From assembly GCA_008638375.1 (NCBI GenBank), contig CM018031.1, positions 7,154,062 through 7,218,061 of the forward strand: a stretch of 64,000 bases of DNA, given 5' to 3'. Position numbers and translations under genes: made by a program. Below are positions 1 through 64,000 of the stretch, in pieces (positions within the stretch are counted from its first letter, which is position 1; each line of letters opens with the position of its first letter). The stretch comes from Nyssa sinensis. Its lineage: Eukaryota > Streptophyta > Magnoliopsida > Cornales > Nyssaceae. The notes under the pieces were generated by a model that made no database searches, was not told the DNA's origin, and was given only the letters and a program-made list of their open reading frames with translations.

Positions 1-179
1 GCAAATTATTATTAAAAATGTATATTGATACGTGGTGGTCCAAACTCATTGAAAATGTCTCAACAAACACCCTTCAATTTCGTTAAGTGTTCATGTGTTC
101 GTGTTAGGAGAATTGCAAGACCTATATAAAATTATGATTTGATTAAGAAGTTTACGTTGCAATTTTGTATGTGTTGCAG

Positions 180-398
180 ACTGGAGAGCAAGTGATGAGC
201 ATGGCCCAAGGTGCTATAGATGGTGTGAAGAACACACTTGGAGTGAATAATGAGAAGAGCACACATGGACATGGACATGAAGTGAATAATGAGAAGAGCA
301 CACATGGACATGGACATGAAGTGAATAACGAAAAGAGCACATATGGACATGGACATGGAGTGAATGATAAAAAGAGCACACATGGACATGGACATTAA
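180..398 (+). CDS. LEA/KIN2-like stress protein, last exon of copy 1 (partial)
   Basis: This is the 3'-terminal exon of a gene whose first exons lie left of the window. It follows a tgtgttgcag acceptor and opens in phase 0 at TGEQVMSMAQGAIDGVKN, a LEA/KIN2-type amphipathic segment, then ends at TAA. The tail is a four-unit repeat of about 12 residues ending GHGH, with His or Tyr variants. It is the paralogue of the exon at 4645-4830, which has three units. The family is linked to ABA, cold and desiccation response and is mostly disordered in solution. The His-rich tail is not part of the usual short KIN/LEA protein, which ends soon after the VKN segment. Whether the gene is intact cannot be judged from one exon. 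Confidence 0.75.
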   Translation, partial: TGEQVMSMAQGAIDGVKNTLGVNNEKSTHGHGHEVNNEKSTHGHGHEVNNEKSTYGHGHGVNDKKSTHGHGH

Positions 399-579
399 GT
401 GAATAATAATTAATGAGAATAAGTGAAAGAAGAACCATTCCCTCTCTCTTTTCACCAGAGATGTGTGAGGTGTTATTTTATTTTTTTTAGGGTTTTTTTT
501 TCCTTCTACCTTTGTGGTTATAAGGGAAAATGGCAATTGTGGATAAGAGATTTCTATTAAGAGAAATCCTATCAGATGT

Positions 580-585
580 AATAAA
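580..585 (+). terminator. Candidate poly(A) signal of LEA copy 1
   Basis: An AATAAA lies about 180 bases after the stop codon, in a 3' UTR shared with copy 2. The equivalent signal in copy 2 is at 5017-5022. Confidence 0.45.
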
Positions 586-2490
586 AGCTTTAGCATTAAT
601 GCTAGGGTTGAAATGCTATTGCAATGTTTCTTTTTTTTTTTGTTTTTGTTAGGGTTTTGCTTCTACCTAATTTGGTATAAGTGAAAATTTTCATTGATGT
701 TAGAGTTTTATCAAGAGAAACTCTGGTCAAATGTAATAAATATTTTACAATAATTCAAATATAAGGCAATATTTAACTATTTGTACTTGCTTTGCCAAAT
801 TCTTTTTTTTTTCCAATAAAATAATGTTAATTAAGAGTTCATATGTACATGCGAACGATCTTCTTATTAATTAAATTTTTTTAAGGATTAAATTTAATTT
901 TTATTTTATTTTTGCCATCGAAAAGTGTATTGTACAATCATTTACTTAACAAATTCATAAGAATCTTTTAATTCAGATATCAATTTTTTACAAATTGTCC
1001 TTTTGTTTATTACAATCACTTTAATATATAAACAAAACTCAATCCTTTAAAAATCTAACAAGATTGAAGAGACGATTCGCATTTGCAAACAATATCTTAA
1101 TTAAATTATCTTTTTTCAATCTCCTTGTTTTCTGTCTTGTGTACACTTCTTATTTTTCTGAGCGAATGAGTTTAATTAGTTAATTTAAAAGGAGTGCAGT
1201 ATAATTTAAAAAATGGCAGTAAAGTCAATATAATTATGCATTAAAAGCATAGTGTTATTCGAAAGATAAAAATGTCGCAAAAAAGTAAAAAAGTAAAAAA
1301 ACTAACCCTTTCTCTCTTTTTTGTTTTTATTCCCACTTTTAACAAAAAAAAAAAATTAAATAAATAAAGAATTGACATAGAAAAGTTTTCTGTACTTTCC
1401 TTCTGTTCTTTTTCTTCCCTGCAAACAATGGAAAATCTAGAAGATTGATAATGGTTTTCAAGAGGGGTTCAAAAATCACCTCCTTGGGGTAAAGTCTTCC
1501 AGAGAACGAAAATGTATCCTAGTATCCCCATTTTAGGGTACAAAAAGCCAGTTATTCTTTAGGTTATCTTGAAGGAAAACCTTTTAAGTTGAACTGTCAA
1601 ATAAGAAATTTGTTGGGGTTTCTAAACTAAATAATTTAAGAGAATCCCAATCATAATCTTAGACAACCCCCCACGCATGAGGAGAGGTCTAGAGATCTCA
1701 AAGTTATGTTATTAAGAAAAACAAATTAAAAATTTATATCACTTTCTACAGGTGTTGGTCCATTAAATATTGATTTAATATCCATTTTTTAAAATTTTAT
1801 TTTAAAATTTTCACCAATTTTGTAAAGAAACAACATATATATATATACACACACACATATATAAAATGATACATTATTTTGTCTTAATTGGCTTAAAATT
1901 CTATGAGAAAATATAATTCAATAATTTGTTAAAATGATTAATATACTACTAAACTTTTAATTAAACAATTAATATATTAAAGTGAAAAGTAAAATTGCTA
2001 GAATCCAACAACAAATTTTGAAAATTAAACACAAAATTTATCATTTGAAAAGATGACCAACTTAGGACTTGTTTGGAAGACTTGCCGGGATACTGAAAAA
2101 AGGCATTTTTATACATATTTTACTACGAAAACACTTCTTGTAACATTTTCATCACAAACAAAAATTTAGTAAAGTGAAAAAGAATATTTATTTTTTCACG
2201 TCCCACTCTTCGAGCATGGGATACGATGATGGGTAGTCTTAATTTTTTCATATGGGATCCCAATTAACATAATAGCTCAATACAAAGTGATTTAATAATT
2301 AAATTGTAACTTGCTGGATTAAAAAAAGAAAAGAGTTGTTAATTAGGTATTAAAAAATAATATTATTTTGCTAATTTTTTTTTTTTATAATTAACTTATT
2401 ACTAAATTGCATCGCTTAATCCCATGTCACAAAACGTGACTACTAAAACACCATGCAAATCCCCACCCACATTGCGTTTTTGCGTGCGTT

Positions 2491-3235
2491 TCCGCATATC
2501 AAATGACATGACTATACATTATTGATTCACATTTCACTTATTTTGATGTATATTTACTGATATATTGTCACATTGTTTAAGTTTCTTGAAATAAGACAAA
2601 AATACTTATATTTTTTACGTTTCGTTAAAGAATATTGTCTATGAAATAGCCGAAACAACTATTATCGTAGATAATTAGAGAATGTGAATGAATGACCCTC
2701 CTTTCTAATTAAATCCCTTTTTGTTGAGGGGTAGTTTGAATTTATAATGCTTTGGTTCTCTTAATATTAATTAAAACTATTTTTTCATTTTAGCAGAAAA
2801 GAAAAAAGATAAATAATTAGACCTATTATGGAATTGGGGATTAAATATTTCCTTATTCCCTTTTAATTATCTTATTGTGAAGAATTTCATTTGTTTCCTT
2901 CAAATTATTCTCATTATTTCCAAAACATCCCACCCAAGTTGAAGCATGCATTGATCTTCCTTTCTCATTATTTTCAAAATTATGAACCCATTTCTTATAA
3001 TGGCATGCTTAAAAGTTAAAACTCAAGCCTGATCACACGGTAATCGTGTAATTCATACAAGTTATTTCCATTGATCAATGGCCAATAAACACAGATACAC
3101 ACACAACATATAGATACAGGTTTCAAAAATTACATATAATGCATGGAGCTGCGTACTCTTCGTGGATGACTACATCTGCTGGCCATACAGTCCCAAGTCA
3201 AAAGCAGAAATACATGCTCAACAACCATCAATCAA
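2491..3235. other. Intergenic, upstream of LEA copy 2
   Basis: AT-rich DNA between copy 1 of the duplication and the proximal promoter of the complete LEA gene. I see no coding region. Its distal part probably includes upstream control sequence of the gene at 3408. Confidence 0.5.
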
Positions 3236-3306
3236 TTGCCACGTATCAACAACAATTTTCTAGTTCCACGTGTCCCTCATCTATGGACCCATAAACACTA
3301 TATAAA
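3236..3306 (+). promoter_or_regulatory. ABRE/G-box and TATA box of LEA copy 2
   Basis: The segment holds a G-box/ABRE core, ccacgtgtcc at 3266-3275, a second ACGT core (ccacgtatc) near 3239, and a TATA box, tatataaa at 3299-3306, about 100 bases before the ATG. ABRE elements bind bZIP (ABF/AREB) factors, so ABA or drought induction is expected. That fits the LEA identity, but induction is inferred, not shown. Confidence 0.7.
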
Positions 3307-3407
3307 CATCAACAAGCTCACATAAAATTCATTCAGATCAAAAGTTTTGCAGAAACATTTGAGATCAAATTTACAAAGTCCCCTTTTTTGCAATTTTTGA
3401 GGGAAAC

Positions 3408-4830
3408 ATGTCGAGTGCTCAGTATAATGCAGCTCAAACCCATGGTCAGGCCCAGGTAAGAAACATCGATTAGGTGATTTGTGTGTCATACTTATCGGAA
3501 TTACACCGAACCCGCTCAGTTAGAATCGGATATTAAACTTATTCGGTTTAATTAATATATTATTTTAATTGAATCACTTTTATTTTCTTTTCTTTTTAGC
3601 ACTTTCAATTTTTTTTCTTCACAAAATCTCTTTTGTTAATTTGTGATGAAATTTGAAAAGAGATAAAATATTATTATATATTTTTTTGTTATATATATAA
3701 ATATATAAAACAAATATACTAAGATCATCTCAATGATTATGCTCATAATTTTTTATTTATTACTAGATAATTAATATATACATATTATTTCTTGTTATTT
3801 TCTTAATTTTTAGTATATTTATATATTTTAAAATTGGTTGAACTATCACATGAACCAGGATATCGTGAACTGACTTTTTTACAGGTTCATTGTTTGGTTT
3901 AGTTTTGATAAATATGATATGTGTATATATAAATATATGTATTCTATTATGACCATTTTACCCTTGTATTTATGAAATTTTTACGGTTTTGTGCATTGTT
4001 GGCAGGCCAAGACAGAGGACTGGGTGCAGTCGGCCCAAAATACAGCAAATATGGCCTGTGACAAGATGGCGGACAACCCAGAGCAGGCCCAACGTGGGAA
4101 GGAGCAGAGTGCTGGATTCCTCCAGCAGGTTCAGCCCAAGCAATTATATTCTTTTTGTCAAAAACCTTTTTCGGCCTGAATGTGTGTGTGTGTAGGCTAA
4201 CTTGGGCTGGGGGCATGAGGTAGGCTTGGTTTGAGGTTTGTTTTGAACCAGCATGGTTTATGGCCCATAAAATTTTCTTGAAGTTTGGCCCATCAGTTGA
4301 CCTATGCCCACCCCAAAGAACAAAAAAAACCCTAAATTCCAAACTCTGGCCCGTTTGGCAGAGCATTTGAGATTTCTAATACAGAAATTTTTTGAATGGA
4401 TTGGCACTCCACGGGCCATGTGTGCTATGGCCTATCTTTTTTGGTGGGCCATAGTTCACATGGTAAATTGTTATTAAAAGAATACATTAATACGTGATGA
4501 TCCAAACCTACAAAAAAACATGCCTCAACAAACCCTCCTTAATTTCGTTACGTGTTTGTGTGTTCGTGTTAGGGGAATTGAAGGACCTATATAAAATTAT
4601 GATTTGATTAAGAAGTTTACGTTGCAATTTTGTATGTGTTGCAGACTGGAGAGCAAGTGATGAACATGGCCCACGGTGCTATAGATGGTGTGAAGAACAC
4701 ACTTGGAGTGAATAATGAGAAGAGCACACATGGACATGGACATGAAGTCAATAATGAAAAGAGCACATATGGACATGGACATGGACATGGAGTGAATGAT
4801 AAAAAGAGCACACATGGACATGGACATTAA
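3408..4830 (+). CDS. LEA/KIN2-like stress protein with Gly-His-rich tail (complete)
   Basis: Three exons, 3408-3455, 4006-4128 and 4645-4830, all with phase-0 GT-AG junctions, give 118 aa. Exon 1 (MSSAQYNAAQTHGQAQ) and exon 2 (AKTEDWVQSAQNTANMACDK to AGFLQQ) match the small hydrophilic LEA proteins of the KIN1/KIN2 and At3g02480 type, which share a SYQAGQ-like start, an amphipathic helix and a QxxGxxVKN end. Exon 3 continues TGEQVMNMAHGAIDGVKN and then adds a tail of three NNEKSTHGHGH-like units, longer than in typical family members of about 65 residues. The protein has no signal peptide or membrane segment and is probably cytosolic or nuclear. The likely role is protection during dehydration or cold; the His-rich tail could bind metal ions, which is inference. 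The start is the first ATG after the TATA box. The upstream neighbour is a tandem paralogue. Confidence 0.8.
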
Positions 4831-6703
4831 GTGAATAATAATTAATGAGAATAAGTGAAAGAAGAACCAATCCCTCTCTCTTTTCAACAGAGATGTGTGA
4901 GGTGTTATTTTATTTTATTTTATTTTTATGGTTTTTTTCCTTCAACCTTTGTGGTTATAAGGGAAAATGGCAATTGTGGATAAGAGATTTCTATTAAGAG
5001 AAATCCTATCAGATGTAATAAAAGCTTTAGCATTAATGCTAGGGTTGAAGTGCTATTGCAATGTTTCTTTTTTAGTTTTTGTTAGGGTTTTGCTTCTACC
5101 TAATTTGGTATAAGTGAAAATTTTCATTGATGTTAGAGTTTTATCAAGAGAAACTCTGATCAAATGTAATAAATATTTTACAATAATGCAAATATAAGGC
5201 AATATTTAACTATTTGTACTTGCTTTGCCAAATTCTTTCTTTTATTTTCCAATAAAATAATGTTAATTAAAAGTTTATTTATACATGCGAACGACCTTCT
5301 TATCAATTAAATTTTTTTTAAGAATTAAGTTTAATTTTTATTTTATTTTTTGCCAACTGAAAGTATATTGTGCAAGCATTTATTTTACAAATTCTTAAGA
5401 ATCTCTTAATTCATATATCAATTTGAAAGATAAAAATGTAAAAAAACTAACTCTTTCTCTCTTTTTTGTTTTTATTCCCACTTTTAACAAAAAAAATAAA
5501 TAAAGAATTGACATAGAAAAGTGTTCTTTACTTTCCTTCTGTTCTTTTTCTTCCCTGCCAAACAATGGAAAATCTAGAAGATTGATAATGGTTTTCAAGA
5601 GGGGTTCAAAAATCACCTCCCCTTGTTTGGATGTTGACATTTGGGTCCCATAACAAGTGACCCAATTAGGGTAAAGTCTTCCAGAGAAAGAAAATGTATC
5701 CTAGTATCCCGACTTTAGGGGACAAAAAGCCAGTTATTCTTTAGGTTATCTTGAAGGAAAAGTTCTTAAGTTGAGCTGTCAAATAAGAAATTTGTGGGGG
5801 TTTCTAAACTAAATAATTTAAGAGAATCCCAATCATGATCTTAGACAACCCCCCACATAGGAGGAGTGGTCTAGAGATCTCAAAGTTTTGTTATTAAGAA
5901 AAAACAAATTAAAAAAATTATATCACTTTCTAAAAGTGTTGGTCCACTAAATATTGATTTAATATCCATTTTTTAAAATTTTATTTTAAAATTTTCACCA
6001 ATTTTGTAAAGAAACAACACACACACACATATAGATATATATATATATATATATACACATATAAAATGATACATTGTTTTGTGTTAATTGGCTTAAAATT
6101 CTATGAGAAAATTTAATTAAAGAATTTGTTAAAAAGATTAATATACTAATAAACTTTTAATTAAACAATTAATATATTGAAGTGAAAAGTAAAATTGCTA
6201 GAATCCAACAACAAATTTTGAAAATTGAACACAAAATTTATCATTTGAAAAGGTAACCAACTTAGGACTTGTTTGGGAGAGTTATCAGGATTATGAAAAA
6301 ATATATTTTTACGCATATGTTAATACGAAAATGCTTCTTTTAATATTTTCATCACAAAAAAAAAAGTTATTACAAAAGTTTAGTAAAGTGAAAAAGGATA
6401 TTTATTTTTTCACGTCCCACTCTTCGAGCACGGTATACGATGATGGGTAGCCTTAATTTTTTCATATGGGATCCCAATTAACATAATAGCTCAATACAAA
6501 GTGATTTAATAATTAAATTGTAACTTGTTGGATTAAAAAAATAAAAGAGCTGTTAATTAGGTATTAAATCATAATATTATTTTGCTAAAATTTTGTTTAT
6601 AATTAACTTATTACTAAATTGCATCACTTAATCCCATGTCGCAAAACATGACTACTAAAAATGCAAATCTCCACCCACATTGCGTTTTTGCGTGTGTTCC
6701 CGT
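4465..6703 (+). repeat. Tandem segmental duplication, copy 2
   Basis: Paralogous to 1-2490, with an offset of about 4.46 kb at the exons. It includes intron 2, exon 3, the 3' UTR and about 1.9 kb of downstream DNA of the complete LEA gene. Identity is high in the exon and UTR and is broken by several indels and expanded TA/CA microsatellites (6019-6060). The 5' exons of copy 1 should lie just left of the window. Confidence 0.85.
5017..5022 (+). terminator. Candidate poly(A) signal of LEA copy 2
   Basis: AATAAA about 190 bases after the stop codon, at the position equivalent to 580-585 in copy 1. Confidence 0.45.
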
Positions 6704-6972
6704 ACACACACACACACATATATATATATTATATATGATTCATTAATAAAAATATCCAATCTATTCTGGTATGATAATTCAATAGATTGATTATATTTTA
6801 ATTTATATTTGAATGCGTTTAATATCAGTTATACGATTTAATGATTCGATTTAATATGATAAATTGAAAATACTAAGCCTATAAATTTATATCCAATAAA
6901 TAACCTTGTTATTTTATTTATTTTCTTTAAATAATCTATTCATACATGCATCCTATTAAAAAAATTATATAA

Positions 6973-7005
<33 letters not shown>

Positions 7006-7240
7006 TATATACAACATCATTAAATCATACCAAAAGTATAAATAAATAAATATATATATATATATATACACACACACGCATAATTTAAAATATATGTTAT
7101 GTATGTATATTACCTGATCAGATATTTATAACAGATCAGATCATATCAAATATTATTTATCCATTAACTTATATAATTAACGAAATCGAATCAGATTACG
7201 AAAGAAAATATACATATCAAATTCGGAATTTGAGGATCAT
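6704..7240. repeat. AT-rich DNA with CA/TA microsatellites
   Basis: Several short (CA)n and (TA)n tracts, for example 6970-7018 and 7050-7078, in very AT-rich DNA. No gene is seen. The duplication homology ends at the first of these tracts. Confidence 0.6.
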
Positions 7241-7990
7241 GATCTGATACATGAGAGGCCTATGGAAGGTTAGCATGAATGTAGAGAACAGAACTGCAGA
7301 GAATCCTCCCCGGAAGACACGCTTCAATTTGTTAATTTTCATATCTTACGTCGAAGGCATTGACTTAGTTCCCAACGTAACGGAAACCCTAAACCCTAAC
7401 GCAGTGCGTCAGCCAAGGATGGTCAACTCCTTCTGTACCCTTACCTTACGCTTCCAAAAATCTCACAATCCAACGGCTTCTGTATCATCAAATTTTGGGT
7501 GTCACATTCCAGCCGTTGATTTCACATTTTCAGATAAATTAATCAGGCAAACCTCGGGGCACGTAGTCGCACGTTATGTGTCAAAAGCGCGCGAGAGAGA
7601 ACGTGACGAAAGTGTTTGCGAAACGCGACCAGCAAAAGGCCTCCGGATGTCGCGGTGTCTTTTCCATAGTAGTTAAGTAGTGGGGCCCACCCATTTTTTC
7701 GCTTTAAAATACTTGATTAATGGGGCCCAGATATCATCCAAGGCTACAGATTTAGGCCGTTGATTTTCTTGGTGGGTCCCGATGGTCAGCCTTGCAACGG
7801 GCAAATATGGTGCTTCGTACCGGCGGGAAATAGATGGTTGGTCTTAAATCCGGAAATGCCCATGACTTTTTTGGGAATAACGGAAATGCCAAATAGTATT
7901 TAAGATTTCTGAGCTAGGAATCGTATGTGCTATTCCACTCGCAACTTAGACGCGTTTCTCTACGCTCACTGGCGGCTAGGTGCTAACCCA
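7241..7990. other. GC-richer island with telo-box and GGCCCA motifs
   Basis: This 0.75 kb stands out from AT-rich surroundings by its GC and CpG content. It contains two adjacent telo-box-like AAACCCTAA units near 7384-7399, and tggggccca motifs near 7681 and 7721 that match site II (TCP-binding) elements. Such motifs are typical of promoters of ribosomal-protein and other growth genes. A 141-codon open frame on the plus strand (7251-7676) spans the island but resembles no family I know and looks like chance in CpG-rich DNA. It may be the relic promoter of a lost gene or the start of an unrecognised transcript. Confidence 0.4.
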
Positions 7991-8929
7991 TTCTTTATCA
8001 AAATGTAAATGACTTGATTAACATTAAAATAGATTAAAAAACTGTAAACAAATAAAAAGTGGGTAAAATATAAATAAATAATAATATCCTAAAGAATTAA
8101 TTATAAAAATTTGATTATAACATAACCAGTAACTGATTATTTGGTACAAATTGTACAAAAAATTAATTTTACATTATGAAAAATTTTTCTTTTATTTTTT
8201 ATATTATATATATATATATATATCGAATAATGCATAAGTAATGAACTCAAAAACAAATTTGTAAAAAATCAAAACTATTTAGACAAAAAAAATTATAACC
8301 TTTTAAAAAACCTCGTTTTGCAAAAAAAAAAAAATTAGTGAGCCTTACTTTAAAACATCCTTTTGACAATTACAATTAAATATCCACATACACGAAATCA
8401 TGTTTGCAACAACAAACCCACATTTTGGGAGGCTCAAATGCCCTCCCAAACAGTTACTAATGCTCGTTCGGGACAACTTTTGTACTTATCTTTTTGCCTT
8501 AGTGTTTGTAAAAAAATTATGAAAAAGTGTGTTTGATCGTTTTATCATTTTTTAGTTTGCATGAAAGGTGTTTTCAAAATGTACAAAATAAATGTGTTGA
8601 AGAAATTCATATAAACACACTTTTTATCTGTATTTCTTTCCTTTTTTTATTAGTGCTATGGTATTATATTATATTTATTATACTATGACATGAGCTACTC
8701 AAATACAAGTCCTTGAACAAATAATTCCAATCCAATCTATGACCAAAAAAGACAAACTAATCTCACATTTCCTTTAAGAGGAGTTGTGTCTGACCAACTG
8801 GACTACCCTAGTTGGTTTGGTATTTTTATAAACGCATTTTTATGTTTTTAAAAAAATTAAGTTAAGATAGGTAAGTTGGTCTATCCAATATGGAAATATT
8901 CATATTTTTCATATACACGACTTTGATTC

Positions 8930-9333
8930 GAGTCTCTGCACACACATAATATTTATGATTATCCCTTTCCCGTTGTATCCTGGGTTAACTTACGTTTATC
9001 AGACTAAGTCCTCGTCTTCGTGATAGCCTGACTCACTATTTAAGTTCTAACTGTCAACAATCGACGTTGAGGTATCTCGAAGTCGTTGCACACGCATAAT
9101 ATTTAGGATTCTCCCTCGACAGCCAGACTTACTATTTAAACTTTAATTGCCAATGATCGATGTAAAGGGGTCTCGAGGTCGCTGCACACACATAATATTT
9201 AGGACTCTCCCTCTCCTGTTGTATCTTGGGCCAACTTACGTGCACCGGATTAAATTTTCCTCCTTGAGACAGACAAACTCATAATTTAAACTCCAATTGT
9301 CAATGATCGATGTAGAGAGAACTCAAACTCGAG
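8930..9333. repeat. Three diverged tandem units
   Basis: Three units begin near 8930, 9076 and 9171. Each opens with tgcacac.cataatattta followed by a CTCCCT-like block, and each contains a tcaatgatcgatgt-like block near its end. Unit lengths differ (about 95-165 bases) through indels. No coding sense was seen. It could be an old transposon or satellite fragment. Confidence 0.55.
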
Positions 9334-9623
9334 ACGCTTGAATTTTATTCTTAATGTGTTTACAGTTCGACCACACCTTCAAATAGTACAAATAACAATA
9401 CATTTATTGTATGGCATTGATCACACTATCTATGAATAATCCACTATTATATTATTTGGGATTCAAATTTTAAAATAAAAGTTTATAAAAAAATTAACTT
9501 AACATTGTTGATAATAAATGGGATCTAAAGAGACTTGATTCCAAAGCAAGGAGCCAGTAATACAATATATATAACAATCATTAAGACAGAATCCATGAAC
9601 ACTGGTGTTTGCTACACTGGGCC

Positions 9624-10036
9624 ACCCTTATCTCTGATACATAGCAATAGTGACCACATACTGGTCGGATGATAGGTTATAGGTATTTCTTGGAATCTAG
9701 GTTATTGTTATTCCATATGCAATTGATGGGATTTCTGCTAGACAGCAACCAAACTCCAAATTTATAAATTATTGTTGGAGGAGTTAGATCAAAAGTAATC
9801 ATATTTTTTATGGGCATCATTAGAAGAGTATTTACCCTTATCTCTGATATATAGCAATAGTGACCACATACTGGTTGGATGATAGGTTATAGGTATTTAT
9901 TGGAATCTAGGTTATTGTTATTCCGTACGCAATTGATGGGATTTCTGTTAGAGAGCAACCAAACTCCACATTTATAAATTCTTGTTGGAGGAGTTAGATC
10001 AAAAGTAATCATTTTTTTATGGGTATCATTAGAAGA

Positions 10037-10038
<2 letters not shown>
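9624..10038. repeat. 210-bp tandem duplication
   Basis: Two adjacent copies, 9624-9829 and 9834-10038, share blocks such as agcaatagtgaccacatact and gttggaggagttagatcaaa at an offset of 210 bases, with about 5% differences by eye. A (TA)n tract follows directly. Non-coding. Confidence 0.85.
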
Positions 10039-10069
<31 letters not shown>

Positions 10070-11269
10070 ATGTCTTAATTAAGTAATGCTGAGTGCTCAT
10101 TCTCCGACATAATTGACATAACTTTGATTTTATACAGTAATACACAAATAAATGATAATTAAGTTCTTTCTCGTTGTATCATGAATTCTTATAGAAATAT
10201 TATATAAAATGTGAATGGAATCATCTAAATTTTAAATATGGAACTCTCTCTCTCTCTCTCACTCTCTCTCTCTCTCGCTATATATATATGTAGTAAAATT
10301 GGATCCTAATAACTAAACATGAAATGTTAAAAATCACATCCTTAACTTATCTTTATCCTATCCTTTTTTTTAGAATTGATAACGAATTTAATGGGATCCG
10401 ATCAAATCAATCCAAACCCAATTATTTGATGACCTTAAAAAGAAATGAATTACATATAAATCCAAACATATAAATTCAAACCCGAATAGACATCTTCGAT
10501 GCTAAAAAATAAATATTCTATTATAATATTTTTATTATCAAAAATTTAAACCCGTGACCCAAAAACATGAAATACTACTTGAACACTAAAAATTTGGACC
10601 CAAACATATTTACATGAAATGAATATTCTCAATCTCATAACTCTACATTTTTAGCATTTAAATATTATACCAAGCAATGATCAATAAAATTCAAACATGC
10701 CTTGTCAATAACAAAGCCGGGAATCCAATAGGGCTCGTAATTGATGGATGTGGGCTCCGTATCCTATTGCTTTCATGATTTCATCAATGCATGGCCTCGT
10801 TGGATGTTGTTGTGGCTGGCGATTATGGAAAGAGGAATTGCACCCCTTTTGTCAAATGTTGGTCTCGTAAAAAGTCAGCAGCATTTTACTTTCTTTGCCT
10901 TATCTATTGACCAACCCACCAAAGATATAATCACTATAACCAACTCTCAAAAAGTAACAATACCCTAGCCCCAGCTCAAACTCTCATTACACACACATAC
11001 TGTTATCAAAAGTATATCAGTATTTCAGTTTTACACACTCAAATTTATAAATTAAAACATAAATTAAATTTGTGAAAAATATAATTTTAATTTTACGTGA
11101 AAACATAAACTATTTTGAAATACATAATTCAGGTTTTTTCTAAAAAATAATGTTGTTCCAAACTTGAATTACGGAACTAGTGAAACTTAAAACAAAATTA
11201 TATTTAATTAAAAACAGAACCTGTAAATAGTTGTAGAATAAGAACTTTGCAGAACACAGAGAATTGTAA

Positions 11270-12060
11270 AAAGTGGATCAAGTCTTGTGTTGGACATAAT
11301 GTCCTTAAGACGATTTACAGTTATCGTAGTGGTGCTTGCGAGTTCTTGGCAGTACGTCTCCTACGATAAAATGATCTAAACCAACATAGAGGCAAACACT
11401 TTCAATGTGTTGTTTGTCGAACTAGAACTTTAACGCAAAACTCTCTCTCAAATGAAGATGAAGATGATATGTAATGAATTAATTAAAGAATGTTGTGTAG
11501 TGTGTCCTATTTATAGACTCGCTCATGGCTGTTTGGTACAGGTATGAAGCTTGGGTTGTGTTTGTTCATGGCGAATAGACACAATCGCGTCTATGGAGAA
11601 AAAGCCTATTTAGTCAAACCGCACTTTCAAAACAACAGCGTTTTGGACTCCCAACGGTAACCATATGCATGTCTAAAATGACAGCGTTTCGGAATCCCAA
11701 CAATAACTTAAACTCATGTTCAAAACTACTACATTTCTGATTTTAAAAAAAATTGAATAAATTTTCACTAAAAAAATATATACATAGCAAGCCCAGGTCC
11801 AAGCCCAAGCCTAGGCCCGGTCCAAGGCGGCTGTGCCGTAAACGCGTGTGGTGGACCCACTTTGGGCTAAGTCTTCTCCCTTTTACAAAACTAGGATGCC
11901 TCTTAGGGTCTATGCCCTCCTTCAAGATAAGTGTATATAAACTCTTTACAAGCCTTGTTCCCAACCTATGTGGGACACAAGCTTTTCACAAACTGTTAAG
12001 CTTTGTTATCATTTTCAAGTGGTGATGTTTGGAGGTAAGTTCTCATTCACTCCTTAATAG
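11270..12060. mobile_element. Possible LTR-retrotransposon remnant
   Basis: The sequence has LTR-like traits: tatttatagactc near 11507, a later TATA-like motif with a CCCAACCTATGTGGGAC stretch near 11966, and short GC-rich blocks of caagcccaggtccaagccc type near 11788. No reverse transcriptase or other retroelement protein is left, and I could not define paired ends. An uncertain call. Confidence 0.25.
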
Positions 12061-13059
12061 TTTTGAGCAACCTAATATATGTTCTTAATCTCCTTACAGA
12101 GAATAACACATTTCCATATGGACCCATTTAAAATAAAGTATGAGACCCACTGTAATTTAGGCTCAAAGATGACTAAAAATATGTTCTAAACCCATTTTTT
12201 TTCCAACACATATACATAGACATAGACATACCATTTCATCAATATATGAAAAGTTAAGTCGCGGACTGATGTCTTGACAATAAATCAAATTCACACCAAG
12301 TTTTGAATACGATTTATTCAGTTACTCAAAGATTGTTCTACTAACTAATTGCGCTATTATTTTTGAGAGCTTATCCTAAGATTCAAACAAAAAATTTCAG
12401 AATTAATACTTAATGTCCTTTTCAACTAAATTAACCCTTGAGATTAAATCAGATTTAAGACTATGTATGAAATCTCAAATTCTGACTATATATGTTTGTG
12501 GAGATGACATTCTTGCTACTTTGATAATATTTTGATCACATATATATATATTACATGGATTATTTTATTTTATTTTTAAAGTACAAATCATCTACAAAAT
12601 TTGTCTTTCTACATGTTAGTAATATTTACAAGTTCATATGAGTTTGTCTATAAATTCATCTAAACTTAATTAAGTCTTATCTCAAATATTTATATTTATA
12701 AATTGTGCCTCATCATTTTACTTCATTTAATGTATCCTCCTAGTTAAATTTTAAAATTAAGTTCAAATTCACTTGTATTAAACGAATAAATTCTCATGGT
12801 TTGAAATGAGTTAATTTCAAACTATTCATCAGCGGCACGAATCATTTGTAACTAACAAAAAAAAAATCAATCGTTTGTAATCCTAATTAAGATATAATTA
12901 AAGTATAACTCACAAGTTAAGCAAATTTACCCTAAGATTGTAACAATAATTAACAAGCAAGAATAAAATAGGAAATCTAATCAAGTGGAGTATCCGTAAT
13001 ACTCTTCTGGTAGTATCCGTAATATCAAGAAAGAGGAAGGGCAATTAAGGAATACGGAA

Positions 13060-13521
13060 TTGATGTCGCGTTTACGCGTTCGTTTTGTTGTGCCTCCATT
13101 TGACATGAGGATCCCAAAGCGTAGAGAAAGAAAGAGAGAGGAAGAGATAGACACAGAAAACAAACGGACAGAGAAAAGTTGCAGAGGGTTTTGGTTTGGT
13201 TTGATCTTTAACACAGAAAGATTAAGGTCCACACCATTAAAGCCCCTGCAACACTTCCCCCGTGATTCTGAAACCCCTCGCCTCTACATTGTACAACCCG
13301 TACAGTTGGAGATAATATACAAAAGAAAGAGTGAGAGAGAGACTTGTCCCTGGTGTGAGTTGATTCTAGCAGAGCTTCCAACAATTAGGCAAATATTGGA
13401 TCTTATATTATATACATTGTCGTTGAGTTGAAAGAATCCATGTCTTCGCCGACATTGCGCGTTCCTTGGCGTTGAGGAATATATAGGGTTGCATTGCTCT
13501 GAATCACGTTTATTTTGAGAA
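13060..13521 (+). promoter_or_regulatory. Probable promoter and 5' leader of the myosin gene
   Basis: This purine-rich and then CT-rich stretch lies directly upstream of the ATG at 13522. A tatattatataca motif near 13403 is a possible TATA element, which would give a leader of roughly 90 bases. Alternatively the leader starts further upstream, in the GA-rich part near 13110-13150. The transcription start cannot be fixed from sequence. Confidence 0.35.
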
Positions 13522-16500
13522 ATGGTATTGATTTTCTTTAATTCTTTTGGCTTCTTTATTATATTTGTGATTTCTTCATCTTTTTAGGTTGTTTCTTTCA
13601 CTAGTTTGCAGAAATGGAGAATAAGTTAACAGATTTGATTAGTTGTAAATCTTTTAATAAAAACTATGGGGAAATAGTGTGATCCTTAGCTTGAAATCAT
13701 AGATTCAATTTCTTCGTTTATGTGGGTTATTGTAAATTTGTTGAAAGAAGCTGTCTTGTATGTCATTGAAGTTATTCTGCCAAGCAGTATATTTTCAATA
13801 TGCCTATTCAATGAACTAATTGCATGGATTTCACTCAACCAGTTCGGTTACTGATAACAGAAACAAATGAGTAAGACCATTCCAGTGTTGCATTGGCGTG
13901 CTAACAATGCTTTCCAGTTCGGGATTTGTCTGTTTGACAAACTGCTTTGTTTTGATAGCTACATTTAGTTTCAGGTTTGATATAGTTGTGTAGCTTCCTC
14001 GGAACCAAACATTTGTTTATAAGTTTTTTTTCCCCCTTTTCCAAATCAAACATTATGAAAAAAGCTACCTTATTGTTGCTTAAAGTTAAAATATGCCGTT
14101 GGGATGGATCCAAATGGATATATGGCAAACCCTTGCCTGCTGTGCCAAAGTATTTTCCAGAAGGCACAAACTATAGTGCATTTACAAACTATTCCCTGAA
14201 TTTTTAAATTGGCTGAACATGCCCTTGGGATGTTCAGCCAATTTAGTTTCAGGTTTGATATAGTTGTGTAGCTTCCTCGGAACCAAACATTTGTTTATAA
14301 GTTTTTTTTCCCCCTTTTCCAAATCAAACATTATGAAAAAAGCTACCTTATTGTTGTCTGAAGTTAAAACATGCCGTTGAGATGGATCCAAATGGATATA
14401 TGGCAAACCCTTGCCTGATGTGCCAAAGTATTTTCCAGAAGGCACAAACTATAGTGCATTCACAAACTATTCCCCAAATTTTTAAATTGGCTGAACCTAA
14501 AGAAAACCAAAACCCATCAAGATAGTGATTTTTCAACTAATATAAAAGACCAAAAAATAGTAATCTCAAGGCACTGCTAAATAAAATGCATTTCATCCAT
14601 ATTTAGTAAAGCAACTCTTCTCTTCTCTTACCTTTGCATATTTTCTAATGGGGGACATTATGTTTGCTCAAGGAATTGTGTTGATGTTGGAATTTTTTTT
14701 TATGGATTATATTATAAGATGTGCGGATAGGCTCATCACTTAATCTTGTAGTTTACGTGATGTTATTTTAGAATCACCAGTGTGTAATGATGTAAGCATG
14801 CAATGCATTTTTGATAGCTTCATAATGTTTAGAGATTGCACCCTACTTCAATTGAGAAACATATTTATGATCTCATTTTTCATGCAGACGTTTCCAGGCA
14901 CTATTGTTGTTGGATCTCATGTTTGGGCGGAGGATCCCGAGGTAGCTTGGATAGATGGGGAAGTTGTGGAAGTTAATGATGAAGAGATTAAAATAAATTG
15001 TGAATCAGGGAAGACGGTGAGTGCTTCCTCCATAGCATTTATGTTAATTTCGTGCAATAAATTTGAGGTTTATTGTTTAAGAAATTAAAATTTATGTTAT
15101 GTTTGGTTTTGATTATTTTGGTTGATTTAATCAGTAAAAGTGATTAAATTAAATTTTGTTTTGAAAAATTTAGTTTGGTTAATCGAATAACAATGATTAT
15201 TTTATAATGAATTATAGAAAAAATCAATTAAATCACAATCAAGTCTTGTATTAATTATTTTTAAACAACTTAATACTTATAATAATTTGAAATTCAAAGG
15301 GAAACTACTTTTCGTATGAGTAATAACTGAACATTATCTTTTATCAAATTATTTAAATATTAATCAATTATATAATAATCACTTATGCAATAATCAAAAT
15401 GAGTTTAAAAAATCTAAACCAAGCATAACGTTATAACGTTACTCTTGTGAAGAAGTTATTGTTGTCCATTGCTATCCTATTTATCTGCATTTATGGTTTG
15501 ACGTATGATGATTGATGCTGATTTATTTATTAATTCATTTTTTTTCTCTATTGGTTATGGATTGAATGCTTTGCCTGTTGTGCAAAGATGTTATTTTCAA
15601 TGTTAGTGTGTAGTTAGACACAATGTATTATGTTGAGAGTCTTGAGATTTCATTTTGAATGCATGTGACATTTCACACGCCATCATTAAGTGATGTTTGT
15701 GTGCAAACTGCAAAGACGTTGGGTAGTTATGGGATGAATATTGTGATACACTTGGTAGAGAGTAGTTGGCCAGAGATTTTAACTTCTGCATGTATAGAGA
15801 GGGAGCGATTGTGTGTTTATGTTACTTCTGGTGCCAAGGTGCAACACTTAAATGGAAACCTTGAGGGAGCTTGGGAGTTGGTTTAATGCATCCACGAGGG
15901 GTGTTGGGGACTTCAAGCTGGTAAAGACCTTGCTCTGTCTTCAAGTTGACCTTGCTTCGTGAACGATGTTGCTGGAGGGCTAATGATGACCTGCATTAAA
16001 TGGTGGCCTTTAGGCTTGAGGCTAGAAGGCGTGTTCACATGTGCATGATTATATAGGTTGAGTGGTATGCATGTTAGTTGAGTGGGCTATCGGTGTGCTA
16101 TTGGGCTACTTGTGTGCATAACTTGGATGCTTGTCTTGGATTAGGACATACTCATAGGAATGTGTGGCATGAATGGCAAAATAGTGGGATGTGATGTAGA
16201 ACAGGTTGCCAGAGCTTGTTGGGACCAATTAAATCACCAACCCAATTGGTTGTTTGCAGAACCTCGACAACGCACTAGGAACTCGCCAACGTTGCCAAAT
16301 TCAACATGAAACACCCATGTCCTAATTATTTGTTCATGAAGTCTATTGTCAGGTCATTTTTTTTATTGACACAAAATTTGAGATGAAGATCATTTCTCAT
16401 GGATCTTCTTTTGTTTATTTCGCAGGTCATTGCTAGCACATCCAATGTCTTTCCCAAAGATTCTGAAGCTCCTCCATGTGGTGTGGATGATATGACAAAG

Positions 16501-19500
16501 CTCGCTTATCTGCATGAACCAGGGGTTCTGCAGAATTTAAGAAGTCGATATGACATGAATGAAATATATGTGAGTATTATTTGTCTGCACACCCCCCCCC
16601 CCCCCAATGCGGTACAGTTCATTTATTCTGGACTAGTATGTTATATTTCTCATATTGCATGATGTTGGCTCGTATTATAGTGCCTGGGCCAGCTGAGGAC
16701 ATGTGCTCTTCCTGCATCATATTTTGGATATCTTAGCTATCATTTTTGACTGTTCTGATCTATGAAGCTAACCACCTAATGGTGTGTCCAGACTTACACC
16801 GGTAGTATATTGATTGCTGTGAACCCTTTCCAAAGACTACCTCATTTATATGATAATCATATGATGGAGCAGTATAAAGGGGCAGGTTTTGGCGAGCTGA
16901 GCCCACACCCATTTGCTATTGCAGATGCTGCTTACAGGTGATCTGCGTGATATTCTGCTATCATTATCAGACATTTAGTGCTTTGGAATTTCTTGTGCGC
17001 CTCACAAACAAGAATGATTTGAATTCAGGCAGATGATTAATGAGGGAATAAGCCAGTCTATTTTGGTTAGTGGAGAAAGTGGAGCCGGTAAAACAGAAAG
17101 CACAAAGATGCTTATGCGTTATCTTGCCTATATGGGAGGGAGGGCTGCAGCTGAGGGACGTTCTGTGGAGCAGAAAGTCCTAGAGGTAGCGAAATATGAA
17201 GCTTTGTTTTTTGACTAGGTATCGTGTAAAGTTGATGATTCTAACATGGGATTGCGGGATTTTATGAATTCTGCTTGGAAATTAAACATGCACCATTAAA
17301 CAATTGCATTTATTTCTAGTTTTTCCTTCACCTTTGTTCTTTGTTTGGCAGTCTAATCCTGTTTTAGAAGCATTTGGTAATGCAAAGACCGTTAGGAACA
17401 ATAATTCAAGGTGGGAATACCTTCTCTCTCCCTGACTTCTAAAATTTTGTTTTGTATCGTCTGTTCACCTGATAATATTTTGACTCGTGAATGTTATATG
17501 ATTGCAGTCGTTTCGGTAAGTTCGTGGAGATTCAGTTTGATCAACGGGGGAGGATTTCAGGAGCTGCCATCAGAACCTATTTACTTGAACGATCACGTGT
17601 TTGTCAAGTGTCTGATCCTGAGAGAAATTATCATTGCTTCTATATGCTTTGTGCTGCACCACCAGAGGTAATTGGTCTTTTGCATGCTTAATGAAGTTTC
17701 TTCATGGAGAAATTGTGGTGCAGGGCAGTGTCCATAAAAGTTTATTAGTTCTTAGTGGTTGTGAGTGCAAATTTCGTTGTTAGCACCCACCTTTTAGTGT
17801 ATGAATAAACAATTATATTATCATATGGACTGGATATTCAACAAGACAACAACGTAACCCTACAAAGCCTTAAGTTCCAACTAAACTATAATGTCTTTTA
17901 TACAAAAAAGACAAAAGGAAATGTTATGCATGGTGGTTTGCTAAGGTGAACTTTCTTTTCCTTGAACTCAGTAATTAGCATTTTAGTGGTGTACCTGATT
18001 ACGACATTTTGTGCTAAACTCCAGGACTAGTAGCTGGTCTCATGGTTTGTTTGCATATCAACTGGGGTTCTGATGGACGATGGTGCAGATTACTATTTAT
18101 TATGATTCTTGCCTTAATGGAATAGGATTGTAGTTCTGCCCCATAAATTTATGTCAAGAGGATCTTATCAAAATTTTATGTCAAGAGGAATATTACACAA
18201 ATTAAGTGCTCTTTTACCAGTTTTTGGTGTTTTTGTGATGTGACTCACTTGGAGATTCTTGACTTGGCATCTATGCTGTTCAAGTGTTTGGAACGATTGA
18301 CATGAAGTCACAAGAACTGAGAGCAAAAAAGCTATTGCTTTTTTCTTTTTCTTTTTTTTGGTTAACTGAAAAGCTACTGCTTATTTTTTTATTTATTTTT
18401 TGATAGGTAAATCACACACCCACATAGCTAGATCTTGTTGGTATTTATTTATTTTTTGATGAGTAAAATTCTATTAAAGACTACTGAGGGTGGAACTCAT
18501 GCACACATGAAGTATAATGGAGTGCCAATAAAAGAGAGGATCCATCCTAAAAGCTAACAGCACTCTAAAAATCTGTAATGGTGCAACTGGATATGTGGAT
18601 TTGGAATGAAGGGATTTGAGGGTTTAAATTTACTAATTCATTGAAGATTGACTATTGGACTTGGATTAAGAGGCCCAAGGGGATGTTAAGAGTAGACTAG
18701 TAGAGTTAGGGCAGGTATAATTTATTTGGATCCTTGTGTGACTAAATACCTTTTTGGCATGGATTTTTAACAACTCCTTTCCCTCTCACCACCACTACCA
18801 CCACCCAAAAAAAGGGAAGAAGAACCCGACAAATATTTCATCTTATGTGGCACCGCGGTGGCAACTGCACTTCCTCATGGGACTGCCTTTATGTGCTTTC
18901 CAGATAGTCCATGTGAGGCAAAAAGGCACTGTTTCTCGCTCCTTTCTAACCCACTTTTTAGCATGGCTGCCTTGTCAACTAACTGTTGCCTTGACAACCA
19001 ATCTAGGTATTACCTAGTGAATCCTGAGACTTTGTTGAGTATGTTTCTCACATTATGAAATTTGATAATGCATTTATGACATTTCTGTTTCTTCTTGGAT
19101 ATTTTAAAATGATTCCTGATCTGGACACAATTGAGATTGGGAACAGGATACTTCCTTATAAAAGAAAAGAAAAAAGAAAAAGGGATTGGAAACAAGATGC
19201 TTCTTTTTTGTGTAACGTTCTTGATTTTCTACTTAAAAAATTGACAAATCCCCTTTGACGAGCATCTTAAATTTGGTACATTTTGATGTATTTGAGCAAG
19301 TTTCGAGATTTAGATGTTTGGTCCTTATATTAGTCTTCAACAGCCATGTGTTATCTAATATTATGCACTTTATTTATTTTTGAAAGTAAAGATGGATGTT
19401 ATCAGTTTGAGGAAATGTACAAGCTTACAAACGTAGGATGTTTGCTTTATTTGTGCTATTGTTTCATCATGTTTTTATCCTTTAACTAGAAAGGCTTATG

Positions 19501-22500
19501 TTTTTTGTTCCCTCTCATTATTGTTGATGTTACAATTGTATATCATGTGTTTTGTCCAATATTGGGTAATAATAGGGCTCATTAGCACAATGAACTCCAA
19601 TGTCGATGCTTGGAAACTCTTTTCTCCAAATCCTTAATCAATAATAAGATGTGTGAATTATTGCATTGTTTCAGCAGTAATAGAATGATAAGGAAATAGA
19701 AATGGAATGTTTACAAATTTCGGTGGATAATCACACTCACTGAATACTTTGCTGGAAAATTTATATTTGCAAGTTTACCTGTCTTCCCGATGTATTAGAC
19801 GAGGAGAATTCTTCACATTCCTTTAAGAATTGCTCAGTTTGACTTATTTGTTTGCTTTTGTTTAATTTTCTTCCAAAATTGCATTAGTTGTGTCAAGCCT
19901 TTAAATCTCCTCCTTTCATTGAGGAGTTGAACATCTTGGCAAAAGGAGGGGTGTCCACTCGAGTGTTTTAGAGGCCAGTTACATCCTCCTTGAGTTTGGT
20001 GTGGATGCTTGGTTGAGGGAGGTTTTCTCTTCAAGAGTGGTGATTTTACTTTCTTGTTCTGTGTCTTCTGCATTTTACTTAGTTGAAAGATGCCGCAAAC
20101 TTCTTTTATTTTTATATTCTCCCTCTCTCTTAATAAATTTATTTTTTTCATAAAAAAGAGTGAGAATGTGAGTGTTTGCTTCTTTTTGTTCTCATCTGAT
20201 CTAATACAGAGTAACGAAAGAGGAAACCCCTTTGTTATTTCTTGATTATATCAACAATTGCTGAAGTATCTTAGTTTACCTAAGGAGTTATAAAGTTATG
20301 TTTTTGCTAACCATCTGGAGGTGGGGACAATTAATGTATTCAATAGTCATAATGTATATAGCAATTCCAATAATATTATTCCGGCAGCTATCATGCTTAT
20401 AATTTCCAGGTCGAATTGATACTCATTCGATACATTGCTTTTGTTTGCTATCAGGATGTAGAGAGATACAAATTAGGAAATCCAAGGATGTTTCATTATT
20501 TGAATCAAACAAATTGTTATGAGCTGGATGCAGTGGATGATTCTAAGGAGTATATTGCAACAAGGAGGGCCATGGATGTTGTTGGGATCAGTACTGATGA
20601 GCAGGTAATGGTATCTAGATATTATATTTTTATTTTATTATTTTTTGGTAGAGATTTTTTATACCATACCTCAAAATTCCTTCTACAGGATGCAATATTC
20701 CGTGCCGTGGCTGCAATTCTGCATTTGGGCAACATTGAGTTCGTGAAGGGGAATGAAACAGATTCTTCTGAACCTAAGGATGAAAAATCCCGTTTCCATC
20801 TGCGAACTGCATCTGAGCTCTTCATGTAACTGTTCTTTTCCTTCCATTTATGCTATTCCAAATATTCACATCATTTTTTTATGTCCCGTGGGGTAGAGGG
20901 CAAATCCGTAATCTGCAAGTGTTCTTTAGGTGTGATGAGAAGTCTCTTGAAGACTCCTTGTGCAAACGTGTGATTGTAACTCGTGATGAGACCATAACCA
21001 AATGCCTTGATCCAGACTCTGCAGCTGTCAGTAGAGATGCCTTGGCCAAAATTGTTTATTCTAGATTATTTGATTGGTAAGTTTCAATTTGAAGGACACA
21101 TTTTGTATTTACCCTTCATTGCTATATCTGGTTTTTAATGTTATTGAGGTCTCTATCATTTGTTGACCCAGGCTTGTGAACAAGATTAACAATTCCATCG
21201 GTCAAGATCCTGATTCAAGATACTTAATCGGGGTTCTGGATATTTATGGATTCGAGAGTTTCAAGACAAACAGGTGCTTAAGCGGTATGCTTTTGTTTTC
21301 ATCATTTACAGAGGTTAAGTTCTTGCAGAACACTGCATGAAAGCCTTGTTTTATGTGATGGAAATATGCTAATAGATCCCCCCCCCCCCCCCCAAAAAAA
21401 AACCCCAAAAAAAAAAAAAAAGCTGTTAGTTGACTTATCATATGTAAACACAGACCTTTGTGCAGAAAGCTTTTGGCGATACCTCTGCTCTAGGCAGGCC
21501 TGGGTGCTTTTTTGTGGCTTATGGCTGCTTGCAGAGATATCTTAATGCTAAAAGATTTATTACATTATATGTAGAAGTATTAATGAATAGTTCTGCTTAT
21601 GTGAATATTTAATTGTTAAATTTTGAAGTTTGGCACAGCCAGTGCTTATTTTTGTTTTATAAATGTTAATTGGTTCTATGCAGCTTTGAGCAATTTTGTA
21701 TCAATTTGACAAATGAGAAACTACAGCAGCATTTCAATCAGGTTTGTGTATTAATTGTTTGCTTCATTGACTTGTAACATTCCTCAAAATTCCTAAAGCT
21801 GGTATGCTAAATTAATCTAACCTCAAATTTCACAGCATGTTTTCAAAATGGAGCAGGAAGAATATACCAAAGAAGAAATTGACTGGAGTTATATAGAGTT
21901 CATCGACAATCAAGATATTCTGGATTTGATTGAAAAGGTTTGTGTGTGTGTTTAGATTTGTTATATTCTCTATAACTTTTATTGCCATCTAATGTCAAAT
22001 TATTTCCAATTAGTGATTCCTTATTAAATGATGTCTTTAGGCAAAATTTAGTTAATTGATAGTCAAGATGTTTTAGATCCCATTGAAAAGGTCTGTCTGC
22101 ATGTGTGTATTCAGGTTACTGCCCCGAATGTTTTGTCGGCTTTTCTCTATATTGTTAATTAGCTTTGACTTTTCATGCCATCCAATGTTTAATTGGTTTT
22201 GGTTGGCAAACCCTTACTAATTGTGTCCTTAAGCTTATTAGATACAGAGGCATTTTTTCCTTTTCTCTTCTGTTTGCTTTTTGCTTGTCTGTTTCTCTTT
22301 TTTTATTTATTTCTATTTATTTTCTTTGTTTTTTTTTTCTTTTAGGGGGGGGGGGGGGGGGGGCGCAATTTACAGTTCCTTTTTACAAGAATCGCCCATT
22401 AAATTTCTTGATGGTATAGGAACCTGTTTGTGTTTTACTTTTCTAACTCTGCAGGTCTGCCCCTCACGATCTCTTTTTTTGCTTTGCTTTCTTTCTTTCT

Positions 22501-25500
22501 TTAGCGACAGCTGGCTGGTATAAGAGCATGTTGTTCATGTTTTAAGAGAAGGATGTGGACATAAGCTCTTAACTGTGTGACATCTGGCTCTATGGTTATG
22601 GCAGTTCTCATTTCATAACTAAAGTTTCTAACTTTATATTTCTAGTCATAGTTTTGCACAAGGGATTCTGTAGGTTATCTTTATAGATTCTGACTTTGCA
22701 TAGAACTAGTCAATGAAGAAATGGAACTGATTTGTGCAATTTCATGGAAGTTTTTGAAGCAAATAATCGAATTTAGTTCTGCAAGGTTTTTAAACTTCAA
22801 CTTTTGAAAATTTGACTGCTCTGGAAATGGAATTAAGTTATGAAACCATGGAGTTTTTACGGAATTCCAAAATAATGTGTGCAATTTCAATTCATGCAAG
22901 GTATTAAAATTAGCTTTCACCCTTGTATTACTATGTTTATGATGGAAAATGATCATGGATGTGAACTGGTCTTTTGATTGGTGATTTCCTTATTAATTTT
23001 ATCTGTGTTTTATCTTATTGATGTAACCGAACTGTGAAGTCTCTCTCACTCCCCCCTTCAATAGCCTCTTTGTATAGAACTGCAATAATTTTTTTCCAGT
23101 AGAGTACAGTCTAGCAGTTCTGACTTCACCATTTCCAACTATCTGATAATCATTTTTTCATTAGTTTGATTTTAGTGCTGTTTGCTATGTAATTTTTCCC
23201 ACGTAACCTATGATTGTATGCACAAGAAATCTAGGTAACAAGGACACTAACTTGAGTGTCATCATTTACCTTGGGCACAAGATGTGACATAGTGACCTCA
23301 TAATAAATGATAGATGACATGGGTGTTAATGTCTTAGGTGTTGTCTAACATGACATGCAAAAACATAGGCATTCCAAGATTTCTAATGTCCCCTTCTCCC
23401 TCCCCCCCAAAACAATTTGGAGGTGTTGTTTCGTTGTGATTCCTATGAGATTTTGGCTGTACATTTGTTGCTTTTAGTGGCAGTGATCTTATATTTGAGT
23501 ATCCCTATTTTCTTGTTTTTATATATTTTGCTTCATTTTGCCTTGTTTTCCTCTTCCGAGGAAGAGACCTAGTGTATTTCCAATGTATGTTGTTCCTGTT
23601 ATTGGTACATTTGGGTTTTATACCTCTAATATATATTTGTGTTACTTCAGAAACCTGGTGGCATCATTGCTCTTCTGGATGAGGCTTGGTATGTTAATAG
23701 AATGTGAAACAGCAATCCATTATTTCCTTTATTATATCATTTCAAAAAATCAATTTATTCAGTTCCTATACCTTTACTTGTAGATTTTGAGATGCTGACT
23801 TTCTTATTCTTTGTAGTATGTTTCCAAGATCAACACATGAAACATTCGCACAAAAGCTATATCAGACATTTAAAGATCATAAACGTTTCAGCAAGCCAAA
23901 ATTGTCACGTACAGACTTCACTATTTGTCATTATGCTGGTGACGTAAGTATCTACTTTTCATTTCAATTCTCATAGTGTTTTGCTAGACTCATGGCATTC
24001 AGACGTTCCAAAAACAGAGTAATAACTGTTTAATATATATTCATGGAGACAATTCTGATTTCAGGTCACTTATCAAACTGAATTATTTCTGGATAAGAAC
24101 AAAGATTATGTTGTTGCAGAGCATCAGGCACTCCTGCGTGCTTCAAGGTGCTCCTTTGTGTCAGGCTTGTTCCCACTCTTACCTGAGGAATCTTCCAAAA
24201 CATCAAAGTTTTCATCAATAGGTTCTCGGTTTAAGGTTTGATTTTGTTCTAATACTTTTGGTTGATTCAAACTGCCTGCTTGTTTTGGTCTCAAGTTTTA
24301 TTCTTATCCTGTACTTCATTCAGCAACAATTGCAAGCTTTGCTTGAAACACTTAGTGCTACCGAGCCACACTACATTCGTTGTGTAAAGCCAAATAATCT
24401 TCTGAAGCCAGCAATCTTTGAGAATTATAATGTGCTGCAACAGCTCAAATGTGGGGTAAGTTTAACACTTTAGAGCATTTCATGGACGCTATTTTACTAA
24501 TAAATATATTGCATCTGCATGCATTTTGAACTTGATATTTCTCTCTCCAGGGAGTCATGGAGGCAATTAGGATCAGTTGCGCTGGATATCCCACTAGGAA
24601 AACATTTGATGAATTCGTAAGTCGTTTTGGCATCCTTGCACCGGATGTTTTGGAGGGACGGTAATCACATTAACTCTGCTATAATTGTTTTTCTATTCCT
24701 ATGTTACTTGGATCATGTGGCATTAAACTCTTTTGAACTTTTTTCTTTCTTTCTAACAATTTACTTATTGATAGCTGTGATGAGGTCACCGCTTCCAAGA
24801 GGCTTCTAGAGAAGGTGGGCCTTGAAGGTCATCAGGTATATTTTATAGTTTTAGATATAAACTTGTTCTCAAAACAACATTGACGCAGCTTTACTTCTTG
24901 TTGATATATTATTCATAAATTAACAACTTCATTTTTTTGCTCATGCATCTCTGAATGAATGGATGAAATATTGTAATATAAGTTCTGCCCAAGAGGACTG
25001 GTATCAGTGTTTCGGTGTCCATTGTAAATGTTGGACGGTTATTGCATAGATTGGGGCATGTACTTGTGCACAATAAATGGGTTGTAGCCTTGTAGGTGTG
25101 TTATTAAATCTTTGGTAACCACGGCATTGTTAATTGTCAAAGTATCATATCTTTTTCCTTTACCCTGCAAAATATGATGTGTCCTGTGTAGTGTCTCCAA
25201 GTTGAGTACTTCAATCATTTTGAGATATTGATGTAATAACTAACATTTTAGAATGATCACTATGGAAGTTGTAGTGAATTAGGAAGATGTTATCCTGTGT
25301 GTTTGTTGAACACTTTCATTGTGCATATCTTACATCAGGCATTTTAGACAAATATCCCATGCCTATACTGATATCCTGTTGTGTCTGATACAAATACCTC
25401 ACCTATGTCAGTAAGTCCATTCAATGAAGGTCTGAGATCATTTTTGCAATTGCCCTTTATTCTATGCCTACTTATGAGATTTACTATTTTAATATATATT

Positions 25501-28500
25501 CTGATTTAGATTGCTTTGTTACATGATTCAATTACCTTCTGAGAAGATCTTGCAGGTTCAATCTAATTGATTCTTGGATATTGCAGATTGGTAAAACAAA
25601 AGTGTTTCTTAGAGCTGGTCAGATGGCAGAACTTGATGCTCGTAGGAGTGAGGTGTTAGGAAGATCTGCATGCATTATCCAGAGGAAAGTTCGTTCATAT
25701 TATGGACGCAAAAGCTTTATCTTGTTGCGGATGTCTGCCATACAAATCCAAGCTCTGTGTAGAGGTATTAAGTTGTGTTAGATGCATGCAACCTGGTGAC
25801 TGCCATGAGATTATGAGCTTGAGATTTTGTTGCCAACCTGTTGAATTTTACTTTTCACCTGTTATTCCCTCTGTGCTGGTTGCAGGGGAAGTTGCACGCC
25901 ATCACTACTGAGAACATGAGGAGAGAAGCTGCTAGTCTGAGGATCCAGAAAGAGACACGCATGTTCATTGCTAGGAAGGCTTACAAAATATTGTGCTCTT
26001 CAGCTGTTTCTATTCAAACAGGTATGCGTGGGATGGCTGCTCGAAATGAGCTTCGCTTCAGAAAGCAGAGAGCAGCTGCAATCCTTATCCAGGTAAAATT
26101 GAAATCCGTTGACTTGAAGAACAGCTGATAATCTAGGTCTTACAAGTCCTATGTTCCATGTTACTTTTCTTTTACTTTTCATATGTGAAACATATTCACC
26201 AAAATCCAATTAGTACAGTCAAAGCAAGCCCTGCTGGTTCATCTAGTTAGGAGCTAGATAGGTGATGGTGGTAGTTTTTTTTCGCCTAGGTGTGTATAGG
26301 GGAATAAGAAAGTGGTAGAGTGGCTGTATATATAATAATTATTATTTTTGATAAGGTAATGCAGCTGCATATAGGTAACTAATTCATTGGTTTTTTCCGT
26401 TTCTAAGTAAACATAAGTATATATTGTAACTTATTCTTTGTTATCTCCTCCCTTTTGGAAGGTTGTATTTATCATCTACCGTAAATTCTTTTTAAATTAT
26501 ATCCTGCAATTTGTGGACATAGTTATCATGTTTTGACATGTTCATCGGGGTGTGGCAAGCATTGATGCTATCGAAAAAATTTAAATGCTTGAACACAGTT
26601 TCTTCTGTGTGCATTTAAAGACACACACACACACACACATATATATATTTCTTGTTTAAGCATGTGTAAAACCATAGAGAAGAGAGTTAAAATGTTGTAA
26701 AAATAATAGAGAATTTATCAATTATGAGGTTAATGAGTTATGTAATTTTGAGGTTTGGGCTTTGTTAAGAAGAAAAAAATTGAGCTTTCCATCTTTTTGT
26801 TGTGTATGACTTTTGAGTTTAAGGAGTGCTCATAACCACCTACTTTAGGGATGTACTACGATATATGTCTTGTTTCTTTTGGTAAGTACCATAGTTCCTG
26901 GTGCAACTTGAATTTCCACAAATTACTTATTTCCTTCATGTATTAGTAACGACAACTTGTGCATGTTACATGCATAGTTTCAAGTACACTAAGAAGAATT
27001 TTATTTTGTTCATTACTTTGCCCATGGGGTTGAGTTGCTGTCATATTTTATGTAATTTATGCTTTATGTCTTTTACAGAGTCAATGCCGAAGATACTTGG
27101 CCCACCTTCATTATTTGAGGATAAAGAAAGCAGCAGTTGCCACTCAATGTGCATGGAGAGGAAGAGTGGCACGCAGAGAGCTACGGAATCTTAAAATGGT
27201 GAATTTCTTTTCCTTGTCTAGCATGTGTTCTTTTATTCTTAAGATTTAAGCTCTTCACTTTTGTTTGGTGTGGGCGTTCTTGTTCACTCACGATCATCTT
27301 TTCAAAATTTCTTCATATCTGGCAATGTTCTTTTGAAAATCGAAGTTCTATATATTTATTTACTTTGTTCGGGATAGAAATCAATAAGTTTAGGTCGTAG
27401 TCTGTTTAGATTGGTTATGAAATGGAAAATATGATGAAGCTCTTGGATAGATGAAGGGTTATGCAGCATTGATCCCTAGATTTGCTTGTATAATGTTGGT
27501 AATTTTGTCAAGCTCAAATATTTTGGCCTTCTTCATTCCCCTTTGCTCATGCATGCTCAACAACATGGGTAACATATGGCCTTTGGCTATGTAATCTCTT
27601 GTTGAATTAGTTTTATATCTTCTTTCGGGAAGTTGTGAACTTAGAACCATTCAAGTTGTTCACATCATTACCTTTTTTGTTCCTTGTGCTCGCGACAATA
27701 ACAACAACCATTTATAAAAAAATATCATTATCATTATGGGGCCATTAATTGGTGAAATGATAAAACGCTTGAACTGTGAAGTGTGAGAGCTCAGTTTCGA
27801 GCCTGGGAGTGCCTTGTGCGAGTTGGGAATATGCCTATCTGGTCTCCTTGTTTTAGAAGAGACTTCCTTGACTGGGAGCTTGAAGAGGTGGGATCCTTCC
27901 TTACTCACCTCAGTCAGTTTCATGCTATAGTAGGGAGGGAGGATAAAAGGGTATGGCTGCCATCTAAGGGTTCTTTTTCGGTCAGATCCTATTACAAGTG
28001 TTTGGTAGCCTCGGCAAACCCCCTTTTCCCTTGGAAGGTCATTTGGCATTCAAATGCTCCTCCCAAAGCCTCGTTCTTCGCCTGGGAAGCCTCTTGGAAG
28101 GCCATTTTAACTGCGGACAATTTGAAGAAGAGAGGCTTCCTTTTGGCTAGTAGGTGCTACCTTTGTCATATGGACGAGGAAAGGTTGGATCATGTTCTTA
28201 TGCACTGTAATGTCTCTTGGAGCTGTTGGAATCTGGTTTTGGCTCCCTTTGGTGTCTCCTGGGTTATGTCAAGCTCAGTTAAAGACCTCCTGCTGGCATG
28301 GATAGGGTGTCATCTTCCTAAGCAGATTAAGAGAATCTGGAGAATGGCCCCCATTTGCCTTTTGTGGTGCTTATGGAATGAAAGGAACAACCACGTCTTT
28401 GAAGATATGGAGCTTTCCATTCCTTTCTTTAAAGACGCGTTTTTGCGCTTATTATTTTTTTGGGCCAAAGAGGCTTTTCCTGTAAATGTCTCTTCTTTGT

Positions 28501-31500
28501 TCATTTTTTGGGGTCGTTAAGACCGATGTAAAGCTTCTCGGGATTTTTGCCCGTGGTGCCTTTCTTGGGCTCCTCTTTTAATATACATCTTTCTCATTAC
28601 TTATCAAAAAAAAAATCTGTCTCTAATCTACTCCTCCCAGCACCCTGCATAGGCAGGACCAAAATTGTTGTATTGGCCTTTTGAGATTATCATTGTCATT
28701 ATTATTATCATCATCATTATCTTATTATTATTATTTTTGGGCTGTTACTTGTGCTCACATTACCTAAAAGTGGTTATATATGAGAAGGCTTTGATTTTCC
28801 CCGTCTGCCTGTAGGCTGCTAAAGAAACTGGTGCTCTCCAAGCTGCCAAAAATATGCTGGAAAAGCAAGTTGAAGAACTGACTTGGCGACTGCAGCTGGA
28901 GAAACGCATGAGAGTAAAGATCTTCCTTTACAAATCTGCCATAGCTCAATATAGTTTTAAGTATTTTTTCTTGTCTATCCAAATAACTTGCAAGCATATT
29001 CCAGTGACATCTCAAGGATGCCTAACTTTTGAACTGGTTTCGGCTTTTGAAAGTTGGCATCAGTATTTTGTGATTGTGATTTTTACGTTACAGTCTGCAT
29101 GCTTTTTCAACCTCTAGAATTCTCTTCAATGGTATCTCCTCTATGTCCCAAAGTGGAGGTTGGGGGTTCAAGTCCTAAATGGGACAAAGTGGTTGTCTGT
29201 GTGTCTTATCAAAAAAAGAAAGAAGTTGTTTTCAACACTAATTCATTTGTCTATTTTCTTGACAAATATGGCACACTGGATGTTGAATTATTTTAGAGTA
29301 TGTTTTGTTGCCACATCTTTTTGAATTGTTTGAGTACTGATTTTGTGGACATATATTTTTCCTTGTTTCCATGAACTGTAGTGATATCTGCATATATAAA
29401 AAAATTGTCTTGTGAAAATTCTCTTATGTGGGTTATGTCAGGACATAGTCTTTTAGGCATCCATTTTTATTCATATCTTTCTTCTTTTCAATTGCTCACA
29501 TCTTTTCTTCCTTATTGCCTTTATATGGCGATTCTAGCTATAAGCCAAGATGCTTTAAATTTTTCCCGAGAAATTTAAGGGTTTTAAGGATTTCAGAGAG
29601 AGAAATATTGGTTGTGTTGTTCTACATAACCTACTCACCCCAGCGATTTATAATGTAAAAAGAGCAAAGGATTACAATATTGCCCTTAATGGAGTATTCT
29701 GGCATATCCCCGTAATATAACACAATAATAAACTGTAGAAAAAGAAAAAAAAATTTCTTACACTCCTCGAGGTGGAGCATATAGGTTAAATATGCCCAAT
29801 TTTGAACATAGATATTGAAGGTGGATCAAAGCAAAGATTTGATAAAAATATCATCAGCTGATCTCGAGAGTCGAGACTGATTTTAAAGAGTAATAATTTG
29901 CTTCTACATGATAAGATCCTAAATAAAATGACAATCTACCTCGATGTCTTTGGTTTGTTTATAGAGCACTGGATTGCTAGCAATGAAAATGGCTGCCTGA
30001 TTATCTCAATACATTAGCATAGGAGACATTGCATCAATATTGATATAACCAAATAAGACATGCAGTATAAGCCATAGCACGATATTCATTTTCTGCACTA
30101 GAGTGTGCCTCTACATTCTGTTTCTCATTATGCCAAGTAATAAGATTAGCACCAACAAATGTACAATATGCATAAATAGACCAGCAACCTCTATGGTTGC
30201 TTGTTGAGTCGGGATCTGAAAAACCAATAACAGACAAGGAGGATGACAGCCTACATAGCAATTCCCTACTTGGTGCTCCCTTAAGATATTGAAGAATACA
30301 ACAAAAGCTAAGCCTTCCAATAAGGTTATGCATAAACTGACTAGTTACACCAATGACATAAGTGATATCTAGACGTATCGTATGCTTGTAGTAAGATAAA
30401 TTAGCTTACCTATCAAGTTATCAACCTCCGATAACATCCCGTGTCCTTGAAGACTATCAATAGGATGAGCACCAAGTGTACCAGTCTCACAGAGTAAGTC
30501 TAAGACATACTTTTGCAGACACAAACTAATGAATTCTTCGGATTAGGCAACCTCAACTCTAAAGAAATATTGAAGGAGACCCAAGTCTTGCTGTGAAAGT
30601 GCTTACCCAAATGAAGCTTTAAGCTAACTATACTCACTGATTCACTGCCACTAATAATAATGTCATCTACATAGGCTAGTAAAGGTGTGACTCGGGCGGG
30701 CCAGGCTCAGGCTAGGTATGTCCAGGCCCAGTCCAAAATCTAAAACAATCAGCTCGAGCCTATCCCGAACTCGATATTAAGCCCCAATATCTCAACCCGA
30801 GTCCATTCAATCATAAATTCAGGTTACTTGGGTGGTCTGATGTCTGAATTACAAAATTTTATCTTCTCTCAGTTGAAGGATTTTAGACTAATTTTTTGTT
30901 GACAGTTGTCATAGCATTGACAGCCACACATTTGTCATAGAATTGACAGCCACAAAAGTACATTAAGGATGGAGGGAGGACTCTTTTTATAGAATTAAAG
31001 AACCCCTTGTATACCATTCTGCTTTAATGTGGGACATTTTCAAGACTCTTTATTCTTTCTCCTCTCCCCTCTCTTTTGGTGTTGTATCACTATCATCTCT
31101 CTTTCGGTGTTGGTAGTTTGAAATATTTAAAACCATCTCAGTCCCTTCTCTAAGAAGTCGTTCATGGGGTGGCAAAGCTCAATACTTATACAATATATCT
31201 ATAATTTTGTACATTTAATCTACTGATTATAATTTTCTTTAACCTGGACTTGGGGTGGGATACTTTTATCTACACGCCATACAGCAAGAACTTCAAAAGG
31301 AGAAACAATGGCCGGGGTGGCTGGGGTAGGTTTATGGTTGCCGTCCAAGCTGATTGAGAGGACCAATTCAATCTCATCATTATCATGATGTTCTTGCCGT
31401 TGTGTCCTATACATATCCTCTTTCAATGTTGCCATGGTTCTAATTCCTCCGGAGAAACAGGAGCTTAGAGAGAGAGAGAGTGTGTGCACAAGTACATTGA

Positions 31501-34500
31501 GACTGATGTACATAGGGAGGGAGAGAGACGGAACCCTAGGAACTCAATCCTTTACCCCGATGTTCTCGCCAAAGTACAATAACAATCCCAAACTCCTTAA
31601 AGTTATCCCACTTCGTGTATAAGTTTAAGTTGGATTTTATATTCAACTTCGCTTCACATTTCCCAAATGAACAACCATCAATGCCTTGTAACAATTTTTT
31701 TAAAGACAATAGATATATAGAACTCATGCTTGGGTTCTCGAAGGCTAGGCCCAAGCCCAACCCCAAATGAGGTTGGTTTTGAGTTTTCTTGCCTAGGCCT
31801 GTCCCCAATTACAAATAACACTGCCCAAACCTGAAAAAATTGGGTTGGGCTTGGATTAACCTGATTAAGTTGCACCCCTATAAACTAGCAGTTGAACCAG
31901 TGAATTGTGATCCCCCCTGCTGGTTTGGTTCCGTCCTGTTCTGATAACTACTATTTGTTCCCAGATTTGGGCCAACATAGTGGGGCCTAATCACTGTTGG
32001 CCTACTCTACAACTCACATGACCTATTTTAGTTGTTCTGCTATCTCCCCCATCCTATTTTGAAGTTTAAATTCAGCAACATGTTCTTAAGAGATAATACT
32101 CTTGTGATGGTTGCCACTGGAATCCTCCTTCCCATCATCTACGTGAGGAGAACATGCTTGACCTGTGTGAGAAGCACCTTTCCTTGAGCCATCCATCTCG
32201 ACAATTCAACTTTCCTTTCTTTGATCTGCCTTGATCACCTCAAAATGGGGTGCCTTTTAGCCCATAGTGGGACTATGAACCTCAAAAACCCCCTCCCTGA
32301 TGCCAGGTCATTGCTGAAGGAGCCTTGCCTATTGCTTGCACCGAGATTTGAGCCAACAAAGATGATTTTGGCTTGCCATGTCTCCATCAATGCCATGAAG
32401 CCTCCATCACTATCCCCTAGAGCGATGAACATCTCTATACACAATAAGTGCAGGAGAAGTCCCTACAATTTTCACCCAAATCTTAAACATGTTGTTGGTG
32501 CCCACTAGTCCAAGAAGAGACCTCAAACACCCTATTTGCTTCTGCCATAGATTGAAATTCAATGAGGAAAAAGCCCCATTCACACCAACCACTCTAACCT
32601 AAGCCAATGTCTTCCATCTCTGATCAATCCACAATTAGAGCTTGTTTTGCTCTGCCACTTGCAAGTCTCCACCCTATCCACTAAACAAATCCTTAGGCAG
32701 TCTTTCCTTGCAAGAGTCAAAGTCGACCAGCAGATCACCATCTTTATCCTTGAAATTTCTCACAATCTTCACTGGCTTCAATGTCCAATGATTTCTGTAA
32801 CTCGCAAGTAAGCCCTCTGGTTGCTTGTCTGTGGGGTTTTTAGTCCCCCAGTTGTGTGATAATACACTATGCCCTCATAGCCCCTTTCATTTGTCACCTG
32901 ACTCACCTATGGAATGAACATGCAACTTAGGGTTTCTCATAGACTTCCACATACACAAATCAAGCTCTCCATTCTAGTTATGGATTACCATAAACCGCCA
33001 TTCTCTCTTCCTGAGTGACTTGGTGAAAACCTCATCCCTCACTTTCAAAGTTCAATCTAGTGATTCAAAGAGCCATTCTAGCCTTCACAATTTAATACTG
33101 CTTGTTATACTGGCCCCTCACAGTCTAACAGAGCTTGTTGGACCAGCCTCTTACCTTTTTCAACAAGCTGGAAGCGATTACCAATTGACTCACCTACATC
33201 GATGTTCTCAAAGGCTTTGCACACTGCCTGAACACTTCATCTCCCTCCTTAAATCAATGTGAACCAAGTTTGGTCTGTCTCTAGTCCACACTGCCCAGCA
33301 TCCTGCATAAGCACGACCAACACTGGCTAATGACCTTTAGATATTTGTCCTTTTCTAGTAAGTTTGGATATATTCTTCATTGAAGTTAATTATAAGCCGG
33401 CTAAGTTACTATAATACATATATTGTTTATAAGGTAATAAGTAGCTTCTTGTTGCTTATACATTTAAATTTAATGGGTTTCTGTTACTATTGATGAACTA
33501 TGTCCTTTTAGCTTATTTATTTATTTGGAATACTCAACTCAACTCACAAACCCTTGTCCTAACTATCTGGTTTGGCTATGCGATTCCTGTTTTGCTATTC
33601 TGCTATATCTAAGGTCATAATCATAGTTAAATCATGTGTTACTATATCTTTTCTTACTCTCTAAACTCATGCTTAATTTTGCTAGTCATCTTCTCCTAGC
33701 ATTATCCTTAAGGTGGACCATGTCACTCTAACATTACCCTCAATAACCCATATGGTCAATCCACATTAGTTGGTTTCCTCTCATTTTATCTCCAATTGTG
33801 GTACTTCCACCATATCATGAATTCTAATTCTATCTTTTACATCCATCTTAACATTCAAATTTTTTTCACGTTCATTCTCTGATTGTGTTGTTTCCTAGTA
33901 ATCCAACATTTTGTCCCATAGAGCGTTGCTGATCCAATTGCTGTTTATAAAAATTTACCTTCCAGTTCTAAAGGTATATGCTAGGCTTATGAATTGAATA
34001 AGGAAAAACAAAAAAAAGGGAAAAAAATAGAATAACAAGCAGCAGCAGCAGCAGATTGATGTGCTTCTTATTCATGTTTCCACATAATTGTAATTGCTTT
34101 TTGTTATTGCTTATTTCTGATTGTTGCATTCACTTCATTATTTGTAGGCTGACCTTGAGGAAGCCAAAACAAAGGAAAATGCAAAATTGCAGTCTTCTTT
34201 GCAAGAGATTCAGCTTCAATTTCAAGAAACTAAAGAACTACTTAATAAAGAACGCGAGGCTACAAAGAAAGCAGCTGAGCAGATCCCTGTCATACAAGAG
34301 GTCCCAGTTATTGATCAGGAAATAGTTAATAAGCTTACTGCTGAAAATGAAGAACTAAAGGTAAGGTTGCTGGGAGACCAGTATGTTTATTTCTTCTTGA
34401 CTGGACCTTGCATTGCTACTTGCACTATGAGGCATTTCAAATGCATATATGTGGATATGGTAATTTTGGATTTAGTTTTGTTGATATGTTGCTTACTTTG

Positions 34501-37500
34501 ACACTTCTCAGGCTTTGGTAAGTTCACTAGAAAAGAAAATCGATGAAACAGAAAAAAAATATGAAGAAACGAACAAGCTTAGTGAAGAGCGGTTGAAGCA
34601 GGCTTTGGAGGCTGAGTCAAAGATTATTCAGTTGAAGACTGCTATGCAGGGGTTGTTACAGTGACAATTTAATCCTGCTAAGTCTTGTCAAGTTGCAGTG
34701 TTTTTCTTTTTCGCCATGTGAAGTTGAAATGAATATGGAACATATATCCTTTGTAATTAACTTAGACTTGGTTATTCTGTTTTGAATTGTTGTCTTTTTA
34801 TCTCAGGCTTGAAGAAAAACTTTCTGATATTAAAGCTGAAGACCAAGTTCTGCGGCACCAAGCATTGTTGAGGACGCCTTCTAGAAAAATGTCAGAACAT
34901 TTAGCAAATATAACAACTCAGGTTAACATGCCACCGAAAATGTCTTTCTTGTTTTTTTGGTTTTTTGGGGATTTTTTCTTAAACTTTTATTATTTGTACT
35001 TGCAGCCTTCAGAAAATGGTTATCATGTGAGTGAACAACATACAACTCTCATAATTTATTTGGATATTTCTTTTCAATGGTATCCATATAGATGTTGCTT
35101 TATTTATTTCCCTCATCATAACCACAGAGTGCAACACCTTCAAAGCAGTTTGGTACAGAATCTATGAGGAGATCACAGATTGAAAGGCAACATGTATGTT
35201 CTTTAGGAGAGAATTGAACATTCTTTCTCTATGTTCTATTTTATTCCATTTGAGTTAATTCTTTTGCTCTCTTTAATTTATTTGGATATTTCTTTTCATT
35301 GGTATCCATATAGATGTTGCTTTATTTATTTCCCTGATCATAAAAGTAGCTCTCTTCTACAGGAACCACAGAGTGCAACACCTTCAAAGAAGTTGGGTAC
35401 AGAATCTATGAGGAGATCCCAGATTGAAAGGCAACATGTATGTTCCTTAGGAGAGAATTGAACGTTCTTTCTCTATGTTCTATTTTATTCCATTTGAGTT
35501 AATTCTTTTGCTCTCTTTAATTGCCGAGAAAAGGTAGGAAAGGAGAAGAAAACTAAAAGTTTGATTCTGCAACTTGCATTGTCTCGGTGACATGGTCCTT
35601 TCACTATGTGTGGTATCTGCGTTTGACGTGATGTGACTATGGTTTTCCTTTTCTTCCACCACCAGCCTATTTCTCAAATATATCTACCATCCGAAAATTT
35701 CCAACTGGAGTGTACAAAAAGGAATAAAGAAAAACATTTAAGTTCATGCGAAATTTTATAGGATACCTTTTAAAATTGTATCATTATGGCATGGATATTT
35801 TGGGAGCATAACTACCCATGTCTAGCAATCAGGCTTTAAAACTCCATTTTATAACGAGTAAAGAGGAACATTATTGGTCACAGTAATCATTCAACTGTGA
35901 TCTTTTGGTCCTGATATCTAGGGATTGTGTGAGTTGACACCTAGACACATCCATCCAACACTTGTTATTGAGTTTATGTAACTAGTGGATGTTGAGAAGA
36001 ATAAAAAATAGAAAAAATCCAGCAGAGTCTATTATACCTGGCTTAATCGAGTTAATTTTATTTTCTTTCCTTCTGCTTTCTCAGCAACTGAATGGGGAGT
36101 GATGGTGAAGTTTAAATTAATTCATTGTTATATTGATATATTTTGTATGCTACAGGAGAATGTAGATGCTCTTATCAAATGTGTGACTCAAGATCTTGGG
36201 TTCAGTCATGGAAAACCAGTTGCAGCATTTACCATTTACAAATGCCTTCTCCATTGGAAATCTTTTGAAGTAGAAAGAACCAGTGTCTTTGATCGTCTTA
36301 TCCAGATTATTGGTTCTGCAATAGAGGTAACTTGATATACGTAACACAAACAATCCTTCATTTCAGCAAATGCGAGACTTAAAGCAATTATTGGAGAATT
36401 GGGACAGAATTACCAGAAAACTTTTCCATGGCAATCTGCTAGTTTGGATTTCAGAATCGTAGCTGTGGTACATTTGTATTTTAGTATGTTAAATTTATAA
36501 AGCAAGATACTTTCTTCTCTCTCTCTCTCTCTCTCGTGGAAACAGCCTCTCCCCTCTCGGGGGGGTAAGGCTGCGTACATCTAACTCTTCCAAGACCTTG
36601 CAGTGGCAGGAGCCTCATGCATTGGGCTAGCTCTTTTGTTTCCTAGGCAAAGGTTAAAAATACGGAAATGATGCTCAATAGGGTTAAGAGTTTTGAAAAG
36701 CTAATGGCCTGGAGCAAAATGGGCTTTCTCCCCTTCCTATTCCTCCCTTTCTTTGTTCAGCTTTGAATTGTCCCCCCCCCCCCCCACACACACACTGTTT
36801 TATAGAACTCCACTTTTTTAAATTCTGAAGTACGAGGGTTTCCGCTTTGCGATAGCCCATGTCTATTAGTTTTTGGCATGTTTTAAATGCTTACATTAAT
36901 TGTAAACATAGATGGTTTGTATTTCTTAATTTTGCAAAGTTGTATCAGGAAGAAAAAAATAATTTTGCTTTCTGCTTAATATTTAACGTACATTTGTTTG
37001 AATTTTCATTGAGTAGAGGAAGCAAAAATAATTTTTCTTTCCACTTTTCACATGTATTTGTTTGATTTTGCATTTTGAGTCCAGGAAATTGAAATCTAAC
37101 ATGCTCAATCTTATATATCTTTTTCTGCAGAACCAGGAGAACAATAATCTTATGGCTTACTGGCTGTCCAATACATCCACATTGTTGTTATTGCTTCAAC
37201 GAAGCTTGAAAGCTACAGCTTCAACTTCACAGAAACCACCCCCTCCAACATCATTATTTGGGAGGATGACTCAGGTAATGAGATTCTTATTGACTCATTT
37301 ATTTTACGTTCTTATGGTTTTCTTTGCAAGATATGCACATAAATGATTGTAAATTAAAATAAATGGTTTTCACTGAAAATTCTTCTAAAAGATCACGTAT
37401 AATAATACCGAATTTAACATATCTTCAATGAAATTTGATTAGGACAAACCATATTTTTAATAGGTTGATATGTTTTCAGGGATTCCGATCATCTCCTTCT

Positions 37501-40500
37501 TCTGCCAACCTCTCAGTTGGTGGCCAGGTTGAAGCCAAGTATCCAGCTTTGCTTTTCAAGCAGCAGCTTACTGCTTATGTGGAGAAGATATATGGGATTA
37601 TTAGAGACAATTTAAAGAAGGATTTGTCATCACTTATTTCTTCTTGTATCCAGGTACAATGCCGTTCCCCAAAGTTTGATCCTTTATTACTCTGAAAATT
37701 ACTCCCTGTAATCTTAGGAGCTTTTTGGTTTTTATTTGGATGTTGTTTTCCTTTTTTTTTTCTCGTTAACTTTTCCCCCTTTCTCCTTCACATATATCTT
37801 ACTGTGAGTCTGTTTAAGTTTAAAGAAATAAATCCTTTGTTACAAAAGTTGGTGGAGATGCCATCTAGAATAGTGTTGCATCATGTATAGGGTCTAGTTC
37901 TAAATTTTTGCTTATTTTGTTTACTTTCTCTTGCTTTCCTTAAAACTAATTAATATTGTCAATATATTAAGCTTTTGTTTATTGATTAAGTGGAGAATGT
38001 GTCTTTTTTGATCCACTATGTTTGGCCGGGTTCAAAATCTTGCCCTATACTGAGTTGACCTGGCCTTGTCAACTTGGAATCGCTGCCATCCATTTTGATA
38101 CCGAGTAATGAAACAAGTATATCACAAAATGGGCATGAATCGGGTATTTTAGGCTTGACTTGGATTGACTCGGCTGAATCAATTGTTTATTTAAATGAAT
38201 CGTGAGACGACCTGCAATATGACTGAGTCTCCCCGAGTCAAATCGTGGGATGTATTATGTCTTGGTCAGCTGCCAAATGGGTTTCATAAGGACCCACCAA
38301 CAATTTAAACAAAGGAAGCCTCGGGTGCAGTTTTCTTCTTGGTTTTTATTCAATTTTAAGAATTGGTCTTCCAACTTCCAACTTAATACATTTATTGAGA
38401 ATCCCATCAAAAGTGAAGACCTTTTTTGGTTCTTTTATATATATATATTACTCTTATTAAAATTTTGTAAATCTGATTAATTTTAACAAAGATTCATTGT
38501 CATTGTAGACTAAGCCAAGGATCAAAATTTTGTTTCGTAGTGTTGTTTCGGTCACCTAGAAAACAGAAACATTTCGGAAATGCTTCGGAGATGTTTCAGA
38601 AATATAGTGGAAACGATGAAAAAAATTAAAATGTATAAAAACATTTGAAAATATAAAGTAAAATATATGAATGTGTAAAGATAAATATTATAATTAATTG
38701 AAAATGTTTTAGGGTACATGTTCATACATACAAGAAGATACTAGGGTGACATTAAAAAAAAAAACGTAAATGTTAATTAGTTATTAATACTAAATAACTT
38801 TTTTCTTATTAAAAACTAGTATAAAATATTTTGAGCTAATTTGTTTATGTAATATGAATTTATTATATATTTGCTATGAAACATGTAAAATTATTATAAA
38901 GTATAAAATAATAAATATATATATATATATATTGTGTAATATCCACAAATTAGATAATTTGACACAAGTTACATATAATATAATAAGTAAAAATATAGTA
39001 GTTTAAACCTATTATAATTAGTAATTAAGTATTAAAATAAATTATTTATCTACATTTTATTTCCACTACTTTTACTTTTCATTGTCTACTGTTTTTGAAA
39101 ACTAGAAATATCTTCATATAATTTTGGGTTTTAATCTTTCAATCTCATCCATTTAAAAAACAAATGAATATTATCTTTTAGTAACTTGTAGAAGTATTGC
39201 TGATACCAAAGAAATGTTTCCATTGTTTTGGTGTATTTTCACTAGTTTCGGTATGTTTTTACGGAAACAACTTTGTTTCTATAAAAACATATTTCGATAT
39301 TCCACTAGTCTTTTGTTTCGATTCACTAGGAAACAAAAACGTTTCGTCCGTTTTGATGGAAACCATGCGAAATCTTGATCCCTGGACTTAGCCTAGAGCG
39401 TAGAACTAAGGGGGGAACCATTGTAGATTTAAGTGTTTTGTATGAGATAATTTAGATCTCTGTATGCATGCATTTTTTTTTCTTCTGAAACATATAAACA
39501 AATTCAATTTTTGAATAGTCTTTGAAGATTGTAAATCTATAGTGTAACCAAAAAAAAAATGAAAAAAAAATGAAGCAAAGTCACATATCTAGTTTTGCAA
39601 TTTCTCCAAAATATGTTGAAATCATTAATTTTTATAATCTCTGTATTTTTTTTTTAAATTTTGAAAGTATATAAAACTAACGAAAACATCATTACTAACT
39701 ATATGAAATTAAATGACTAAATGATTTTTCACAACTTTAAGACATGTTGAATTCTAATAAATTGCAAGAAAACCACATGTTTGCCTTACAAACTCTTCAA
39801 GAAAAGTTTATTTTTGTTATTTTTGATTTTAAAAAAATAAAAAAATAATTTAAAGAATTAAATGAGTCAAGAAAATTGTGAGATACGTTGAAAAATTAAT
39901 AAATTGCTAGAAAATTCTATATTTGCTGCGAATTTCGAAGTGTAGATGAAAGTTGGGGTGAAGACTATTTGAAATGATGAAAAGGTGTTGACAATGAGAA
40001 TGTAATATGTATATATTTCTGAATTATTTTGAATTTTTATTATGGACTATAGAGTGTTAAGTAATTCATGAATAGAATGGTATATAGTACCTGTATTAAT
40101 CTATATTATATATTCTTTATGTTTAATTTAGTTCTTTTATACATTTATTTTGCTACCTCTATTATTTCTAAATTTTTCATAATTTTTTTAGAATTTTTTA
40201 AGCCTCATTTGTAGTATGTCTTTGTGTATTGCCCGATTCAGTTCCCAGATGCTGGGATTAAGGCCGCCACCCCCCTGCAGGAGTTAGCAGCTTGTGACCC
40301 TTGGGTTTTGGTGTGTTTGTTCAATCTTTTTTGGGCTGTATATAAAAGCCAAAAACTAGGTCCATAAAAAAATATTCATTTTTTAATAATCGTATCTCAT
40401 GAATAAGCCTCTTCTTTTGATCCATAGGCTATATGCAGGAATTATTATTACTGCAATCTAAAGTTGCAAATTCATGCCACCAATTTTTGTTACCCTTACA

Positions 40501-43500
40501 ACACAGGCACTAAGAACATCAAGAGAAATTTTCTTTTTGATTAGTAAGATAATTGTATAAAAAAAGTGTGGGAGGAGGATGAACCCATATTTACAAGAAA
40601 GACTACAAAATAATACATACATAGGAAAGGTCTCTTTGACCCAAAAGTATAACAAACACAAAATTATCCTTAAAAGTAAAAGGGGACAGCTCTATCGTAT
40701 TTTTTTTTTTTTTTATCTCCACGCACCAAAGAAGACAAAAAGGTGATGTTCTTCATTCTAACTTCACTTCTATTCTAACACGGCTGCATCTCTAACTCAA
40801 AAAACTTTCTTGACTTTAGCTGGCTGCACCCAAGAGATTTCGGAACGAGAAAAAAATCAGATTCCAAACATCCGAAGAAAACCCACAGTGAATTAGAAAA
40901 TGGTCTAGCAATTCTGCTGCATTTTTACACATACTAAAACAACCAACCAACTGAAATCCCCTTCTTTGCAAGTTATCCATTTTTAAAATGGCCCTCCAAG
41001 CCACCGTTGAAGCAAAAAAGCCACCTTGGTTGGCACCTGAGAACTCCAAATAATTTTCCAAAACATCTCCCTATTCCCAATCAGCTCCTTATAATATGAG
41101 CACACTGTGAATTGTCTAGGACTATTTGCAGTCCAAACAATGGAATCCTCCATTCCTTCATGCACATTAAATCTAATCAATACCTCATATCTTTTTTTTT
41201 TTTTTTTGGGTACATAAAATGGGTATGCAGTAGGCTACTCCACGTACCTGCCAGGGAGTATTGCCCCTCAGCACCACACAGTCATCTGCGGAAGCATCTA
41301 CGTCGGGGCTGAAGCTTAGGTTCCACTGCCTGCTCTGGGCGCTGAAGAGTAGGTTTAACCCTACCAAGCGACTATGGAGACTTGAACCGAAGCATTGAGC
41401 GAGGAAATCCAAGTTCTTACCCACTGAACGAACCACTCGGTGGTAATGCCTCGTATCTTTACCAATCAAAACAATCTACTCAATACCTTCATTAACCCAG
41501 CTACATCCTCCACCTCCCAATTGTGGACTTCCTTATAACACGAGGACTCCACACAGAAACTCCCCCTCCAAAGAAACAATCCACAACATAGGCATTTGAA
41601 CAAGCTGGGAAGTTGAATCTTCAAAGCCCTATCCCCGCACCAAGGATGCTCCCAAAACTTCATGCTTGTCCTCTCCCCAATCTAAAAACCTGATAAGCTG
41701 CTTGAAATCCGCTACAAGAAGGAAATGTTACGATCAAAGTGGCAAAAATATGTATAGGAGAGGGCGGGGGATTTATAGCTAATACTTTAGGGTATGAGAT
41801 TGTTGGCCACTTGTACTTTCTTATGTTTGATATTTGAGACAAACCTGTTAGTTTTTTTAATATTCTGTATCATTTTAAATATGTTTGAAATAACATATAT
41901 CATAACATAATGCTCTTGTGTGGTTGAATGGGTTTATTCAGATTAACATGACATATTAAATAAAACAGGTTGGGTTAATTGGTTTGAAGCTAGAATCCGT
42001 AACTTGACTTGTTTATTGTATGGGGTAAAGTTAAGCGTATTAACTGATTCAAAGCAAAGGCTAGTCAGGCCAAACTCTCTAACCATGTCTTGGGTTCAAG
42101 TCATGTATGAGGGTCATTTCATAAATGACCATGCTTAGATTCTCTGCTTGATTGGTACACATTCTCTTACTTGCCTTGAACTAATCATTCTTACAAGTAT
42201 ATTAGGATTTTGTTAATTGATTAAGTGGAAAAAAAATATTGTTTGATTACTGGTGTAGGTTTGTTTATTCAGCCTTTTTCTTGAGCTTTTTCCTTGTTAA
42301 AATGTCTTCTTTGATCCATTGGCTATGTGCATGAGTTCTGATTGTTGAATTCTAGAGATGCAAACTTCTGACACAAATTATTGTTACCCTTACAACTCAG
42401 GCACCGAGAACATCAAGAGGAAATGTTTTGCGAGCATCTGGGCGATCCTCTGGCAATAGTCCTCCAGCTAGTCACTGGAAGAGCATCATTGAGAGCCTAA
42501 ATGGGCTTCTCAGTACACTGAAAGAAAATTTTGTATGCAATTTTCACTCATTACTAGATTGAGTGGCATTATGATTCCTTTGTTTTGGATTCATGTTTAC
42601 CCTTGTTGTTTCAGGTGCCTCCAATTCTTTGTCAGAGAATCTTTGCTCAGATTTTCTCTTATACTAATGTACAGCTTTTTAATAGGTAGCTGATCCATTC
42701 TCATAATTGGAATGTTTGACATTATGTTCAATTATAGTAATTTGTGAATTGTAATATTGTTATCTGCAGCCTTCTTCTTCGTCGAGAATGTTGCACGTTC
42801 AGCAATGGGGAATATGTGAAGGCTGGGTTAGCTGAATTAGAACTATGGTGTTGCGAAGCAACAGAAGAGGTATCTTTTGTTTAATAACTGGTGAAATGAT
42901 ACATTTTTAAAAGCCGTGACCTAGTGCTAGTCCCCTTTCAATATGAGTGCTGGGATGGTGACCTGGGGTACAGACCTGACCTCCGGTTTAGTTTGCATGT
43001 GTTGGCTGCCTCATGGCTGAGACTTGAGCCCAAATTCTCATGCTTGGCAATCCAAACCCCTGGAAGATTATTATGTTACTTCTATTACTGTTACAGTTGG
43101 TGTAATCATCATTATTTGGACGTGCCTATTTTCTCTATATCAGTAGATGCTGTAGTTCTTACAGAATGACTAATTGTTTGTCTGCTATGCCTCCTGTTGC
43201 AGTATGCAGGCTCATCCTGGGATGAACTAAAACACGTGAGGCAGGCTGTTGGATTCTTGGTATGTTTCTCTTGTTCTTTGTCAAATCTTGGTAGAGATGT
43301 TGTGGAAATCCCGAATGATTTAGGAAGGATTTGAAGGAGATAGTGATAGAAGATTGAGGCAGATATTTAGGCTAATTTCTTGAGTTGATCTTTTTTTTTA
43401 TTTCCATTTCTGGTTCTCCGTGTATATGTTAAATAGTGATCCTAGCTTGTAAATTATACACAATTGAATATAGAAAATTAGTCTTATTTTCTACAGATGT

Positions 43501-45624
43501 GTTAGCTTTAGATACTTTCTATGTTGTTGAATATTAAGTATGATGCTCTTAGAACATTTCATAAGTTTTTGTGCTCAGTGATAGTCTTTCAGTGCCATGG
43601 AACTACTTTAGTTTAGCAAAACTATCTCTTTTCCTTGGGACTCCTGAAATATCTTTTGTGAAATTGATGTCTTCTTATCTCTTTAGTTACTATTCCGAGT
43701 TTTTCCTTTATATGTTTCAAGTATAGGTTTTTATGTTTCAAGTATCAATCTGCGAGAATGTGATCACTTCTTTTTTTTAAATTGAAATAAATACTATAAT
43801 AGACTTGCAATTATTGATGGGATTGATATCACTAGTTCAGAATCTTAAATTACCCGCTTGTGTCTTTGGCATCACAGCTGAAGTGATGAAGTTGTTCCCT
43901 TATAAAACTTCACACATATATGTACTGTATGTTGCTGGGATCTCACCGCCAGTTATTTGCTTGAGTGGTGTCTCTGGCCACCCCCAAAAGGAGAGGTTTA
44001 AGGTTCAAGTCCCAGTTGAGGACTGGTGTGTATCTCTTGTAAAAAAAAAAAAAAGGCATCTCTTTTACTTGATGATTGAAACAAATCACTCTACATTTCA
44101 TGGAACCGTTACGTGTCTTGGGTTTGGTTGTATCTAGGCCCTTATATATTTATTTTTTATATCATATAATCTTAAGAGACATGGACACTGTCAAAGTTAC
44201 CAGAAGTAGGGTACAGGTACATACTAAAAAGGTAAATAACTTGTGAAGATGAAGATGAGAAACATTTTAATCTTGTGGGGTGGATCATTTGGGGGTTTTG
44301 ACATTATGGGCTATTTGAAATTACAATTATTGAGGCAGTGCATTTAAAATCATTAAAAGTAAGTACATATTATGGTGAAACCTGCCTTTATCCAAAACCA
44401 AAAAGAGAAGTAAACCTCAGATTGTTCCTTTCTTGTGGATTGTTCCTCTCTGGGTTGGCGGCTTATTTCATCTCCTGCAACAACTGGTTGGGCAAAGAAA
44501 GTTATTTTCGTGTCATGTTTCTGATCTTCTTCACATGTTGAAGTCCCTTTTTTTTTTGTTTGTGTGTGTGTGTGTATGTGTATTCAGTGATTGGTAGGAG
44601 GTGCTTTTGTGATGAGCTATAGCTTCCTTAAAATCTGGTTACTCATTGAAGTATAAGATATAGAATATTATGCCTGTGATGGCTGAAAACTTGTGCCTGT
44701 CTTAGTTTGAATTACCCTACATGTTTACATGCAGGTTATACATCAGAAGTCAAGAATTTCCTATGATGATATTACGAATGACCTCTGCCCTGTAAGTCCC
44801 CTCTCTCTTTCTGTGTGTGAGTGTGTGTCCCACCCATGGGGGGTTGGGGGGGGGGGGGGTGTGGAAGAGTTAGGGAAGTATTTGGAATATACAGTTAAGT
44901 TGGTGAGAGCATGTTGTTCCTGGATTATCTTAATTTGGGCCAAAGTTTCTTGTGCATGAAGAAGTTGAATTATGAAGTTTTCTTGTTGTTACTGGAGTAA
45001 CATGATATAATTCTTGAATTTCATTTGTTAGGATTTCGTTCATGACGTGTGATTGGTTTATGGATTGTTTTGAGTGTTATGGGATTAAATCAGGGTACAT
45101 AGAGTTAAGATCTCTCTACATATATTTCTAATTGACGCATGTATTTTATCAGATTCTGAGTGTACAACAGCTTTATAGAGTATGTACACTCTACTGGGAT
45201 GACAACTACAACACTCGAAGTGTATCTCCTGATGTAAGTTTAAAGAAACAAAAATAGAATTCTTTTCTTTAAAGGTTAGGGATTTTGTCTTCTTATCTGG
45301 CAATTGTTCGCATATATGTATGGTCTGCCCCCTGCTTGTACAGGTTATTTCCAGCATGAAGGTACTAATGACGGAGGACTCCAACGATGCTGATAGCAAC
45401 TCCTTTTTGTTGGATGACGATTCCAGGTATAGTGATAATGCAGATCCTTCCACTTAGAAAATACAAAATTATATTCCAGATTACCGCTAATTATGCTTTA
45501 TAACTGCAGCATCCCCTTCTCCATTGATGACATTGACAATTCCGTCAAAGAGAAGGATTTCTTGGATGCAAAACCTGCTGCAGAGCTTCTTGAAAATCCA
45601 GCCTTCCAATTTTTACAGGAATAG
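13522..45624 (+). CDS. XI-2: Class XI myosin heavy chain (XI-2/MYA2-like), 40 exons, frameshifted
   Basis: Actin-based motor that moves organelles and vesicles and drives cytoplasmic streaming. All 40 exons are consistent with GT-AG splicing and give 4552 coding nt. Removing one extra base gives 4551 nt, or 1516 aa, close to Arabidopsis MYA2 (about 1505). Domain order is SH3-like, motor, six IQ, coiled coil, globular tail; exon coordinates are in the domain entries. Exon 1 is only the ATG (13522-13524), a split after the start that I recall as common in plant myosin XI genes. Residues such as [16 protein letters not shown] and the C-terminal [11 protein letters not shown] favour XI-2 over XI-K. 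Oddities: an extra T at 25909 creates a stop at about codon 779; the linker exon is duplicated in tandem; introns of 5.2 kb (28914-34147) and 4.7 kb (37654-42400) are swollen by transposons. Introns 15017-16425 and 17668-20454 hold no recognised gene. Confidence 0.9.
13963..14496. repeat. 278-bp tandem duplication in myosin intron 1
   Basis: Copies 13963-14216 and 14241-14496 share blocks such as ttcctcggaaccaaacattt and atatggcaaacccttgcctg at a constant offset of 278 bases with few differences. The antisense open frames in both copies are by-products of the duplication. The copies are joined by the hairpin at 14206-14244. Confidence 0.9.
14206..14244. repeat. Perfect 15-bp inverted repeat at the duplication junction
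   Basis: Arms aaattggctgaacat (14206-14220) and atgttcagccaattt (14230-14244) are exact reverse complements around a 9-base loop. The hairpin sits exactly between the two 278-bp copies. A partial arm, aaattggctgaacc, recurs at the end of copy 2. Confidence 0.85.
14888..24835 (+). CDS. XI-2: Myosin XI exons 2-19: SH3-like and motor domain
   Basis: Exons: 14888-15016, 16426-16569, 16792-16937, 17029-17185, 17352-17410, 17508-17667, 20455-20604, 20689-20825, 20930-21076, 21172-21273, 21684-21741, 21836-21937, 23651-23688, 23817-23943, 24065-24235, 24324-24455, 24551-24660, 24775-24835. They encode residues 2 to about 711. Visible motor motifs are the P-loop GESGAGKT (156-163), switch I NNNSSRFGK across exons 6/7, switch II DIYGFES (434-440), the actin-binding helix region (EALFxxL-like [19 protein letters not shown] in exon 17) and the SH helix segment [16 protein letters not shown]. 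No catalytic residue looks lost. Reading frame and phases are intact through all these exons, so the motor itself appears functional. Confidence 0.93.
15095..15430. mobile_element. Tourist/PIF-Harbinger-like MITE in myosin intron 2
   Basis: The element is 336 bp, AT-rich and non-coding. Its left end, tgttatgtttggttttgatt, matches the reverse complement of its right end, cgttatgcttggtttagatt, with four mismatches in 20. Both ends are flanked by TTA, the 3-bp target duplication usual for PIF/Harbinger elements. The flanking TTA may be chance in AT-rich DNA. Confidence 0.55.
22046..22090 (+). pseudogene. Decayed intronic copy of the end of myosin exon 13
   Basis: The end of exon 13 ([15 protein letters not shown] plus its gt donor, 21893-21940) recurs 150 bases downstream in the following intron. 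The copy encodes [10 protein letters not shown], then a gtctgt donor, and has an in-frame TAG where the exon has GAG. The downstream intron sequence is also repeated in diverged form (ctctataacttttattgcca versus ctctatattgttaatta). With no obvious acceptor and an internal stop it is unlikely to be used. Confidence 0.7.
25587..27198 (+). CDS. XI-2: Myosin XI exons 20-22: converter end and IQ neck, with frameshift
   Basis: Exons 25587-25764, 25886-26092 and 27079-27198. Exon 20 opens [20 protein letters not shown] (end of the converter), followed by IQ motifs: [66 protein letters not shown] and [14 protein letters not shown]. These bind calmodulin-like light chains. Exon 20 leaves one base of a codon, so exon 21 should be 206 nt long; it is 207. 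Read from the acceptor the frame gives GEVARHHY and then TGA (25909-25911). Dropping the T at 25909 restores [14 protein letters not shown], the family sequence. An AG at 25924-25925 could act as an acceptor and restore frame by skipping 40 nt. Confidence 0.9.
27783..28617 (+). mobile_element. 5'-truncated L1-type LINE fragment in myosin intron 22
   Basis: An open frame (27783-28520) encodes the zinc-binding reverse transcriptase tail (zf-RVT) of plant L1-like LINEs: [18 protein letters not shown], then [37 protein letters not shown] and the Cys/His cluster [15 protein letters not shown]. It is followed by a 3' UTR ending in ttatcaaaaaaaaa near 28608-28617. The reverse transcriptase core and ORF1 are missing. 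It lies in the same strand as the gene. Sequence just before it (27740-27815), with a tRNA-like B-box, may be a separate SINE piece. Confidence 0.85.
28815..35437 (+). CDS. XI-2: Myosin XI exons 23-28b: coiled coil and linker
   Basis: Exons 28815-28913, 34148-34360, 34512-34651, 34807-34921, 35006-35026, 35128-35193 and 35363-35437. The segment [13 protein letters not shown], then [17 protein letters not shown], is the strongly conserved start of the plant myosin XI coiled coil, which dimerises the heavy chain. Heptad-rich stretches follow ([33 protein letters not shown]). Exon 25 must end at 34651 before a weak gttgtt donor, giving Gly where relatives have Arg. Exon 27 is a 21-nt microexon (PSENGYH). 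Exons 28a and 28b are tandem duplicates, both phase 0, encoding [17 protein letters not shown] and [20 protein letters not shown] versions of one linker. Confidence 0.88.
29119..29218 (+). mobile_element. Short tRNA-derived SINE in myosin intron 23
   Basis: About 100 bp with an A-box-like tggtatctcc, a B-box ggttcaagtcc (29165-29175), and a ttatcaaaaaaagaaa tail. The layout matches the copy at 43955-44054. It is probably a polymerase III-derived SINE mobilised by LINE machinery. Confidence 0.6.
29590..30679 (-). mobile_element. Copia retrotransposon remnant (RT end, RNase H, LTR piece)
   Basis: On the minus strand the reverse transcriptase YVDD core lies at 30662-30673, followed by broken frames and then, at 30034-30333, a Copia RNase H region with [11 protein letters not shown] and [14 protein letters not shown] polypurine tract (ctcgagga) near 29766-29772 precedes TGTAAGAAA, a likely 3' LTR start, with LTR sequence down to about 29590. 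Stops and frameshifts make it inactive. Its upstream side is cut at 30680 by the hAT-like element. Confidence 0.75.
30680..31880. mobile_element. hAT-like non-autonomous element inserted in the Copia remnant
   Basis: The element is 1201 bp. Its left end taaaggtgtgac and right end gttgcaccccta form a 12-bp terminal inverted repeat with two mismatches. It is flanked by 8-bp direct repeats taggctag (30672-30679) and taaactag (31881-31888), 6 of 8 matching, as expected for hAT insertion. Subterminal GGGC/GGCC-rich DNA (ctcgggcgggccaggctcag and its inverted partner near 31840) is typical of plant hAT MITEs. No transposase frame is seen. Confidence 0.6.
32100..33310 (-). mobile_element. Degenerate LINE-ORF1-like sequence
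   Basis: On the minus strand, in broken frames, there are stretches such as RVVGVNGAF and [16 protein letters not shown] and others that resemble the DUF4283-type ORF1 of plant L1 elements. No intact frame or end could be defined. It could also be a captured fragment of another kind. Confidence 0.3.
33515..33860 (-). mobile_element. RTE-like LINE 3' fragment
   Basis: The plus strand reads actcaactcaactcacaaac, then cttgtcctaactatctggtt and tggctatgcgattcctg, the reverse complement of a widespread plant RTE-type LINE 3' end. A second, better preserved fragment is at 61520-61735. Non-coding here. Confidence 0.45.
35053..35518 (+). repeat. Tandem duplication of myosin exon 28 with flanking introns
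   Basis: Unit A, 35053-35274, and unit B, 35275-35518, are nearly identical: gatatttcttttcaatggta and catttgagttaattcttttg recur in each. Unit B has 22 extra bases containing the tctcttctacag acceptor and the codons for EP. Unit A lacks them but retains a usable ccacag acceptor. Both exon copies keep the catgtatgt donor and phase 0. Confidence 0.92.
36156..45624 (+). CDS. XI-2: Myosin XI exons 29-39: globular tail (DIL domain)
   Basis: Exons 36156-36326, 37131-37274, 37480-37653, 42401-42532, 42615-42685, 42770-42869, 43203-43259, 44735-44791, 45153-45233, 45344-45426 and 45510-45624, ending at TAG. This is the cargo-binding tail of class V/XI myosins, which receives adaptors such as MyoB and RAB-type partners. 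Landmarks are [84 protein letters not shown] and FLLDDDSSIPFS. The Ala-rich spacer that relatives carry before VEAKYPALL is short here. No stop or frameshift was found in these eleven exons, so the tail is still conserved despite lying downstream of the stop in exon 21. Confidence 0.92.
38506..39395. mobile_element. Terminal-inverted-repeat element in myosin intron 31
   Basis: About 890 bp. Its left end tagactaagccaaggatcaa matches the reverse complement of its right end, taggctaagtccagggatca, and inverted similarity of a gtttcg/cctag-rich type extends roughly 80 bp inward. The interior is AT-rich without open frames. The long inverted ends suggest a Mutator-like or other non-autonomous DNA element; I could not define the target duplication. 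Confidence 0.6.
40408..40529 (+). pseudogene. Decayed intronic copy of the start of myosin exon 32
   Basis: The sequence ttttgatccataggctat, ttgttacccttacaacacag and gcactaagaacatcaagaga repeats the intron end and start of exon 32 (42303-42425), which reads ttgttacccttacaactcag and gcaccgagaacatcaagagg. The copy keeps an AG acceptor but is cut off after about 22 exon bases by the antisense LINE that follows. Confidence 0.75.
40530..41714 (-). mobile_element. Antisense L1-type LINE fragment in myosin intron 31
   Basis: On the minus strand, frames encode the zf-RVT region seen also at 27.8 kb: [37 protein letters not shown] and LLDHFLIHC. Upstream on that strand is [20 protein letters not shown], a conserved stretch before zf-RVT. 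Several frameshifts and stops show decay. The 3' end (plus strand 40530) reads as an AT-rich tail ending in ttagtaag. Possible target repeats are aagagaaatttt (40518-40529) and aagaaggaaatgtt (41716-41729). A SINE sits inside it. Confidence 0.75.
41194..41444 (-). mobile_element. tRNA-derived SINE nested in the LINE
   Basis: On the minus strand it opens with an A-box-like gtggttcgttcagtggg, has B-box ggttcaagtctcc (plus 41376-41388), a unique body, and a poly(A) tail seen as a T-run at 41192-41207 on the plus strand. It is flanked by 15-bp direct repeats aatacctcatatctt (41179-41193) and aatgcctcgtatctt (41445-41459), with two mismatches. It interrupts the LINE coding sequence. Confidence 0.8.
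43955..44054 (+). mobile_element. Short tRNA-derived SINE in myosin intron 35
   Basis: About 100 bp: A-box-like gagtggtgtctctgg, B-box aggttcaagtccc (44001-44013), and a 14-base A tail (44041-44054). It belongs to the same short family as 29119-29218. Confidence 0.65.
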
Positions 45625-46620
45625 AGCTGTGGTTCCTCTAGCACTCTTTTCTTTTTCTGAATGCCCACAGATTGTCAGAGATAAGATAAAATTTTCTACT
45701 CTGGTCGATGCCGCGATGTAAATCCACGTCCAATTCTTCTCTCTAGATATGTTTTTCCTTATTCTAAAATCCGCTGCCCTGGATGTAAAAGTATTCTTTT
45801 AAGTTAGATTTGTAAAATTCATAGGTTTAGTCAAATAGTTAGAAGGGGCAGGGATGGATTTTAGTTGTTGATTGCCTTTTTTTTTATTTTTTATTTTGTA
45901 CCTTTTTTTCCCCTCCTTTTTGAAGGGTCACTTTGGGCCAGCAAAGAATTGTACTGATGACGAGGGAAATATATTTATCAATATAGTTTAGTGGAAGAGC
46001 TGCTCTTTGGCCCCTTCCCAATTTTTATTTTGTTCAAGCTGACAATATAATCCAAATAGCCAAAATTGGTTCTTGTATTAGACATTGAATCCAATCTAGC
46101 GATGTTGGTAAAAATAACTTTCTTTCTGGGTTTCTATGCAAAAGAATATTATTGTTCTCCCCAATACAATCTGAGCTAGTCGTTTGATTTTATTTTTATT
46201 TTTAATTTTTATTTTCTTCATTGTGGATTTACGAGCTTCCATCATTAATATAGACATCAACTTTTACTGCTTTTATGTTTGAGATCAATTAAGGTTCCGA
46301 ATGAAATTGGCATGGCTGAAGTATACATACGGAACTTGGAAACCTGTTCTGTGTCCTTTTCTTTTGTCATCTACATTTTCTGTGGGGTCTCAGAGACTAA
46401 CAGTAACAGGGCACTGGAGAAGATTTTCAAGATCTTATCTACTGCAACCAGAAGTTCTACCTGTAGGCTCAAACAGGGTTGGAATCTACAACCATCTTTA
46501 CAGTTTACACAGGTTATTTACCATTTGCTCCTACTGTTGCTTATGAATGATGAAGTTTTGCAAATAAAGAAGAGAGGAGATTTTGAAATTGTATTCTCAT
46601 TTATTTCAACTTCTCAGTGA
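45625..46620. other. 3' flank of the myosin gene
   Basis: The 3' UTR starts at 45625. There is no clear AATAAA close by; a U-rich stretch near 45876-45920 and aatatatttatcaatata near 45968 may guide 3' end formation. A 113-codon open frame at 46279-46620 has no recognisable domain and is probably chance. Confidence 0.5.
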
Positions 46621-49126
46621 CTAAAAAGAGGTGAAAAGCTCTAGCCAGAAACCGTTTTGAGTAGATTCTGCTTGTGGAGCATCAACCATTTTGATTAAAA
46701 TTTATATGAACTCTCTAAATTTTTATACCTACAATTTGGACCCCCTAGCTAAAATTTTTGAATTTGCCACTGGAGTTCAAGTGGTCGTGAATCGCCGGTA
46801 ACCACTTGGGCAGAAGACTGTTTTTTTTTTCTTCCATTTGGCAGGAGAATGCTCAAGTTAGCCTAGTAGTTGATTAATCACAGGTACGAGGCTCTTGCAA
46901 ATTTTGTTCAACTCTTCGGCTTTCCTTCCAGGTCTCCATAATTAGAAGGGAAGGTTATACAAACATCTCCTGTAGTGTTTCTGCCGACCTTTTAAACTAT
47001 AGGGAGCCAATTGAAAATGAGTAAAATTACGGGGTTGTTTGTGTGATTTGTAATATTTAGAATATAAACAATATATATTGACAATACATGTTTCCTTTTG
47101 AAAAAAAATAATCGGAAACATGTTAATCTCATATCTTTGGAAGAAGAATTTGTTTTGTGGGTCGAGCTCGGACCAAAAAGGAGAAAAAGAAAAAAAAAAA
47201 GAGATTGATGGACAATGATTTGTAATGGATATTTTAACGAATGAGGATTATAATGTTAATACGTGAAGGATGTAGCATTTTAAAACCTAAAAGTTTGGAT
47301 AGGGATAAGGGGAAAGGGGGGATTTGTAGGAATTTAATGAGAAGTTTTTAGGGTGACCGGGTCCATCAATAAAGCGTAAACTCAGCCAAGTCAATTGAGT
47401 CATGTTATGTATACATGTTATTTATTTTTTAAGAAACAAAAACTGCTTTTGTCTGACTTAAAATGATTGGTCGGGTTCATTGACTTGGTCAATAGATCCA
47501 GTGTACCTAAAAATTTTTCAATACTATTGACCTTAACGATTAACTAGACTTTTTAATTTAGCTAAATATTCTAAATTTCACATCCAAATTTCAGTGAATT
47601 TATGCAAAATGCACACTAATATTTTAAAACAAAGCTTACCAAAAAAATAAAATAATTAAAAACATGATTCTACAATTTCACTTTAAAAGAATCAGGTGAC
47701 CAATTCACTAATGTGTGTGTGTGTGTGTGTGATGACCATTTTCTGGAACCACCAAAGACTCTCTCTTTGAATAAGGTGAGTTCAAATGGTTACAAGCTTG
47801 GGTTAGTTTCTTTCACATGTCTTCACAAGAATATTATGTAAAGCTGCACATGCCATATCAATATATGAAAATAAAAGTGCTTAGGGGTTTTGTTGACCAT
47901 TCTTCAGCAATGGTCTAATCCAACTCTTCCATGGTCATGTGATCACATGAATTCCCATGTTTGCAAACTGATTCTCCCACTTGACAAACATTGGCTTATC
48001 ATTATATATTGCACATATATATATATATTTATATTGTTTCAGTTATTACAGTTATGGAGTTAGTTGCATTAGAATATATGTGAAGATAGTACATATATAT
48101 GATTCCTGTTAATATATATGTCTGAGTGAGTTAGTTGTATTGAGATTTATTTAACTTTTTGGAGCACTGAACACAAGGCACCTATTTTTCATTTTCATTT
48201 CTTTTTATTTTTGTATTTTGATTTATGCTATCAAGATACAAAGATTAAGTGAGCAGTAAAAGTCAACTATTTATGATCTCAAGAATAAAAATTCTTATTA
48301 TACACACACTGGGGGTGTCTCCAAAACGTGATTTTGAGTCATAAAACAGAGTTTTGTAAAAAGGTGGGTGTTTAGCTGCATTTTGCAAAAGGGGGGTGTT
48401 TGGTAGAACTAGGGGCCCACTAAATTAACGTTTTTTCTTTTTATACAACGACGTGAAAATATCAAACTCATGCTATTATGTGTATAGTAGGCACTTGTAC
48501 CAGTTGGATAGGACTTGATTCTTGCACCAAATCAAAGTTGCAAAACAGGTTTTACAAAAATTACAAAACACACTTCTCTAAGTTTGTTTTGACTTTTTAC
48601 AAATCTTATCTTTAGATCCACCACTTAAATTTTATCTAATATATGAAATATAAAAGGTGAAAAAGATAATTTACAGTGCCAAATCACTTTTATTAAACAC
48701 TCAAATAATAAAGACATAACCAATTCTCCAAAATCCACTACCTCTTAATCAATTCCCTAGAATCAAAAGCTCCCCCAATGGGCCTTAACTGTTCAGAAAC
48801 CAATTTGAGGACTTCAATCAATGATTGTGAAAGAATGTAAATCTAAATTTGCCATCTCCTTTTCTATTACTCATGGCATACATAAAGTAACATAGAACTG
48901 CTGGAATACACTAAATAAGTGCAGGGGGAGAGGGGGGGGGGGGGGTCCTGATTGTAATCAAATAATGCATTTCCAGAGACTCTAAAGTTTGATTCAAGAG
49001 TATGCTCATTCAAATCATATACCCATGTTCATTATTTAAACAATGTGAAATATAAATTGGTTTGACTAAATATGGGAATCCTTCAAGGCTTTTCAAGTAC
49101 ACCTCTAGCTATATGAACCATCACAT

Positions 49127-49165
<39 letters not shown>

Positions 49166-49497
49166 CATGGAAGAGCGCAGTCAAAGCATCTGGAGAGGGA
49201 GATCCAAATTTTAAAAATGCAATTATAGATGACTAATAATCAAGATTTTAGTAGTTCAACAACCAAGAGGTCAAGAGAAGGTTTGCAATGGGGAAACTAG
49301 TCAGTATAAATTTAAGATTATTTTCTAGATTTCTTGCGCAAATGAAGCCATAAAATCTTATGGGAAGTGGGACTTTTTCCATTAACAATTCCTCTGCTTC
49401 TTAACTTCTCATGTTTCCATGTGATCTTTGAATTTGAAGGAAACATTCACAACCCTCCCATTCAATTACACTAAAGAACAAGAGGTTAGGCCCCCCC

Positions 49498-49499
49498 GC

Positions 49500-49552
<53 letters not shown>
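49498..49552. repeat. Compound (CT)n(TA)n microsatellite
   Basis: A run of CT dinucleotides passes directly into about 17 TA dinucleotides. Non-coding. Confidence 0.9.
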
Positions 49553-49555
<3 letters not shown>

Positions 49556-50376
49556 CTAAAACCGAAGGTTTTGTTGAACTGCTTGGTTGTGTCCTGTGAT
49601 TTATGTACTTTTTTTTGTTTCTTTATTTTTTAAAAGCCCCTTTCACGAACAAAATAAGACGATAAAGTTTGTAAGTTTAGGACTTTGGTTAGGATTTTAA
49701 GAACTTTTAGTGGGACCCACAGATTGTAGAGAAGAATTGAAAACTTTCGTCAAATGAGTTTTTACATTTTTCTTTGATATATCTGTACAGAATATGAGTT
49801 TATCGACTAATATATATTATTGTGTAGAATGTTGTGGATGCAATGAGTGTGGCTATGTAAATAAAATAATTAAAATGGGGATAGGGATTAGTCAAGGATT
49901 CAGAAACTAAATAGAACTTTAGGGCATTCTCATGGGACCCTCTTCTAATCATGAATTGAGCCCAACGAAATATTCTTATGCTGTGAAACATTATTGTAAG
50001 ACATATAGAGTTCTTGATTGACCAAGAACAAGGATATAGCTACTAATTAAGGAAACTTTTTTAATGATTTGGAAGAATTAAAGTCATGAGAAAAGGAGAA
50101 GGCTAAAAGTGAATCCACCAAGACCCCATGCTTTGATTTTTAAACAATTAATGACACTTTCTTTCTTTGATCTAAATATGCATAAAGGGCAATTGATTAC
50201 TTTGTTATCATGGTATGTAGCCGCTTAGTGAGTTGAACTTAAGTCAATGAAGTCTTATTTTAATCATTTGAGGTCGGTTTCATAAATACAATCTCACTAA
50301 TCAATTATATTTTGTGTTACAAATGTAGTTTGCTTTTACATTTTTTGTATGCAATCCTTAGTAACTGTGGATATAA

Positions 50377-50577
50377 GGTGTTCGTTTGGATGGATGGATG
50401 GTGGAAACAGGACGTTTTGAAGAAAGCTATTTACTAGTACTTTTTTAAAACATCATTTTTTATCTTGAAAATACTCAAATAAGCGTTTCAAGAAGTCTAA
50501 ACAAACACTCAATTATCTCAAAAACCCGTTTAAAACATGAAAATCCGGGTAGTAGAACCGCCCATCCAAACACAGCC
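50377..50577. mobile_element. MITE-like element, about 200 bp
   Basis: The left end ggtgttcgtttggatgg matches the reverse complement of the right end, ggctgtgtttggatggg, and the interior is partly inverted. Such gtttggatgg ends are common in plant MITEs. No clear target duplication was found. Confidence 0.5.
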
Positions 50578-53341
50578 AAAACAGGTAGCTAAAACAAGAT
50601 TTGAGTAAGTTATCCTAATTAGTTGGAATATAAGGCATGTTTGGTTGGTCCTTTGAACTTATGTAATGAGAAATTGTTTGCGTTTATTTAGCAACCTTGT
50701 TCACAAAATGCTTTTGTTAGGAAAACAGTATTGCAGTAGAATTTAAAAGAATTATTCATAAGTGTTAGTACATTGAACCCGGGTGAACTAGTGTTGAACA
50801 CACGGACAAAATACATGTTACACTGTAATTTTTGTTTATTTTTTAATATTTATTGATTTGCGTACAATACACCTGGACTAGTAAATACTTTATTATTTAA
50901 AACAAAGAAGGAAGATGCCCTTAAAAAGGTGCAAATGAGTGTGATTAAGATAAAGTCATTATTATTATTATTATCAACTTTTAATAGTACTATGATCATG
51001 GATGAAATATGTAATTAATAGTGCCTACTTAACTGCTGGGAAGCCTGTGATAAACCCTAATGAAATCCAATTTGATACAACTTTTTTCTTACGCGTGATT
51101 AATAACTAATAAGAAAAGTAAGTTCAATCAATGCGTTTGTGATTATAATTAGTTTATAGTAATTAAGTATTAGCCACCACATGCACCACAGAAAAGTAGG
51201 GTTCTTCAAAACTTTTCATAGGAGGAATTAAAGGAGCAATGAGAAGAGAAGATTGTGATTCCATCTGATCCTAAAAGTGGCTTAGAATGCCAACATGGTC
51301 CCATCTTGGCCTTCTCACAACCTGGCTCAACTAGTTGCTTTGCAAAGTTTAGAAGCTAGGGGCTAGCAAAGTGATTAGATTGTGAATCTACTCTCTCCCC
51401 CTCCCCCCTCTCTCTCTATACACACAAACACACACACACACACATATAGTAATTCTCTTTGTCCCAAATTTTGTACCAAATTTTGTATCAGATATGATGT
51501 GACATTAGTTTATTGATAGTACTTTAAAAACATTATTCATATTATGTCAATAATATATTGTCATATCATTTGATTTAGTACAAAAGTTTAGAATATGTAA
51601 CATTACTCGTGTGTGTGCGTGCGCGTGTGTGTATATATATATATATATATTATAATATGGATGTATGTTGCCCTAGGAGGCTAGCTTGTTTTAAATTTTA
51701 TTGAGTAATCCATGACAATTTTGGGGTGAGGATTGTTCTCCCATTCCAAGGCCATTGGAAATATATTTTGAGAAGAACCAAACACCAACTTCTTATTCTA
51801 TCATGAAAAGAAGAAACTTTATGAAGCCAACAAGGTTCCATGCACATGCACCTCTTCACTTTCTTTCACTTATTTTATGATTAATACGTTAGAGGTTGTT
51901 TGAAATTTTTTGAAAATGAATCAAGTTGAATTTAGTCTTAATTCTTGTTTTACACTCCAATAAGTTAATTTAATTTTTATTGTATTGATTTTTATCTTTC
52001 TCAAACAAACCTTAAGTTTTCATTATCATATTAGAAATTAGAATGTGCATGAAAATGATTGGTAGAAATGGATTTAGGGTCGGTTTGGCCACGCTTTTTA
52101 TTGGCCAAAATCGTGAGTCGCACACTAAATTCTCGAAAACAACAAATAATTTTGTTCTAAAATCACGGATCACACCGGCCGTTTTCCTCTTCCACCAAAC
52201 ATACACTTAGAGTGGATCAAAATAATATTTTGTAATTTCAAAGCTAGAACAATATTGTGTAGGTGGGGATGTGGGTTCCAAATTGCAATCTCAATGTGAT
52301 AACAATATGTTGGAGGTGGTGTGGTTCCAATTTCCAATAGGGGGGTGGGGGTGGGGGAAGTGAGCCTCCCCAGGTGCAACTAGGAGTCCCATTTCACTTA
52401 ATCCACGTGGACACATTGTGAGTATCCATGTCAGCATCGACTCATACGTGGACACTAAAGCATCACTATATTTTTTACTTTTTGAAATAATCCCAAAATC
52501 AATTCCAAATCTTCTTGTTCAACAACAATAGCACGGTTCAAAACCTTGGTTTCTTGATATTAAATCTTGAGGTGAATGTTACAGAAAGTTCGTTGTTAAA
52601 TGAATAAACACTAAAAAAGAAAAAGATTAGAGTATTTATTTATTTATTGTCTACCTAAGAAGGAAAGGAGAATTGTGTTGAGTAACTGACAATCAACGTA
52701 AAATTTTTTATATTGATTATAACTATATTAATATTTTACAATGATTTTTTCATTAACTTTTCAAGCTGGATTAATATATAGGACATTTCAAGAAATATAA
52801 AGGACTCTTGAATTGGAATGGAAAAATATATATATTTTTTGGTATTTCATTAATTTTAGAAGTATTCTCAGCATAGCAGCTATTAATATTCAGCATAAAT
52901 CAATTTCAATGGCTGCATTCTCCGGGGCTCATTTTGGCAGAAAGGTTTGACTTTTAAAGTGTTAATGTGATTTCTTTAAATAAAAGAATAATTTATTTAT
53001 TTATTTATTTTTTTTTATTTTTATTTTGGGATATAACCATACCTTAAACATTGAAAGATTATTCAATGCACAGAGAATTCTGTGATTGAAGGGTCGTGAA
53101 AAAGTTAAATGTATACAGTCTTATTTCGCGAGTAAAAAAATTTTCCATGTTCAATACATATTCTTATTTTGCAAGCGAAGATAATTTCTGTACTTAAACA
53201 CATGACCTTCGGATTGTGCCAATGCCTGTGGGTAAATTAGAATATATCTTCATATGAATACTAGGTAACGTAGCAACAACAATTATTATTTTCTGTTTGA
53301 ATATTCTGAAAAATTTGATGGATTTTTCATTTTTTTTGGAT

Positions 53342-53376
<35 letters not shown>

Positions 53377-53542
53377 CATGCATGTCGCTGGGGAAAGAAA
53401 CTTGACCGCAGTAGCTGGCAACGAGTGCAAGCAGATGCGGCAAAGTATAGCTGATGAAACTTATTTGATGGAGATTTATTGCAAACCAAACCCATGACAT
53501 GAGCTGATGAGCAATGGTCAATGTATAGCAATTAGACCAATA

Positions 53543-53673
53543 TTGTGTTTGGTAATGTGAAATTAGAGCTTTAAAATTAAATTCGGTTGGAATTGAAGAT
53601 GAGTTAACTCAAAATTTTAAATTAACTTCTAATTTCAATTTCAAAACTTCAATTCCAATTGTCAAGCACAACA
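53543..53673. mobile_element. MITE-like element, about 130 bp
   Basis: The left end ttgtgtttggtaatgtg is close to the reverse complement of the right end, ttgtgcttgacaattgg, and the interior aattgaag/cttcaatt stretches can fold back. Non-coding and old. Confidence 0.4.
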
Positions 53674-54140
53674 TGATGGTAGACGATAGATAATGATTCA
53701 TTGATTGAATCAAGATATTAAAACAAAAAGCTAGTTCAGTAAACGAGTAAATGAGAATTCTATCATTATTATAGAGTTTGGGTAGGATTACATGTACACA
53801 ACTTTATTTTTACAAACAAATAAACTGTTTTCGTGATACATGATCTAGTGGGTTTCATTACTTGAAATAAGTAAAGAGACCTTTTTCTAAGATAAGAATG
53901 CTCTAAATTGAAGCAGCAAAATATAGAATGTATAGTGTCTCACTTTTGAGACAACAGATCCCTGCTGGTACCATGAAGTTTAATAAGACAGGCTAACTTG
54001 GAGAGACCTGGTTAGTCACTGGAATTCAAGTTGTGGGGCCTTATCTTAGGAAGCTGCAGGTTGAACATGTGCCAACTTAGGTCTTTTCTTTGTAAAGGGC
54101 ACACAGTATGGATAGCAAGTTTTGTAGTCATGCGAGGGTG

Positions 54141-54420
54141 TCACGGGTCGAGTTTTCAATTTAAAAGACTAACTTAATAAGTGAAGGTAGTATACTTGTT
54201 TTATAAATCTCAGTGGACACTCTAGTGTGGGTGATTAGTGTAAGGTCGAATAAGGGGTCAGGTCTATTCTGATATTACTATCACGGGTTGAGTCTTCAAT
54301 CCAAAAGATGAACTTGATAAGTGGAGGTAGTGTACCTACTTAGTCTTAGTGGACATTCTAGGGTGGGCGAGTAGCGTGGCATCGAATAAAGGGCCAGGTC
54401 TATTCTGATACCACTATCTC
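54141..54420. repeat. 150-bp tandem duplication upstream of YUCCA
   Basis: Copies start at tcacgggtcgagttttcaat (54141) and tcacgggttgagtcttcaat (54291) and share blocks such as ggtcaggtctattctgata. Both are about 80-85% alike by eye. They lie 420-700 bp before the YUCCA start codon. Confidence 0.85.
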
Positions 54421-54628
54421 GACTTCCAAATTACTTTCTCAAGAGATATCATGAGTTTCAAATAAGTAAAGAAATGGGAAAATATTTGAAAATGTATAGA
54501 TATACCATGAGCATATATATGTGTGTGCATTAAACAAAAGGAGGAGTCCACAGGTTTATCATTTGAGAAAGAGCCTCAAGGTATCATTTTCCAATCCCAA
54601 TCACATGCTGCTCTCATGGCCAACTTCC

Positions 54629-54636
54629 CTATTTAA
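54629..54636 (+). promoter_or_regulatory. Candidate TATA box of YUCCA
   Basis: tatttaaa lies 206 bases before the chosen ATG, followed by a CT-rich stretch typical of plant leaders. It also argues against a start at the in-frame ATG at 54521, which would lie upstream of it. Confidence 0.5.
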
Positions 54637-54841
54637 ACCTCTCCATCCCTCTAACCCCCTCCACACATTCCTTCAAAGTTCAAACAAACTGCATTCTCTA
54701 TTCTCTCTTTTCCTCTCTTCTTTGTCCCATCCATTCAAAATAGATAAAAGTAGCCACCACCTCTGCTCTATCGCTAACTCAGTTTCAATACCCAAAAAAA
54801 AGTACCATTTGATGTATTGTACTGATCTTCACATACCAACA

Positions 54842-56729
54842 ATGGCTCATGCTTTTGATCTTGAGAACTTCTTTGCAGGTAGATGCATATGGGTTAATGG
54901 ACCTGTCATAGTTGGCGCTGGTCCATCCGGTCTAGCCGTTGGTGCTGGCCTCAAGCAACAAGGTGTGCCATTTGTGATCCTTGAAAGAGCAAACTGCATT
55001 GCTTCTCTTTGGCAAAACCACACTTATGATCGCCTCAAGCTTCACCTCCCCAAACAGTTCTGCCAACTACCCTACTTGCAATTTCCAGACAACTTTCCAG
55101 AATACCCTACTAAATATCAGTTCATCAACTATCTTGTGTCCTATGCAAAACATTTTGAGATAAACACGCGATTCAACGAGTCTGTGCAGTCTGCTAAGTA
55201 TGATGAGACTTGGGGCTTGTGGCGTGTCAAGACTGTTATGACAAATGATTCAACAAGGGGTGAAGTTGAGTACATTTGCCGGTGGCTGGTGGTGGCCACT
55301 GGAGAGAATGCAGAGAAGGTGGTGCCAGAATTTGAAGGCTTGGATGACTTTGGTGGTCATGTTACGCATGCTTGTGATTATAAGTCCGGCGAGGATTACC
55401 GGGGGAAGCAAGTATTAGTAGTGGGTTGTGGAAATTCAGGCATGGAAGTTTCTCTTGACCTTTGCCACCACAATGCAATTCCATCAATGGTGGTCAGAAG
55501 CTCTGTAAGTAAAAGTTACTCTCAGAAACTGTTCTGTCCTACTGCAACATTCACCTATATAAGTTTAAATTATAATTGGGTAATTTTTTTCTTGTTTAAA
55601 TTGATAGGTTCATGTCCTGCCAAGGGAAGTTCTTGGGAAATCAACATTTGAACTAGCAGTTTCAATGATGAAATGGCTGCCAATTAGGCTTGTTGATAAA
55701 ATTTTGCTAGTGGTTGCAAGGTTGATTCTTGGAAATATAGAGAAGCATGGTCTGAGAAGGCCATCAACGGGTCCTTTACAGCTCAAGAACAATGAAGGAA
55801 AGACCCCTGTTTTGGACCTTGGTGCACTACAGAAAATTAGATCTGGTGATATCAAGATAGTCCCTGGAATTAGGAGATTCTCAAGAGGCAGAGTTGAGCT
55901 TGTTAATGGTGAAAATCTTGAGATTGATTCTATTATTTTGGCAACAGGGTATTGCAGCAATGTCCCTTCATGGTTAAAGGTAAGAAAATTTAAATAATAT
56001 CATATTTTAATGTGATGATTTATTTATTTGTTCTATTTATGGATTCATGTGACAGTTATGGAAGTTGGTTTTCTTGTAGATTCTCTGTTCCTATCCTATT
56101 TCTGATCAGGTTGTTGGGTCCTGTTTGGTAATTGCCATTTTTTTTTTCCAATTATAAAAAAATGTTTTGGAACTTTCTTCTGTTATCCAATTGTAATTGG
56201 TTTTCCAAGAAATACTGATAAGTGGGTAAATGGCAGAGTAGTTTTTGGACTATTTGTGCTGTAACAGAAAGTGAGTTACCTTTTATAACCCCATGACCCC
56301 TTTTTATTTTGCCGATGTTGATATAATCTCTAAAATAATCAGAACTCATCAGCTGAATTGGGGCTCTGTTTGGTAGTTTGGTTACTAACAAGTTCCCTCT
56401 TTGGGGTGAAAATTGTTTTACTGGGCTCTGCAGGTCCTGTCTTTTCTAGAGAAGATGATAGATGAGCTAAACTTGTTTGGAATGTTTGTGTTGTTCAGGA
56501 AAATGAATTCTTTTCCCGAAATGGAATTCCAAAATCCCCATTTCCAAATGGATGGAAAGGCAAAGCTGGGCTTTATGCAGTTGGGTTCACAAGGAGAGGT
56601 CTCTCTGGTGCATCTTTTGATGCCATTAGAGTAGCAAATGACATTGGCAAAACCTGGAAAGAAGAAACAAAGCACAAAAAGCATTCTGTTGCCGTCACTT
56701 GCCATCGGAGATGCAAATCACATTGCTAA
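54842..56729 (+). CDS. YUC: YUCCA flavin monooxygenase (auxin biosynthesis)
   Basis: Converts indole-3-pyruvate to indole-3-acetic acid with FAD, NADPH and O2, the last step of the TAA/YUC auxin route. Exons 54842-55504, 55608-55979 and 56499-56729, all phase 0, encode 421 aa, the normal family length. Motifs are FAD-binding GAGPSG (25-30), the FMO signature [11 protein letters not shown] (170-180), NADPH-binding GCGNSG (195-200) and LATGY (332-336). The opening [23 protein letters not shown] and the closing [21 protein letters not shown] place it with the YUC3/5/8/9 clade rather than YUC10/11. No residue of these motifs is lost and no frame break is seen. An in-frame ATG ten codons upstream (54812) is a possible alternative start; the long open frame further upstream is leader and promoter. 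Its tail is Cys/His/Lys-rich. Confidence 0.93.
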
Positions 56730-56747
56730 TACCATGGACTCAATACT

Positions 56748-56753
56748 AATAAA
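56748..56753 (+). terminator. Candidate poly(A) signal of YUCCA
   Basis: AATAAA 18 bases after the stop codon. A second, later signal is possible, because this one would give a very short 3' UTR. Confidence 0.35.
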
Positions 56754-58271
56754 GATGTTTTTGCTCTTTTTCTCTTCTTCACTCTGGTAAATTGGTTCTG
56801 CAACAGATTGATCAAACTGAGATAAGGTCATGTACAAATTAATGTAACAAGAAAAGAGAGCAGCCCTCTCCAGGAAGGTCCCAAATCTTAGAATGGTTTG
56901 GAATTTTTTGTTAAAAAAGGAAGATAGGGCTTTTTTATTTTCTAGTATTTTAAAGCTTCTGTATAAAATTTCAATAATCCAAGTGAAATGAAAAGGACCT
57001 TCTCTTAATCCAAGTGAGATGGATAGGACACACTCTCTCTCTCCCTCTCTCTCTCTCCCACCTAGTCATTAATACAACTAATGGGCTCTATCCCCAGTCT
57101 GGTCCACCTAGGGCCCAATAAATGTGGTGGACCCTCTGTCCTTTATTCCCCAACATCTCTTCTCTCTTCAATGAGATACTGACACTTTAGGAGTCTTGAC
57201 TAGTTTTGCTGAGGAAGTATATATAATACTCTAGGTCTCCATGTTGCCTTGCACATGGATAGAGCCCACAGGAAGAGGGAAGAACAATAAATTTCATCTT
57301 CAAACAGTGGAGGTGAACAATTCCATACAAAACAAGTCACTAGAATTTTTTTCATCTATAGGTATAGGGCCATCAACAGATAATATAGAGTGGTCACAGT
57401 AGAATTTGACCAATAGCAATTGTGTGTCCCAATACCCTGTATGTGTGCCACATTTATCTTACCAGTCATCATCAATTGTAGGTATAGAATCTTAAATTTA
57501 AAGGGAACAATTGAATGGAATGGATGAGTCATATATTCCCAAAGCCTCTGACAATTTCAGAACTCTCTTCCTCCACAAATTCCTTTCTTCAAAGTCAAAA
57601 ATCCAACACTAATTCTCAGTTCAGTCTAGCTACAAAAAATCCAACTCATTAAATTCCTCTCACTTCAGCATTCCCTATTGGACTCTGTTTGGTTAAAATG
57701 TGTGCCTTAAGTCTCAAGGATGAAGTCTGCAATGAAAAAAAAAAAAAAAAAAACTGATGGTTCTGCGTTTTCAATACAGAGTACAGCTTTTCTAATATTC
57801 TTTAAAGAAAAAAAAGGAAAGGTAGATATAAAGAAGACAACCCATATGAGTCCCCATGCTGTTGATTCAAACATGGAGAAAACCTTTATCTCAATGGCCC
57901 ATCAAAAATTTCTTCACCACCACACACTAAAACTATCAAATAAATATTAATGCTAGGTTAATCTCAAAAGTTAAATGGCATGCAAAAATGCAGCTCTCTT
58001 TCTTCAACTTGTTTCCCATAAAGATTGTTTGAATTTTGCACTACTCCTAGCTCGCAGATTTGTGGACTACAGTTAGATTTTTGTCCTTTACAATTGGAAC
58101 TTCTAAGTCTATCCCCCCGCCAAAACTCTGCAACCTTTAACTAGACACCACTGTTACTGAGAGAGACTAAGACACATGGGATGGTCACCACCTACATCCC
58201 TCAGTTTCTTATAAATAAGCCCATTTCTCTTTATTCCAATCCATGCCGTCCATTCAATCTATCAGTGTTTG

Positions 58272-58592
58272 CTATGTTTTGAAATTGGAAGTTGGACATT
58301 GTCCTTGTATCCTAGTTTTGCGGTCCCTCCAGAGCCTTGTGCCAATTGTGACATTATGCTCGCAGACTCTCCTAAATTCTGGTTGTGTTAGCTCTTCTCT
58401 GTTCCTCACTATTTCTATAGTTTGACACAAGGATTTGTTCTCATTATTTTGTTTGTGGAAGACTTAATAAACAAAGCAGAGCTCGTTGATTTAGTGAGTT
58501 GTGCCAAGTTGCATGAAACAACCCAAATCCAAGCCAACTAGTCAACAAATGAACCCACATGACTATGTTTTGAAATTGGAAGTTGGACATTG
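58272..58592. repeat. Exact 30-bp direct repeat, 291 bp apart
   Basis: A 30-base block that begins ctatgttttgaaattggaag occurs at 58272-58301 and 58563-58592 without mismatch. The sequence after each copy differs at once, so it is not part of a longer visible duplication. Confidence 0.9.
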
Positions 58593-58835
58593 ATTTTGAT
58601 TGAACGTTCGTTCGATCGAAAATTCTAGAAGGCATTCGTTTGGTAGTTCATTCGAACGAATTGGGCAAAAATCAGTACGCGAAAAATGACCAACAGTCAC
58701 CTGGGAAAGTGAAGGGGTGTGATTCAAATGAATAAATTTCTGATTCAAATGAACAAACATCATGTTCAAATGAATAGATTTTTGAATGAATAAGCACCAA
58801 TTTGAATGAAGAGAAGCCTATTCATATGGATCAAA
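58593..58835. repeat. Cluster of TTCnAAnGAA-type motifs
   Basis: About nine related, partly palindromic words occur within 240 bp: gaacgttcgttcgatcgaa, ttcattcgaacgaa, three attcaaatgaa/gttcaaatgaa units, tgaatgaat, tttgaatgaag and attcatatgg. Spacing is irregular, 15-40 bases. Function unknown; possibly retroelement LTR sequence or a binding-site cluster. Confidence 0.6.
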
Positions 58836-59861
58836 AGTCACATAGCACTATATAAAATTATATATAGGCATATACAGAGAAGATGTGCATAAATTCTTCT
58901 TCTTCTTCTTACTTGGTCTCAAGATTACTAAACTTGGTTTCTTTGGATTTATATCAAAACTTTTGTTTGTATTTTGTTAATCTACCGTAGCAGAATATAT
59001 TCTAGGCCTCTACAATTACAATCAGGGGTAATTCTCATATTGTTTTCAAGTACGCAACTTGCAAACAAGTTTGCTTGGCTTCATTGTATCTTGGCTTCAG
59101 ATTTGCGAAGATTCCCATTACATTCCAGTTTGAAATCTGGCAGGGGGTAAATACTGATTTTAAGAAAGTGATCAGTTCACGCCTTGAAGCAGGTTGATCT
59201 TGCAGTATTTTTCCAGCAACCATTCAGCCATTTTGAAAGCCCAATTCTTCAACAGAATATATTTGGGAAAATGTTATGACTCAAATTTTTTCAAGAAAAG
59301 CATATAAGCAAGTAACTAAATTATAGGAGTCTAAATAATCATAACTCAATAAGTTAGAGAAGGGTATGGCTAATGTAAATATTAAAAGAATTAAAACTTC
59401 ATTCACTGAATCGAATCACCCCTGTGAAGACAGTTAGGGACCATAAACTTGAATACATAATAAGGCAACATTAAATGTATAGATGCCCATGAGTAGGTCA
59501 AAATTAAACCCGATCCAATGGTTGCAACAACGTGATCTCTACTTCTCTCTGTATAATGAACTGGAATTATTAGAATCCAAGATTATGCATAAGGGAAGGT
59601 TGTAGTTCCATAACTAGTCAATTTTTAAAATAAAAATTCTAGTTTTGGTTTTATTAAAAATGCGATTATTCAGATACATATAATAATCTGAGCATACTAC
59701 AAATATTGGTCTCAGATCCCTATGAAGTTGCCAAGGATGCAATATTATGATCATCTACAGTAGTCTTTCTTCAGAATTAAAAAAGAAATCAAAACTTCAC
59801 ACACATCGATGCACAGTTGAAATTGCTGGCTATTTCCCACCAATTTTTTCATCTAATGTAA

Positions 59862-62737
59862 TCACCTGTTAGAAAGCATCTGATCAATTTCACCTTTCTG
59901 GTTGTACGAAGCCACCATTTTCTTTGCATATGAAGGCATGTGCCTGTTAGCTCTGCATTCATCAAAACTTCATATATATTAGAAGCAACCTCAAGCCACC
60001 TTGTGAGGGTCAGAACTCATTACATTGATTACAACATACCTTTCTTTTCCCCATGTACGATTTATATACAGATAGTTCCTGATGGTATGGTAATCGAGTG
60101 AATAACGGGCAAATTCTAGACCCTTTGGACCAATCTGAACCAAGACACTAGGTTAAAAGAGTAGCCTTTTTTAAGTTGCTGTTATCATAAAATATAACAC
60201 TAAGAAAAATCCTTACTAAGTTTAGCAAAAATGCTATCAAATTCCCAATAAACTTCGGTGCAGGCTGAGAAGGACCCTTCCCTGAGAAAAGAGAGAAATT
60301 TCAAAACAGTAGAAAGATTACATAGTGACATTGACTTCACAAGTTACAGAGAAAATCGCAGATTGCTTCATGTTTAACATTTAGAAAATAAACAAAAATC
60401 TCAAATCTGAACATTTAGAGTTCCAAAGCATAAATTTCCCCAGCATATGGTTCTTAATATGATGGGCACCATGTAAGAGATCAGCACCATAAGAAATTAA
60501 TATTAAGTTTTTGACAATCTGATTCTTAACTGTTATTCTAGACAGTAGAAAGTCTTCTTAAGAAAGACAAATGAATTCAGATGAGATGGTTCAAAAAAAA
60601 ATTTATCAATATTTCTTAAGCATTGGACCCATCTAGGGTAGACCCTACACTACTAAACACATGCAATGTTTATGGCATGCAAACCCATATGCTTAGCATC
60701 TGAGGCTCAAGGGCTAGACATTTTCAAATAATGATTACAAGATTGCTGCCACTACATACCCAACTTAGCATTATCATCTGCCTTAACTGTTTCCATAACA
60801 TATGGACGCCGGTCACCCTGATATATAACACCTGGAAGTCAGTAATTTGATTACAAATTTTTTTTATAACAAATTATATACAGGAGGGAGCTGAGGATTT
60901 TACACTACTGATTGTTGGAGTAATCTCCAGAAGGTCTTTTACCAAATTCAGCATTTCCCTTCCACGTTCATTTCTGGAATTTGAACAGGCATAGAAACAA
61001 AACAATATAACTTTTTGTCTTAGAATAAATAATATAAACTGAATGTAAAATCCCAAGTATCTGAGTGACAAACAAGAATGCAATTGCACAGACTCAAGTA
61101 TACTTTGTAATCAGCACTGGTTTTACCTGACAGTAACATACTGTGGATGTTTTGTCATACTGATTCCAGCATATTTTGGCACACCCATGTATCCCACCAC
61201 CAAATCCTGGAATTGCCAACATGTGTAAACAAGAATTCCACAAAATCAAGTTATATTAGTAAAGAAGCATAAAACTATAATAGTTCTTCACCGTGTTGCA
61301 TATAGTAACAGTCAAGACTAACAGTTTTGTCACAGAATCCTAGGTTTGCAAAGGAATAATTTAGCCTTGCTGGCTAACTGAAAGTGATCATAGAATCTGA
61401 CAAAACTAAGGGCAAGGCCAAATGTTCAAGTACCCATCAGGTAAAGATTTTCCACAACATATACATATAATACTGAGAATCACGGTTCTAGAAAATTTCA
61501 AGACATACATTATTTATATATTTTTTTAACTCAACAAAGCCTTATCCCAATTATTTGGGGTTGGCTATATGAATCCTGTCTCGCCATTCTTATCTATTTA
61601 AGACTATTCTTTCAGTTAAGCCACACATTATCATATATTTTTAACTACCTCTACCAAAGTTAATTTTGGTCACTCTCGCCCCCTAGCATGACTCTCAATA
61701 TTAACCATGTCACTCTTCCTTATATGTTTTATTTATATATTTTATGGACAAAAACTAACTTTTTGAAGTCTCAATGGTTTGCAACTTTGGGATCCTTAAT
61801 ACAGCAGAAGGGTAAAAACTGATTTATGTAGCGGATACCAATTAGCTAGCAAAGCACTATTGAGTAGGAAAACCATGCTAATTTAATTTATTTTATATTA
61901 TATATGATATAATGAGAATGAAAGAAAGGAGACAGTATATTACACCATGAGAAGAAAGAAAGGAGAAAGAGAAGAGAGAGAGAGAGAGAAAAGAAATGAT
62001 AAAAGAGGGGTAAGAAAGAAGATAGAGGGGGGGGGGGGGGGATAGAAGAAAGCTCTTCCAAACATTTACTACTGTCAATCTATCTCAAAGGTCTATCACA
62101 TTTTTCCACGAGAATCCTATTTATAGGCCTTACAAAACCCTTATGATACATAATTACACATAAAAAATTAATCCTACTCCAACATGGTAATCTACTAATC
62201 TTATATGCCCTATAATTTTATTCCTAAAACCTTAGAACATCTGAAAAAATAAAAATATAACAATACTTTAAAAAAAGACTCTTAATAAGGCTCTATTAGC
62301 AAAAATATCTGTTGCCATATTATCTTCGTGGGAACCAAATCAATTAGGAAGCAGCAATGGAAAAAATGTAGGTTTTTTAATTTTTCGTTTATTTTTTAGT
62401 CTTATCTTCTCCGTTGCCAACTTTGTGCAAAGCTTAATTATTTTGAGATTTAGAGCAAATTATTAACAACCCCTAACTTTCAAATTATTTAAAAATAAGC
62501 AAGCATATTGCAACAAAACTAAACTTGATATCTTCAAGGGAAACAAAAGCAAATTCTTGGTATAAAGGTTTGATAGCCATAATTTATAATTCCATCATCC
62601 AATTCAACAAGATATAAGGTAATGAAATAAATGAGAGAATATTAATACGAGCATCATAACAGTCTAAAAGATGACATGATTGTTAAGATAAAATAGAAAA
62701 AGAACTCACCGCTAATGCATTTGTGTAGTCAAAACAG
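59862..62737 (-). CDS. HCAR: 7-hydroxymethyl chlorophyll a reductase, last seven exons (partial)
   Basis: HCAR reduces 7-hydroxymethyl chlorophyll a to chlorophyll a in the chloroplast, using ferredoxin, FAD and Fe-S clusters, in the chlorophyll cycle and during breakdown. Minus-strand exons, 5' to 3', are 62710-62737, 61127-61206, 60904-60973, 60760-60817, 60217-60281, 60040-60134 and 59862-59952. They join in frame to give the last 161 residues. Recognised parts are CFDYTNALA then DLVVGYMGVPKYAG (an F420-hydrogenase beta-type C-terminal domain with a cluster-binding Cys), KDLLEITPTISS, GPSQPAP, GLEFARYSLDYHTIRNYLY and HMPSYAKKMVASYNQKGEID. No frame break was found. The start, transit peptide and most catalytic residues lie beyond the right edge, past the Copia element that occupies the upstream intron from about 62806. 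Confidence 0.88.
61520..61735 (-). mobile_element. RTE-like LINE 3' fragment in HCAR intron
   Basis: The plus strand reads actcaacaaagccttatccc, aattatttggggttggctat and atgaatcctgtc, the reverse complement of the 3' end of plant RTE-type LINEs. It is similar to 33515-33860 but better kept. It sits in the intron between HCAR exons 61127-61206 and 62710-62737 and is in the same strand as the gene. Confidence 0.55.
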
Positions 62738-62805
62738 CTGCAGGACACAACAAAATTGACATATCAACACAAGGTTCAATAAAAGAACAAAGCAAAAAAA
62801 ATGGT

Positions 62806-62895
62806 TGTAAGACAAGGTTCACCCAATTATATATATGGATTACATATATATTTCTCATATTCCCTTAAAACCCCCCACATAAATAGATCTCAAGA

Positions 62896-62941
<46 letters not shown>

Positions 62942-63286
62942 CAAGATATTGTGTGAATGGCTGAATAAATTGGCCTTGAGATCTGTATATTATATATAGA
63001 CTTTACAAGGATGCTGTACATGGAAAGCAAATAAGTTCCCGCATGATTCTAGCCCTATACATGTAAACTATAATCTGTCAAATAATGTATGCTAACTGTA
63101 CAGAATAATATATGGAGAAATAAGGAAACAATTGTGGGCTAAAATAAGGAAACAATTGTGGGCTAAAATAAGGAAAGAAATGTGGACAGCAAAGCTGTCC
63201 ATTGACAATAATAAATGGAGAAATAAGGAAACAATTGTGGGCTAAAATAAGGAAAGAAATGTGGACAGCAAAGCTGTCTGTTGACA
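62806..63286 (-). mobile_element. 3' LTR of Copia element in HCAR intron
   Basis: On the minus strand the LTR starts TGTCAACAG directly after a polypurine tract (gaggggggc) and probably ends near plus 62806 (tgtaagacaagg, read as cttaca on the minus strand). It includes a long (TA)n at 62899-62938 and an internal duplication: about 75 bases of 63113-63197 recur at 63213-63286, including gtggacagcaaagctgtc twice. The left end is inferred, because the partner LTR is outside the window. Confidence 0.7.
62899..62938. repeat. (TA)20 microsatellite inside the LTR
   Basis: About 20 TA dinucleotides without interruption. Confidence 0.9.
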
Positions 63287-64000
63287 GCCCCCCTCAAATT
63301 GATGCAGGTTGATCAACAAGCATCAATTTGCTACTTAGGAAGCAATGTCGATGACGAGTGAGAGCCTTGGTGAAGATATCAACAATTTGGAGTTCAGTGG
63401 AAACATGTGGAAGGGTGATAACACGAGCTTCAAAGGCTTCACGGATAGAGTGACAGTCTACTTCAATATGCTTTGTGCGCTCATGATAGACAGGATTGGC
63501 CGTGATCTGAATAGCACTTGTATTATCGGCATGTAGAGGTGTAGGATCGGTCTCAGAAAAATCTAACTCAGCAAGCAAACCTCGAAGCCAAATGATTTCA
63601 GAACAAGCAAGAGACATCGCCCGGTACTCAGATTCCGTAGATGACTTAGAGACTCTGTCTTGCTTCTTACTTTTCCAGGAGATCAATGCATCACCTAAGA
63701 ACACACACCAACCAGTGATGGAGCGACGGGTATCCGCACAAGGCGAGTAGAATTGCTTGCAGGGAAGAATAAGCCCAATCAGCATCACTATAAGCAGCAA
63801 GGCGAGTAGAATTGCTTGCAGGGAAGAATAAGCCACGGGCAGGAGTGCCTTGAACATAGCGTATGATCCTATGGCCAGCAGCCAAATGAAGATGACGAGG
63901 AGTCTGAAGGAACTGGCTGACTTGCTGTACAGCAAAAGAAATGTCCGGTCTAGTAATGGTGAGATAAACAAGGCTACCCACCAACTTCCGGTATAAACTG
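63287..64000 (-). mobile_element. Copia polyprotein 3' end: RT end and RNase H (cut by window edge)
   Basis: The minus strand encodes a Copia RNase H with RRSITGWCVFLGDALISWKS, SKSSTESEYRAM, LHADNTSAIQITANPVYHER and VDIFTKAL, ending near 63294. Further up are RT-connection motifs of the type seen in Copia (YLTITRPDISFAVQQVSQF). A duplicated block of about 57 bases around 63741-63833 (gcgagtagaattgcttgcag twice) shifts the reading context, so this copy is probably defective. The rest of the element lies right of the window. Confidence 0.88.

Follow-up and report, generated by a model that had tools for sequence, protein, structure and literature searches.

Is the class XI myosin gene that lies in a 64,000-nt stretch of the Nyssa sinensis assembly (the window, C1:7154062-7218061 of a 1.0 Gb assembly in 211 contigs) cut short in its neck by a single excess base, or does the published sequence misreport a working gene? 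We find that the excess base is very probably an error in the published assembly, and that the tree's own gene is probably an intact, full-length class XI myosin. The features of the window on which this answer turns are as follows.

14909..45621, plus strand: class XI myosin gene with 38 modelled coding exons (from spliced alignment, the exon table and Pfam)
25587..25764, plus strand: the 178-nt exon preceding the lesion, coding for the end of the motor, IQ1 and the start of IQ2
25886..26092, plus strand: the neck exon (exon 21 of the first-pass annotation), 207 nt where the family length is 206
25908..25909, plus strand: the CT doublet that carries the one-base excess, placed by alignment with the C22 duplicate; putatively one Tyr codon of two alleles
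25909..25911, plus strand: the in-frame TGA made by the excess base
25924..25925, plus strand: an AG proposed as a rescue acceptor, a poor match to the modelled acceptors
27079..45621, plus strand: 18 downstream coding exons for the end of the neck, the coiled coil and the cargo-binding DIL tail, all open

The gene model was built by protein-to-DNA spliced alignment, with several tail exon ends placed by eye. It holds 38 exons without the start-codon exon, which sits further upstream, and the first modelled exon probably starts at 14888. Once one base is skipped, these exons give 1486 codons with zero stops, and the excess at 25908-25909 is the sole lesion in the model; a second model, guided by a Cornus florida protein, contains the same single lesion. 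Every modelled intron is GT-AG, a regularity that is partly built in, since the aligner sought these dinucleotides and some tail exon ends were set by hand. The first-pass annotation had described 18 exons downstream of the lesion with open frames and splice sites, and the exon table contains exactly that number. Pfam searches of the part up to the stop found Myosin_head (PF00063, 847.8 bits), Myosin_N (PF02736, 43.6 bits) and an IQ match, and searches of the annotated tail protein of the locus found IQ and DIL. The gene has the features of class XI myosins, namely a motor with an N-terminal SH3-like domain, IQ motifs in the neck and a DIL tail, with a putative coiled coil between neck and tail recognised by homology to other myosins. 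As assembled, however, the reading frame from motor to tail is not continuous and is broken at 25909-25911.

The window also holds repeats and further open stretches. Two direct 256-nt copies (13963-14496, 96% alike, spacing 278) precede the first exon of the myosin model. An open stretch of 246 codons in the intron after exon 27079-27198 (27780-28517) encodes a zf-RVT domain (PF13966) and is probably the remnant of a LINE-like retroelement. A tandem duplication at 35052-35522 (two 159-nt copies, 97% alike, spacing 244) carries two copies of a short, variable myosin tail exon. Outside the myosin gene, an ORF at 54503-55648 has FMO-like and pyridine nucleotide-disulphide oxidoreductase domains, and we take it to be probably a YUCCA-type flavin monooxygenase gene. 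Two similar open stretches at 147-395 and 4612-4827 consist of His-Gly-rich repeats, and Pfam gave no match for the one at 4612-4827.

The neck exon is entered in phase 1 and lies between the acceptor TTGCAG (25880-25885) and the donor GTAAAATT, which begins at 26093. Its in-frame reading is GEVARHHY followed directly by the TGA, just as the first-pass annotation had reported. The same annotation gave the exon 207 nt against an expected 206, and this too agrees with the exon table and with the C22 duplicate and other XI genes. The homologous exon measures 206 nt in six of the seven other modelled XI genes, and in the seventh, C12b, it measures 207 nt through an insertion of its own, so the excess goes beyond chance. 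The preceding 178-nt exon has the same length in the modelled paralogues. The earlier claim went one step further and named T25909 as the extra base; the one-base excess stands, but the sequence does not single out that T. The extra base could be C25908 equally well or better, because the C22 duplicate reads CTA-TGAG at the site where the window copy reads CTACTGAG.

We compared the gene with its copies in the same genome and with relatives in the databases. After the window itself, the closest match to the queried exons plus intron lies on contig C22, at 87% DNA identity, and the other five matches stand at 73-85%; on these figures we rejected the idea that the excess base came from a recent duplicate. 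The neck exon of the C22 duplicate has 206 nt. From the 144-nt exon onward, its model made with a window-guided query contains zero one-base events, the tail exons that the aligner had misplaced were found open on direct search, and the published C22 protein (F0562_035289) reads through. In a variable tail exon of this gene the second model places a single deletion of one base, which we take as a misalignment. Among 3171 database relatives, the 120 best all align gaplessly over 43 neck residues that span the site; the residue found there is Y in 110 of them, F in 9 and H in one. These relatives are predicted proteins, so broken models would be under-represented among them.

Synonymous divergence from the C22 duplicate (dS) is 0.26 upstream of the lesion and 0.30 downstream. 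The ratio dN/dS is 0.147 over the 18 exons upstream and 0.215 downstream, where 13 of the 18 exons, those with pairable lengths, were taken in; the neck exon alone gives 0.287 over 68 codons. Coding sequence in the tail has therefore been conserved ever since the gene was duplicated. A pseudogene would be expected to have relaxed constraint and further lesions, and we found one lesion in 38 exons with the dN/dS values just given. We rejected an old pseudogene, since the model has no second lesion and the sequences on either side of the first remain constrained.

One-base insertions also occur in three more of the XI genes. The one in C1b falls in the 61-nt exon and the one in C18 in the 171-nt exon; C12b has two, in the neck exon and the 222-nt exon. 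These genes lie at the following positions.

C1 61.66-61.70 Mb: C1b, myosin XI gene with an insertion
C18 1.11-1.14 Mb: C18, myosin XI gene with an insertion
C12 4.15-4.18 Mb: C12b, myosin XI gene with insertions

Over 23 conserved exons of eight XI genes (8 x 2,957 nt) we counted five one-base insertions in four genes and, in any model, no one-base deletion, a rate of 1 insertion per 4.7 kb of conserved exon. At this rate the probability of at least one insertion in a coding sequence of the length of the window gene is 0.61. The remaining four XI genes have no event in their conserved core exons. The count is confined to the eight modelled XI genes, so that the class VIII genes and a class XI-like locus on contig C2 fall outside it. 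In C12a the second query reached the later part of the gene only, and the neck-exon event of C12b was missed by one alignment and found by two other analyses. The second model yielded eight further one-base events (3 insertions and 5 deletions) in C1b, C7, C19, C18 and C22, all in start exons or fast-evolving tail exons. Because none of them was reported with another query, they were read as misalignments and were not counted.

Frame breaks were also counted in two intronless families, GRAS and KCS, after pairs whose gap was as large as an intron (2 in GRAS, 5 in KCS) had been set aside. The 110 GRAS match rows yield 16 frame changes that are not of intron size. Of these, 13 are net +1, a class that frame alone does not separate from net -2. 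KCS has 5 such changes in 46 match rows, two net +1 and three not, so that this family by itself has no +1 bias. For the two families together 15 of 21 changes are net +1 (p 0.039 against an even split), and with the five myosin events the figure is 20 of 26 (p 0.005). Several of the split rows contain stops, and some of the splits in these two families may be genuine pseudogenes. A background of frame breaks in the Nyssa sinensis assembly is well supported by these counts, and their bias to +1 is moderately supported.

The bases at the insertion sites have a pattern of their own. In the window, C25908 and T25909 can be understood as the third bases of two alleles of a single Tyr codon, both written out (TAC/TAT). 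Judged by eye, a silent transition written twice also fits the insertion in the 61-nt exon of C1b (G/A) and that in the 222-nt exon of C12b (C/T), and the one in the 171-nt exon of C18 can be read either as a silent A/G doublet or as a longer A run. The T/C doublet in the neck exon of C12b would swap Val and Ala and is not silent. At four of the five myosin sites the doublet is thus readable as the two bases of a silent transition. Among random insertions, which we enumerated, 16.9% look like silent-transition doublets (p 0.0035 for four of five), and among insertions that extend no run the expectation is 21.7% (p 0.009). A plain error in an A run may account for the C18 insertion; when this site is excluded as a fit, three of five sites remain and p is 0.037. 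Six GRAS junctions, from a total of 18 pairs, were inspected by eye: two doublets were clear silent transitions, two were ambiguous and two did not fit, and one of the ambiguous junctions could be a 2-base loss.

Extracts of the published account of the genome describe an assembly of PacBio Sequel reads (99x) with FALCON, polished twice with Quiver and once with Pilon and then treated with Purge Haplotigs, from a tree with a heterozygosity of 0.87% (PMC6877568). The setting is that of haplotype merging, a PacBio assembly of a heterozygous diploid, and the same extracts describe no phasing. The excess base is most likely an artefact of this kind, at a site where we infer the tree to be heterozygous. 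Two alleles would differ at the third base of a single Tyr codon (TAC and TAT), their PacBio reads would have been collapsed, and the consensus would have kept both third bases as TACT. Pilon would have missed the excess because the base that conflicts with the reads and should be removed would be a different one for each haplotype, leaving Pilon presumably unable to decide. As a counterpoint, polishing by Pilon with Illumina reads (about 56x) should clear many plain errors. In 12 papers found on Quiver and heterozygous sites, no title or abstract opening says that both alleles are written.

The first-pass annotation had offered a very recent mutation, an assembly or sequencing error and a bypass as three ways to understand the site. 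An assembly error gains from the comparison, and we favour it because one-base insertions recur in the assembly, the rest of the gene looks intact and the assembly method fits; bypass by splicing loses. If the frameshift were real and very recent, whether heterozygous or fixed in the tree, the gene would be null, with the message lost by nonsense-mediated decay and the loss covered by the C22 duplicate and the other XI myosins. With so close and apparently intact a duplicate (87% DNA identity over the queried exons plus intron) the loss of this myosin would be tolerable, and an otherwise intact gene is what a very recent event predicts, yet four of the eight XI genes would then need independent and equally recent one-base insertions, the conserved exons of the insertion-bearing genes have no stop mutations or deletions, and the two sides of the lesion are under constraint of comparable strength. 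We therefore consider a null allele unlikely. Nonsense-mediated decay is to be expected for a stop that precedes 18 exon junctions, and for this reason the stable motor with two IQ motifs that had been suggested as the product is a weak proposal even if the base were real.

Two further explanations accept the base as real and let the cell pass it. Splicing to the AG at 25924-25925 would skip 40 nt and about 13 residues of IQ2-IQ3, and the frame arithmetic given in the first-pass annotation is correct, 40 being 1 modulo 3. This AG has no pyrimidine tract, however, and with an acceptor matrix made from the 179 modelled acceptors, the same set serving as yardstick, it scores -9.1, below all 179 (median 9.1), where the normal acceptor scores 11.1. 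The rescue is unsupported on account of this score, and it would also fuse parts of two IQ motifs whose full spacing is kept in the best 120 of 3171 relatives; we find it barely credible. Among the AGs in 25884-25954, the frame-restoring exon starts at 25926, 25929 and 25953 score -9.1, -5.5 and -6.5 against the normal 11.1 and were rejected, and inspection by eye of the region near the normal donor of the preceding exon found no frame-restoring alternative donor. A ribosomal +1 frameshift at TAC-TGA, by which a plant nuclear gene with a broken frame would still yield full-length myosin, is likewise barely credible. Skipping one base at the stop would yield the conserved Y-E-N-M directly, and we take the site to be formally like the +1 frameshift site of antizyme, so that a slip is formally possible, with nothing beyond this geometry to support it. 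The C22 duplicate lacks the extra base, and by eye the other myosin insertions have no immediate stop and no evident common motif.

An assembly error at this site would leave a biologically ordinary picture, probably an intact myosin gene viewed through a faulty base. In the public annotation, the protein at the locus (F0562_000592) is a tail-only product of 721 residues that begins MFIARKAY within the neck exon, after the lesion; it includes both copies of the duplicated tail exon, one of them reading SATPSKQFG... The protein F0562_002361 is likewise tail-only (787 residues) and begins MAELDARR in the exon following the C1b insertion. With two myosin XI genes annotated as tails right after insertions, claims of gene loss or of headless myosins that draw on this annotation need to be checked against reads. 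If the figure of about one insertion per 5 kb found in conserved myosin exons holds widely, many Nyssa sinensis gene models will be split or truncated. Extracts of the genome paper indicate that base accuracy was gauged by SNPs (PMC6877568), and a check that counts SNPs would miss one-base insertions.

Comparable errors have been described in other assemblies. According to parts of the text of Korlach et al. 2017 (PMC5632298), the merging of haplotypes in early FALCON introduced indels where haplotypes differ. As far as those parts go, the case is like ours in being a diploid FALCON assembly with merged haplotypes and indels at the nucleotides that distinguish them; in Nyssa, by contrast, heterozygosity at the site is inferred, and the doublet in which both bases are kept is our present reading. 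In Trypanosoma brucei, passages of Cosentino et al. 2021 (PMC8445201) report indel errors and truncated ORFs that stemmed from allelic variants lying close together where a long-read assembly had been collapsed. These apparent frameshifts in a collapsed assembly resemble the Nyssa case; the organism and the polishing chain are different, and there, in the same passages, reads and phasing demonstrated the errors. Among known proteins the closest comparison is with the plant class XI myosins named myosin-6 and myosin-8 (for example in Cornus florida and Malania oleifera), which likewise have a motor, IQ repeats and a DIL tail. The Malania oleifera myosin was compared directly at the lesion site, and in contrast to these myosins the window copy has one excess base in the neck exon.
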